Positions 1 through 42,559 of a stretch of DNA of 42,559 bases are shown one piece after another. The translations under genes and the position numbers were made by a program. The notes under the pieces were generated by a model. The model saw nothing but the letters and a program-made list of their open reading frames with translations, had not been told where the DNA came from and made no database searches. The stretch is from Phycisphaeraceae bacterium. Lineage in GTDB: Bacteria; Planctomycetota; Phycisphaerae; Phycisphaerales; Phycisphaeraceae. Numbering within the stretch: position 1 is the first letter of the stretch; each line of letters begins with the position of its first letter. Location of the stretch: positions 1 to 42,559 of the forward strand of contig JAHQVV010000205.1 of assembly GCA_019634195.1 (NCBI GenBank), in the 5' to 3' direction.

Positions 1-33
1 CCAGCCTGTCATCGGTTCAAAGCGAAGCATCAT

Positions 34-56
34 GACGGGCTGCAAGCCCGTCCCAC
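34..56. repeat. Short palindromic repeat, family F (copy 1)
   Basis: A perfect 8-bp inverted repeat with a 3-nt loop (GACGGGCT, GCA, AGCCCGTC at 34-52) followed by CCAC. A related sequence is at 18743-18771, sharing the core GGCTGNAAGCC and the CCCACC flank. It lies just upstream of tilS. It looks like a dispersed planctomycete intergenic palindrome; no function can be assigned. Confidence 0.55.
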
Positions 57-80
57 CCCGATCGCCTTACAATCGCGGCG

Positions 81-1112
81 ATGGTCGGCCCCCCCACCCA
101 CTACCACCCGATGGTCCGCAGTGTTGCGCGGGGGCTTCGGCAGCGTTGCGGGGTGTCTGCCGGTGCGTCGATCGTCGTCGCGTGCAGCGGCGGCGCGGAC
201 TCGGTCGCCCTGCTGCGGGCGCTCGCGATGCTGGCCGAGCGACGCAAGTGGCGGCTGCGGCTGGTCGTCGGGCACGTCCAGCACCACCTGCGCGGGGAGG
301 CGGAAGAGGACGCAGCATTCGTCGAGGCGCTCGCGCAGACGCTCGGTCTGCCGTTCGCCCGCCGTGATATCCGCCCCGCTGACTTGCCGGGCAACCTCGA
401 GGCCAACGCCCGCCGGCTGCGCTACGCGGCACTGGGGGAGATCGCCCAAGAGCACCACGCGCCGTTTATCGCCACCGCGCACCACGCGGACGATCAGCTT
501 GAGACGCTGCTGATGCGCATCCTGCGCGGCACGAGCGTCGCGGGCCTGCGCGGGATCGCGTGGGACAAACCACTGTCGGCGAAAACCAACGGGGCGCGCC
601 GCGTCATCCGCCCGATGCTCGGGGTCGATCAGCAAGACATCGCCGCCCTGCTCGATCAGCTTGCTCAACCTTGGCGTGAAGACGCGACCAACGACGACAC
701 AAGCCGGACCCGCGCCAGGCTGCGGCATGATGTCCTGCCCGTGCTAAAAGACCTGCAGCCCGACGCGCCCGGCAAGGCCAACGACCTGATCGACCACTTC
801 CGCGAGGTCCACGAACTCGTGCAACACACCGCGGATCAAACACAGTCGCAAACAACAGAGCCGGGCGTCGTATTGGGCCGCGATCTCGCCCGCACGATGA
901 ACCGCGCGGTACTCACCGAGGTGCTGCGTCGCGCGTTGATCAGCGCCGGTTGCAACCCCGGCCGGCTCGCGCGCCAGGCGCTACGCCCTGCCGCCGAGGC
1001 GGCACAGGACAGCGTCGGCGGGACACGCACGCTCGCCTTCTCAAACAACACACAACTGGTGATCACCCGCGAGCACGTCACGATTCAATCACCCGCCCGG
1101 TCCTGCTTGTAA
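81..1112 (+). CDS. tilS: tRNA(Ile)-lysidine synthase TilS
   Basis: Cytoplasmic PP-loop ATPase that adds lysine to C34 of the CAU-anticodon tRNA(Ile), so that it reads AUA and is charged with isoleucine. The N-terminal PP-loop motif SGGADS is at residues 36-41, followed by the family's conserved GHVQHHLRGEAEEDAAFV and ATAHHADDQLETLLMRILRGT segments. At 343 aa it is shorter than the E. coli type (about 430 aa) and seems to lack the C-terminal TilS domain, as many bacterial forms do. A second in-frame ATG at 111 gives a more typical N-terminus of about 26 residues before the PP-loop, and neither start has a clear Shine-Dalgarno. The 3' end overlaps the convergent mtfA-like gene by 28 nt. Identification is firm; the start is not. 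Confidence 0.93.
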   Translation: MVGPPTHYHPMVRSVARGLRQRCGVSAGASIVVACSGGADSVALLRALAMLAERRKWRLRLVVGHVQHHLRGEAEEDAAFVEALAQTLGLPFARRDIRPADLPGNLEANARRLRYAALGEIAQEHHAPFIATAHHADDQLETLLMRILRGTSVAGLRGIAWDKPLSAKTNGARRVIRPMLGVDQQDIAALLDQLAQPWREDATNDDTSRTRARLRHDVLPVLKDLQPDAPGKANDLIDHFREVHELVQHTADQTQSQTTEPGVVLGRDLARTMNRAVLTEVLRRALISAGCNPGRLARQALRPAAEAAQDSVGGTRTLAFSNNTQLVITREHVTIQSPARSCL

Positions 1113-1849
1113 AACGCCGCCAGCTCGTCGTATAGCTCCGGGTAGTGCCGACGCATCATGCCCGGCTTCTCAAAGAAGTATTCCGTCGCGACCGCAAAAA
1201 ACTCCGGCGGGTTCGTCGCGGCGTACGGGTCGAGCTTGGTCTTGTGGCCCTTGTGCAGCTTCTCGCTCAGCGTCGCGTACTCGTCGCCCAGCACGCGGGC
1301 CCAGGAGCGGTATCGCTCCGAACAATTCAGGTCCGGTGCACCGTCCATACCGGTGGCGACGCCGTCGAGCTGATGAGCGAACTCGTGGAGGGTGACGTTG
1401 CGGCCGTCGTCGTGGTTCCACGCGGAAGACTGCACGTTGTCCCAGGCGAGCACGAGCGAGCCGCGGTACCACGATTCGCCGAGCCGGGCCTGCTTGCCTT
1501 CGACGACCGTGCCATCGGGCAGGACTTCCTGGTGGTTAGCGAAGTACGTGGACGGGTAGACGAGGATGGTCTTGAGCGTGGGGTAGTAGCCGGTGTCACG
1601 GTTCAGCAGCAGGACCGCGGCCTGCGCGAGGATGGTCAGGCGGATCGTGTCGGTGATCTCCAAGCCGCCGCAGCCCTCAAAGGTCTTTTCGTGTATGAGG
1701 ATCTGGATGATCCCGCCGAGCTCCTTGCGGTCGGGCTTGTCCATCCCGCGTACGAGCGGGACGTTCTCATCGATGATGTCCCACCACGCCCCGGGCAGCG
1801 GCGTATTGCGCAGTCGCTTGCGTCGTTTGTTGCGGAAGTAGCCGAACAT
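1085..1849 (-). CDS. mtfA: MtfA-like zinc-dependent peptidase (M90)
   Basis: Soluble zinc metallopeptidase of the MtfA/M90 family. In E. coli MtfA binds the repressor Mlc and has aminopeptidase activity; whether an Mlc-like partner exists here cannot be seen. The gluzincin motif HEFAH is at residues 155-159, and EFFAVATEYFFEKP downstream supplies the probable third ligand (Glu), as in MtfA and anthrax lethal factor-type proteases. Length (254 aa) is normal for the family. There is no signal peptide; the N-terminus is basic. It converges on tilS with a 28-nt overlap and lies 17 nt downstream of the sulfatase gene on the same strand, so the two could be cotranscribed. The family call is firm; the role of controlling sugar uptake is only inherited from E. 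coli. Confidence 0.88.
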   Translation of the reverse strand: MFGYFRNKRRKRLRNTPLPGAWWDIIDENVPLVRGMDKPDRKELGGIIQILIHEKTFEGCGGLEITDTIRLTILAQAAVLLLNRDTGYYPTLKTILVYPSTYFANHQEVLPDGTVVEGKQARLGESWYRGSLVLAWDNVQSSAWNHDDGRNVTLHEFAHQLDGVATGMDGAPDLNCSERYRSWARVLGDEYATLSEKLHKGHKTKLDPYAATNPPEFFAVATEYFFEKPGMMRRHYPELYDELAAFYKQDRAGD

Positions 1850-1866
1850 GATGCTTGCCTATCGGC

Positions 1867-3417
1867 TCAACGCGCTGAACGCGTCCGGCCGTCGTCCTGG
1901 ATCTTCTTGAGTAGCGCCTGCATCGCCTTCACCTTGTCCGGGTGTTGCTCGGCGAGATTATTCCGCTGGCCGAGATCGTCCTTGAGGTTGTAGAGCTCGA
2001 GGGGCAGCTCATCGTTCTCGTACGCGCGTCGTTTCTCCCATTCGGCCAGGCCGCGTTTGGAGTGGGCGCCGGTCTTCGCGTTGACGAGCAGCCAGTCGCC
2101 GTCGCGCACGGCCCAAGAGTGATTAAACGTGTTGTGCACGTGGCTGGTGCGCACAGCGTCTGTGTCGCCCTTGAGGTAGCCCAACAGGTCGTGCGAGTCC
2201 TCGGCCGCATCATCGGGCAGTTCAAACCCGAGGTGCGACGCGAACGTCGCGTACAGGTCGATCTGCGAGATCAGCGCGTCGCCCACCTGCCCCGCTTTGG
2301 TCACGCCTGGCCAGCGCACGATGAACGGCACGCGGTGCCCGCCCTCATAAATATCGCGCTTCAAACCACGCAGTGGGTCGGCCGACCAGTGGCCGAACTT
2401 CGCGTCCCGCGCATACGCGTAGTGCTCCGGGCCGTTGTCCGCGGTGAAAATCACAACCGTGTTGTCGGTCATGCCCGCCTGCTCGATCGCGTCCATGATC
2501 CGGCCGGCGATTTGGTCGCTTTCCACTACGAAGTCGCCGTAGGGCCCGGCCTGGCTCTTGCCGTCGAATTCATCGTTCGGGATGATCGGCGCGTGCGGGC
2601 TGGGGTAGGCGAAGAACAGGAAGAACGGCTCATCCTTGCCCTTGCGCGACTCGACGTAGGCGACCGCTTTATCGCCGAGCGTCGGCAGCACCTCGTACGG
2701 GTTCCACCCCGTCACCATCGGCCCGCCCCGGCACTCCCAGTTGCCTTCTTTGATCGCCGGCCACTTCTTCGTGTCCATCATCGTGTCGGGCACCTGCGCC
2801 ATCTTGTCGTCCTCGATCCAGGCGTAGGGCGGGAAGTTGATGACGGTGTCGCCGAAGTAGTGGTCAAACCCGTGCGCGAGCGGGCCGTCGGGGATGGGCT
2901 TAGACCAGTCGAAGCAGTCTGGGCCGACGCCCTTCTTGGTGCGGATGGCCTCCCAGTCCCAGCCCAGGTGCCACTTGCCGATACACGCGGTGGCGTAGCC
3001 TGTCTCTTTCAGCATCTCGGGCATGGTGAGGCGTTCGGGTTTGAAGACCGACTTGCCGAAGGCGCCGACGATGCCGTGGAAGTCGCGCCAGTGGTGCCGA
3101 CCGGTGAGCAGTGCGTAGCGGCTCGGCGTGCAGATGCCCGAGGACGAGTGCCCATCAAGGAACACCGTGCCCGTTTGCGCGAGCTTGTCGAGGTTCGGCG
3201 TGGGGATCTTCGACTTGTCGTTGTAGCAGCCCAGGTCCCCGAGCCCGAGGTCGTCGGCGTAGAGGATCACGATGTTGGGCTTGTCGCGCGTAGCGTCGAG
3301 CAGGCGATCCGCGGCAGCGCCCGTCTCTGCCGCAACCGTCTTATGTGCTGGACTAACGAGAAGCAGCACGGCAAGGACGGCGGCGATCGGCCGGGCGATG
3401 AATAGTGATGCAAGCAT
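1867..3417 (-). CDS. Secreted sulfatase (FGly-type arylsulfatase family)
   Basis: Type I sulfatase that hydrolyses sulfate esters, probably of algal polysaccharide or glycan in the periplasm or outside. The start at 3417 begins an N-terminal signal peptide (hydrophobic residues about 5-28, AHKTVA end); an upstream extension to 3612 would run into the next gene. Catalytic signature C96-T-P-S-R matches the CxPSR motif whose cysteine is oxidised to formylglycine. Metal ligands are expected at D55-D56 (ILYADDLG) and in TADNGPEH. The C-terminal half has the usual [25 protein letters not shown] segment. It is 516 aa, normal for the S1 family. No sulfatase-modifying enzyme lies nearby. Substrate cannot be predicted. 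Planctomycetes typically carry many sulfatases, consistent with the host. Confidence 0.93.
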
Positions 3418-3487
3418 GGTGTTCGCTCTATTGGATGAAGATCGTGTTCGCTGACGAGACGCTCGAAGCGGCCAACCTATCACACAC

Positions 3488-4933
3488 TCAAGGTTCCGGC
3501 AGGACCATCGGGATATCTTTGAGCCAGAGGGTGTGGTCGAGGTATTCGTAGCCTCTTGGTAATCGCTTGAGGTGCTCCGGGTTCGGCGTGAGACGCAGCG
3601 AAAAAGTGTCAAAGGGCTTGTATGGGTTACTTGCCTGATGGATCAAGCGATCGGGCAGCAGGAACGTGAGCGGGCGCCATGTGTTCCCCGCGCTGTTCGG
3701 CTCGAAGGACCAAGACGTCGTGTAGCTATGACCGTCTAAGATCAGCGTCACATCGAAGCTACCCGCGACTGCTATTGGCGGGTCTTTCATTGAAATCGAT
3801 AGATATGTGTCCGGGTTGAATGTTCCCAGCCCCGTGCCGCCCGAGCGCAAGATTTCTTCGTGGATGGCGTCCTGAAGATCGCTTGCGATCTGCCCATCCC
3901 GAACTGGAATGAGTAGTGGTTCATCCTGGGGGTGGACCTCAAACGCTGCAGACAGTGTCAGTGGCTTGGGTGTCGGGGTTTGCGCGCGGGGATCGGGCCA
4001 GTCGAGTTCGGTTTCAACGACGGCCTTGTACTTGCCCGGCGGCAGCGGCTTGCCATCCACAAGCGGGACGAATTCACGCCCGTAGTACGAGTTCCGCGGC
4101 AGCTGATCCCGGGTGAAGATCGGCTCGGCATCTTGGCCGGCCGCTTCGGGAAAGATTGCAACAGTGACATCACCCACCGGCGCGGGGTATAGCGCATGGC
4201 GATAGTCAAGCGAGGTTCGGAGTCGCCGTCCGTCGGATTCGAAGTGCAAAACAAGGGGGTCGCCGGGCTTGATGTGCTCGCGGCACGTCAGCCAGACAAA
4301 CCCGGGCTGGTTGGTGTATTGCCGCCACTGCTGATCGCTGACCAGGCCCTTGGCTCGGCCCTGTTCGATCCATTCGCCGTACATGTGTTCCCATGGCTTG
4401 GTTGGGTCGGCCTGGTACGCCAGGACCAGCGACAGCAGCTTGAGCTCCTCGGCTTGCGTGAGGTCGCCCCGATCAAGCCGGCGATCGAGCTCATATAGGT
4501 CAGAGACGTTTGTAGCCGCCCCGCCCTGCTGCGTCACCGTGTTGATCAGCGTTGTGTTTGTCGTGTGGGACGGGCTTGGATTACCGAGATCGTCGTAGAA
4601 GAACCAGAGCGCCATGGCGGCAAAAAAAACCTGCATCCCGATGGTCAGAGCAAACGTCTTGTGCGACATTTTGTCCTTGATGTGCTTAGGAATCACGGCG
4701 TCGCGATGGGTCTGGATGGTTTGCCCACACTCCGGGCATTGGACCGCTTCGATCTCAGCAATCTTGTCCACATCCCGGCCGGTCAGGTCGTAGCCACAGG
4801 AGGCGCAGTAGGCGTGCTGGTCTTGACTCTTGACGAGGCCGGCCTGGACCCGGTTCTTACGCCAACGCCAAATCCACACCGTTAAAACGGTCGCGTGCAG
4901 CAAAGCTAGTACGAGGTAGAGCCACGGAAACAT
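3488..4933 (-). CDS. Zinc-ribbon membrane protein of unknown function
   Basis: Not recognised as a characterised family. Visible architecture: transmembrane helix at about residues 5-23, a short basic segment, then a zinc ribbon with C43-x2-C46 ([10 protein letters not shown]) and C66-x2-C69 (CPECG), a second transmembrane helix at about 93-112, and a roughly 360-residue region that probably lies outside the cytoplasm. The CxxCGYDLTG...CPECG ribbon is common in planctomycete membrane proteins with no known role. The C-terminal region is rich in beta-like segments and ends with several carbohydrate- or adhesion-like stretches, but no domain is certain. It lies 70 nt upstream of the sulfatase on the same strand; a functional link is not shown. 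Confidence 0.75.
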
Positions 4934-5037
4934 GCAGTCATTCTATCGCTTGAGTTGGCCGGGATATCGGGAAGCGCAGCGGGATCACGGCGATTCGGTG
5001 AGCCAATTCGGGGGCTTAGGCGTATCATGTGGGGCCC

Positions 5038-6141
5038 ATGTTCATGCAGCTCTTGTCCATCACGCGTGTCACGTTTGTCGAGGCGATCCGCCAACCGATC
5101 TTTGTCGTGCTGCTGCTGCTGGGGACACTGCTGATGGTGCTCAACCCGTCGGTGGCGGGGTACTCGATGGAGCCGGGGGCCGGGGACAACAAGATGCTGG
5201 TCGACCTGGGGCTGGGGACGGTGTTCCTGGTCGGGGTGTTCCTCGCGGCGTTCACGGCGACGGGGGTGATCCACCAGGAACTGACCAACAAGACGGCGCT
5301 GACGATCGTCAGTAAGCCCGTGCCCCGGCCGGTGTTTATTCTGGGCAAGTACATCGGGGTCAGCGGCGCGATCCTGGTCGCGGGGTACCTGCTGATGCTG
5401 GTGTTTATGCTGACCCTGCGGCACCGGGTCCTGCAGAACAAGTCGGACCCGATCGATTGGCCGGTGATGCTGTGCGGCGTCGGCGCGGTGCTGGGGGCGC
5501 TGGGGCTGGCGGCGGCGGCGAACTACCTCTACAAAAAAGTCTTCACCTCGACGTTTATCTACGCGCTGCTGCTGATGCTCACCGGGGCGTTCTGCCTGGT
5601 GCTGCTGGTGGACAAGGACTGGCACCTGCAGAGCCCGCTGACGGACTTCGCGGCGGACCACGGCCGGATCGGCCAAGTCGCGGTCGGCGGGCTGTTCCTG
5701 ATGCAGGGGCTGCTGATCCTCAGCGCGTTCGCGGTCGCGCTGTCCACGCGGTTTAGCCAGGTGGTCACGCTGGTGATCTGCCTGGGCGTGGTGATGCCGA
5801 TCGGGCTGATGTCCGGGGCGCTCAACCAGCTGGTCAACACGGCCACGGGGATCGAGGCGGGCGCGGGGCTGATCGAGAGTGTCCGCGCGGTGTGGGGCAC
5901 GGAGACCCCGGTCGCGAGGCAGGCGGCGTACCTGCTCGCCAAGGCGGTTTATGTCGTTGCGCCGAACTTCCAGTTCCACTGGCCTGCCGACGCGATCACG
6001 CAGGGCAACTCACTCGTGCACGACGCGGACGGCAACTTCAGCCTCAGCTACCTCGGCATGGTCTCGGCGTACACGCTGGCGTACATCACCGCGGTCCTTG
6101 GGCTGGGCGCCGCGTTGTTCCAGAGCAAAGAGGTATCGTAA
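5038..6141 (+). CDS. ABC-2 type transporter permease
   Basis: Integral membrane subunit of an ABC exporter of the ABC-2 class, with about six or more hydrophobic segments (for example residues 18-38, 60-80, 110-130). The segment with QELTNKTALTIVSKPVPRP followed by LGKYIGV is the typical cytoplasmic loop of this class, and a very similar loop (TLTKPLGRVQYLLGKWLGI) occurs in the permease at 15287-17308. No ATPase gene is adjacent, so the partner must be encoded elsewhere; the ATPase at 17443-18696 is a candidate only by similarity of the permeases. The start could be GTG 5029, ATG 5038 or ATG 5044; 5038 is chosen because it opens the conserved N-terminus. The stop codon directly abuts the ATG of the cupin gene. 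Substrate unknown. Confidence 0.85.
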   Translation: MFMQLLSITRVTFVEAIRQPIFVVLLLLGTLLMVLNPSVAGYSMEPGAGDNKMLVDLGLGTVFLVGVFLAAFTATGVIHQELTNKTALTIVSKPVPRPVFILGKYIGVSGAILVAGYLLMLVFMLTLRHRVLQNKSDPIDWPVMLCGVGAVLGALGLAAAANYLYKKVFTSTFIYALLLMLTGAFCLVLLVDKDWHLQSPLTDFAADHGRIGQVAVGGLFLMQGLLILSAFAVALSTRFSQVVTLVICLGVVMPIGLMSGALNQLVNTATGIEAGAGLIESVRAVWGTETPVARQAAYLLAKAVYVVAPNFQFHWPADAITQGNSLVHDADGNFSLSYLGMVSAYTLAYITAVLGLGAALFQSKEVS

Positions 6142-6507
6142 ATGACCGAAAAAACAACAAAAAAACAAGTCGGCTTCGAGGTCGTGCACCTGGACGATCT
6201 GCCTCCAACACAGTGCCCCTGCGGGACGACACGGCGTGCGTTTGCGGGCACGGCCGACGCCCCCGCTTCGCTGCACCGGGTCGTGATCGACAAGCAAGCG
6301 AAGACGCACTACCACAAGAAGCTCACCGAGATCTACTACATCCTCGAGGGCGAAGGCGTGATGGAGCTTGATGGGCAAGAGGTGCCGGTGAAGCCGGGCA
6401 GTTCGATCTTGATCCGCCCGGGCTGCCGACACCGCGCGGTCGGGAGCATGACGATCCTGAACATGCCGATCCCGAGATTCGATCCGAATGACGAGTGGTT
6501 TGATTGA
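6142..6507 (+). CDS. Cupin-domain protein
   Basis: Small single-domain cupin (121 aa) of the beta-barrel metal-binding type. The first cupin motif is seen as HYHKKLTEIYYILEGEGVM, giving H, H, E ligands, and the second as PGSSILIRPGCRHRAVG, giving the last His. Cytoplasmic, no signal peptide. An N-terminal CPCG sequence precedes the barrel and could bind metal. Its ATG follows the stop codon of the ABC permease with no gap, indicating translational coupling, though a functional link between the two is not evident. Such cupins may be sugar isomerases, dioxygenases or sensors; nothing here discriminates. Confidence 0.85.
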   Translation: MTEKTTKKQVGFEVVHLDDLPPTQCPCGTTRRAFAGTADAPASLHRVVIDKQAKTHYHKKLTEIYYILEGEGVMELDGQEVPVKPGSSILIRPGCRHRAVGSMTILNMPIPRFDPNDEWFD

Positions 6508-6529
6508 ATGCCTTCGCAACGGCTTCACT

Positions 6530-6608
6530 GTGTAGCGGGAGACGCGCAGCGTCCCGTTCAAACGATCTATCACAACTCGCACGGGACGCTGCGCGTCACC
6601 CGCTACAC
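6530..6608. repeat. Palindromic repeat, family A (copy 1)
   Basis: A 79-nt element with 27-nt arms (6530-6556 and 6582-6608) that pair with one mismatch and begin GTGTAGCGGG. The loop contains GATCTATCAC, also present in the loop of copy 2 at 15213-15292; copy 3 is at 22200-22278. It lies 22 nt after the cupin stop codon and before the Dabb lipoprotein, so its transcript could act as a strong hairpin between the two genes. Likely a REP/MITE-type element. Confidence 0.85.
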
Positions 6609-6691
6609 GATCTGAAAACGCGAAGACCACGTTCTTTGAGCATGGGCTTTATCATGTGTGGCACGACTTCACGCACAAGGAATTCAACACG

Positions 6692-7102
6692 ATGCGAATG
6701 CTTGCCCTTACCGCCCTGCTGCTTTGTATTTCTCTCGCCGGCTGCCACACGCACCAGAAGTGCGACAACCAGAAAGCCCCCGCTATGCAAGAGACCCAAG
6801 ACGTCTACCGCCACGTCGTTGTGTTCAAGTTTAAAAACACGGCCACCGATGCACAGATCAAGCAGATCGTCGGTGACTTCGGCAAGCTGCAGAACGACAT
6901 CAAAGAGATCATCGCCTTCGAGCACGGCACCAACGTCAGCCCGGAGGGTCTGGACCAGGGTTTCACCCATGTCTTTCTCGTGACGTTCAAAAACAAAGCG
7001 GGCCTGGATGCCTACCTGCCCCACCCGGCACACAAAGCGTTCGTCGAGAAGCTGCTGCCGCTGCTCGAAGAGCCGTTTGTGGTGGACTACGTGGCGAAGT
7101 AG
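6692..7102 (+). CDS. Dabb (stress-response A/B barrel) domain lipoprotein
   Basis: Envelope lipoprotein with a single dimeric alpha-beta barrel (Dabb) domain. Start at ATG 6692 is supported by an AAGGA Shine-Dalgarno ending 10 nt upstream and by the signal peptide it opens. The lipobox LAGC places the lipidated cysteine at residue 18. The Dabb domain runs from about residue 40 (VYRHVVVFKFKNTATDAQI) through HVFLVTFKNKAGLDAYLPHP to the end, with the conserved H-P-x-H motif (HPAHKAF). Total 136 aa. Dabb proteins include plant stress proteins and polyketide cyclases, but secreted lipoprotein versions in planctomycetes are uncharacterised. Confidence 0.87.
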   Translation: MRMLALTALLLCISLAGCHTHQKCDNQKAPAMQETQDVYRHVVVFKFKNTATDAQIKQIVGDFGKLQNDIKEIIAFEHGTNVSPEGLDQGFTHVFLVTFKNKAGLDAYLPHPAHKAFVEKLLPLLEEPFVVDYVAK

Positions 7103-7431
7103 TCGGCCACTGATTCGGGCAGGCTTGATAGGCAGTTGGACCGCGCTCGCGATCTTGTCCTTGCTTTTTCGTTGTGGCGATCACCGTGTCATTCACCACA
7201 GGTGAACCGGGCCTAGTCCCCGCGACATTTTTATTATCAACGGTCCTCGTTTTAGCCTGCTTGACGCACACCATACTTCACTGGAACGCCTTCTGGTATG
7301 CCATCTCGCCAGGTAAAGGCCCACAAGCAGCGCAATTACACATAGCCATGCGTCGTCTGGCGCATGCATGCGTGCGCACGAAATCGATAGTCAAGGTCCA
7401 ATAACTCTCGCCATTGCCGAACAGTGTTCGA
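7103..7431. other. Intergenic region, no convincing gene
   Basis: A 329-nt gap between the Dabb lipoprotein and the 3' end of parB. Two short palindromes are visible: TTCACC-ACA-GGTGAA at 7192-7206 and CGAACA-G-TGTTCG at 7418-7430, the second ending one base before the parB stop codon, where it may help end the parB transcript. A GTG-started 76-codon frame at 7174-7404 includes a hydrophobic stretch but has no ribosome-binding site and no recognisable similarity; it is not called. Confidence 0.5.
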
Positions 7432-8409
7432 TCAATCCGCCTTGACGTCTAGACGGGCAAGCAACGTGTCGAACTCGTCCAGCGAGTAGAAATCAATGGC
7501 GATCGTGCCAGCCCCCTTCTTCTTGCCGGCCCTGATCTTGACGCGCGTCCCAAGCTGCTGGCCGATCTGCTTTTCCAGGTCGCTAAGGACCGGGCTGGGC
7601 GAGGAACCGCTGGGCGTTCGGCCCGCGGCGGGCTGCTGTAGCCGGCGGGCCTCCTGCTCGACCTGCCGAACCGACAAGCCCTCCCGCACCGCCCGCTCGG
7701 CAAGAGCCCGCTGCTGAACAGCGTCCGCAAGCCCCGCGATCGCCCGGGCCTGCCCCATCGAAAGCACCTTCTCGCGGACCAGATCACGCACAAAGTCCGA
7801 TAAATCAAGTAAACGCAAGAGGTTAGAAACTGAAGAACGTTCAAGGCCAACACGTTCGGCGATCTGGGTGTGGGTCAGGCCGAACTGGTCGCCGAGATGC
7901 TGGAAGGCCTCGGCCTTTTCAATCGCGTTCAGGTCTTCCCGCTGCAGGTTTTCGATGAGCGCCAGCTCGGCGGCTTTCTCCTCATCGATCTCACGCACCA
8001 ACGCGGGGACCCGGTCCAGCCCCGCCTCCTGTGCGGCACGCCAGCGGCGTTCGCCAGCGACCAGCTCGTACTGGCCCGGGCCCGCAGCGGCTGGGCGGAC
8101 GACAATCGGCTGCATCAAGCCGTCGTTCTTGATCGACTCGGCCAGGCTACGGATCTTTGCGGGGTCGAACCGCTGCCGGGGCTGGTGCTGGTTCGGCTTG
8201 ATCGAGCTAACCGTGAGATGAACCAAGCCCTGATCACCGGCTCCGTCGGGTTGGCTGGGCGCTGGGGATGGATCGCCTGAAGGGCTGGCTGCTGGCACTG
8301 TTGGCTTGCCGGATTCGGCCTGCTGAGGCGGAACAACCTCGACGGGAGTAGCCATCAGGGAGCTGAGCCCGCGGCCAAGACGGGATGGGCGGTTTTTTTT
8401 CGTAGCCAT
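7432..8409 (-). CDS. parB: Chromosome-partitioning protein ParB
   Basis: CTP-dependent DNA clamp that loads at parS and spreads to organise the origin region for segregation. The N-terminal region has a basic start and a Pro/Ser-rich linker (to about residue 60), then the ParB/Srx domain with VASIKPNQHQPR-like box I and the GERRWRAAQEAGL motif (CTP-binding), ENLQREDLNAIEKA, a helix-turn-helix (LTHTQIAERVGLERSSVSNLLRLLDL) and a C-terminal dimerisation domain ending in a helix at about 285-325. At 325 aa it is a typical chromosomal ParB. Start 8409 has a perfect AAGGAGG at 8414-8420. Two parS sites lie 65-119 nt upstream. No parA is next to it, unlike the usual parA-parB order. Confidence 0.97.
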   Translation of the reverse strand: MATKKNRPSRLGRGLSSLMATPVEVVPPQQAESGKPTVPAASPSGDPSPAPSQPDGAGDQGLVHLTVSSIKPNQHQPRQRFDPAKIRSLAESIKNDGLMQPIVVRPAAAGPGQYELVAGERRWRAAQEAGLDRVPALVREIDEEKAAELALIENLQREDLNAIEKAEAFQHLGDQFGLTHTQIAERVGLERSSVSNLLRLLDLSDFVRDLVREKVLSMGQARAIAGLADAVQQRALAERAVREGLSVRQVEQEARRLQQPAAGRTPSGSSPSPVLSDLEKQIGQQLGTRVKIRAGKKKGAGTIAIDFYSLDEFDTLLARLDVKAD

Positions 8410-8473
8410 GAGGCCTCCTTGCCAGTGTGTTGTTCAAGCCGCCACGATACCGTCTCAGGCAGCCAGCCGCAAG

Positions 8474-8487
8474 GTTCCACGTGGAAC
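8474..8487. promoter_or_regulatory. parS site 1
   Basis: Perfect 14-bp palindrome GTTCCACGTGGAAC. This is the core of the bacterial parS consensus (TGTTNCACGTGNAACA; the C/G version is the Pseudomonas-type site). The outer bases are G and A, so the 16-mer matches at one flank. Confidence 0.92.
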
Positions 8488-8514
8488 AGCTAGGCGCTGA
8501 CATGGATGCCACCC

Positions 8515-8528
8515 GTTCCACGTGGAAC
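8515..8528. promoter_or_regulatory. parS site 2
   Basis: A second identical 14-bp palindrome GTTCCACGTGGAAC, starting 41 bp after the first (about four helical turns, so both sites face the same side of the DNA). Together they strongly suggest that this is a native ParB loading site close to the parB gene. Confidence 0.92.
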
Positions 8529-8746
8529 GGTCTATTTTCTAAAGAAACCAAATGCTCCGCACAGAACCTGAAAACGATGCATAATCTGTAGACCCAAGAT
8601 TTGAAGCGGGGCACGCGTGCAGGCGCACGCTTATCGGACGCGTTGAGCCGCGTTAAGAAAACCTGCCTGTAGGGGGTGGGTAAGGCCTCAGCCGGCCATC
8701 GATACGGTCGATGAACGTTGTATGAACCGATCTACGGGGCACCTAC

Positions 8747-9553
8747 ATGGCTGAACAAAATTCATGCCAGCCGCAGCCGACTGGGCAGGACAATCTGGCG
8801 GCCGAGCAGCTCCTCGCCACAGTCGAGCAACTGCAGGCGGAGCTCGATGTGCTGCGCGATCAACTGGCCTGGTCGAATCGGATAGGGCAGCTGGGGATGC
8901 TGACCGCGGCGTTAGCCCACGAGACCAACAACTTTATGACGCCCGTACGCACTTACGCCCAGCTCGCACTGGCAAACCCTGACGACCCCCGCCTTAGCGA
9001 GCTCGCTTTGCGGGCGGCAGTGGAGGGCACTCAGAAGGCCGAGGCACTGACCGAGCGGATCCTGGGCCTGTCGACGCCCAACACCCCGATTCAAACAGGC
9101 GTTTGCAAAGCCGATGCGGCCGTTACATCAGCGATTCAATCCATGATGCCCGTGATCAAGCAGCGGGACGTGCATGTGCTCACCCGCGTCGAGCCCGTCG
9201 CCATCCGCATCGATGAGCTCGCCTTGGAGCAAGTGTTCATCAACCTGATCGGCAACGCGTGCCAAGCCATGTCGGGGTCGCAAAGGCGTCGGCAGCTATT
9301 CATCGAGTCACAGCGGGCAGGCACCCTTGTCGTGCTGAGCGTCGGCGACAACGGGCCAGGCGTACCCCCCGACATCCGCGATCAGCTCTTTGAAGCTTTC
9401 GTCACCCGTGGCACATCATCACAAGACGCCGGCAGCGGGCTGGGCCTGAGCATCTGCAAACAGCTCATCGAGGCGGTGGGGGGCCAGATCAACCTGGACA
9501 GCAGCTCCGAAACGGGCAGCACCTTCCGGATCGAACTGCCAGCGGCTTCGTAA
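8747..9553 (+). CDS. Soluble sensor histidine kinase (NtrB-like core)
   Basis: Cytoplasmic histidine kinase of 268 aa with no transmembrane segment. A predicted coiled coil (about residues 20-45) leads into the dimerisation/phosphoacceptor helix with H58 in ALAHETNNFMTP, an H-box in which HETNN resembles the HEIRNP type. The ATPase domain has the N-box NLIGNACQAM, G1 box DNGPGVP, F-box LFEAFVTRG and G2 box GSGLGLSICKQL. There is no sensory or receiver domain and no response regulator gene beside it, so it is an orphan kinase; input may come through the short N-terminus or through a partner. Divergent from parB. Partner and signal unknown. Confidence 0.9.
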   Translation: MAEQNSCQPQPTGQDNLAAEQLLATVEQLQAELDVLRDQLAWSNRIGQLGMLTAALAHETNNFMTPVRTYAQLALANPDDPRLSELALRAAVEGTQKAEALTERILGLSTPNTPIQTGVCKADAAVTSAIQSMMPVIKQRDVHVLTRVEPVAIRIDELALEQVFINLIGNACQAMSGSQRRRQLFIESQRAGTLVVLSVGDNGPGVPPDIRDQLFEAFVTRGTSSQDAGSGLGLSICKQLIEAVGGQINLDSSSETGSTFRIELPAAS

Positions 9554-9607
9554 GCAGGCTCAGGGCGCCGCACCCCGGTCAAAAATCAGCGCCATTGACA
9601 AACATTG

Positions 9608-9642
9608 CCGATAGTTTTTCCACGAACTATGCACGCTATCGG
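9608..9642. promoter_or_regulatory. Nested inverted repeats after the kinase gene
   Basis: CCGATAG (9608-9614) pairs with CTATCGG (9636-9642), and inside it ATAGTT (9611-9616) pairs with AACTAT (9625-9630). The two pairings share bases, so they exclude each other. It could be the kinase terminator or an operator in the mraZ upstream region; no T-run follows. Confidence 0.35.
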
Positions 9643-9786
9643 ACCTTAATGTGCAAAAATCCACGGCCCATACAACCGCGGATCCGACGCCAATATAGGC
9701 AGTAAAAGCATAAAATTACCTTGTTTATCAGACACTGAGCCAATGGCATTGAAAATGTGGGGGCATAATCCCTTGATCGAGTTTAG

Positions 9787-9814
9787 TTGTGTTGCATTGT
9801 GTGGCGATGTGTCG
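9787..9814 (+). promoter_or_regulatory. Candidate MraZ box: three 10-bp-period repeats
   Basis: Three copies of [T/A]TGTGTNG begin at 9787, 9797 and 9807, exactly 10 bp apart, ending 26 nt before the mraZ start. MraZ proteins bind three or more short direct repeats of about 10-bp period in their own promoters (TGGGN-type in E. coli, AAAGTG[T/G]-type in mollicutes). The period and place fit; the core differs from the E. coli one and shares GTGT with the mollicute one. This is an inferred autoregulatory site. Confidence 0.5.
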
Positions 9815-9840
9815 TACTCTCTTCTGGGAGACACGTCCGT

Positions 9841-10326
9841 TTGGTTTTTACAGGCACCTACGAGCACGCGATTGATGCCAAACACCGACTCGCCATCCCG
9901 TCCGACATCCGCCGCGAATTGCAGCGGGGTTTGGGCACCGGCGAGGGGGACACGGTCGTGCTGTACTGCGTGCTCGGCGGGACCGACGCCCTGTGCCTCT
10001 ACACCGAGCCGGGCTACCAGCGCCTGGCGGACGAGCTACGCGGCTCAGACATCGACCCGGCCGAGCTGCTCGAGTACGAAGAAATCTTCTACGCCAACAG
10101 CAAACGCATCGAGATGGACTCGGCAGGGCGGGTCCGACTCCCCGATCACCTGCTCAAACAGACGGGCCTGTCGGGAGAAGTGGTCCTCGCCGGCGCGGGC
10201 GACCACCTGAAGATCAGAGACCGCGCGGCCTGGGCGTCGCGATTGGACAACGTATTGAAGGACCGGCCGAACATGCTGGTCAACCCCCGCATGATGCTGG
10301 GTCGAAAACCGAAGGAATCCACGTAA
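9841..10326 (+). CDS. mraZ: Transcriptional regulator MraZ
   Basis: AbrB-like DNA-binding protein with two MraZ/SpoVT folds, an oligomeric ring that controls its own promoter and, in most bacteria, the division and cell wall (dcw) cluster. Signature features: FTGTYEHAIDAKHRLAIP at the N-terminus and the second repeat RIEMDSAGRVRLPDHLL, followed by VVLAGAGDHLKI. Start chosen as TTG 9841: it gives the family-typical start just before FTGTYEH, has GGGAG at 9826-9830 with a 10-nt gap, and leaves the candidate MraZ box untranslated. The protein is then 161 aa. Upstream TTG/GTG codons are less likely. No rsmH, ftsI or mur gene follows, so it is an orphan. Planctomycetes often have a dispersed or reduced dcw set. 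Confidence 0.92.
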   Translation: MVFTGTYEHAIDAKHRLAIPSDIRRELQRGLGTGEGDTVVLYCVLGGTDALCLYTEPGYQRLADELRGSDIDPAELLEYEEIFYANSKRIEMDSAGRVRLPDHLLKQTGLSGEVVLAGAGDHLKIRDRAAWASRLDNVLKDRPNMLVNPRMMLGRKPKEST

Positions 10327-10344
10327 AAACGTGACAAAGCAGTT

Positions 10345-10380
10345 GGCGGGGTGGGCTGGCAAGGATGTCCAGCTCCCGCC
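10345..10380 (+). terminator. Hairpin after mraZ, possible terminator
   Basis: GGCGGG...GCTGG pairs with CCAGC...CCCGCC around a 9-nt loop, starting 18 nt after the mraZ stop. No T-run follows, so it could equally be the first helix of an RNA or a barrier to decay. Confidence 0.4.
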
Positions 10381-10618
10381 GGTTTAAGAAGGCGTCAGAA
10401 TCCCGGATGGAACCGGGCCGACGACGCGACAGACAAGCAGCGGGGGTCGAACGGACTCGTCTCGGCCACGTGTCACTGGCCTGGAAGGTGCCCTCAGCAA
10501 GCCAAGGACGGCTTGGCCGAGCGTATCAGACGGATTTGCCGCATCAGTGATCGGGAGCTCACGCGACCAACCACGACCGTCAACGCCAGCGACACAAGGC
10601 CCCTCCGCTGCCTTTCAC

Positions 10619-10647
10619 AAAGCCCAGCGCAACGCCGCGCGGGCTTT
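10619..10647. other. Hairpin with 11-bp stem
   Basis: AAAGCCC and GCGC pair with GCGC and GGGCTTT around loop AACGCC, with one bulged A. The sequence after it (ATCGGAC) is not T-rich, so it is not a clear terminator. It may be the 3' helix of a structured RNA starting after mraZ. Confidence 0.35.
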
Positions 10648-10869
10648 ATCGGACAAATTTTCCGTCGCCAGCCCCGGCGGACGATTCTGACCGATGCCCC
10701 AACCCATCCGGCATGATTCAACGCCAAAAAGCCGCTTCAAAACAAGATTATCTCGCATTCCGCCGCCTCGGCAGCAGCCAAGACGCACCCTATCTCGCCC
10801 TTTCAGCAGCCCCAAGCAGGGCCTGAAAGACCTCCAAATCCATAAGATAGGCAAAAAAAATCCAACCTT

Positions 10870-11048
10870 TGGGGTAGAAATTGCGTAAACTTAGGTAAAC
10901 TATTGGTCACAAAGTGATGAACGTGACGATAATCTTTCACGTAGAGATAGTAGTATCCGATCAATGCCCCGGCCGATCAGGCCCCTTAAAGTGTCTTTTC
11001 TCCTCCGCCACGCCCCGCGGGTTCCGTCCAGCGAGGCGTGGTTTTTTT
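10870..11048 (+). ncRNA. Possible small RNA ending at the 11008-11048 terminator
   Basis: A strong intrinsic terminator on the plus strand has no gene in front of it: the nearest plus-strand gene, mraZ, ends about 680 nt earlier behind its own hairpin. An AT-rich section with two TAAACT hexamers (about 10888-10910) could hold a -10 element. A transcript from there would be roughly 110-150 nt and would contain the small stem GGCC-GATCA-GGCC near 10975. No known RNA family was recognised. The boundaries are guesses. Confidence 0.3.
11008..11048 (+). terminator. Rho-independent terminator
   Basis: CCACGCC (11008-11014) pairs with GGCGTGG (11035-11041), followed at once by seven T (11042-11048). 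The loop is about 20 nt with internal CG-rich pairing. Only the plus strand has the T-run. Confidence 0.75.
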
Positions 11049-11209
11049 ATACGCTCACGGATTAGCCCAAGGTCGCCAAGGAAGGCAAAGAGGCTAGCCG
11101 CAAAACGACTTAGAAAAAGCAAGAAACAGGCATTCACTGTTTCACTTCTTGCGCCTTCTCGTGACCAACCGCATCGCTTTCAGACCCTGACCACTTGCGG
11201 GCAGTCCGA

Positions 11210-11896
11210 TCACGCCGAATATGACCACGTCTCGCCCGGCTGCATCTCCTTCACCTCGACACCCGCCGGCTCAAACCCGTCGATCGTCTGGTTCAACACA
11301 TCAAACGTCTTGTAGTGCACCGGCACCGCGAACTTGGGCTTAATGAATTCCGCCGCCTTCGTCGCCAGATCGATGCCCATCGTGAACCGGTCGCCGCAAG
11401 GGATCATCGCGATGTCCGGCTTAGCCACCTCGCCGATGAGCTTCATATCCGAGAAGAGCGCCGTATCCCCGCAGTGGTACAGCTTCACCCCGCCGATCGA
11501 AAACACCAGGCCCATCGGCTGGCCCATGTACTGGCCCTTGTAGCTCGACGAATGAAACGCCGGCGTAAACGCCACGTAGCCGAAACCCGTCGGCACCCGC
11601 CCGCCCGGATTGCCCGGATCAATCTGATCGTGCCCGCACTGCGTGCTGACATACACGCACAGCTCGTACGCCCCGATCACCGTCGCGTTGTTCGCCTTGG
11701 CGATCGCGATCGCGTCGTCATTGAAGTGGTCCTCGTGGCCGTGGGTCAAAGCGACGTAATCGCACTGGATGTCCTCGGGCTTGTGCACCGCCAGCGGGTT
11801 GCCCGTCAGGAACGGGTCGACACAGACGCTCTTGCCGGTATCGTTGTCTTGGATGAGGAAGCCGGAGTGGCCGAGGAAGGTCAGATCGATAGGCAT
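11210..11896 (-). CDS. Metal-dependent hydrolase, UPF0173 (metallo-beta-lactamase fold)
   Basis: Cytoplasmic hydrolase of 228 aa in the UPF0173 branch of the metallo-beta-lactamase superfamily. The metal-binding motif HGHEDH is at residues 52-57, with additional ligands in FTPAFHSS and in YHCGDTALF; the C-terminal VPVHYKTFD supplies the last His. The N-terminus (MPIDLTFLGHSGFLI) is typical. The natural substrate of UPF0173 is unknown. It is alone on the minus strand between gene-free regions. The match over the full length is good. Confidence 0.92.
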   Translation of the reverse strand: MPIDLTFLGHSGFLIQDNDTGKSVCVDPFLTGNPLAVHKPEDIQCDYVALTHGHEDHFNDDAIAIAKANNATVIGAYELCVYVSTQCGHDQIDPGNPGGRVPTGFGYVAFTPAFHSSSYKGQYMGQPMGLVFSIGGVKLYHCGDTALFSDMKLIGEVAKPDIAMIPCGDRFTMGIDLATKAAEFIKPKFAVPVHYKTFDVLNQTIDGFEPAGVEVKEMQPGETWSYSA

Positions 11897-12290
11897 GGCT
11901 TGGCTCGCTGGGGGTCCTTAGAGCCATGATAGCCACTGACTGAACGTAAAAAGCGATGCAGGGGCGGAGTTTAGCGGTCCGCCGCCTGCACCTTTCCAAG
12001 GAGCTTTTGAGTGTGTTCCGCGTGCCGCGCGGCTGGCTCTGTATCGAGCAGCCGCCAACTGAACTATAGCGCGCATCGGCGCATCCGCATCTAAATTTGC
12101 ACCCGCGCCCGGTCGTGCCGGTCGTGCCGGTCAATCGATTCCCGGCCGCAACGGATTGCAGGCTGTAGGTAGATGGGCTCACTGCCGCCTTACATGCCCG
12201 TGCCAAAGCCCGATGCAGAACCAACTCTTAGACGCGCATAATCCCAAGCAGTGCGCGTGCCTTGGAACCTGCCACCGTTACAATCCATCC
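11897..12290. other. Intergenic region, nothing assigned
   Basis: A 394-nt gap between divergent genes (UPF0173 hydrolase and the one-TM protein). It contains an imperfect GC-rich hairpin at 11958-11989 (GCAGGGGCGGA with TCCGCCGCCTGC) and a tandem GGTCGTGCC pair near 12112-12130. An in-frame extension of the downstream ORF to 12156 reads Cys- and Pro-rich, unlike a protein, and is not used. No promoter is clear. Confidence 0.45.
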
Positions 12291-12899
12291 ATGGCAGAGG
12301 ACGCCAACGGGAAAGAAAAAACCTCGATCCTGCATCGGCCGATCTCCAACCGGGCGATGGAAATCATCTTGGTTCTACTGCTCATCGCGATCGCAGTGTT
12401 CGTTGTGATTGCACCAACCACCTGCGGATCGCACCACCAGCATGGAGCCCGGGTTGCATATGACCTCTCGAATCTTCGGCAGTGGATCGTTCAGATCAAC
12501 GCATACGCGATCGATCACGATGGGCACCTGCCAACCCACATTAAAGACGCCAAAGACTACTGGGTAGATGAGGATTTTTTCTACTCACGATTCGATCACG
12601 AGGATTCCGTCGTGTTCGACGAGACGATTGGGCCAGGCTGGTATGCCTACGGCAGCTACTGGTTCCTGTTTGTACAAGATTTGATGCTCGATGACATCGA
12701 GCAACCAGACGACTTCATACTGGTCTACCGCGCACCCCGGCTGGATCACGACTTCTACTGCGTCGGCTTCCTCGACGGCCACGCCGAGATACTCAGCAGC
12801 GAAGCATTTGCCGAGCGTATGCAGCGGCAGGACGAGTTGATTCGCTCGAAAGGGGATGGATTCACCGAGCACGAAGCGTCCGCGCGTGACCCGATTTGA
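12291..12899 (+). CDS. One-TM protein with H-x-D-G-type C-terminal motif, unknown function
   Basis: Predicted 202-aa protein with a cytoplasmic N-terminus, one transmembrane helix at about residues 24-44 (AMEIILVLLLIAIAVFVVIAP) and an extracytoplasmic domain. The helix is followed by an alpha-helical stretch with a regular NLRQWIVQINAYAIDHDGHLP pattern that resembles pseudopilin stalks and their processing-associated H-X9-DG proteins; near the end GFLDGHAEILS looks like the DG(H/V)E segment of that group. There is no prepilin cleavage motif, so it is a relative, not a classical pilin. Its last codons and stop lie in a 12-bp inverted repeat. Start at ATG 12291 is the first before the TM helix with protein-like composition. 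Confidence 0.7.
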   Translation: MAEDANGKEKTSILHRPISNRAMEIILVLLLIAIAVFVVIAPTTCGSHHQHGARVAYDLSNLRQWIVQINAYAIDHDGHLPTHIKDAKDYWVDEDFFYSRFDHEDSVVFDETIGPGWYAYGSYWFLFVQDLMLDDIEQPDDFILVYRAPRLDHDFYCVGFLDGHAEILSSEAFAERMQRQDELIRSKGDGFTEHEASARDPI

Positions 12900-12919
12900 A
12901 GACGATCCGGGTCACGCGC
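12882..12919. terminator. Perfect 12-bp inverted repeat between convergent genes
   Basis: GCGCGTGACCCG (12882-12893) pairs perfectly with CGGGTCACGCGC (12908-12919), loop 14 nt, with the stop codon of the plus-strand gene in the loop. It lies between two convergent genes, so it could end both transcripts. There is no T-run on either side. Confidence 0.5.
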
Positions 12920-12950
12920 TGACGCTTTGCGTTCTGATTAAACAGCGTGC

Positions 12951-15167
12951 CTACCGCGTCGGGTTGGGCTGCGGTGGTGGCGGCAGGCCGGGCTGCTGTG
13001 GCGCGACGTTCTGCTGGTACCACTGCTCGAAGCCCTGGGGCGGGGGGAAGGCGTTGCGGATGTCGCCGCTCAGACCCTCGAGCTGGGCCTGGCTAATGAG
13101 GAACGGGATCATCCGCGCGTACGCCTCGTAGACCAGGGCCCGCTCGTCGGACTCCGCCACGAGCAGTGGTACCGCCAGTTGCCAGATGTTGGCCTTCTGC
13201 GGCAGGCTGTAGCCCTGCTCCGGCGATCCCATGATCTCGATGAACTGGCTCAGCACGAGGTCTTCGAACGGCGGGATGTTCTGACGGGCCTGCACATCCA
13301 GGTCCGCGCGGGCGGTGATCTGCCGTTCTTCGAGGTAGTCGTCGTAGGACCTCTTGGCCGAGTCCAGGTGACGCTTCATGACCGCCCGGCTGCGCTCGGC
13401 CAGGCCGTACCGCCACGCCAGGCGGATCCGCACGAGGATCCGCATCACGTTCTGGAAGCCCAGGTCGTCGTCAAAGCGGACGCGCGCGAAGTCGGGCATG
13501 CTCAGCTCATACTCGCCGTCCTCCGCCACAGGCGAAGTCGGGCTGTCGGCGTAGATCTCTTTGGCGCGTTTGAAGTAGTCGCGGGCCTTCGTCTCCTGCC
13601 CGTCGTAGTAGTACAGGTAGACCGCCGACTGCAGGAAGTTCTCGTGGCCGTTGGCAAAGCTGTCACCCGCCTCGTGCTTATCACCGAAGTCGCCGGCCTT
13701 CGCCTTCGTGAGGGTGTCTTCCCACGCGCGGTCGTACGCGGGGATCATCCGCACGTCCGGCGAGTGGTTGATGGTCTCCTTGCCGATCTGGCCCATGGTT
13801 GGGACCTGCGGGCGGAAGTTGATCTTGCCCTCGTGCGCGAGCTTCTGCAGGTTGTGGATGATGTTGCGGTTGGCGTTGAGCAGGTCGATGCGGCCCTTGT
13901 TCTGTGTCCACTCCTCGGCGCGGAGCGTGCCCAGCGCCGACCAGTACATCGCGTGGGCGGCGGGGTGTCGCCAGTCGATCGGGCCGTACGCCTGCATGGT
14001 GACGAGCATGTAGGGCGGGTCCATGTGGTACTCGCCGACCAGCGTCAGGGCCCGCAGGAGGTTGAGCAGCGGGACCAGGTCGACGATGGTGAGGTCGGGG
14101 TTGCGCTCGCGGGCGGCGGCGATGTTGTTGCGGGGGTTGAGGTTGAGCGCGACATCGGGCGGCTGGCTGACGATCCATTTATAGACGGCCATCGCGTCGA
14201 TCCCGAGCACATCGGGGTTGTTGATCACCTCGGTGCCAACGTCGTAGCCCGCGTCGCGGAACATCTGCCCCCGGCCAAACGCGCGGAGGGTGCGCGGATT
14301 GAGGCCCAGCTCGAGTTCTTCGCCGCCGGGCCCCTTGAGCGCTTCGAGCTGTTGAACGACCGGCTTCAGGTCGGGGTAGTCCGTGTAGAAGCGTGCGAGG
14401 TTGTCCGGGCTCAGCGTGGTGAAGTAGTTGCTGGCGCGGAAGTCGCCTTCGGTGCGGTTGGCCTTCTTGAGGTAGGTCTCGGCCATGTCGGCGATCTGCG
14501 CGAACTGCCGCGTCGCCAGCCACTCGCCGTGCTCAAGCCGATCGAAGTCTTCTTCGAGCGGGCGCTTGGCGGGGTCCCGGTACTCAGGCTTCCAGCCCCA
14601 GCCCGGGTCGGGCGCGCCGAGGATGGTCTGCCATGTCTCGGCCATGCGGGCCTTGTAGTACCAGTGCATGTCGTCGGTGCCGCCGGCCATCTTGTGCCCG
14701 AGGATCCACGCGATCGAGCGGTACAGCACCACCGCGTTGGGGTTGTTGGGGATGCCCCGGTCGCGCAGCAGCACCATGCCTTTTTGCACCCAGTCCCAGC
14801 GCTCCTCGGCGGTCTTGCACTTGACCGAGATGTTGTAGGCCATGTTCCACGCCTGGATGTCCCACGCGTCGGGGAAGCGCGGCTGCAGGGTCGTGATGTA
14901 CTCGGCCAGGTTGTTGGACTCGAAGAACTTGCCCTCTTGCTTGAGCGCTTCGGAGCGCTGCCAGAGGATATTGATCAGTACGCCGCGGAACGAGCCGAGC
15001 GACGCGGCCAGGGTGTAGGAGGGGTGCGCGCTGCTGCCGCCCTCCAGGTCGTAGGTGAGCTGGCGGTCGACGCGCTGCTGGTTGATCACCGGCGAGAGCA
15101 TGAACGCGCAGAGGATCCCCGCGGCGGTGATGATGAGTGCGGCAAGTTGGATCAGGCGGGTGGACAT
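12951..15167 (-). CDS. Large membrane-anchored protein linked to an ABC transporter
   Basis: 738-aa protein with one N-terminal transmembrane anchor (about residues 5-26) and the rest probably on the outer face of the membrane. The body is mostly helical with TPR-like pairs (for example residues 70-170: ALKQEGKFFESNNLAEYI..., DAWDIQAWNMAYNISV...) and a Pro/Gln-rich C-terminus. No family with known function was recognised. It lies in line after the ATPase and permease genes (18696-17443, 17308-15287) in the same direction and probably works with them as an accessory subunit. A palindromic repeat separates it from the permease stop codon. It converges on the one-TM protein gene. Confidence 0.75.
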   Translation of the reverse strand: MSTRLIQLAALIITAAGILCAFMLSPVINQQRVDRQLTYDLEGGSSAHPSYTLAASLGSFRGVLINILWQRSEALKQEGKFFESNNLAEYITTLQPRFPDAWDIQAWNMAYNISVKCKTAEERWDWVQKGMVLLRDRGIPNNPNAVVLYRSIAWILGHKMAGGTDDMHWYYKARMAETWQTILGAPDPGWGWKPEYRDPAKRPLEEDFDRLEHGEWLATRQFAQIADMAETYLKKANRTEGDFRASNYFTTLSPDNLARFYTDYPDLKPVVQQLEALKGPGGEELELGLNPRTLRAFGRGQMFRDAGYDVGTEVINNPDVLGIDAMAVYKWIVSQPPDVALNLNPRNNIAAARERNPDLTIVDLVPLLNLLRALTLVGEYHMDPPYMLVTMQAYGPIDWRHPAAHAMYWSALGTLRAEEWTQNKGRIDLLNANRNIIHNLQKLAHEGKINFRPQVPTMGQIGKETINHSPDVRMIPAYDRAWEDTLTKAKAGDFGDKHEAGDSFANGHENFLQSAVYLYYYDGQETKARDYFKRAKEIYADSPTSPVAEDGEYELSMPDFARVRFDDDLGFQNVMRILVRIRLAWRYGLAERSRAVMKRHLDSAKRSYDDYLEERQITARADLDVQARQNIPPFEDLVLSQFIEIMGSPEQGYSLPQKANIWQLAVPLLVAESDERALVYEAYARMIPFLISQAQLEGLSGDIRNAFPPPQGFEQWYQQNVAPQQPGLPPPPQPNPTR

Positions 15168-15212
15168 GGTGTAGTACTTTTACGTCGAATCATTTTAGGC
15201 GGTTCAAGCCAT

Positions 15213-15292
15213 GTGTAGCGGGAGACGCGAAGCGTCCCTTACGAAAGATCTATCACGACTCGCAAGGGGACGCTTCGGGCCACCCGCTACAC
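15213..15292. repeat. Palindromic repeat, family A (copy 2)
   Basis: Arms 15213-15240 and 15264-15292 pair with a few mismatches; the loop shares GATCTATCAC with copy 1. The right arm contains the stop codon and last Val codon of the ABC permease (bases 15287-15292, read GTG TAG on the minus strand), so the permease now ends inside the repeat. Confidence 0.85.
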
Positions 15293-17308
15293 CTGGACAC
15301 GCGCGATCTCTTTGCGATGAAACAGCAGCAGGCCGATGAGCGCGGCGATGCCGGTCCAGATCAGGCCGATCTTCAGGGCGGCGTTGGCCACCGCGGCGTT
15401 GCTGATCACGTGGCCGTCGGACAGCGGCTGGTGCGTGTTGAACTGGCCGAAGGACGGGATAAGGAGCATGAAAGCCTCGCCGATGAGCCGGAGCAGGAGC
15501 TTGAAGGCGTCGTAGACCGCGCCGCTGCCGATCTGGCTGAAGAAGGTGCCGAACGTGCCGGTGATGACCTCCCAGCTGTTCTCACTGCGCGCGAAGCCGG
15601 CGTAGGAATCCAGCGACTCGCTGATCACCCCGCTGGCGGCGGCGGCGACGTAGACGATCAGCCCGAGCATCGCCGCGACGGGGAAGCTCAGCAGCGCCCC
15701 GGCCATCAACCCGACCATCGCCAGGAACGCCAGCTTGAGCCAGACGATCATCAGCGCCCGCGTGAGGTTGCCCCCGAACGAACCGACGCGGTAGAAGACC
15801 TCGATCACCGCGTCCTTGAAGTTGAAGCGCGTGGACTGCTGATCGAAACCGTCGCGGCGCTTCTCCGGGATCGCGATGTTGATCACCATCTCGCCGTCGG
15901 GGTTGATCAGGCCCGCGGGCACGGGCAACTCGTTGGCGATCTCGACGACCAGCTGTGTGCGCGGCGCGTCGGCGGTCGGTGCCGGCGGCGGGGGCCAGGG
16001 CCGGCCGTTCACTTTCAGCAGCACCTCGGTGTTCAGGTTCTCCGGCTTGGGGCTCGCCGCGGGCGTCAATGAAAGCTGGATCACCTCGCGCTCCAGGACC
16101 CGCACCACCCGGTCGCGCAGCTCGGCAGAGACCTTCGCCGCTGTCTCGTTGTCCAGGTCGCTGGGCCGGCCCATGGCTAAGTCCACGTAGGCTTGGGCTT
16201 GATCGCCTGTCAGCCCGGCGCCGTCCATCAGCATCTCCCGGCCCTGCGCCGCGGCACGCCGCGCCGCCGCGGCCGCCTCGCCAAGCCCCGTGATCACAAA
16301 GTCCTGGCTACCCCCGCCCGGCACGGTGTAGAAACGCGAGACCGTGTCGGAGACGATCTCCTGCTGCGCGTCGCCGGCCAGCATCGCAAACGATGTCCCC
16401 TCCGTGCCGAAGCGGCCCGGGACCGTGCGCTGCTTCTCCTCGAGCACGTTGGGGTACATCCGCTCCCACGTCGTGCCGACTGGGTCGGGCGTCTTTGCCA
16501 GACGAGCGGTCAGCACCTCCCGGTCCACGGCATAACGGTCCAGGTTGTTGAGTGCCGGGTTCTGCGCGATCGCCATCGTGAACCCGTACGTCGCGATCCC
16601 CGCCACGGCCAGCAGCACCGCGTTGAGCAGCACGATCCCCAGCCACTTGCCCAGCAGGTACTGCACCCGGCCAAGCGGCTTGGTCAGCGTCATGTGGATC
16701 TGCCGGGTCGCGATCTCCAGGCTCACCGTGCGCGCCGCCAGCAGCACCGTCATCAGCCCCAGCAGCACCGCGACGATCATGTTCGAGTACGTCAGGAACC
16801 GCTGGACCATGTACGTCACCCGGTCCTCGCTGCCAAAGATCAAAGGCAGCATCGGCAGCAAGACCAGCATCGCGATGATGAAGATCAACGCCACACCCAT
16901 CCGCAGCGACTCCTCCAGCATCGTCCGCGCCACGCCCAGCACCGGGTGCCCCGGCCGAAGGATCAGGCGCAGCAGGTTGATCCCGAGCAAGAACCCCAGC
17001 ACCGCGAGATAGCAGTACAGCGACGTCGTCCAGCCCGGTTCCCAATCGACCGCGAGGAACAGCAGGATCAGCAGGCCAAAGCCATAGCTCGTGATCACAA
17101 AGGTGTTGACACGCTTGACCCAAGGCACATCGCGCCAGTGGATCAAACCAAAGATGGTCCAGCCCTTAGAAAGAAGCCCACCAACAAAATTAGTCCAATA
17201 GGCAACGCCCATCGCGTCTTGCGCGCTGAAGAGCAGGGTCAAGCCTCCGAAGGCAAGGCCGATCCCCAGCCACACTGCCAGCCAAGTTTTCCAGGTGAGC
17301 TTGAACAT
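15287..17308 (-). CDS. ABC-2 type transporter permease with large extracytoplasmic domain
   Basis: Integral membrane subunit (673 aa) with at least ten hydrophobic segments: a first group at about residues 10-230 and a second at about 520-665, separated by a roughly 270-residue soluble region that contains VPGGGSQDFVITGLGEAAAAAR and a beta-rich part (LLKVNGRPWPPPP...). The conserved loop TLTKPLGRVQYLLGKWLGI matches the coupling region of ABC-2 permeases. It follows the ATPase gene at 17443-18696 (135 nt gap filled by palindromic repeat family G) and precedes the 738-aa anchored protein, so the three likely form one system. The last two codons lie in a family A repeat. Substrate is unknown; gliding-type or export systems with the same layout are possible. 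Confidence 0.87.
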   Translation of the reverse strand: MFKLTWKTWLAVWLGIGLAFGGLTLLFSAQDAMGVAYWTNFVGGLLSKGWTIFGLIHWRDVPWVKRVNTFVITSYGFGLLILLFLAVDWEPGWTTSLYCYLAVLGFLLGINLLRLILRPGHPVLGVARTMLEESLRMGVALIFIIAMLVLLPMLPLIFGSEDRVTYMVQRFLTYSNMIVAVLLGLMTVLLAARTVSLEIATRQIHMTLTKPLGRVQYLLGKWLGIVLLNAVLLAVAGIATYGFTMAIAQNPALNNLDRYAVDREVLTARLAKTPDPVGTTWERMYPNVLEEKQRTVPGRFGTEGTSFAMLAGDAQQEIVSDTVSRFYTVPGGGSQDFVITGLGEAAAAARRAAAQGREMLMDGAGLTGDQAQAYVDLAMGRPSDLDNETAAKVSAELRDRVVRVLEREVIQLSLTPAASPKPENLNTEVLLKVNGRPWPPPPAPTADAPRTQLVVEIANELPVPAGLINPDGEMVINIAIPEKRRDGFDQQSTRFNFKDAVIEVFYRVGSFGGNLTRALMIVWLKLAFLAMVGLMAGALLSFPVAAMLGLIVYVAAAASGVISESLDSYAGFARSENSWEVITGTFGTFFSQIGSGAVYDAFKLLLRLIGEAFMLLIPSFGQFNTHQPLSDGHVISNAAVANAALKIGLIWTGIAALIGLLLFHRKEIARVQV

Positions 17309-17334
17309 GCGAGAGTCGGGCGGTTCTTTCTTCT

Positions 17335-17430
17335 ATAGCCCCGGGCGGGAGCCCGGGGTGCGCGTGTGTCGCTGGTCGCGAGCGTGTTGTTTCGTTTACA
17401 TCGATGCTCCGGGCTCGGGCCCGGTGCTAT
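17335..17430. repeat. Palindromic repeat, family G (inverted pair)
   Basis: Two homologous palindromes in opposite orientation: CCCCGGGC-GGGA-GCCCGGGG at 17339-17358 and a diverged copy at about 17406-17430. Each outer edge reads ATAGC followed by a CCGGGC core when read inwards, so the whole 96-bp segment is itself an inverted repeat. It fills the gap between the ATPase and permease genes of the ABC operon. Confidence 0.75.
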
Positions 17431-17442
17431 TGAGCGATCGGA

Positions 17443-18696
17443 TCAGCCGCTGAGGAGGTCGTCGATGACGCCGCTGTCCGCGTCGGGTTTAGAGCCGGTC
17501 GGCTTGGAAGGCGGGGGAGGTGTCTTGGGTTTCTCGGGTTCGGCAGGCTTCTCGCCGGTTAGGCCGGCCAGCACGTTGTCGGCCTCGGTCGGGGGCGGGG
17601 GCGGCGCGGGGATCGGCTCGGCGACGTCCTCTGCCGACGCGGCGGGCTTGTCCGGCTCACCACTGACCAGTGACTCGATCAGCACCTCCCGCTGCTGCTC
17701 AACCCGCTGCTCGGCAGACACCTCGCCTTCCTCGCCCTGCAAAAACGCCGCGACATCGCGGCCCGACCGGGCCCCGAACGTCTGCAAGCCTTCCTTCTGC
17801 GCCTCGTCCACCATCTCCAAGAACACCTGCTCGAGCGTACGACGCGGGTGGTCCAGCGCAACATCCGTCACGCCCAGCTTCTCAAGCGCCGCGACAATCT
17901 GCTCGTCGCTGACCTGTGCCAGGGCGCCGGTCGTGATCGTGGTCTTGTCTTGGACCTGCAAGAGCCCGTCGAGCTGCCCCTCGCGGCGGATCTTCCCGCC
18001 GAACATCATCGCCACGCGGTCGCACACGTCCTGCACATCCGCAAGCAGGTGCGAGCACAGCAGGATCGTCTTGCCACGGTCGCGCAGCTGGCGGATGACC
18101 TTCTTCACGTCGTCCGTCGCGATCGGGTCCATGCCCGAGGTCGGCTCATCGAGGATCAAGAACTCCGGGTCGTTGATCAGCGCCTGCGCCAGCCCGACCT
18201 TCCGCATCATGCCCTTAGAGAACTCGCCAACGGGGCGGTTGGCCGCGTGCTCGAGCCCGACCATGTCCAGCAGCATCGCGATGCGCTTCTTGCGCGTCGA
18301 GCGGTTCAGGTGGAACAGCTTGGCGTAGTACTCGAGCGTCTCGACGGGCGTGAGGAACCTGTAGAGGTAGGTCTCCTCGGGCAGGTAGCCGATACGTTTC
18401 TTGGTGCTGACGTCGCGGGGCAGGTTGCCGAACACCGCGAGCTTGCCGCCGCTGGGGTGCAAGAGGCCCAAGATCATCTTGATGGTGGTGGATTTGCCCG
18501 AGCCGTTGGGGCCCAGCAGGCCGAAGACCTCGCCGCGTAGGATCTCAAAGTCGATGGCGTCGACCGCGCGGACCTTGTCGCGCAGCCAGAAGTCCTTGAA
18601 GATCTTGGTCAGCCCGAGCGCCTTGACGACGATATCGTCGGTCGGAGCACCGGCGGGGTCACGTCCGGAGGCGGGGGTGGTCTGGGCCTGGGTCAT
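17443..18696 (-). CDS. ABC transporter ATP-binding protein with Pro-rich tail
   Basis: ATPase subunit of an ABC-2 exporter. Walker A GPNGSGKS is at residues 62-69, followed by the Q-loop, the signature FSKGMMRKVGLAQAL, Walker B FLILDEPTSGMDP and the H-loop LLCSHLLADV. The ATPase part ends near residue 300; after it comes a DUF4162-like helical segment and then about 100 residues rich in Pro, Ala and Glu that are probably disordered. This tail is longer than in usual ABC-2 ATPases (about 300 aa). It is the first gene of a leftward unit with the permease and the 738-aa protein. A short family F palindrome lies upstream at 18743-18771. Confidence 0.93.
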   Translation of the reverse strand: MTQAQTTPASGRDPAGAPTDDIVVKALGLTKIFKDFWLRDKVRAVDAIDFEILRGEVFGLLGPNGSGKSTTIKMILGLLHPSGGKLAVFGNLPRDVSTKKRIGYLPEETYLYRFLTPVETLEYYAKLFHLNRSTRKKRIAMLLDMVGLEHAANRPVGEFSKGMMRKVGLAQALINDPEFLILDEPTSGMDPIATDDVKKVIRQLRDRGKTILLCSHLLADVQDVCDRVAMMFGGKIRREGQLDGLLQVQDKTTITTGALAQVSDEQIVAALEKLGVTDVALDHPRRTLEQVFLEMVDEAQKEGLQTFGARSGRDVAAFLQGEEGEVSAEQRVEQQREVLIESLVSGEPDKPAASAEDVAEPIPAPPPPPTEADNVLAGLTGEKPAEPEKPKTPPPPSKPTGSKPDADSGVIDDLLSG

Positions 18697-18742
18697 GGCC
18701 CAATTCTATACGCCCAAGACCGCTTGGGGGTGCGGAGTTGAT

Positions 18743-18771
18743 GGTGGGGCGGGCTGGAAGCCTGTCCCACC
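18743..18771. repeat. Short palindromic repeat, family F (copy 2)
   Basis: GGTGGGGCGGGCT pairs with AGCCTGTCCCACC around GGA, with two mismatches. It shares the core and CCCACC flank with the copy at 34-56. It lies between the pseudopilin 3' end and the ABC ATPase start. Confidence 0.6.
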
Positions 18772-18778
18772 GAAGAAC

Positions 18779-19231
18779 TCACCACACCCGGCGTTCGGCC
18801 GAGTCGTTGGGTGCGATGTGGCCCGTGGTCTCGTCGTAGTACCAGGCGGACGAGCCGACCACGCCGCTGCCGATCGGGATCGTGTCGGTGTATGGGTTGC
18901 GGGGCATCTTCGGTAGGTACGGGCCCAAGCGGTAGCCCGCGGTGCCGATGGCGGCGGTCGCCCCGGCCTGGTCGCTGACCAGGGTCATCTGGTCGATGAA
19001 GTTGGCCAGAGTCGGGTAGCTGCCGTTGTGCTCCTGGCGATAGAGCTCGATCTGCTGACGCATCCGCATGAGGTTCTGCTTCATCGCCGACTCTTTGGAC
19101 TCATCCGCCGCGTCCGAGAACTGCGGCAGGACGATCCCGGCGAGGATCCCCAGGATCACAACCACGATCAGGATCTCGACAAGCGTAAAGGCCCGGCGGC
19201 GGGCGTCAGAAAGGCGGGGCAAGGCGGTCAT
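18779..19231 (-). CDS. Type II secretion/type IV pseudopilin (GspG-like)
   Basis: Prepilin-like protein of 150 aa. Start at 19231 puts the type III signal RRRAFTLVEILIVVVILGILAG close to the N-terminus: the basic leader of 14 residues is cut by prepilin peptidase before F15, with A14 in place of the usual Gly and E19 at mature position 5. The hydrophobic helix is followed by a stalk (QNLMRMRQQIELYRQEHNGSYPTL) and a small C-terminal domain ending PNPYTDT...WYYDETTGHIAPN, close to GspG major pseudopilins. No other secretion genes are near. It may be part of a dispersed pseudopilin set, frequent in planctomycetes. The upstream ATG at 19282 would add residues with no signal-like pattern. Confidence 0.88.
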   Translation of the reverse strand: MTALPRLSDARRRAFTLVEILIVVVILGILAGIVLPQFSDAADESKESAMKQNLMRMRQQIELYRQEHNGSYPTLANFIDQMTLVSDQAGATAAIGTAGYRLGPYLPKMPRNPYTDTIPIGSGVVGSSAWYYDETTGHIAPNDSAERRVW

Positions 19232-19387
19232 GGCGTGGGTCCAGTCGGGTGCGCCCGTGGCCCGGCGGCAGGCCGGCTCCACAAGGCAGGTACTCCCTCA
19301 ATCTCGGATTCAACACCCCCCCCAACAAGGCGAACCCCTGAATCGGCTGTGAATCCCGCGAAAGTTGGGCGGTTATAACGGCTGGGC

Positions 19388-19429
19388 AAAAAACAGCCGG
19401 CTCACACCTCAAAGAAGTGTGAGCCGGCT
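19388..19429 (-). terminator. Rho-independent terminator of the spondin-domain gene
   Basis: Perfect 13-bp stem (AGCCGGCTCACAC at 19395-19407 with GTGTGAGCCGGCT at 19417-19429), and on the minus strand a run of six T follows (19388-19393 read as A on the plus strand). It lies 36 nt after the stop of the minus-strand gene at 19466. Confidence 0.9.
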
Positions 19430-19465
19430 AGATAAAGATTGATGTCTCCCGCAGCGGGATGCGGT

Positions 19466-20359
19466 TTATGCACGCCTTCTTCGACGAAGCATCACCAGGC
19501 CACCAAGGCCGATCGCCGCGAGCGAGCCCGGCTCGGGCACAACACGGATCGTGACCTGTGCGAGCCCATTGGGGTAAAGGTCGCCGCGGTTAAAATCGAT
19601 CAGTGCGGCAGCAGGGTTGGTGTCCAGGTCTGCTGGGCTGTTGAGGAATCCGCCGTAGGGGATGCCATCGATATTGCGGACCACGCCGTTCTCATCAACA
19701 CCATCGTTGGGCCCACTCTGACCGCCGACGATGTTGAGTTGTGGGAACAGGCCGTTGCCTGGACCCGTGCCGAAATCGTTGACCTCGGTACCCGCGTCAT
19801 TGACGGTCTGGCCAATAAAGAAGGTGATCTCTGAGCCAGACGGCGCGTTGTAGAGGGAGCTGAGATCGTGGGCGAACGCGCTGCCATTGGCAATGAAATA
19901 GTCGCTCGATGGCAAGACCATCGAGGCGTATGAGAAGTACCGGTTGCTGCCGTTGGCATCGATCGAAAACAGCTGGGAGACGGTCTCACCCGGGGCGATC
20001 GGCGGCGGGCCAGTCGGGCTCGCGATCGTGCCATCGACTCGGCCGGCCGTCTGGCTGGTCAGGACGCGGGCATTGCTGCCGCTATCGACATACGTGTACC
20101 CACCGAGGAAATCAGCGCTGAGCACGGCGGTATTGCCGTCTTCTGCGACGCGCTCTAAACCTTCTTGCACCGCCAGACCGCCGTTGTAGCTATCGAAACT
20201 GCCGTCCTGGAACCCGACCCACAGCGGGGTGATATAGACCCCGCCGGCTGGGCCGACGTTCGTGACCTCGACCTGAACATCCAAGGCGTGTGAACCAACT
20301 GCTGTGCCAACCGCGGCGACACCCGCCAAAGCCAAACGAGAGCAAGACACCAAACGCAT
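19466..20359 (-). CDS. Spondin-domain PEP-CTERM protein
   Basis: Exported surface protein of 297 aa. Start at 20359 opens a signal peptide (residues 1-26, ending SHALD). A spondin_N domain follows (about 27-200): VEVTNVGPAGGVYITPLWVGF..., GLAVQEGLERVAEDGNTAVL, then PPPIAPGETVSQLFSID and MVLPSSDYFIANG, which are the conserved blocks of secreted bacterial spondin-like proteins. The C-terminus has the PEP-CTERM sorting signal: VPEPGSLAAIGLGGLVML followed by RRRRR, recognised by exosortase and anchored or released at the envelope. It lies directly downstream of the ECF sigma and zinc anti-sigma genes and has its own strong terminator, so it may be a target of that sigma factor, though this is not shown. 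Confidence 0.88.
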   Translation of the reverse strand: MRLVSCSRLALAGVAAVGTAVGSHALDVQVEVTNVGPAGGVYITPLWVGFQDGSFDSYNGGLAVQEGLERVAEDGNTAVLSADFLGGYTYVDSGSNARVLTSQTAGRVDGTIASPTGPPPIAPGETVSQLFSIDANGSNRYFSYASMVLPSSDYFIANGSAFAHDLSSLYNAPSGSEITFFIGQTVNDAGTEVNDFGTGPGNGLFPQLNIVGGQSGPNDGVDENGVVRNIDGIPYGGFLNSPADLDTNPAAALIDFNRGDLYPNGLAQVTIRVVPEPGSLAAIGLGGLVMLRRRRRA

Positions 20360-20492
20360 ACTCAAACTCCATTTTTGATCGCCGATGGACACCCACCGGC
20401 ACACAACCTCGGCAACCCCGCACATTGCAGAGATAGCAAACCGAAATTCGCAGGTATGTCGCTTGACCCCCAGAATGATTACACAAAAAGAA

Positions 20493-20777
20493 TTAACTAT
20501 TTTTCAGTGTCTGCTGAATCCGCTCGCGGCCCTCGCTGGGCATACGGCTCGCCTGGGGCGCCTCACCCGCCCGGATCCGCTTGGCGATCTGACGCAGCAG
20601 GCTCAACTGCCGCCGCATTCGCCGGCAGCCTCTGCAAGACAACATGTGCAGACGCAGCGCAACCCGCTCATACCGCATTAGGTCGCGCTCCTGGCTATCA
20701 GAGACCAGCCGTGACGACTGATCACAAGACAGTGCCAGGATCGTTTTGACTTTTTTTACAAATGAATGGCGCATCAC
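20493..20777 (-). CDS. Zinc-finger anti-sigma factor-like protein
   Basis: 94-aa soluble protein with the pattern C18, H44, C48, C51 (HMLSCRGC), which is the ligand set of zinc anti-sigma (zf-HC2/ZAS) domains. These bind an ECF sigma factor and release it on a redox or other signal. No transmembrane helix is present, so it would be a soluble ZAS protein. It starts 25 nt after the sigma factor stop on the same strand, which is the usual arrangement of a cognate pair. A second ATG at 20774 is equally possible. The C-terminal part is basic and helical. Confidence 0.72.
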   Translation of the reverse strand: MMRHSFVKKVKTILALSCDQSSRLVSDSQERDLMRYERVALRLHMLSCRGCRRMRRQLSLLRQIAKRIRAGEAPQASRMPSEGRERIQQTLKNS

Positions 20778-20802
20778 AGGTTTCTGGCAAGGCTAGTCGC
20801 GG

Positions 20803-21387
20803 TCACGATTCAAACCAGTTTTTTTCTAAGCACTCCCGGAGCGCGAGACGGGCTCTGTGCAGTCTTACCGACAGGTTGGTCGAACTGATCTCCAAAACAT
20901 TACAAGATTCTTCTACGCTCAGGCCCTCAAGCTCCCGGAGGATATACGCCTCACTTAGCGCCTGGGGCAATCGTCGCCGGCAAGCATCATAGGCTTCCCA
21001 GAACTCTCTTTGCTCATAGACAGACGCCGGGTCGTCCTTCCATTCGCATGGCTGTTTCGCCCACCGGCCCCGTTTGTTGAACAACCCGAGCGTCCCCTGA
21101 TTTTTTTCGCGCGTATCCGCCTTTAAGTCATCGTCACGCTTGGCTTTACGGAAATGATCCAGCACCTTGTGACGAAGGATACCGACCAGCCACGTCCGCT
21201 CCTGGGAACGCTCTTGAAACGTATCCGCGTTCCGCAAAGCGGCGAGCAACGCTTCTTGCACCAAGTCCTCGGCGACATCCGGCCGGCGGACACGCGACAA
21301 CGCGTAAGCGTACAGGGCGTCGCCGTGCCGATTCAGCCAATCCGAGGGATCAGAGGCCTTTAACTCATACCCTTGACCCAAGCTCAA
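20803..21387 (-). CDS. ECF RNA polymerase sigma factor
   Basis: Extracytoplasmic-function sigma-70 factor of 194 aa. Region 2 is seen as HGDALYAYALSRVRRPDVAEDLVQEALLAAL (about 21-51) with the core-binding DLVQE, and the -10-reading segment with ERSQERTWLVGILRHKVLDHFRK. A linker of about 50 residues (KNQGTLGLFNKRGRW...) is longer than usual, and region 4 (LPQALSEAYILRELEGLSVEESCNVLEISSTNLSVRLHRARLALRECL) ends the protein as a helix-turn-helix. It is followed by the zinc anti-sigma gene and then by the spondin PEP-CTERM gene. Its target promoters cannot be derived from one window. Confidence 0.93.
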   Translation of the reverse strand: MSLGQGYELKASDPSDWLNRHGDALYAYALSRVRRPDVAEDLVQEALLAALRNADTFQERSQERTWLVGILRHKVLDHFRKAKRDDDLKADTREKNQGTLGLFNKRGRWAKQPCEWKDDPASVYEQREFWEAYDACRRRLPQALSEAYILRELEGLSVEESCNVLEISSTNLSVRLHRARLALRECLEKNWFES

Positions 21388-21602
21388 CCTCCACTAAAGC
21401 CAGCAATACCCTCGCTTACACCCATCACAAACGGGCGGAGGGCCTCTGACACACAGGCAAATGACTGATAGACGGGATTTATTCCCGGCCCTAAAAACTT
21501 GGCCATGACGCATGGGTGGCTAGGCCGTACTTGCGTCCCAGGCCACTCTTTGGCACAATACCCGGCTCGAAATCGCAACCCCGCCGACGAAAGGCAACCT
21601 CG

Positions 21603-21806
21603 ATGGCTATCCGTATCAAGGCACGCAATGGTGAATCCGCTGAGCAGATGCTCCGCCGCTTCAAGAAGCTCTGTGAAAAAGAAGGGCTGACCAAGGAAAT
21701 CAAGAAGCGCGCCTACTACGAGAAGCCCTCCGAGCGCAAGCAACGCGCCCTCCGCAAGCAGGTCAAGACCACCGCGGGCCCGGCGCGCGGCCCACGCCGC
21801 AAGTAA
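21603..21806 (+). CDS. rpsU: 30S ribosomal protein S21
   Basis: Small basic ribosomal protein (67 aa) of the 30S platform near the 3' end of 16S rRNA, involved in initiation. The N-terminus MAIRIKARNGESAEQMLRRFKKLCEKEG and the centre KRAYYEKPSERKQRAL are diagnostic for S21. Start at ATG 21603 follows a GAAAGG Shine-Dalgarno; an upstream in-frame start at 21516 is not needed. It is a single-gene unit: a clear intrinsic terminator follows 27 nt after the stop. In many bacteria rpsU adjoins dnaG and rpoD; that is not the case here. Confidence 0.96.
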   Translation: MAIRIKARNGESAEQMLRRFKKLCEKEGLTKEIKKRAYYEKPSERKQRALRKQVKTTAGPARGPRRK

Positions 21807-21833
21807 GCGTCAGACAACTACTGCATACACGAA

Positions 21834-21861
21834 GCCCACGGATTACATCCGTGGGCTTTTT
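21834..21861 (+). terminator. Rho-independent terminator of rpsU
   Basis: GCCCACGGAT (21834-21843) pairs with ATCCGTGGGC (21847-21856) around TAC, followed by TTTTT. Strong stem, 3-nt loop. It also sits before the convergent pterin dehydratase stop at 21871. Confidence 0.93.
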
Positions 21862-21870
21862 CAAACCGCT

Positions 21871-22161
21871 TCATACCCACGCGATCCGCTCGATCTCGCC
21901 CGCCAGCGCAACATCCTTCTGAGTCACCTTCCCGCCCGCGTCGTGCGTGTTCAGTGAAACCGTCACCGCCGAATAGACATTAAACAATTCCGGGTGGTGG
22001 TTTGCCGCCTCCGCTTCGAAGCCGATGCGGACGATAAACGCAAGCGCCTCGCGGAAGCTGTTGAACTTGTAGGTCTTGGTCAGCTTGTCGTCGGCGTACG
22101 ACCAGCCGGGCAGGTCCGAGAGGGCGGCATTGATCGCGTCGTTGGCTAAAGGTGTCGACAT
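21871..22161 (-). CDS. 4a-hydroxytetrahydrobiopterin dehydratase (PCD/DCoH)
   Basis: 96-aa enzyme that dehydrates pterin-4a-carbinolamine to recycle tetrahydropterin after aromatic amino acid hydroxylation. The family pattern is intact: EAANHHPELFNVYSAVTVSLNTHDAGG, with the paired His, Pro-Glu, Tyr and His-Asp residues, and TQKDVALAGEIERI at the C-terminus. Start at ATG 22161 is supported by AAGGAG 8 nt upstream; the longer frame up to 22308 runs into the family A repeat. No hydroxylase gene is in the window, so the physiological role is open; many bacterial PCDs have no known partner. Confidence 0.93.
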   Translation of the reverse strand: MSTPLANDAINAALSDLPGWSYADDKLTKTYKFNSFREALAFIVRIGFEAEAANHHPELFNVYSAVTVSLNTHDAGGKVTQKDVALAGEIERIAWV

Positions 22162-22199
22162 CGGAGTCTCCTTAGGATGAGGTGAATCATCATAGCGCG

Positions 22200-22278
22200 G
22201 TGTAGCGGGTGACGCGCAGCGTCCCCCGCGGATCATGCCAAACGCGTCGAACGGGGCGCTCCGCGTCACCCGCCACAC
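22200..22278. repeat. Palindromic repeat, family A (copy 3)
   Basis: Arms from 22200 and to 22278 pair over about 26 nt with few mismatches and begin GTGTAGCGGG / CCCGCCACAC. The loop differs from those of copies 1 and 2. It lies 38 nt upstream of the pterin dehydratase start. Confidence 0.82.
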
Positions 22279-22369
22279 CGCACGCCAACACCGCCTTGCC
22301 ACGCGCATAAAACAGGCGCAGCGCCCCCGCGCCGCGCCCGCGTGTTGTAGTCACGTACATCCAGCCGGC

Positions 22370-22633
22370 TTAAGCCAGCACCGGTTCACCGCCCGACACC
22401 CCGGCCAGCTCGGCGTCGTCGTGATCGACGTTGCCGAGGCTGACCGTTGGGGCGTAGAGCAGCTTGTGGACCGCATCGATGTGGGCCTGGCCGTAACGCC
22501 GGTGCCCACCGGGGGTGCGGTGTGCCGGGGGGATGAGCCCTGCGCGCTCCCAATTGCGCAGCGACTCGGCCGACACGTTGAACCGGCGCGTCAAGACGCC
22601 GATGCTGAAGGTCCGCGTTTCCAAACTGGCCAT
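22370..22633 (-). CDS. Small MerR-type DNA-binding protein
   Basis: 87-aa protein with one MerR-like winged helix: FSIGVLTRRFNVSAESLRNWERAGLIPPAHRTPGGHRRY, followed by the wing and a short C-terminus (about 30 residues) without the usual long coiled-coil dimerisation helix or a sensor domain. It could be an excisionase-like or accessory DNA-binding factor. Start at ATG 22633 has AAGGAGG 6 nt upstream, which is strong support for expression. A family B palindrome lies between its upstream side and the ABC permease stop. No cognate target is seen. Confidence 0.85.
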   Translation of the reverse strand: MASLETRTFSIGVLTRRFNVSAESLRNWERAGLIPPAHRTPGGHRRYGQAHIDAVHKLLYAPTVSLGNVDHDDAELAGVSGGEPVLA

Positions 22634-22702
22634 GACTGGCCTCCTTACGCTGCGTCAAGAGCAAGAAAGGCTGAAACCACAAACCGGTTTGTTATTTAAA
22701 AA

Positions 22703-22797
22703 GTAGGACAGGCATTCCTGCCTGTCACAAGGCCGAAGGCCTTATGTACGTTTGGTTTTCGGCTACGCCGACTGACAGGCACGAATGCCTGTCCTAC
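22703..22797. repeat. Palindromic repeat, family B
   Basis: Arms 22703-22727 and 22773-22797 pair over 25 nt with one mismatch; each arm is itself nearly palindromic (GACAGGCATTC and its complement). The loop of about 45 nt is not conserved with other families. It lies 18 nt after the 3' end of the ABC permease at 22816 and before the MerR-type gene. Confidence 0.85.
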
Positions 22798-22815
22798 CTG
22801 TCGAATAGATAAGAC

Positions 22816-23955
22816 CTACCAACCAAGCACCATCGGCGCGATCACCATCACCGCCGCCGACCCCGCCGCGACAATCACCGCCGCGCCGGCGAGCACGATC
22901 GCCAGCTCGACGACCTGCGTCTGCACGATCAGCCACCTGCCGCAGCCGAGCTTGTGCAGGGTCTTGCGTTCCGCCTCGCGCAGCTTCATCGACAACGCGA
23001 TGACCAGCCCGATCAGCAGCACGACCGCGATCCCGACCAGCGCCGTGTTCACGTCGAAGAGCCGCTTGATCCGCAGCACCAGGCCCATCAGTTCGTTCAT
23101 CACCGCCGCCGGCCGCAGCGCCTGGTAATCCGCCGAGGCGTTGTAGCGCGACGTGATCAGCGTGCGGTCCTTGTCCGTTTCAGGCAGCACCAGCACCGCG
23201 GAACACGGCAGCCCGCTCTCGTCCCCGTGGAAGTGGAACGACGCCGCGTTGTCGGGCGTGATCCTGATCGCCGTCACCGCCGCGCTGTGCGACGCCTCGG
23301 ATTGGTGCGCCGTCGGGTCGTGGCCGTGGCCGTGCCCCGCGGTGATCCAAGCCGTCTTCATATCGACGAAGACCGCCTCGCCGTCGGCGCTGTTTGTCGC
23401 GGCGAGCACGCCGACGATGTTGAGCTCAAGCGGCATCGACTTCGCCAGGTTGTAGAGGTTTACGCGGTCGGTCGTCAGCGTGTCGCCGACGGTCACGCCC
23501 AGGCGCTTCGCCGCGCTGCGCCCCAGCACCGCCTGACCCATCAGGTCGGGCAGCCCGCCTTGTTCCACGCTCAAGCCACGGAAAGCGAAGTAGGCCTCCA
23601 GCTCCGTCCCGACGATCGGCGCGTGCTCCGCCGTGTACCGCGCGTAAAGCGGGATCGCCTCGGCATCAAACGCCGGGTCACTTTCAAGCCTCTCTACCAG
23701 GCCGACCGGCACATCGTCCGTCCGCCCATCCCGGAAAAAGAGCGCCTGAAGCAGCAGGTCGTACCGGTTGCCCTTGGCCCCGATGATCATCGGCGTCGCC
23801 TCGGCCCGGGCGCCCATCCGCGCGTCGTACGACCGGATCACCAGCGTCACCGCCGTGGGCAACAGCAACAGCAGCCCCAGCGCAAGCACCAGGATCAGTG
23901 TCCGGCCCTTGTGCGCCTTCGTGTAGCCCCAAGCCAGGTAGCAAGCCGACCTCAT
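22816..23955 (-). CDS. ABC transporter permease (MacB/FtsX-like) with His-rich loop
   Basis: 379-aa membrane protein with the four-helix MacB/FtsX layout: TM1 at about residues 20-40, a roughly 240-residue periplasmic domain, then TM helices at about 298-320, 345-365 and the C-terminus. The periplasmic domain contains the His-rich stretch TAGHGHGHDPTAHQSEASH, unusual for LolCE/MacB and suggestive of binding zinc or another metal. Start overlaps the ATPase stop by 4 nt (ATGA), so the two are translationally coupled. It is the last gene of a three-gene unit. Such proteins usually work as a mechanotransmitter or lipoprotein-handling unit; in some Vibrio the Zur-controlled zinc ABC systems have a related make-up. 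Confidence 0.87.
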   Translation of the reverse strand: MRSACYLAWGYTKAHKGRTLILVLALGLLLLLPTAVTLVIRSYDARMGARAEATPMIIGAKGNRYDLLLQALFFRDGRTDDVPVGLVERLESDPAFDAEAIPLYARYTAEHAPIVGTELEAYFAFRGLSVEQGGLPDLMGQAVLGRSAAKRLGVTVGDTLTTDRVNLYNLAKSMPLELNIVGVLAATNSADGEAVFVDMKTAWITAGHGHGHDPTAHQSEASHSAAVTAIRITPDNAASFHFHGDESGLPCSAVLVLPETDKDRTLITSRYNASADYQALRPAAVMNELMGLVLRIKRLFDVNTALVGIAVVLLIGLVIALSMKLREAERKTLHKLGCGRWLIVQTQVVELAIVLAGAAVIVAAGSAAVMVIAPMVLGW

Positions 23956-24623
23956 GACACCCCCCCGGAAACCGCCCCGCGATCCACCATGACCACCCGG
24001 TCAAACCTCGGCAGCAGCACCTTGTCGTGCGTGAGCATCACCAGCGTCGACCCGCTGTCCTCGACAAGCTGTATCAGCAGGTCAACCGCCGACGCCGAAC
24101 TCGCCTCGTCCAGCGAGGCCGTGGGTTCGTCGGCCAAGATCAGGCCCGGCTCCGCGATCAGGGCCCGGCAAATCCCGACCCGCTGCCGCTCGCCTTGCGA
24201 TAAACCCGACACCGCCCGGCCGGCCACCTCGCTCAGCCCGACACGCTGCAGCAATTGCTCAGCACGTTGTTTCGCCTTGTCATCAAGGGATATTCCGCGA
24301 TTTAACCGGTAGGGCAGCAGCACGTTTTCCTTGGCCGAGAGGTAGTCCACCAGCTCGATCCCCTGGAACACCAGCCCCATCCGCGATAGCCTCAGCCGTC
24401 GGCGGGCCTTGTCGCTGAGCGACGAGACCACCTGCCCATCAAGGCTCACCTTGCCCCGCGTCGGCACGAGGATGCCGGCGATCAGATGCAGCAGCGTTGT
24501 CTTCCCGCTGCCGCTTGGGCCGACGACCGCGACCTTCTCGCCCTGCGCGATCGACAGCGCTCCCGCATTAAGCGTGAACCCGCCGGCTTCGTAGGCAAAC
24601 GTGATGTCATTGAGTTCGATCAT
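23952..24623 (-). CDS. ABC transporter ATPase (LolD/MacB-like)
   Basis: 223-aa ATPase of the LolD/FtsE/MacB branch. Walker A GPSGSGKT is at residues 35-42, the Q-loop is at QGIELVDYLSAKEN, the signature is LSQGERQRVGICRAL, Walker B is LILADEPTASLDE and the H-loop is TLVMLTHD. Both ends overlap neighbours by 4 nt (ATGA), so translation is coupled to the 442-aa protein before it and the permease after it. The short length and the linker pattern fit the class that drives MacB-type permeases, not importers. Confidence 0.95.
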   Translation of the reverse strand: MIELNDITFAYEAGGFTLNAGALSIAQGEKVAVVGPSGSGKTTLLHLIAGILVPTRGKVSLDGQVVSSLSDKARRRLRLSRMGLVFQGIELVDYLSAKENVLLPYRLNRGISLDDKAKQRAEQLLQRVGLSEVAGRAVSGLSQGERQRVGICRALIAEPGLILADEPTASLDEASSASAVDLLIQLVEDSGSTLVMLTHDKVLLPRFDRVVMVDRGAVSGGVS

Positions 24624-25948
24624 GGACCGTTGCCCGGCTCCTCAGTCGGCTCTCCGGCCGACAGCCCACCATTGTCGATCCGGCGTTGATCAAGGATATC
24701 GACTTCGACGATGCGCCAGCCCGCAGCACGGGGCGCGACGGTGTAGACCGCCTCAAAGGCGTTGGTCCGCTTATGCGCGTGGCCGAAGTGCGTGACCAGC
24801 CCATCGACCTGCCAGGACGCGTGGACCACAAAAGACCCCAGTTCTTCGTCGGGCGGCGTCGATGCCGCTGAATCAAACTTGCCGGTGAGCTTGGCCTCCT
24901 CGATCTCAACCCGCACGACCTTCGACACCGCACCGTTCTCCTCACGCAGGATCAGCGACTGGTACACGTCGTTGTAGATCGTCTCCAGCATCGGCCCGTC
25001 GACGCTCTGTGCTAGCGCGTCGTACACCGCGCCCTCGTCCGTGTAATCAAACGCGCGGTAGATGTTACGGTGCAAGGATTCAAAGATCGCCAGGGCCTCG
25101 TCGCTGCTCGGCGTCGCGCCTGTGGAAGTGTGCTCCAGCTTCATGTTGCCGTAGGGCAGGCACGCGCCGGCAGCCACCAACGAAAACACCACCAGCCCGA
25201 CCGCCCTGGGCTTGGATTGTCTCAGCGTGATCGCCCCACAGACCAAACCGGCCAACACAAGCACGATCGACGGCACCGGCACGTTGATGAAGTTGCGCTG
25301 CACCGGCTGGGCATTGAGCAATGCCTCGGGCAGCGCGATCGCTTCGCCTGAGTGCCAGGTATAGCCCGGCTCCTGCGGCGCGAATAACACCACCTGCTCC
25401 CGGCCCGCCTCGCTCACCACCGCGACGACCTGCAAGTCTTCTTCCGCGTGGATCGGCTTGCCGTCCGCGTCGTACTCGTTCGCATAGATCGACCAACCGA
25501 TCGACACCCGGCCCGGCGGGCCCTTCGTCTCGTAGCGGGCGAAAAACTTGAGCGTGCCCTTCGCAAGCACCTGCGCCTCGGGGAACCGCCTGGCGGGCTG
25601 GCGGGAGCTGCTCATGCCCACCACGGCGCCCAAGACAACCGGCGGGACCACCACGCCGTCGATCGCCACCGGGCAACGCTCGGCGAATACCTTGCTCACC
25701 ACCGCGGACAGGTCCGCCGGCTCCATCCGGTCCATCTCGACCGGCGAGAGCCCATCAAACACCGCCAGCTTCGCGTCCTTAGCCGGGATGTTGACGATCA
25801 GGTCGACCGCCTCGTCGCCGATCGCGACCTGGACCGTGACCTGCGGGAACTCGTCGGCCAGGTGCGCCCGCGCGGCAGACGCGGGCCCGAGCAACAGGGC
25901 GATCACCGATAAAACAAGCCCAAAACGCATCGGCGTATGGTACGCCAA
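24620..25948 (-). CDS. Membrane protein, first gene of the MacB/Lol-like ABC unit, unknown function
   Basis: 442-aa protein with a signal peptide or first TM helix at about residues 8-28 and two further hydrophobic segments near 228-250 and 252-272 that split it into two extracytoplasmic parts. The first part (residues 30-220, HLADEFPQVTVQVAIGDEAVDLIVNIPAKDAKL...) resembles a beta-rich domain; the second contains IFESLHRNIYRAFDYTDEGAVYDALAQSV, reminiscent of a helical domain seen in several planctomycete proteins. C-terminal end Gly/Pro-rich. It overlaps the ATPase start by 4 nt. It is probably an accessory component of the ABC system; no family with known function was recognised. Start could also be ATG 25930. 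Confidence 0.75.
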   Translation of the reverse strand: MAYHTPMRFGLVLSVIALLLGPASAARAHLADEFPQVTVQVAIGDEAVDLIVNIPAKDAKLAVFDGLSPVEMDRMEPADLSAVVSKVFAERCPVAIDGVVVPPVVLGAVVGMSSSRQPARRFPEAQVLAKGTLKFFARYETKGPPGRVSIGWSIYANEYDADGKPIHAEEDLQVVAVVSEAGREQVVLFAPQEPGYTWHSGEAIALPEALLNAQPVQRNFINVPVPSIVLVLAGLVCGAITLRQSKPRAVGLVVFSLVAAGACLPYGNMKLEHTSTGATPSSDEALAIFESLHRNIYRAFDYTDEGAVYDALAQSVDGPMLETIYNDVYQSLILREENGAVSKVVRVEIEEAKLTGKFDSAASTPPDEELGSFVVHASWQVDGLVTHFGHAHKRTNAFEAVYTVAPRAAGWRIVEVDILDQRRIDNGGLSAGEPTEEPGNGP

Positions 25949-26161
25949 AGACGGCGATCTAAACCCGGGCGCGGCGTCTCCGCCGAACCCGGGAAAAGGG
26001 TTTCAACCATCTGCTCTTGACTTGCCAAAGAACACGGCCCAGACCATCCGGGCCGAATGCCGCCGAACCGCTGCCACGGTTTTGCGACCGAAATAAGGCG
26101 CAACAAACCCAAAAGGGTGGTGACGCCGCGCTGCCTGTGTTGTGGTGGGGGTAGCGGGGGG
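25949..26161. other. Intergenic region upstream of the ABC unit
   Basis: 213 nt with no gene on either strand, GC-rich in its left half. It must hold the promoter of the ABC operon (minus strand) but no clear -10/-35 pair is visible. Confidence 0.4.
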
Positions 26162-26350
26162 TCAGGCCTTGCGATTGCCACGATTAAAATCGCGGCACGG
26201 CATGGCCTGGTGTTTCATCGCACGGATGGCGACGGGTTCCGCTGGGCAGAGCTCGGCTAAGATTTGGCCGAGAAGCCAAGTACCACCAGGCAACAGAACG
26301 CTATAGACGCGTCCTAAGTGGGTCGAGATGTGCTGCCTGGTGACGTTCAT
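26162..26350 (-). CDS. Small basic ORF, unknown function
   Basis: 62-codon frame starting at ATG 26350 (MNVTRQHISTHLGRVYSVLLPGG...) with GGGAG 7-8 nt upstream. The predicted protein is basic, with one hydrophobic stretch (LGRVYSVLLPGGTWLLGQILAEL) and no domain. Two copies of CACCAGGCA in inverted orientation (26284-26292 and 26334-26342) lie inside it, which could mean that the region is RNA-structured and not coding. Called with low confidence because the ribosome-binding site is decent but nothing else supports it. Confidence 0.35.
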   Translation of the reverse strand: MNVTRQHISTHLGRVYSVLLPGGTWLLGQILAELCPAEPVAIRAMKHQAMPCRDFNRGNRKA

Positions 26351-26591
26351 GATTCTGCTCCCGGTTGTCCGGGTGAAGAGGGCGACAAGCCCTCGGCTGT
26401 TGGAACCATATCGGGACAACGCGGAACGTGCAACAGTTTTTCCCGCAATTTGAAGAATTTTTTAATCTGCGCGTTCGTAAGTCGAGTGTTGACAGGTTTT
26501 GGTGGGTTGGTTTTGCAACCATGGATGCACACGGATGGGCACAAATACATCTCTAATTCGAGCTTATGGGTTGGCACATATAATTGAAAGC
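26351..26591. other. Intergenic region with a dispersed-repeat fragment
   Basis: 241 nt. At about 26518-26549 the sequence GGATGCACACGGATGGGCAC resembles the ACGGAT-rich repeat found between genes in many planctomycete genomes; here it is a single copy. It precedes the lipoprotein gene. The AT-rich part at 26435-26470 may carry a promoter. Confidence 0.45.
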
Positions 26592-27086
26592 ATGCAGACA
26601 CGCACGCTCCCAATACTGTTGTTTGTCGTTGCAGTCGCTGTATTGGCATCTTGCGATGACACCGCCGGGATCGACACGTCGCCTGGCCCCCCAGCTGCAC
26701 AGCCAGCCCCATTCATCGTCAATGTCGATGCGATACAGGACAGCCCGACCGTGACGCGCCTGATCTTCTCATACGACACCCCGACCTCAGACACAGACAT
26801 TGAGGGCATCGGTATCTCTATGGGGCTCGACACGACCTACGCCGTCAAAAAAGAACAGAACGAAGACTGGGTCATCACCAGAGGAGACTTTGACATCGCA
26901 ACGGTCCGCCGATCCGCGAGGCTCGATCATCGAGTCGTCATCCGCAATATATGTGAGCGCGATTTGATCGGCGGGATCCACGAATTCGGAAGCGATCCGG
27001 ATGTGATCCAGTTTGACTATCAGCAGTCAGATGCCGATTTAGTATCCGACCTGAAAGACAGAGCAGGTGAAGTCGAACGGCTCTAG
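26592..27086 (+). CDS. Small lipoprotein, unknown function
   Basis: 164-aa lipoprotein: signal peptide with lipobox LASC and lipidated C21, then a Pro/Ala-rich spacer (SPGPPAAQPAP) and a folded part from about residue 42 (FIVNVDAIQDSPTVTRLIFSYDT...) of beta-like character with no recognised domain. Start at ATG 26592 is the first that gives a signal peptide; the longer frame from 26499 reads into a dispersed repeat. It converges on the methyltransferase gene at 27111 with a 24-nt gap. Lower-GC codon use than the neighbours. No function assigned. Confidence 0.72.
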   Translation: MQTRTLPILLFVVAVAVLASCDDTAGIDTSPGPPAAQPAPFIVNVDAIQDSPTVTRLIFSYDTPTSDTDIEGIGISMGLDTTYAVKKEQNEDWVITRGDFDIATVRRSARLDHRVVIRNICERDLIGGIHEFGSDPDVIQFDYQQSDADLVSDLKDRAGEVERL

Positions 27087-27110
27087 CAGGAAGCGGCGCT
27101 GAAAAATGTT

Positions 27111-28202
27111 TCAACGCTTCGCGAACCGGTAGTGCGACACGCCCCATTCCTTGCCGTCGGCGTAGCCCCACAGCTCCGCGCAGGCCATGTAGAAGATCCG
27201 CCAGCGTTGCAGCCAGATTTTTGCGTTCGCCTTGCCGTAGGTCTGCTCGAACAGCGGGAGGATCGTGTGGCGGTTCGCGTCGGTGTTCTGTAGCCAGGCC
27301 TCGGCGGTCTTCTGGTAGTGCGTGCCGTCTTGGACCCAGTCGGCCTCGCATTGGAGGTGCTCATCGAAGCCGGGCAGGTAATCGTGCGCCGGCATGATCC
27401 CACCGGCGAAGAAGTGCCGGCCCATCCAGTTGCTCTGGCCGTCCTCTTCGAACAAATACGTGAACCGCCGGTGCGTGAAGATGTGCACGAACAGCTTGCC
27501 CTCATCTTTCAGCCAGCCCGAGACGCGGCGCATCAGCTCGCGGTGGTTGGCCATGTGCTCGAACATCTCGATCGAGCAGACACGGTCGAACCGCTGATCG
27601 ATGTCGAAGTCGTTGATGTCGGCGGTGATGAGGTTGATATTCGTCAGGCCCCACCCGGCTGCGCGGCCCAAAATGAACGCGCGTTGGGATGCGGAGTTAC
27701 TTACCGCGGTGATCGAGCTGTTGGGATACTGCTCCGCCATCCAAAGCGTCAGCGAACCCCACCCGTAGCCGAGTTCGAGGATGTCCATCCCGTCGACGAG
27801 TTCGGCACGTTCACAGACCAATGCTAGCGCCGCGTCTTCCGCCTGATCCAGCGACGTGACGCCCTCGGCCCAGGTGCAGCCTGAATACTTCAGCCTGTGG
27901 CCCAGACAATGCTCATAAAAACCAGCGGGTACCTCGTAGTGCTGACGATTCGCATCCTGCGTCCTCACCGCAATCGGGCCTTGCGATAAAGAATCGCGTA
28001 GCTGTTCGGTTCGCTGTGCACTCGCCTCGTCCCCGCCGCGTGCTTCTTCTTGCAGCCGGTGGCTAAGTAAGCGACGGATCCCCATGCGGATCAGCAAATC
28101 GGGCACCCAGCCCTTCTCCGCCAACCCCATCACCCCAGCCTCACGATCCGTATCACGCGGCTGATGCTCCGGGCGTGATGTTTCAGTAGTAGTTTGTGTC
28201 AT
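27111..28202 (-). CDS. CFA-family SAM-dependent methyltransferase (EMFEHM type)
   Basis: 363-aa relative of cyclopropane fatty acid synthase, acting on acyl chains of membrane lipids from the cytoplasmic side. SAM-binding motif LELGYGWGS (about residues 145-153 of the folded part), then SIEMFEHMANHRELMRR in place of the CFA synthase EMFEHVG, and FVHIFTHRRFTYLFEEDGQSNWMGRHFF...GGIMPAHDYL, which characterises a group of non-cyclopropane methyltransferases. The first about 60 residues are an extra, poorly ordered stretch. Start at 28202 because upstream in-frame codons lie in a perfect inverted repeat. Last gene of the lipid operon: preceded by the DUF1295 gene, with repeat family D between them. 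The product could be a methylated fatty acid. Confidence 0.85.
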   Translation of the reverse strand: MTQTTTETSRPEHQPRDTDREAGVMGLAEKGWVPDLLIRMGIRRLLSHRLQEEARGGDEASAQRTEQLRDSLSQGPIAVRTQDANRQHYEVPAGFYEHCLGHRLKYSGCTWAEGVTSLDQAEDAALALVCERAELVDGMDILELGYGWGSLTLWMAEQYPNSSITAVSNSASQRAFILGRAAGWGLTNINLITADINDFDIDQRFDRVCSIEMFEHMANHRELMRRVSGWLKDEGKLFVHIFTHRRFTYLFEEDGQSNWMGRHFFAGGIMPAHDYLPGFDEHLQCEADWVQDGTHYQKTAEAWLQNTDANRHTILPLFEQTYGKANAKIWLQRWRIFYMACAELWGYADGKEWGVSHYRFAKR

Positions 28203-28210
28203 GGTGTTTG

Positions 28211-28396
28211 GTTTTAACCACAGAGCACTCAGAGGGCCACAGAGTAAAGCAAGCAAAGAGGACACGTTAGTCGTGTGCAGGCTCAATAGCGACGTTATTC
28301 ATTTGGGCTTGTGGATGAAATTTCATAACTCGTGCTGTTCTTACCGAAACTAGTCTGCCTTGCTCTGTGGCCCTCTGAGTGCTCTGTGGTTAAAAC
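28211..28396. repeat. Palindromic repeat, family D: perfect 34-bp inverted repeat
   Basis: Arms 28211-28244 and 28363-28396 are perfect reverse complements over 34 nt (beginning GTTTTAACCACAGAGCAC), separated by 118 nt. The left arm lies 9 nt upstream of the methyltransferase start and the right arm contains the stop codon of the DUF1295 gene (28390-28392). It therefore forms the whole junction of two genes in the operon, where it could act as an attenuator or RNA-stability element. Confidence 0.9.
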
Positions 28397-29184
28397 CGAT
28401 TCTTTTTGACGAACCAAGGCACAAACGCGCTCGTCTCGCGTTGGTACTGCCTGTACGCCTCGCCCTTGCTCTGCACGGCGCGCATCTCGGTGTAGGGGAT
28501 GCCGGTCACAAACACCAGGAACACCAGCATGAGGACCGGCCCGGCGAGCGCGGCGTAACCGATCGATGTCGCTAGCGTTGCACCGATCGCTAAGTACGCG
28601 AACCAGTGCAGCCACTCGAAAAAATAGTTCGGGTGCCGCGAGTACCGCCAGAGACCTTCTTTACAGACCTTGCCTTGATTGTCGGGGTTGGCTTTGAATT
28701 GTGCGAGCTGCTTATCAGCGATGATTTCGCCACCGATCGCGATCAACCAGATCACGATACCTGTTGGCATGCGCCAGTCAGAAGGACCGGCTGCCGTGAT
28801 TGCCGCAATCATCGGCGCGAGAAATAACACAACAAAGACTGCTTGCATCTGAAAGAAAACAAAAAAAGCGAGTGGTGCCTTGTCCCCGAAATACGTACGC
28901 ATGTGCGCGTAGCGCCCGTCTTCTTCATTGCCGTTCAGACGCTTGAAAAGGTGCCAGGCCAGGCGCAGCGCCCACACCGAACCCATCAGACCGACCCAGA
29001 CGCGACGCTGGAATTGGCCCTCAAGCATGGCCCCCGCGACGATCACGCCGACGCCGATCAAAAACGCCCATGCGACATCGACGTACCCCGCGTTGCTGAT
29101 CTTGTGGCAGACGAACCACACCACGGCGAACGCGACCGCCGCGGCGCCCCACGCCCACGCCAGCCACAGCCAGGGCTCGCTCAC
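28390..29184 (-). CDS. DUF1295 / steroid 5-alpha-reductase-like membrane protein
   Basis: 264-aa integral membrane protein of the DUF1295 family, related to 3-oxo-5-alpha-steroid 4-dehydrogenase and isoprenylcysteine methyltransferase folds. About six transmembrane segments; the conserved C-terminal motif GLWRYSRHPNYFFEWLHW and the final IPYTEMRAVQSKGEAYRQYQRETSAFVPW are diagnostic. Start is GTG at 29184, whose GTGA overlaps the TGA stop of the upstream methyltransferase, so the two are translationally coupled. Its stop codon lies in the right arm of repeat family D. DUF1295 proteins often accompany CFA-family methyltransferases and may reduce an unsaturated lipid product; the reaction is unproven. 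Confidence 0.93.
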   Translation of the reverse strand: MSEPWLWLAWAWGAAAVAFAVVWFVCHKISNAGYVDVAWAFLIGVGVIVAGAMLEGQFQRRVWVGLMGSVWALRLAWHLFKRLNGNEEDGRYAHMRTYFGDKAPLAFFVFFQMQAVFVVLFLAPMIAAITAAGPSDWRMPTGIVIWLIAIGGEIIADKQLAQFKANPDNQGKVCKEGLWRYSRHPNYFFEWLHWFAYLAIGATLATSIGYAALAGPVLMLVFLVFVTGIPYTEMRAVQSKGEAYRQYQRETSAFVPWFVKKNRF

Positions 29185-30482
29185 GGCGTTCCCCCCATCG
29201 GCTCGACCGGCTGAACGACAAGGGGCGCATCGGTGCAGCCCGGCTGACGGACCTCGATCTGCGCCAGGCCGATGTTGTGCTCGATGAACCCGCCCTCGCA
29301 GTAGGCGAGGTAGAAATCCCACAGCCTAAGCAGCTCGCGCGGGTAGCCCCGGGCCACCACGCGCTCACGGTTGTCGCTGAGGTTCTCCGCCCAGAGGCGG
29401 AGCGTCGCCGCGTAGTGCGGGCCGAGCTCTTCGAAGTGCGTCAGCTCCAGGCCGCTGCCGCGTGCCATCGCCTGCCGGAGGATGCCGATGGACGGGATGC
29501 ACGAGCCGGGGAAGACGTACTTCTTGATGAAATCAATACACTTGCGGGCCGACTCGTAGCGCCCGTCGGGGATCGTGATCGACTGGATCACGCCCCGGCC
29601 CGTCGGCTTGAGGAGCCGGGCACAGCTCTCAAAGAACTGCCCATAAAACTGGTGCCCCACCGCCTCGATCATTTCCACACTGACCAGCTTGTCGTACTGG
29701 CCGTCCAGCTCGCGGTAGTCGCGCTTGAGCAGCGTGACACGGTCGCCCAGGTTGTTCTCGGCGATCAGCCTCCTTGCGTGGTCGTGCTGCTGCCGGCTGA
29801 GTGTCGTCGTTGTGACCCGGCAGCCGGTGCGCTGCGCGGCACGCACCGCGAGCGCGCCCCAGCCCGTGCCGATCTCCAGGAGGTGCTGGCCCTGGTCGAG
29901 CCCGAGCTTATCGATCAGCCGATCCAGCTTGGCGACCTGGGCATCGATGAGTGACGCCTCGGGCGACTCGAACACCGCGCAGCTGTACGTCAGCGTCGGG
30001 TCCAGCAGCAGCTCAAAGAAATCATTACCCAGGTCGTAGTGGGCCGCGATGTTGCCCCGGCTGCCCGACAGCGTGTTGCGCTTGAGGTAGTAGCCGATCT
30101 TGAGCAGGGCCCCGCCGAGGCGGACCGAGACCTTGTCCATCCGGTCGGACAGCGAGAGGTTACGGGCGAAGATGCGGACCAGCCCGGTCAGGTCGTCGCA
30201 GTCCCACAGGCCGTGGATGTAGCCCTCCGCGGCGCCGAGGTGCCCGCCAAGGACCGCGTCACGGTAGAAGCGCGGGTGCTGGACGGTGATGGTGCAGCGC
30301 GGGTCGGCGTCGCGGTTCGCCTGGCCAAAGGCCAGGCGTTGGCCGCGGTCCAGCACGGTCAATTGCGCGTCCTGGATGCGCTCCAGTTGGCTGAGCAATA
30401 GCCTTCGGCAGGCGCGGTCGGTCAGGCCGGGCCGGTCGGCGGCGGGGAGGTCACGGGGGGCGGGGATGATGGAACTGGACAT
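29181..30482 (-). CDS. CFA-synthase-family methyltransferase (EMIEAVG type)
   Basis: 433-aa member of the cyclopropane-fatty-acid-synthase family, which methylates or cyclopropanates double bonds of phospholipid acyl chains with SAM. N-terminal domain with HYDLGNDFFELLLDPTLTYSCAVF, SAM motif LLEIGTGWGALAVRAAQ, DYRELDGQYDKLVSVEMIEAVGHQFY and QSITIPDGRYESARKCIDFIKKYVFPG. The motif EMIEAVG replaces the EMFEHVG of true CFA synthases, in which the His helps bind bicarbonate; proteins with this change include the methylases of the furan/methyl fatty acid type (UfaM-like). Start at 30482 is chosen to open the folded domain; 30530 is also possible. 147 nt separate it from the DUF1365 gene before it. 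Confidence 0.9.
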   Translation of the reverse strand: MSSSIIPAPRDLPAADRPGLTDRACRRLLLSQLERIQDAQLTVLDRGQRLAFGQANRDADPRCTITVQHPRFYRDAVLGGHLGAAEGYIHGLWDCDDLTGLVRIFARNLSLSDRMDKVSVRLGGALLKIGYYLKRNTLSGSRGNIAAHYDLGNDFFELLLDPTLTYSCAVFESPEASLIDAQVAKLDRLIDKLGLDQGQHLLEIGTGWGALAVRAAQRTGCRVTTTTLSRQQHDHARRLIAENNLGDRVTLLKRDYRELDGQYDKLVSVEMIEAVGHQFYGQFFESCARLLKPTGRGVIQSITIPDGRYESARKCIDFIKKYVFPGSCIPSIGILRQAMARGSGLELTHFEELGPHYAATLRLWAENLSDNRERVVARGYPRELLRLWDFYLAYCEGGFIEHNIGLAQIEVRQPGCTDAPLVVQPVEPMGGTP

Positions 30483-30629
30483 GGTTTTGCGGTGTTGAGC
30501 TGTCACAAAGGATAGGCGCAGCGGCGCCATAAATCACAACCGTCATTTCGTTCACGCGCCGGTTTTGGATTCAACCCGCTCAAAACAAATAGGAGAGCAG
30601 GTCCCAATCGCCCCCGCCTCGCGGCGGGG

Positions 30630-31412
30630 CTATTGGCGATGCTCATCCGACCACTTGGGGTGCGTCACGAAGGGCACACGCTTGAGCCAGAGCAGCAGGG
30701 CGTTCCAATAGATCGCGGCGACGACTTTGACCGTGATCAGCGGGTGCTTGAGCAGCATCAGGTTCAGCCGGGCCGAGGTGATGGGCTTTGCCGTCATGCT
30801 CAGCGAGGCGTCGAAAACCCGCCGGCCGTGGTCCAGGTTCTTCATGCTGACGATCAGCGGGTCACCCGGGCCGCTTGCGGGGGCGTTGAAGCGCCAATCG
30901 TAGTCGTGGTCCATCGGGAGAAAGGGGGAGACGTGGAAACGTTTTGCGAGTTGGAAGCGGTGGGACTTCTTGTCTCGGTGTTCTTGCTCAATCGGCAAGA
31001 CATAGACGTGTCGCTCGCCCCAAGGCGTGTTGTGGATCTCAACCGCGATGGCGGCGAGGTGCCCGTCCTTGTTGTAGCAATAGAAGAACGTCGCGGGGTT
31101 CATCACGTAGCCGAAGGTCCGCAGGTGCGCGAGCATCACGACCCGGCCGGTCGGACGTCGGCCGGCCTCTTCCTCGACGCGATCGAGCACGGCTTCTTTG
31201 ATGGACTTCCGGGGGCCGCCGAAATGGTCCTTGCGCAGCAGGCAAGCAATATTCCATCGGCCAACCGACCACAGCAGCCGGCCCGGCCCTTTGAAAACCG
31301 TGTCCAACTCATCAAGGTCCAGCGCAAGCATAAACAGGCGATAGCGCAGGGCGTGAGCCTTGGGCTGGTAGCGGCGGTGGCGAACAACGCCTTCATAGAT
31401 CGCTGATCGCAT
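30630..31412 (-). CDS. DUF1365 protein, lipid-cluster component
   Basis: 260-aa protein of the DUF1365 family. The N-terminus MRSAIYEGVVRHRRYQPKAHALRYRLFMLALDLDEL is the conserved opening; later NPATFFYCYNKDGHLAAIAVEIHNTPWGERHVYVL and KRFHVSPFLPMDHDYDWRF are conserved blocks. DUF1365 genes sit next to CFA-family methyltransferases and FAD oxidoreductases in many bacteria (LitR-linked and ChrR-linked clusters), so the protein probably takes part in lipid modification, by an unknown reaction. Its start lies only 20 nt from the divergent start of the glycosidase-like gene. Confidence 0.93.
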   Translation of the reverse strand: MRSAIYEGVVRHRRYQPKAHALRYRLFMLALDLDELDTVFKGPGRLLWSVGRWNIACLLRKDHFGGPRKSIKEAVLDRVEEEAGRRPTGRVVMLAHLRTFGYVMNPATFFYCYNKDGHLAAIAVEIHNTPWGERHVYVLPIEQEHRDKKSHRFQLAKRFHVSPFLPMDHDYDWRFNAPASGPGDPLIVSMKNLDHGRRVFDASLSMTAKPITSARLNLMLLKHPLITVKVVAAIYWNALLLWLKRVPFVTHPKWSDEHRQ

Positions 31413-31432
31413 CGCTAGAGTATAGTTCGCTC

Positions 31433-32689
31433 ATGATGCGGCCTATCGTGCTCGTTCTTATATGCCTGCCTGTCTACGCTCAACACGCCCTTGCCGATGA
31501 CATGGCTTGGCACGATATACCCCTTCAATCAGAGATCGCGCGTGTCCAACCCATGACCGGCGTGGTCCTGTGGTCGAGTTCGCCTCATGTCGATACACAG
31601 GCGGTACAACTTGAATTCGCCTATCTCAAATACGACCAGGTCATCAACGCCAAGGGCAAGTACGACTGGACCGCCGTGGACAGCCTGCTGAAAGCCGCGG
31701 CAAAGCGCAAGCACCAGATGGTCATCCGCTTCTGGTTCACCTACCCCGACAAACAGACCGCCGTGCCGGCCTACATCAAATCACTTCCCGATTACCAGGA
31801 AACATTCGCTAAGGGCGATGGCAAGCCGACCTGGTACCCCGACTGGTCACACGATCAACTGCAACAATTCACACTGGATTTCTACAGCGCCTTCGCCAAG
31901 CGTTACGACCAGGACCCCCGGCTGGCCTTCTTGCAGACAGGCTTTGGCCTTTGGGCGGAGTACCACTGCTTCGGCGGGCCCTTGAAACCCGGGCAAACAT
32001 TCCCTTCCAAGGCGTTCCAAAAAACGTTTTACAAGCACATGAATCGCTGCTTCAAGCAGACACCCTGGATGATGTCTGTCAATTGCATTGATACCAGGCA
32101 GTCCCCCGTAGGCGATGAGCCAGAGCTGATCAAGATCGGCTTCGGCCTGTTCGATGACTCGCTGCTGTGTAAAGAGCACGACCGTGTGAACGCGATGAAT
32201 TGGAAGAAGCTGGGCGGCAAGGAACACGCCAAGCTCGGGCCGCACGGCGGCGAGTTTTCTTACTACAACCAAAACGACCAGCAGTATGCACTAGCGAAGA
32301 ACGGGCCCAATGGCACCAGCATCGAGCAGATGGTGGGACAATATGGGGTTTCGTTTGTCATCGGTAATGATCAGCCACGCTATCAAAAGATGGCGCGTAT
32401 CGAGCAAGCGGGCCTGGCGATGGGGTATCGTTTCAAGATCACCCGTTATCAAACGAATCATCAGGTCGTCAGGCTGCGCATCAAAAATGTCGGTGTTGCA
32501 CCGATCTATTATGAAGCCTTCCCCGCACTCGGTGAAACGCAAAGCCAAACATCTCTTAAAGGACTCATGCCCGGTAAGGAAAGAGACTTCACCATCCCCG
32601 CGCGGCCCGGGCACCAAACATCGCTGAGCATCCAATGCGACCGGCTTGTACCCGGACAAACGATCGCGTACGAAGCGAATTTAGAGTGA
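31433..32689 (+). CDS. Secreted TIM-barrel (DUF4832 / beta-galactosidase-like) protein
   Basis: 418-aa secreted protein: signal peptide at residues 1-22 (ending ALADD), then a barrel with features of family 42-like or DUF4832 proteins (LEFAYLKYDQVINAKGKYDWTAVDSLLKAAAKRKHQMVIRFWFTYP; LAFLQTGFGLWAEYH), and a C-terminal beta-sandwich (VVRLRIKNVGVAPIYYEAFPAL) as in DUF4832. A conserved Glu in WAEYH is a candidate catalytic residue. It is on the opposite strand inside the lipid operon, with 20 nt at its 5' end and 7 nt at its 3' end, and its composition looks less GC-rich than the neighbours. The start could also be ATG 31436. Probably an unrelated insertion; glycosidase activity is unproven. Confidence 0.78.
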   Translation: MMRPIVLVLICLPVYAQHALADDMAWHDIPLQSEIARVQPMTGVVLWSSSPHVDTQAVQLEFAYLKYDQVINAKGKYDWTAVDSLLKAAAKRKHQMVIRFWFTYPDKQTAVPAYIKSLPDYQETFAKGDGKPTWYPDWSHDQLQQFTLDFYSAFAKRYDQDPRLAFLQTGFGLWAEYHCFGGPLKPGQTFPSKAFQKTFYKHMNRCFKQTPWMMSVNCIDTRQSPVGDEPELIKIGFGLFDDSLLCKEHDRVNAMNWKKLGGKEHAKLGPHGGEFSYYNQNDQQYALAKNGPNGTSIEQMVGQYGVSFVIGNDQPRYQKMARIEQAGLAMGYRFKITRYQTNHQVVRLRIKNVGVAPIYYEAFPALGETQSQTSLKGLMPGKERDFTIPARPGHQTSLSIQCDRLVPGQTIAYEANLE

Positions 32690-32696
32690 TCCCTTG

Positions 32697-34016
32697 CTAA
32701 AGGGACACGCCGAACGGCTTCACCGCGTTCAGCGCGCTGACAACGCCGTCTTCGTGGAAGCCGAACCGCCAGTATGCGCCGCAGAAGCCCGTGCGGTTGT
32801 GGTGGTTGATCTTGTCGAACAGGTCGTGCGCGGCCTTGCGCTGCGGCAGGAACACCGGGTGCTCGTACGGCACCTTCGCGATGACCTTCTCCGGATCGAT
32901 CGCCGCCTCGTCGTTGAGCGTCACATTGATGGTTTGATCGGTGTCCAGGCCTTGCAAGATGTTCATGTTGTAGGTGAGGACCACGGGCTTGTTATTGGAT
33001 TTCGGGAGGGCGAGGCTCCTGCCGAGCCGCGAAACACTCGTCGCTTGCGGCTCGGCAGGAGCCTCGCCCTCCCATGGGATTCGGTAATTCCACGCCGCCC
33101 AGCAGGCCCGCCGGCTGGGCAGCACGTTCTCATCGGTGTGGAGGATCGCGAGGTTCGGCTGGTACGGGATCGACCCTAGCGCGGCACGCTCGTCGTCCGT
33201 CGCGCCCTCCCCGAGGATCGCCAGGGCCTGATCGCTGTGGCAGCCGAGCAAGACATGGTCAAACCGCTGGCCCGGCTCACGCTCTGTATCGAGTTCGACG
33301 CGGTCATCGAAGCGGCGCACCGCGGTGACCGCTTCGTTCAGGCGGATGCGGTCGGCGAAAGGCCTGGTCAGCTCGGCCATGTAGCTGCGCGACCCGCCGA
33401 CGACGGTGCGCCACTGCGGCCGGTCCCAGACATTAAGCATGCCGTGGTTGCGGAAGAACTGCGCTATAAAGCGCATCGGGAACTGCGCGACCTCCCGCGG
33501 GTCGGCCGACCAGATCGACGCCGCGATGGGGATGAGGTACTTGTCGTAGAACATCTCGCCCAAGCCGTGCTGCCGGGCGAAGCCTTCCATCACCGTCTGG
33601 TCGTCGCCCTGCTCGGCGAACCGCTTGGCGAGCTTGTTGAACTTGAGGATGTCCCGGAGCATGCCGAGGAATTGTGGGCTGACCAGGTTGCGTTTCTGCG
33701 CGAACAGCCCGGTGATCGACCCGCCGTTGTACTCCAAGCCGGTCTGATCGCAGGCGACGGAAAAGGTCATCGTCGAGGCGCGCGACGGCACGCCAAGCCG
33801 ATCGATCAGCTTGATGAAGTTGGGGTAGGTCCAGTCGTTGAAGACGATGAAACCGGTGTCCACGGCGTACGTCTGGCCGCCCAGCTCAACATCGAGCGTG
33901 TTGGTGTGCCCGCCGACATAGCCGGCCTTATCGAAGACGGTGATGTCGTGGTGGGGCTGGAGCAGGTACGCCGCGGTCATCGCGCTGACGCCGGTGCCGA
34001 CGATGGCGATGCGCAT
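32697..34016 (-). CDS. FAD-dependent oxidoreductase (amine-oxidase fold), lipid cluster
   Basis: 439-aa flavoprotein with Rossmann FAD motif IVGTGVSAMTAAYLL at residues 5-19 and the second motif DKAGYVGGHTNTLDVE. The family (NAD(P)-binding amine oxidase-like) is typical next to DUF1365 and CFA-family genes and includes fatty-acyl desaturase-type flavoproteins of furan fatty acid synthesis, so oxidation or desaturation of a methylated acyl chain is plausible. Residues about 315-338 (WEGEAPAEPQATSVSRLGRSLALP) are encoded by a perfect palindrome (33004-33073) inserted in frame between conserved RIP and VVLTYNMNILQGL. Whether the enzyme tolerates it is unknown. Start 34016 lies 3 nt after the desaturase stop. 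Confidence 0.9.
   Translation of the reverse strand: MRIAIVGTGVSAMTAAYLLQPHHDITVFDKAGYVGGHTNTLDVELGGQTYAVDTGFIVFNDWTYPNFIKLIDRLGVPSRASTMTFSVACDQTGLEYNGGSITGLFAQKRNLVSPQFLGMLRDILKFNKLAKRFAEQGDDQTVMEGFARQHGLGEMFYDKYLIPIAASIWSADPREVAQFPMRFIAQFFRNHGMLNVWDRPQWRTVVGGSRSYMAELTRPFADRIRLNEAVTAVRRFDDRVELDTEREPGQRFDHVLLGCHSDQALAILGEGATDDERAALGSIPYQPNLAILHTDENVLPSRRACWAAWNYRIPWEGEAPAEPQATSVSRLGRSLALPKSNNKPVVLTYNMNILQGLDTDQTINVTLNDEAAIDPEKVIAKVPYEHPVFLPQRKAAHDLFDKINHHNRTGFCGAYWRFGFHEDGVVSALNAVKPFGVSL
33004..33073. repeat. Palindromic repeat, family C, inside a coding gene
   Basis: Perfect 27-bp inverted repeat (33004-33030 with 33047-33073) around a 16-nt loop. Core words GGCTCCTGCCGAGCC and GCTCGGCAGGAGCC. 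It lies in frame within the FAD oxidoreductase gene and translates as EGEAPAEP...RLGRSLALP, a peptide seen in predicted proteins of many planctomycetes. Most likely a recently inserted MITE/REP-like element. Confidence 0.93.
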
Positions 34017-34019
34017 GGG

Positions 34020-35138
34020 TCAGGCCGTCCCGGTGGCTTTTCGCCCGAGCTTGCCCGCTGTTTCGCCGAGCTTGTCTTTCGCGTCATTGGCTTTCTTGCC
34101 AAGCTTGCTGGCGGCGCTGCTCTTCTTGCGCGGGGCGGCTGCGCCCTCGGCACGCGAGGCGGCGAGCTGTTCGTCCGAGCTCAACGCACCCTGGTCATTG
34201 CGGTTGGCCATCAGCTTCTTCTCGGGTACGCCACGCAGGTCCCAGATCAGCCCGGTCCACGACATGGCCCTGAGCGTGTAGTAGGTGATGTCGATCTCGT
34301 ACCAGTAGAAGCCCTGCTTCACGGAGGACTGGTAGTGGTGGTGGTTGTTGTGCCAGCCCTCGCCGAGGGTCAACAGCGCCAGCCAGAAGTTGTTGCGCGA
34401 GTCGTCGCCGGTCTTGTAGCGCTGGCTGCCGAACTTGTGGCTCAGCGAGTTGATCGTGTACGTGCCGTGGTAGGTCAGGACGGTGGACAAGAAGAAGCAC
34501 CAGACGAAGATCTGCCAGCCGGACGTGTTCAAGCCAAAGGCTTGCAGCGCGACGCCCAGGCCGAACATCGCCGCGCCAAAGGCGACGTAGACGATGATGT
34601 CGAAACGGTTGAGGAACCGCAGCTCGGGGTACTTGGCCAGGTCGTGGACGGCCTTTTGATTGGTGCCGAAGGCGGCCTCGGTCGTGAACCAGAACATGTG
34701 CGACCAGACCATGCCGCGCTGCTTGGGCGAGTGCAGGTCCGGGTGCTCGTCCGAGTGGCGGTGGTGGTGGCGGTGGTGCGCCGCCCACCACAACGGGCCG
34801 CGCTGCATCGCGGTCAGGCCCCAGACCGCCATGACGAACTGGAAGGCCCGGCTGGTCTTAAAGGTCTTGTGCGAGAAATACCGGTGGTAGAACCCGGTAA
34901 TCGCGAACATGCGCCCGAAGTAGAACGCGATGCAGAGCGCCAGGGCAATCCACGAGAAGCCGACGACGAACACGAACAGGCACGCGGCATGCATCGCGAA
35001 GTACGGCAGGTTGCGGACCCATTCGACCTTCTTCGGGCCGGGCAGCTCGATCTCCTTGACCGCGGCTTCGCCATCGAAGAATTGTCCGATCGCGCGTCCG
35101 ATGGCCCGGAGGGGAGCAAACCGTGGTTTTGCAGGCAT
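34020..35138 (-). CDS. Membrane fatty acyl-CoA/lipid desaturase (delta-9 type)
   Basis: 372-aa integral membrane diiron desaturase. The three His boxes are intact: HRYFSH at residues 85-90, HHRHHH at 121-126 and HNNHH at 263-267. Four hydrophobic segments (about 52-75, 76-84, 183-205, 208-228) fit the family. The last about 60 residues are Lys/Ala-rich. It introduces a double bond into acyl chains, which could provide the substrate for the methyltransferases in the cluster. Start at ATG 35138 has AAGGA 8 nt upstream; a TATAAT lies 26-31 nt upstream. The FAD oxidoreductase begins 3 nt after its stop. Confidence 0.95.
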   Translation of the reverse strand: MPAKPRFAPLRAIGRAIGQFFDGEAAVKEIELPGPKKVEWVRNLPYFAMHAACLFVFVVGFSWIALALCIAFYFGRMFAITGFYHRYFSHKTFKTSRAFQFVMAVWGLTAMQRGPLWWAAHHRHHHRHSDEHPDLHSPKQRGMVWSHMFWFTTEAAFGTNQKAVHDLAKYPELRFLNRFDIIVYVAFGAAMFGLGVALQAFGLNTSGWQIFVWCFFLSTVLTYHGTYTINSLSHKFGSQRYKTGDDSRNNFWLALLTLGEGWHNNHHHYQSSVKQGFYWYEIDITYYTLRAMSWTGLIWDLRGVPEKKLMANRNDQGALSSDEQLAASRAEGAAAPRKKSSAASKLGKKANDAKDKLGETAGKLGRKATGTA

Positions 35139-35163
35139 ATCAATTCCTTAGGAGGGCGAGCGT

Positions 35164-35169
35164 ATTATA
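35164..35169 (-). promoter_or_regulatory. Candidate -10 element of the desaturase promoter
   Basis: TATAAT on the minus strand, 26-31 nt upstream of the desaturase ATG. The -35 region at the right distance (around 35187-35192, CGCGCA on the minus strand) does not resemble TTGACA, so it may depend on an activator or another sigma factor, or be relieved by the regulator encoded upstream. No regulator operator was identified here. Confidence 0.35.
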
Positions 35170-35267
35170 GCTCGACAATCTAGGAGTGCGCGGTCCACTG
35201 AATGGCCTTCATGTGGCCCTGGGCCGTATTTTGCCAAACTCAAATGAGACAAATACCGCGCCAAGGC

Positions 35268-36197
35268 TCAGGCCTGCTGCTCGGTCCCGCTGTGGGAACT
35301 CGTCGCCGACGCATTGGCGGGGTGCATCGCCTTTTGTGCCGCGAGCAGGCCCTTGCTGAAGGACTGCAGCTCGGCCATCGACCGGGCGGTGTGCAGGTTG
35401 TCCAGGCCCAGCCGGAGGATCGCGTCGTTGAGCTGCCGGCCGCCGACGATGATCTGGCAGGATTCTGCCGCCAACTCGTCGGCCAACTCATGCAGCTTCT
35501 TGGCGTAGTCCGCGTTGGGCTCGGCGGTCATCGAGACCCAGACCAGCGAGGCCTGTTCCTGCTTGGCCACGCTAAACAACTGATCCCAGGGCGTATTCGC
35601 GCCCAGGTTCATCTCACGCCAGCCCTGCTCGGCCAGCACCAGCGAAACACACAGCGACGAGATCAGGTGCATATCCCCGGCCGGGGCACCGCCGATCGCC
35701 ACCGGCGCGTTTGGCGCAGCGGGCCTGATCAGCGAATGCATGTAGCCCAGCGTGCGGATACAGATGTCCGTCGCCCGGTGCTCGATGCCAACGCCATCCG
35801 GGTTTCCGTGCCAGAGCTCACCGATCTGGTTCATCGACTCGCGGATCGGCCCGTCGATGATCTCGCTGATCGCGTGGCCGTCCAGGTACAGCCGGGTGAC
35901 CGCGGCAACGAACTCCTTGTCCCGCCCATTGGTCAGCAGGTCGTAAAAATGCTCGGAGAGCTGGGTATTGCCCGCCCGGCCGGTCTCGTCGTCTGCCGCG
36001 GTCAGGCCCAGCACCGAAGGGTCCTTCACGGTGTAGCCGCGCAGCCTCACAAAGCGGATCGCCTCGGCCAGTTCAACGCGCCGGTGCCCGCCAGTGGTGC
36101 GAATCACATCAATCAGGCCATCATCGATCCAGCGTTTGAGCGAAGACTCGCTGACGCCGATCGCTTGGCCAAGCTGTTTGGGGGAGAGGTATTTCAA
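35268..36197 (-). CDS. CarH/LitR-type cobalamin photoreceptor regulator (MerR-B12)
   Basis: 309-aa repressor with a MerR-type winged helix (residues 1-54; SPKQLGQAIGVSESSLKRWIDDGLIDVIRTTGGHRRVEL) followed by a helical domain and a cobalamin-binding domain. Residues matching those of the light sensor CarH (T. thermophilus W131, H132, E141, H142, H177) are all here: W129-H130, E139-H140 in WHGNPDGVGIEH, and H177 in GDMHLIS as lower axial ligand. The B12 motif reads DMHLIS instead of DxHxxG. CarH binds adenosylcobalamin as a tetramer on DNA and is dissociated by light; H132 forms bis-His ligation after photolysis. The gene lies upstream of the desaturase, divergent from a SRPBCC gene. Light control is inferred from these residues. 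Confidence 0.92.
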   Translation of the reverse strand: MKYLSPKQLGQAIGVSESSLKRWIDDGLIDVIRTTGGHRRVELAEAIRFVRLRGYTVKDPSVLGLTAADDETGRAGNTQLSEHFYDLLTNGRDKEFVAAVTRLYLDGHAISEIIDGPIRESMNQIGELWHGNPDGVGIEHRATDICIRTLGYMHSLIRPAAPNAPVAIGGAPAGDMHLISSLCVSLVLAEQGWREMNLGANTPWDQLFSVAKQEQASLVWVSMTAEPNADYAKKLHELADELAAESCQIIVGGRQLNDAILRLGLDNLHTARSMAELQSFSKGLLAAQKAMHPANASATSSHSGTEQQA

Positions 36198-36362
36198 GGC
36201 TTCAGATCCGGGGACTTCAACTTATTAATCGTCCAATCCGTTCATTATAATCAACCAATTCTGCCTGGAAAGGCTTTTTTTGCATATTATTCATTCATAT
36301 CGGCTTATGCAAATCTGAAAAACAACCGTTTTACCCCGTTTCCCGCAATTGACAGGCCCTTT
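36198..36362. promoter_or_regulatory. AT-rich divergent promoter region with inverted repeat
   Basis: The 165-nt gap is clearly more AT-rich than its surroundings. TATAAT occurs at 36246-36251 (readable on both strands as ATTATAAT). TTGCATA (36280-36286) pairs with TATGCAA (36306-36312) as a 7-bp inverted repeat spaced by 19 nt, a candidate operator. GCCT-GGAA-AGGC followed by seven T (36263-36281) resembles a short terminator in the leader. Confidence 0.4.
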
Positions 36363-36872
36363 ATGATGAATCAACCCAGTGTCGAGCGTGTCGGAAAAAT
36401 CTGGCGGCTGACCATGAGCCAGTGGCTCAACCAGCCCCGCGAGGAGCTCTTCGCCTTCTTCGCCGACGCGACCAACCTCGAAAAGATCACCCCCGACCTC
36501 TTGAATTTCCGGGTCGTCACGCCCGGGCCCATCTCGATGGCGCCCGGCACCCTCATCGACTACAAGCTCAAGGTCCGGGGCGTCCCCATCCGCTGGCGCA
36601 CCCTCATCGAGACCTGGGAGCCCTACGCGAAGTTCACCGACGAGCAGCTCAAGGGGCCTTACAAGCGCTGGCACCACACCCACACCTTCACCGAGGAGAA
36701 CGGCGGGACCCGCTGCAACGACCTGGTCGAGTACGCCCCGCCCGGCGGCCCGCTCGCACCACTCATCAACAAGCTCGTCGTGCAGCGCGATGTCGAAAAG
36801 ATCTTCGCCTACCGCGCGAAGGTCCTGGCAGAGATGTTCGGGGGTGAGCAGGGGCAATCGACCAACCCGTGA
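36363..36872 (+). CDS. SRPBCC-family (START/cyclase-like) lipid-binding protein
   Basis: 169-aa soluble protein of the SRPBCC superfamily with a hydrophobic ligand pocket: opening VGKIWRLTMSQWLNQPREELFAFFADATNLEKITPDLLNF, then GTLIDYKLKVRGVPIRWRTLIETWEPYAKFTDEQLKGPYKRW, which is typical of the coenzyme Q-binding/cyclase branch found beside LitR-type regulators and lipid clusters. Start ATG 36363 is followed by a second ATG (36366) in frame; a TTGACA just upstream at 36349-36354 is probably coincidental. Divergent from the CarH-type regulator and likely controlled from the shared region. It may bind a lipid intermediate; no enzyme activity can be claimed. Confidence 0.86.
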   Translation: MMNQPSVERVGKIWRLTMSQWLNQPREELFAFFADATNLEKITPDLLNFRVVTPGPISMAPGTLIDYKLKVRGVPIRWRTLIETWEPYAKFTDEQLKGPYKRWHHTHTFTEENGGTRCNDLVEYAPPGGPLAPLINKLVVQRDVEKIFAYRAKVLAEMFGGEQGQSTNP

Positions 36873-36917
36873 AGCGTGAGAAACCAGTGACATGTTCAAC
36901 GATGACACGAAATCGCG

Positions 36918-38285
36918 CTACATCCCCATCTCAACGTACAGGTCGTAGAGGTGGTCGAAGGTCTCGTGCATCTTCGGATCGATGACATAGTGGATGACGG
37001 TCTTGGCCAGGTCGCCGGTCTCGCTCAAGGGCTTGAGCGTGCCGCCGCCCCACCCGGTGATACTCTTGAGGCAGTCCGTGGTTGGCTTGGACCTGCCGAG
37101 CATCAGCGCGTGCAGCGTGATCCCGTAGCCGCGCATCTCCTTGACCATGTTTTCGATCGCCTTCATGTTCTCTTCGTGGGCCGGGGCATCGGTGATGATG
37201 ACCGCCTGCTTGGTGGCTTTGGAGGACCAGTTGAGCTGGCCCAGCGCGGACAGGCCCTCGTAGACCGCCTCGGGCGCGTCGCCGCCGCCCTTGGCCTGGA
37301 CCTTAAAGAGGAACTCGCGCATCTTGCCAATCTTGTCGGTCATCTGAACCGCCTCGAGCATGGGCGTGTCGCCCTGGTCGCGGTAGACCACGACCCCCAT
37401 CTCCATCGACTGGGCCAGGTCGTTGAGCGTCAGCATCAGCCGGTTGGTCTGGCCCTGGGCCTTGGCGATCGCCGAGCCCATCGACCCGGTGCCATCGATC
37501 ATCACCGCGATCTGCAGGTCCTGCTTGTGCAGGGTGTCGATGTAGTCAACCGCCTCGGTGAATGTGGCCTTGTCCATCTCGGCGATCGGTGCGATCGGCT
37601 GGGCGCGGATCGCGTCGGTCAACGGCTGGAACTCGGGGAAGCGCAGGCCCTTGCCCCCGGCCTCGATCTTCTGCTGCCAGGCACGGAGCGTCGTCGGTGC
37701 CGGCTGGATATCCAATAGCTCCGCCAACCGGTCCCCGATCGTCACCATCACCGCCGGGGTCATGCCCTGCAGCAGCTGGCCCAGGCGTTTCTTCGCTTTG
37801 CCCTGGAGCCTGCCGTCGCCGGACCGCGCCGCGACTTCGATGCCCAGCACCGCGCGCTCGGGCACCTTGCTGCGCATCTCTTTCTCGGCGATCCGCGCGA
37901 CCTGCCTCGGATCGACCGGCACCTCGACCCGCTGGGCCATCCGGATCACCCGCGCCTGCGGCTCCTTGTCGAACAGCCCCGCGGGGACCTCGACACCCCG
38001 ACGCGCGGCCGCCCGTAACGCGAAGCTGCGCACCTGCCAGGCCCCGTCCGACAACGCTTCGAGGATCGCCTTATCGACCTCCTCGCCGGTGTAGCGCTCG
38101 AGCCGGAACAGACCGAAGCAGCGGTAGTGCCAGGCATCTTCGGTGAGCAGGTACAGCAGCAGGTCGGCTTCTTCTGCCGACTGTTCGCCGTAAGGAATAT
38201 CCCCGACCTGTGCACCCGCCCGCAGCGGACAGAGGCACAGCAATACGATGACCAGTAACGTAAAACCCCTTTGAGACCCCGTCAT
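36918..38285 (-). CDS. Secreted HEAT-like / von Willebrand factor A protein
   Basis: 455-aa exported protein. Signal peptide at residues 1-26 (LLVIVLLCLCPLRAGAQ), then a helical HEAT-like segment (ILEALSDGAWQVRSFALRAAARRG...) and a VWA domain from about residue 245 with a MIDAS in DGTGSMGSAI (D-x-T-x-S form), followed by VVVYRDQGDTP and QAVIITDAPAHEEN. VWA domains bind partner proteins through a metal ion, here probably outside the cytoplasm. Start at 38285 opens the signal peptide; the frame before it does not. It faces the SRPBCC gene with 45 nt between stops. No partner is evident. Confidence 0.85.
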   Translation of the reverse strand: MTGSQRGFTLLVIVLLCLCPLRAGAQVGDIPYGEQSAEEADLLLYLLTEDAWHYRCFGLFRLERYTGEEVDKAILEALSDGAWQVRSFALRAAARRGVEVPAGLFDKEPQARVIRMAQRVEVPVDPRQVARIAEKEMRSKVPERAVLGIEVAARSGDGRLQGKAKKRLGQLLQGMTPAVMVTIGDRLAELLDIQPAPTTLRAWQQKIEAGGKGLRFPEFQPLTDAIRAQPIAPIAEMDKATFTEAVDYIDTLHKQDLQIAVMIDGTGSMGSAIAKAQGQTNRLMLTLNDLAQSMEMGVVVYRDQGDTPMLEAVQMTDKIGKMREFLFKVQAKGGGDAPEAVYEGLSALGQLNWSSKATKQAVIITDAPAHEENMKAIENMVKEMRGYGITLHALMLGRSKPTTDCLKSITGWGGGTLKPLSETGDLAKTVIHYVIDPKMHETFDHLYDLYVEMGM

Positions 38286-38498
38286 ATCAAACCCTCTGGA
38301 GAAGGAAGAACCCTCGTGAAGCAGGCCTAAGCAGAACATGAATACCATACCGCAAGACCGCAGAGCGTCCATGGTGAAGTTGTGAAAATACTAAGTGGAC
38401 TTGCGGGATCGCCCCAATCGCTGCGAGGCCGCCGAGCCATCACTGCCCACGATCAGCGGCATGATGCCGCCGCGTAACCACGCCGGGGTCGAACCGGT

Positions 38499-39068
38499 TT
38501 AAGCTGAATCAATCGCGTTGACCTCGGCCAGACATTGATCGCACAGCACATTGACATGGCCATCTTCCTTGATGACGTTCATATGTGGGATGAGGTCTGC
38601 CCGTGTGTGCCTGTCTTGTTTCGAGGGCAGGTAGTAGCGGTCTCCATACAGCGCGATCGCATCACACACATTACAAACTCGATTAGAAGACCTCAGCCGA
38701 CCAACCAGCCGCTCGTACTGACTGATCCCGCTTGATAGAACCATCCAAGTGAGAAGCAGAACGATCGGGCCAAAGCACAAACAGCTCGGAAGCAGTGAAA
38801 ACACTAGGCCATTCAGGTTAATCGTGTGCCCCCTGAAGGCCGACAGTGCCGTGAAATAGGCCGTTAAAAGAATTAAAGGCAGGGCGCCGATCAGATACCC
38901 GATCAACAGAATCTTTCTGCGGCGCCTGGCTCGCTTCACCCAGCGTTCTAAATGACTGCGATGGGTGATCTCCTCCGGCTCTGGAAACGCGATCGGTCTC
39001 AACAGAATCACAACGAGGTTTGCATCCAAGGGCCACCCCCGCAAGCTACTGATCAAACCCATGCGCAC
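38499..39068 (-). CDS. Membrane protein with a CxxC pair, unknown function
   Basis: 189-aa protein with two transmembrane segments (about residues 52-73 and 88-112) after a basic N-terminus ([11 protein letters not shown]). C-terminal soluble part has CNVCD and LCDQC, two CxxC pairs about 40 residues apart that could form a zinc site. The first codons overlap the end of the OppF-type gene by 23 nt on the same strand, so it is coupled to it. No family was recognised. Start could be ATG 39062. Confidence 0.6.
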
Positions 39069-40134
39069 TCACGAAGTGCCCCGGCTCGCCCGGCACCTCT
39101 TTCAGCGGCGGACGGTCCAGCAGGCTAGAGCGCGTGACGAACTCGATGCCCTCCATCTTTTCCGCTTCCATCTCAGCGCGTTCCTCGGTCGTGGTCTCGA
39201 TCGAGTGTTCACGGCCCTCGGCCTCGTCCGTGAAGTAGCTGATCGGGCTAGGCACATCGCCCAGCAGCATGATCCGCTGCTTCTCGCGGTTGGGGTCCGG
39301 GCTCGGCGCAGCGGACAAGAGCGCACGGGTGTACGGGTGGATCGGGTTCTTGTACAGCGTGTCGCGGTCGGCGATCTCGACGATCTTTCCTAAGTACATC
39401 ACCGCGATGCGGTCGCAGAAGTGTTCGACCACCGCGAGGTTGTGCGCGATGAACAGGTAAGACAGGTTGAACTCGTCTTTCAGGTCCTGCATCAGGTTCA
39501 TCGTCTGCGACTGCACGGACACGTCCAGCGCGGAGACGGGCTCGTCGCAGACGATGAACTTCGGCTCCAGGGCGAGCGCACGCGCGATGCCGACGCGCTG
39601 TTTTTGACCGCCGGAAAACTCGTGCGGGTAGCGGTCGTAGTGCTGCGGCTGCAGGCCGACTTTTTGCAAGAGGTCGCGGACACGGTTTTCCAGCGCCTGG
39701 CCGTTGAGGATCCGGTGGACCTTGAGCGGTTCGCCGATGATCCGGCCGACGGTCATCCGCGGGTTCAGTGAACCGCCGGGGTCCTGGAAGATGATCTGCA
39801 TCTCCTTGCGGAGCTGCTTCATGCGTGCGTTGGAGGCTTCGAGGACGTCTTCGCCGTCGAAGCTGACGGTGCCGGCGGTCGCGTCGATAAGGCGGAGGAT
39901 CGATCGGCCGACGGTGGACTTGCCGCAGCCGGACTCGCCGACGAGCCCGAGCGTCTCGCCCTGGTGGACGGTGAAGGAGACATCGTCGACGGCCTTGACG
40001 TTGCCGACCTGAGTCCGCAGCAGGCCGCGTTTGACCGGGAAGTAGGTCTTGAGGTTCTTCACCTCAAGCAGGGGCTTAGCGGTCTGCGTCGCGGCGGTGG
40101 GGGCGGGCTGCGTGGCGGTGGTCATGGGAGACAT
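39046..40134 (-). CDS. Oligopeptide/dipeptide ABC transporter ATPase (OppF/DppF type)
   Basis: ATPase subunit of a peptide importer (about 362 aa from ATG 40134; ATG 40125 is also possible). Walker [11 protein letters not shown]-loop [10 protein letters not shown], signature [15 protein letters not shown], Walker [14 protein letters not shown] and H-loop [10 protein letters not shown] are intact. The C-terminal [20 protein letters not shown] extension is specific to OppF/DppF. The OppD, permease and binding-protein genes are not in the window, so this ATPase either works with genes elsewhere or has been separated from its operon. A family E repeat lies just upstream. The C-terminal about 60 residues ([17 protein letters not shown]...) are acidic and extra. 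Confidence 0.93.
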
Positions 40135-40146
40135 GATAACGGGAGG

Positions 40147-40232
40147 GAAATAGCCGCGACGCGATGTGTCATCGGAAGAGAATGATACGTGTGTCACGGT
40201 AATCCGGCGACGCGTGGCGACGCGGCTATTTC
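40147..40232. repeat. Palindromic repeat, family E
   Basis: GAAATAGCCGCG (from 40147) pairs with CGCGGCTATTTC (ending 40232); beyond this the arms continue (ACGCG with CGCGT) with a 5-nt offset. The loop holds a GTGTCA motif in two near copies. It fills the gap between oppF and the HtrA-type gene. Confidence 0.75.
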
Positions 40233-40243
40233 ATCGCAGTACC

Positions 40244-41752
40244 TCACCGCGTATCGAGTTGTACCTCGCGGGCTTCGTACCGGCCCTCGCCCAGCGGGTT
40301 CCACTGCTTGAGCGTCAGGCCCAATGTGTCGCCATCGACGTCTCCGAGTGCTTGGGCAAAGGTCTCGAGGTCGCGGATGGGCGTGCCCTGTACCGCGGTA
40401 ATGATGGACATGCGCTGGACGCCGAAGCGTTCGGCCGACGAGCCGTCCTCGATCAAGCGGATCAGGACGCCCGGCGTGTAGGCCCAGCCAAGCCGAGCGG
40501 CCAAGCCCGGGGTAAACGTTTCGAACCGACTCAAGCCCGCGGCGGTGGCGGGGCTCGCCACGCCGGACTCGAAGGGGTTGTCCAGCCGGGAGGTCTGAGT
40601 GGGCGCGCCCGCCTCGCGCGGGTCCTCGACGAGTTGCAGCCGAAGCGTCTTCACTCGGCCATCACGCCAGACGCGGACCGGTACCTCGCTGCCCGGCGGG
40701 TGGCTGGACACCGCGATGCGTAGTTCCTCGGCCGAGCCGACGGCCTTGCCCCCGACGTGCGTGACGATGTCGCCGACCTGCATGCCCGCCTTCTCCGCCG
40801 GCCCGCCTGGTACGGGCTCACAGAGTACGCCGTCGCCATCAAAGCCCAGCTCTTGCTTGGTCGCGAAGTCGACGTCGTTGACGAAGACGCCGATGTACCC
40901 GCGCTCCACCTCGCCGTTCTCGATGAGCTGGTTGACGACGTTGACGGTCAGGTCGATGGGGATAGCAAAGCCCAGGCCGGAGAACGTCGCCTGCGGGTTG
41001 CCCTCGACGGCGATGGCGGTGTTCATGCCGATCACCTCGCCGCGCACGTTGGTTAAAGGCCCGCCGGAGTTGCCGGGGTTGATCGCCGCGTCGGTCTGGA
41101 TGTAGTTCTCGTAGCTGTTGATCCGCGCGTCGTGCAGGCGTCGGCCCGTCGCGCTGACGATGCCCTGGCTCATCGAGAACTCGAACTGGAACGGCGAGCC
41201 GACCGCAAAAACAATCTCGCCCTGCACCGCCGGATCGGTCGCCAGCGCCGCGGGGATCAAGCCCGTGCGGTTGATCTTCAACACAGCGATGTCGGTCTTC
41301 GGGTCCGTGCCGACGATCGTCGCGCGGTACTCGCCGCCGTCGTCGAATCGAACGACCGCCTGCTCGGCCCGGCCACGGGCCAGGTCCTCGACGACGTGGT
41401 TGTTCGTGATGATGTAGTCGGTGTAGGTGCCGGGGTCGGCGTCGAAATCGGGGAAGTACCGGTAGACCCAGCCCGAGCCGTTGCTGATGCCTTCGAGCCG
41501 GCCAAGGCGCGGTTCGCGGGCCAATAGCGAGATGCTCGTGACACTGGGCCGGACGACCCTGGCGACGTCTTTGAACGCATCGGACAGGGTCAGCAGCGTC
41601 GGGTTCTCGACGAGGTCTTTGCGGACCTGTTCGATCTGCGCGCCTTCGTAGGACTTAGCGATCTGACGGACCATCCCCGGGCCCACGAGCATCGCGAGCA
41701 CAAGCGTGCCGAGCAATAGCAGCGTCGGGCCGTACCAGCGGATGCTTGACAT
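40244..41752 (-). CDS. HtrA/DegP-type serine protease with two PDZ domains
   Basis: 502-aa envelope protease that degrades or senses misfolded proteins. N-terminal anchor at residues 8-25, then the trypsin-like domain with catalytic His in TNNHVVED, Asp in DPKTDIAVLKI and Ser in INPGNSGGPL. The first PDZ domain is at about 280-375 (VERGYIGVFVNDVDF... GMQVGDIVTHVGGKAV), and a second, shorter one follows at about 400-500 (GWAYTPGVLIRLIEDGSSAERFGVQRMSIITAVQGTPI). Start at ATG 41752 opens the TM anchor; ATG 41779 is less likely. All catalytic residues are present. Confidence 0.95.
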   Translation of the reverse strand: MSSIRWYGPTLLLLGTLVLAMLVGPGMVRQIAKSYEGAQIEQVRKDLVENPTLLTLSDAFKDVARVVRPSVTSISLLAREPRLGRLEGISNGSGWVYRYFPDFDADPGTYTDYIITNNHVVEDLARGRAEQAVVRFDDGGEYRATIVGTDPKTDIAVLKINRTGLIPAALATDPAVQGEIVFAVGSPFQFEFSMSQGIVSATGRRLHDARINSYENYIQTDAAINPGNSGGPLTNVRGEVIGMNTAIAVEGNPQATFSGLGFAIPIDLTVNVVNQLIENGEVERGYIGVFVNDVDFATKQELGFDGDGVLCEPVPGGPAEKAGMQVGDIVTHVGGKAVGSAEELRIAVSSHPPGSEVPVRVWRDGRVKTLRLQLVEDPREAGAPTQTSRLDNPFESGVASPATAAGLSRFETFTPGLAARLGWAYTPGVLIRLIEDGSSAERFGVQRMSIITAVQGTPIRDLETFAQALGDVDGDTLGLTLKQWNPLGEGRYEAREVQLDTR

Positions 41753-41825
41753 GGGGCTCTCCAAATAACGGGCCAACAACCGTCGGCCATGATCTATACG
41801 AAGTGTAGGGCCAAAGGATCGGCAA

Positions 41826-42559
41826 TCAATCCTTCATCTTGTAAACCCCGCCTTCGGCGAGGTATTCACCGCCCTCGACCTGCGTGCACCACTTGCTCGC
41901 GGCGTCCTGGATCGCAGGCCCCAACCCGGCCAGCGGCGGGGCGAACGGCGGCTGCCAATCGCTCATGCCCAGCACGTCCTGCAGCACGACCACGTGCCCA
42001 TCGCAGGCCGGCCCGGCCCCGCAGCCGATCACGGGGATGCGCTCGCCCGTGCGCGGGTGACGCGCCTTGTCCTTGATCCGCTGGCTGACCTCGTCGGGCA
42101 CCGCCTCCACGAGCAAAGCCGTCGCGCCCATCGCGATCATCAACTGCGCGGTATCGACGGTGACATCTGCGTCGCGCTTGCTCCGGCCCGCGGCCTTATA
42201 CCCGCCGTCGACGCGCACCTGCTGCGGCCGGCTGCCGATATGCGCGACGACCGGGACGCCCGCTAAGGCGAGTTTCTCCACCAGCGTCGCGTGGCTGCCG
42301 TCCACCTCGAGCTTGACGCAGTCGGCGCCGGCGTCCTGCATGAACGCGATCGCGTTGCGCACCGCCTCGGCCTCGTCGGCCTGGTAGCTGCCGAAGGGCA
42401 TGTCCGCCATGACCAGCGCGTTGGGCGCGCCCCGCCGGACCGCCGCGGTCAGCTCGAGCATGAACGGCATCTTCACCGGCAGCGTCGAGTCGTGGCCGAG
42501 GATCATCTGCGCCGCTGTATCACCGACCAGAAAACTGTGGACCCCGCCACGCCACAGCC
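41826..42559 (-). CDS. panB: 3-methyl-2-oxobutanoate hydroxymethyltransferase PanB (5' end outside)
   Basis: First step of pantothenate (CoA) synthesis: it transfers a hydroxymethyl group from 5,10-methylenetetrahydrofolate to 2-oxoisovalerate. The N-terminal part lies beyond the right edge; the frame is open to base 42559 and begins with FLVGDTAAQMILGHDSTLPV, the family's LVGDS-type motif. Further conserved blocks: VMADMPFGSYQ, DCVKLEVDGS, VVAHIGSRPQ, IGCGAGPACDGHVVVLQDVLGM (E. coli IGIGAGNACDGQVLV). In E. coli D45 and D84 bind metal, here the D of LVGD and of ADMPF. It is complete at its C-terminus. No panC is visible. Identification is certain, but the gene is partial only because of the window. 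Confidence 0.96.
   Translation of the reverse strand, partial: LWRGGVHSFLVGDTAAQMILGHDSTLPVKMPFMLELTAAVRRGAPNALVMADMPFGSYQADEAEAVRNAIAFMQDAGADCVKLEVDGSHATLVEKLALAGVPVVAHIGSRPQQVRVDGGYKAAGRSKRDADVTVDTAQLMIAMGATALLVEAVPDEVSQRIKDKARHPRTGERIPVIGCGAGPACDGHVVVLQDVLGMSDWQPPFAPPLAGLGPAIQDAASKWCTQVEGGEYLAEGGVYKMKD

Follow-up and report, generated by a model that had tools for sequence, protein, structure and literature searches.

Gene content of the locus

We analysed a 42,559-nt stretch of DNA from a Phycisphaeraceae bacterium (contig JAHQVV010000205.1), hereafter the window. Pfam profile matches confirmed all genes named by the original prediction at 27111-36872, and the features of the locus are listed below.

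27111..28202, minus strand: MT1, CMAS/coclaurine-N-methyltransferase-like SAM methyltransferase, FufM-like candidate (Pfam CMAS 2.3e-32)
28390..29184, minus strand: DUF1295 membrane protein with a steroid-5-alpha-reductase-like fold, putative NADPH ene-reductase (Pfam DUF1295 4.3e-67, Steroid_dh 5.6e-9)
29181..30530, minus strand: CFA-family methyltransferase with Gln at the E. coli H266 position, predicted UfaM-type (Pfam CMAS 2.8e-84)
30630..31412, minus strand: DUF1365, UfaO family (Pfam DUF1365 2.3e-78)
31433..32689, plus strand: DUF4832-like gene, 418 aa (weak Pfam DUF4832 match, 23.3 bits, cut-off 29.2)
32697..34016, minus strand: FAD oxidoreductase, amine-oxidase type, UfaD-like (Pfam Amino_oxidase 1.7e-17, NAD_binding_8 2e-12)
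33006..33071, no strand: REP-like palindrome, an in-frame insert in the FAD gene giving about 24 extra residues
34020..35138, minus strand: DES, membrane fatty acid desaturase (Pfam FA_desaturase 2.8e-19; His boxes in the translation)
35164..35174, minus strand: CGAGCTATAAT, promoter -10-like element before DES (alignment of genomes G000, G002 and G004)
35268..36197, minus strand: REG, HTH and cobalamin-binding regulator, CtMerR-like (Pfam, PDB match, residue signature)
36363..36872, plus strand: SRPBCC (Polyketide_cyc) gene, divergent from REG (Pfam Polyketide_cyc 1e-8)

The gene families lay where they had been placed, but the minus-strand genes do not form the single unbroken run that had been described, as the plus-strand DUF4832-like gene intervenes between the DUF1365 and FAD genes. 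This gene is missing at the corresponding place in the same-genus genome G002 and probably lies outside the lipid pathway. CMAS matches in both genes bear out the two CFA-family methyltransferases, and the Polyketide_cyc match agrees with the SRPBCC gene diverging from the regulator; SRPBCC also adjoins REG in G002 and G004. Among the five genomes of this genus, G001 and G003 carry the lipid genes and have neither REG nor a desaturase at that locus. The REP-like palindrome has 62 half-site matches across the genome. The GTG start of the DUF1295 gene overlaps the stop of the CFA gene, the MT1 start is uncertain with its reading frame open to 28286, and SRPBCC has candidate ATG starts at 36363, 36366 and 36414.

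The 129 bp between REG and DES contain a promoter-like element. CGAGCTATAAT is identical in three same-genus genomes (G000, G002 and G004; three sequences only) and is absent from the sites listed by a promoter scan, which returned 3 sites where shuffled sequence averaged 2.4. No convincing operator emerged when the REG-DES and REG-SRPBCC intergenic regions of three sequences were compared.

Distribution and predicted enzymes of the lipid gene set

The lipid gene set recurs across many phyla, and a block unique to the window's lineage was rejected on this evidence. Blocks joining DUF1295 with a desaturase, which had been thought unusual, proved widespread. The FAD, DUF1365 and CFA genes were consecutive (among the six families) in 111/116 planctomycete loci, a grouping that exceeds chance. 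A single fixed six-gene order was rejected: the window's order occurred in 20/116 planctomycete loci, and another 20/116 had DUF1295-MT1 ahead of DES-FAD-DUF1365-CFA. A ChrR profile built from 5 sequences matched 0/116 planctomycete loci, the window included, and an ECF sigma profile matched 19/116, the window among them. Both ECF sigma and ChrR are linked to the operon in Stenotrophomonas. An RpoE-ChrR singlet-oxygen regulon operon, recognised by linked sigma and ChrR, was rejected for the window, which had no ChrR match.

In an alignment that took from each locus its best CFA match (182 rows), the position of E. coli H266 was Gln in 179 and gapped in the other 3. His was retained in three separate CFA genes of Stenotrophomonas and Achromobacter (two genomes); the Achromobacter genome has two further genes with strong CMAS matches, which do not enter this count. 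H266 of E. coli CFA has a role in bicarbonate binding. Because Gln stands in place of this cyclopropane-synthase active-site His, the CFA-family enzyme is probably a UfaM-type methyltransferase; a cyclopropane synthase was rejected on the same replacement and on a PRK11705 score of 245 bits, under the equivalog cut-off of 400. The change from His to Gln may provide a one-residue marker separating UfaM-type methylases from similar cyclopropane synthases.

An MT1 profile built from 10 relatives matched coclaurine N-methyltransferase 6gkv best in the PDB (343 bits), with E. coli CFA at 145 bits. A plant relative of FufM presumably belongs to the same coclaurine-N-methyltransferase-like family. 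That plant enzyme, 37.87% identical to FufM, has been assigned to furan synthesis (PMC10940516), and MT1 is a candidate FufM-like enzyme. The predicted structure of DUF1295 (pLDDT 95.3) gave no Foldseek match at E ≤1e-3; it resembled SRD5A2 (7bw1, E 2.5e-3, prob 1.00) and delta14-sterol reductase (4quv, E 9.7e-3), a fold from which we read DUF1295 as a putative NADPH C=C reductase. The DUF1365 model (pLDDT 94) also had no Foldseek match at E ≤1e-3 and showed weak lipocalin-like similarity (best match 3bdr, E 3.6e-3). DUF1295 and FufM-like MT1 can be named as candidate pathway members in a gene set of many bacterial phyla.

A CtMerR-like cobalamin regulator

REG contains B12-binding (2.3e-10) and B12-binding_2 (7.3e-6) domains in Pfam and a weak HTH (MerR 23.2 bits, below the cut-off of 28.2), the HTH-then-cobalamin-domain arrangement of AdoCbl photoreceptors of the CarH/CtMerR type. 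Its closest solved relative was CtMerR (8JBS, E 5e-24, alignment beginning at residue 8), with CarH reaching only E ~1e-6. CtMerR is a demonstrated green-light photoreceptor with an experimentally derived light signature of GxxW, EH, GxxH and GxxxP (PMC11796333), and REG carries the whole signature as GELW, EH, GDMH and GANTP. A cobalamin adenosyltransferase is encoded in the same genome. The original prediction of a MerR-cobalamin sensor holds insofar as a cobalamin regulator of the light-sensor type is physically linked to the lipid genes; its class had to be revised from LitR/CarH proper to CtMerR-like, CarH proper being rejected at 41.9 bits for NCBIfam NF052513 against an equivalog cut-off of 400. 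Judged by these residues, light sensing is well predicted for the window's REG, though not for all linked planctomycete relatives. In a quick tree, which left 33/81 inner branches open and included several long ones, REG fell in a clade of 17 rows (SH-aLRT 91), 16 of them operon-linked. The regulator frame of two operon-linked rows in this clade ends 4-5 bases (stop included) from the FAD match.

Cobalamin proteins beside the lipid genes in Planctomycetota

By HMM search, 42/103 sampled Planctomycetota loci had a cobalamin-binding protein no more than about 9.5 kb from DUF1365, vs 2/75 loci from other phyla. The 42 linked loci spanned 23/67 genera and 11/28 families, and 61/103 loci had no cobalamin protein in reach. 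The sample of 108 genomes with DUF1365 yielded 103 loci of 102 genomes once the contig-edge fragment G304 and five genomes that belonged to the order set had been set aside; L127 and L194 represent one contig, which appears in both locus sets. Among the five order-set genomes, the window's genome was linked, and G003, G055, G061 and G076 had no cobalamin protein within 9.5 kb. Over the first 80 of the 103 loci, with weaker matches not of MetH size among those listed, a cobalamin protein lay ≤9 kb from DUF1365 in at least 22/80 genomes, where about 0.65 were expected. The 86 strongest same-family matches of the same search, mostly MetH-sized frames, served as internal control and were never <51 kb from DUF1365.

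The linked proteins included CtMerR-like, true MerR/CarH-like and HTH_17-type architectures and some without a recognised DNA-binding domain. In the residue alignment, to which L079 supplied no regulator row, only 15/42 linked loci kept the cobalt-ligating His together with Trp and EH. Tyr replaced this His in 26/42, of which 14/26 also lacked EH, and in 27/42 the signature core was incomplete, lacking the axial His or EH. Part of the Tyr subfamily still has Trp and Glu-His, the residues that contact the adenosyl group. Photolyase, FolE, fasciclin, SDR-DUF2867 or SOUL genes were in reach at 19/34 unlinked loci of REG relatives in the order, at 4/61 operon loci without a regulator and at only 4/42 operon-linked regulator loci.

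Proposed light control of furan fatty acid synthesis

The conserved lipid gene set probably serves light-protective furan or methyl-branched fatty acids. From the gene content, conservation, residue signatures and linkage observed at the locus, we infer its regulation, each chemical step and the product, and we put at an even chance that it is a B12-photoreceptor-controlled membrane-lipid photoprotection operon that guards against singlet oxygen with methylated furan fatty acids, possibly of the dimethyl-furan type. Without light, REG bound to adenosylcobalamin would form oligomers that repress the promoter of the desaturase and perhaps also that of the divergent SRPBCC gene. Exposure to green or blue light would break the Co-C bond and set REG free. 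The desaturase would provide a cis-monoene, which the CFA-like enzyme (Gln for His) would methylate in the manner of UfaM. The FAD enzyme would form a conjugated diene (UfaD-like), DUF1365 would close the furan ring with O2 (UfaO-like), and MT1 would put on a second methyl (FufM-like). DUF1295, as an NADPH C=C reductase by fold, may perform some reduction step, and acyl chains with a methylated furan ring would serve as singlet-oxygen scavengers. Counted against this explanation are G001 and G003 without REG, the Tyr loci (26/42), the 61/103 loci without a cobalamin protein, the poverty of operon-linked regulator loci in photolyase/FolE-type genes (4/42 vs 4/61 without the regulator) and the separability of DUF1295-MT1 from FAD-DUF1365-CFA. 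A further point against it is that, in this genome, the plus-strand gene stands between the DES promoter and the DUF1365-MT1 genes.

Under the same light/B12 control, the locus could instead make two products, namely mono-methyl furan acids through CFA, FAD and DUF1365, and a mid-chain methyl-branched saturated acid through methyl transfer by MT1 and NADPH reduction by DUF1295; we consider this rather unlikely. Tuberculostearic acid synthesis, in which methyl transfer is followed by NADPH reduction, offers an analogue. DUF1295 and MT1 lay on the same strand, ≤1.5 kb apart, in 74/80 loci fetched through MT1, and in 11/80, some of them short contigs, CFA, FAD and DUF1365 were out of reach. The planctomycete pair stands before or after FAD-DUF1365-CFA, at times inverted, and behaves as a separable module. 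This pairing and variable position favour two products, as do the 5-alpha-reductase/sterol-reductase-like fold of DUF1295 and the available part of the furan-pathway account, which names no reductase enzyme (PMC7380195). However, a methyl-branched product is not known here. MT1, moreover, matches best the coclaurine-N-methyltransferase-like branch, in which we presume the plant FufM relative to lie.

Light control of furan synthesis also has to be weighed against REG answering to B12 status or redox, or being no cobalamin sensor in vivo, with the lipid genes as a general oxidative/temperature-stress module. The missing axial His or EH in many linked relatives, the B12-independent CarH paralogue CarA (PMC9304148) and the ECF sigma/ChrR linked instead to some operons of other phyla are consistent with this account. 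It is nevertheless unlikely, since the window's REG keeps all signature residues and photolyase and FolE genes lie beside unlinked REG relatives in the order (11/34 vs 0/61 operon loci without a regulator), though most such relatives carry Tyr at the cobalt-ligand position. A chance neighbourhood, with REG controlling SRPBCC or itself and unrelated to the lipid genes, would fit SRPBCC being in reach of REG relatives without lipid genes too (5/34 loci) and the promoter-like element in the REG-DES gap, but is very improbable given phylum-wide linkage well above expectation across several cobalamin-protein architectures.

Beyond light-controlled furan synthesis at the window, we tentatively suggest that several cobalamin-protein architectures may have been recruited to one furan-fatty-acid gene set, that the Tyr subfamily may be a new, possibly Tyr-ligated or ligand-switched sensor class with the window's genus back to His, and that a dimethyl-furan lipid may arise via a reductase step beyond the published scheme.

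Relation to known systems

The furan-fatty-acid chemistry of UfaM, UfaD, UfaO and FufM comes from Rhodobacter sphaeroides and Rhodopseudomonas palustris (PMC7380195). With a CFA-family methylase, a FAD oxidoreductase and DUF1365 together at the locus, the likeness to Ufa genes that had been proposed is reasonable, and it extends, at the level of gene families, to the second CFA-family methylase. The window differs in having everything in one block plus a desaturase and DUF1295, and in having a cobalamin regulator instead of RpoE-ChrR (PMC7380195).

REG shares with CtMerR/CarH (class I LitR) the HTH and cobalamin domain, all four signature motifs and its best PDB match, 8JBS (PMC11796333). Unlike them, it adjoins lipid rather than carotenoid genes and misses the NCBIfam CarH cut-off, and most planctomycete relatives examined have Tyr at the cobalt-ligand position. 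In the papers considered here, the CarH control described concerns carotenoids; the present linkage would tie B12-based light sensing to membrane-lipid chemistry across a phylum. The His, Tyr and degenerate cobalt-ligand sites form a natural sensor series, providing material on gain and loss of the light response in cobalamin photoreceptors.

Light-induced genes of Pseudomonas include ufaM, and a MerR-type light-response regulator of class II LitR (PplR/PmlR) lies beside ufaM and a FAD oxidoreductase (PMC9758184). Unlike REG, class II LitRs retain just the 4-helix bundle and are considered not to bind B12, and PmlR2 works together with a LOV protein; the available part of that source names no DUF1295/desaturase operon in the ufaM region (PMC9758184). 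The SAK1 regulon of Chlamydomonas differs from the window in being eukaryotic, with its genes apart and under another regulator, yet singlet oxygen co-induces in it, SAK1-dependently, CFA1, CFA2 (also labelled 'coclaurine N-methyltransferase'), DUF1365, DUF1295 and SOUL genes (PMC4067076).

Lipid gene block probably controlled by a candidate B12-photoreceptor

Sequence and domain matches located every gene named in the original prediction within the window:

27111 to about 28202, minus strand: MT1, the second CFA-family methyltransferase
28390-29184, minus strand: DUF1295 gene, whose GTG start overlaps the CFA stop
29181-30530, minus strand: CFA-family enzyme
30630-31412, minus strand: DUF1365 gene
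31433-32689, plus strand: DUF4832-like gene (weak DUF4832 match)
32697-34016, minus strand: FAD amine-oxidase-type enzyme
34020-35138, minus strand: desaturase (DES), next after REG
35268-36197, minus strand: REG, the cobalamin-binding HTH regulator
about 36363-36872, plus strand: SRPBCC gene, divergent from REG

The named minus-strand genes and the divergent SRPBCC gene were confirmed, but the block is interrupted by the DUF4832-like gene, previously missed, which begins 20 bp away from the start of DUF1365, splits the block and is not at the corresponding place in same-genus genome G002. The FAD gene carries an in-frame REP-like palindromic insert (33006-33071, about 24 added residues); its palindrome is one of a genomic repeat family (62 half-site matches), and the FAD genes of same-genus genomes G001-G004 showed no such insert. 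Within the window's genus, REG and the desaturase of the operon go together: genomes G000, G002 and G004 have the pair, whereas the operon locus of G001 and G003 has neither. G004 carries a further desaturase-like gene (L047, 888-1916) after its FAD gene, at the flank expected to hold DUF1365.

Most likely, this operon would make methylated furan lipids that would protect against singlet oxygen, under the control of a B12-photoreceptor; we hold the furan assignment with moderate confidence. In phmmer searches against solved structures, CtMerR (8JBS) matched REG at 5e-24 and CarH only at about 1e-6. REG was rejected as CarH proper (NCBIfam CarH equivalog, 41.9 bits vs a cut-off of 400). The sequence supports the predicted cobalamin-binding light-sensor type, and the nearest solved relative is CtMerR rather than CarH. 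According to excerpts of PMC11796333, CtMerR binds adenosylcobalamin (AdoCbl), responds to green light, has a divergent DNA-binding domain and was among the proteins used to derive and check the signature GxxW, EH, GxxH, GxxxP. All four elements aligned in REG, and its residue after Trp is His, as in TtCarH (H132), whereas CtMerR has Arg. The window's genome also encodes a cobalamin adenosyltransferase and a photolyase-family gene. On its sequence, REG is a strong candidate photoreceptor, predicted to bind AdoCbl and respond to light, and the sensor assignment is strong for the window's genus.

Cobalamin-binding proteins are linked to DUF1365 across the phylum

A cobalamin-binding (PF02607) protein lay within 9 kb of DUF1365 in at least 22 of 80 genomes with DUF1365, against about 0.65 expected randomly. 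That search's 86 top-scoring matches (76 genomes, mostly MetH-sized frames) shared a contig with DUF1365 in 9 cases, never closer than 51 kb. By HMM, 42 of the 103 loci sampled from the phylum have such a protein (23/67 genera, 11/28 families). The best 80 named MT1 loci yielded three: L127, one of five titled Planctomycetota, and, outside that phylum, two of 75, L136 (gammaproteobacterium) and L142 (Marinimicrobium). We consider this phylum-wide, repeated pairing with lipid genes new. In L136, a gammaproteobacterial MAG, a CarH-like MerR-B12 regulator (8198-9100) is collinear with FAD-DUF1365-CFA.

Linked architectures varied, being CtMerR-like, true MerR/CarH-like (L191, L229, L163, L244), HTH_17-type (L216) or proteins of about 350 aa with no recognised DNA-binding domain (L184, L220, L181, L206). 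The full light signature occurs in proteins of this last kind near the operon in those four loci and in L041 (8203-9270) and L037 (18323-19393). In the tree, REG fell within a 17-row clade (SH-aLRT 91; 16 rows operon-linked), apart from a second operon-linked group of 16 rows (SH-aLRT 94). The regulator frame of L239 and L241 stops 4-5 bases (including the stop codon) from the FAD match.

Ligand variants and neighbours of the regulators

Across the 42 linked loci, Trp, EH and the cobalt-ligating His were kept in 15 (all four motif elements in 11), and EQ with His in one. Tyr replaced the axial His in 26, comprising 12 with EH (one without Trp in the alignment) and 14 with ER (L165, L167, L168, L170, L172, L175, L177, L178, L182, L183, L190, L194, L199, L247); L199 has a second regulator copy carrying Asp. 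We consider this Tyr-bearing subfamily of candidate cobalamin regulators new. These variants speak against extending the light-sensing claim to all of the linked proteins. The window's genus has His but is nested in a mostly Tyr clade, so its His may have been regained. The ER/Tyr operon-linked regulators look like a degenerate, possibly light-blind branch. A CarH relative independent of B12, CarA, is described in excerpts of PMC9304148.

REG relatives occurred in 34 of 101 close genomes, five of which also had DUF1365. Of the 34 regulator loci (L048-L081), 19 had photolyase, FolE, fasciclin, SDR-DUF2867 or SOUL genes within reach. The comparison set, 61 operon loci lacking a cobalamin protein rather than random DNA, had them in 4. 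For photolyase, DPRP or FolE alone, the counts were 11/34 vs 0/61. This is the pattern expected of a light-response regulator, but two results speak against it. Operon-linked regulator loci showed no enrichment (4/42 for the whole set, 1/42 for photolyase/DPRP/FolE). The axial residue, readable in 33 of L048-L081, was Tyr in 24 and His with the full signature in 4. In L037, SOUL, photolyase-related (DPRP) and SDR-DUF2867 genes (12675-16381) adjoin the lipid operon and resemble the Chlamydomonas singlet-oxygen gene set.

Spread of the lipid gene set

Of 101 close relatives, 12 carry DUF1365; in the phylum sample of 392 genomes, 108 do. All six families (DES, FAD, DUF1365, CFA, DUF1295, MT1) occurred in 57 of 115 planctomycete loci and five in 40, counted as best match per fetched stretch, many stretches ending at contig ends. 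Counting only these six, FAD, DUF1365 and CFA directly follow one another in 111 of 116 loci. The complete order of the window was seen in 20 loci and DUF1295-MT1-DES-FAD-DUF1365-CFA in 20 others; a further 19 have the window's order minus the desaturase.

The MT1 scan of named genomes gave at least 586 confirmed matches, and the 80 best of them showed the set to be widespread (Xanthomonadales, Methylococcaceae, Bacteroidota, Verrucomicrobiota, Acidobacteria, Desulfobacterales and others), with DUF1295 in reach in 75, CFA in 68, FAD in 66, DUF1365 in 65 and a desaturase in 58 (45 at ≥35% identity, 13 weaker). The supposed local novelty of the combination is thus lost, since DUF1295 and the desaturase recur with the set in many phyla. 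ECF sigma genes and ChrR matches occurred in 27 and 9 of these 80 loci, and in 19 and 0 of the 116 planctomycete loci; in Stenotrophomonas, the set adjoins an ECF sigma and ChrR-cupin gene. In L127 (Planctomycetota MAG), the lipid operon is separated from a degenerate cobalamin regulator by an ECF-type sigma gene (4374-5369).

Enzymes and the furan assignment

Excerpts of PMC7380195 describe UfaM, UfaD, UfaO (DUF1365) and FufM making mono- and dimethyl-furan acids, and RPA0923 deleted alone and together with fufM (RPA0924). Partial texts also report Arabidopsis relatives (PMC10940516), a Pseudomonas class II LitR with a part in the light induction of ufaM and other genes (PMC9758184), Halomonas UfaM expressed in E. 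coli (PMC12089945), and singlet-oxygen induction of CFA1, CFA2, DUF1365, DUF1295 and SOUL genes in Chlamydomonas (PMC4067076). In literature searches covering few subscription journals, where absence is weak evidence, no published link between Planctomycetes and furan fatty acids was found and DUF1365, DUF1295 and cyclopropane yielded only PMC4067076; CarH, cobalamin and tyrosine in Planctomycetes yielded only PMC11796333, a partial match, and among the matches listed for planctomycete CarH light regulation, Planctomycetes were named once, without CarH.

Taking the top CFA match per locus, the operon enzyme carries Gln at the E. coli H266 position in 179 of 182 rows and a gap in the remaining three. 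In E. coli CFA and CmaA1 the position is occupied by His; H266 is the residue that binds the catalytic bicarbonate. His is also found in three separate CFA genes of Achromobacter and Stenotrophomonas genomes that hold a Gln-type copy too, a comparison of three genes with two further Achromobacter copies outside it. Gln rather than His argues against a cyclopropane synthase, and from this newly recognised marker the operon enzyme is probably a methyltransferase of the UfaM kind. At C139, 128 of 182 rows have Ser or Ala, and the window has Cys. No further CMAS match above 33 bits was found in G000-G003.

MT1 keeps His at the H266 position. Its I268 position is Phe in 176 of the 177 rows and a gap in the other. 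The MT1 profile scored 343 bits for coclaurine N-methyltransferase vs 145 bits for E. coli CFA. The modelled DUF1295 appears to fold like steroid 5-alpha-reductase (E 2.5e-3) and sterol delta14-reductase (E 9.7e-3), matches weak by E-value at probability 1.00. The DUF1365 model was confident, and its structural matches were weak and lipocalin-like.
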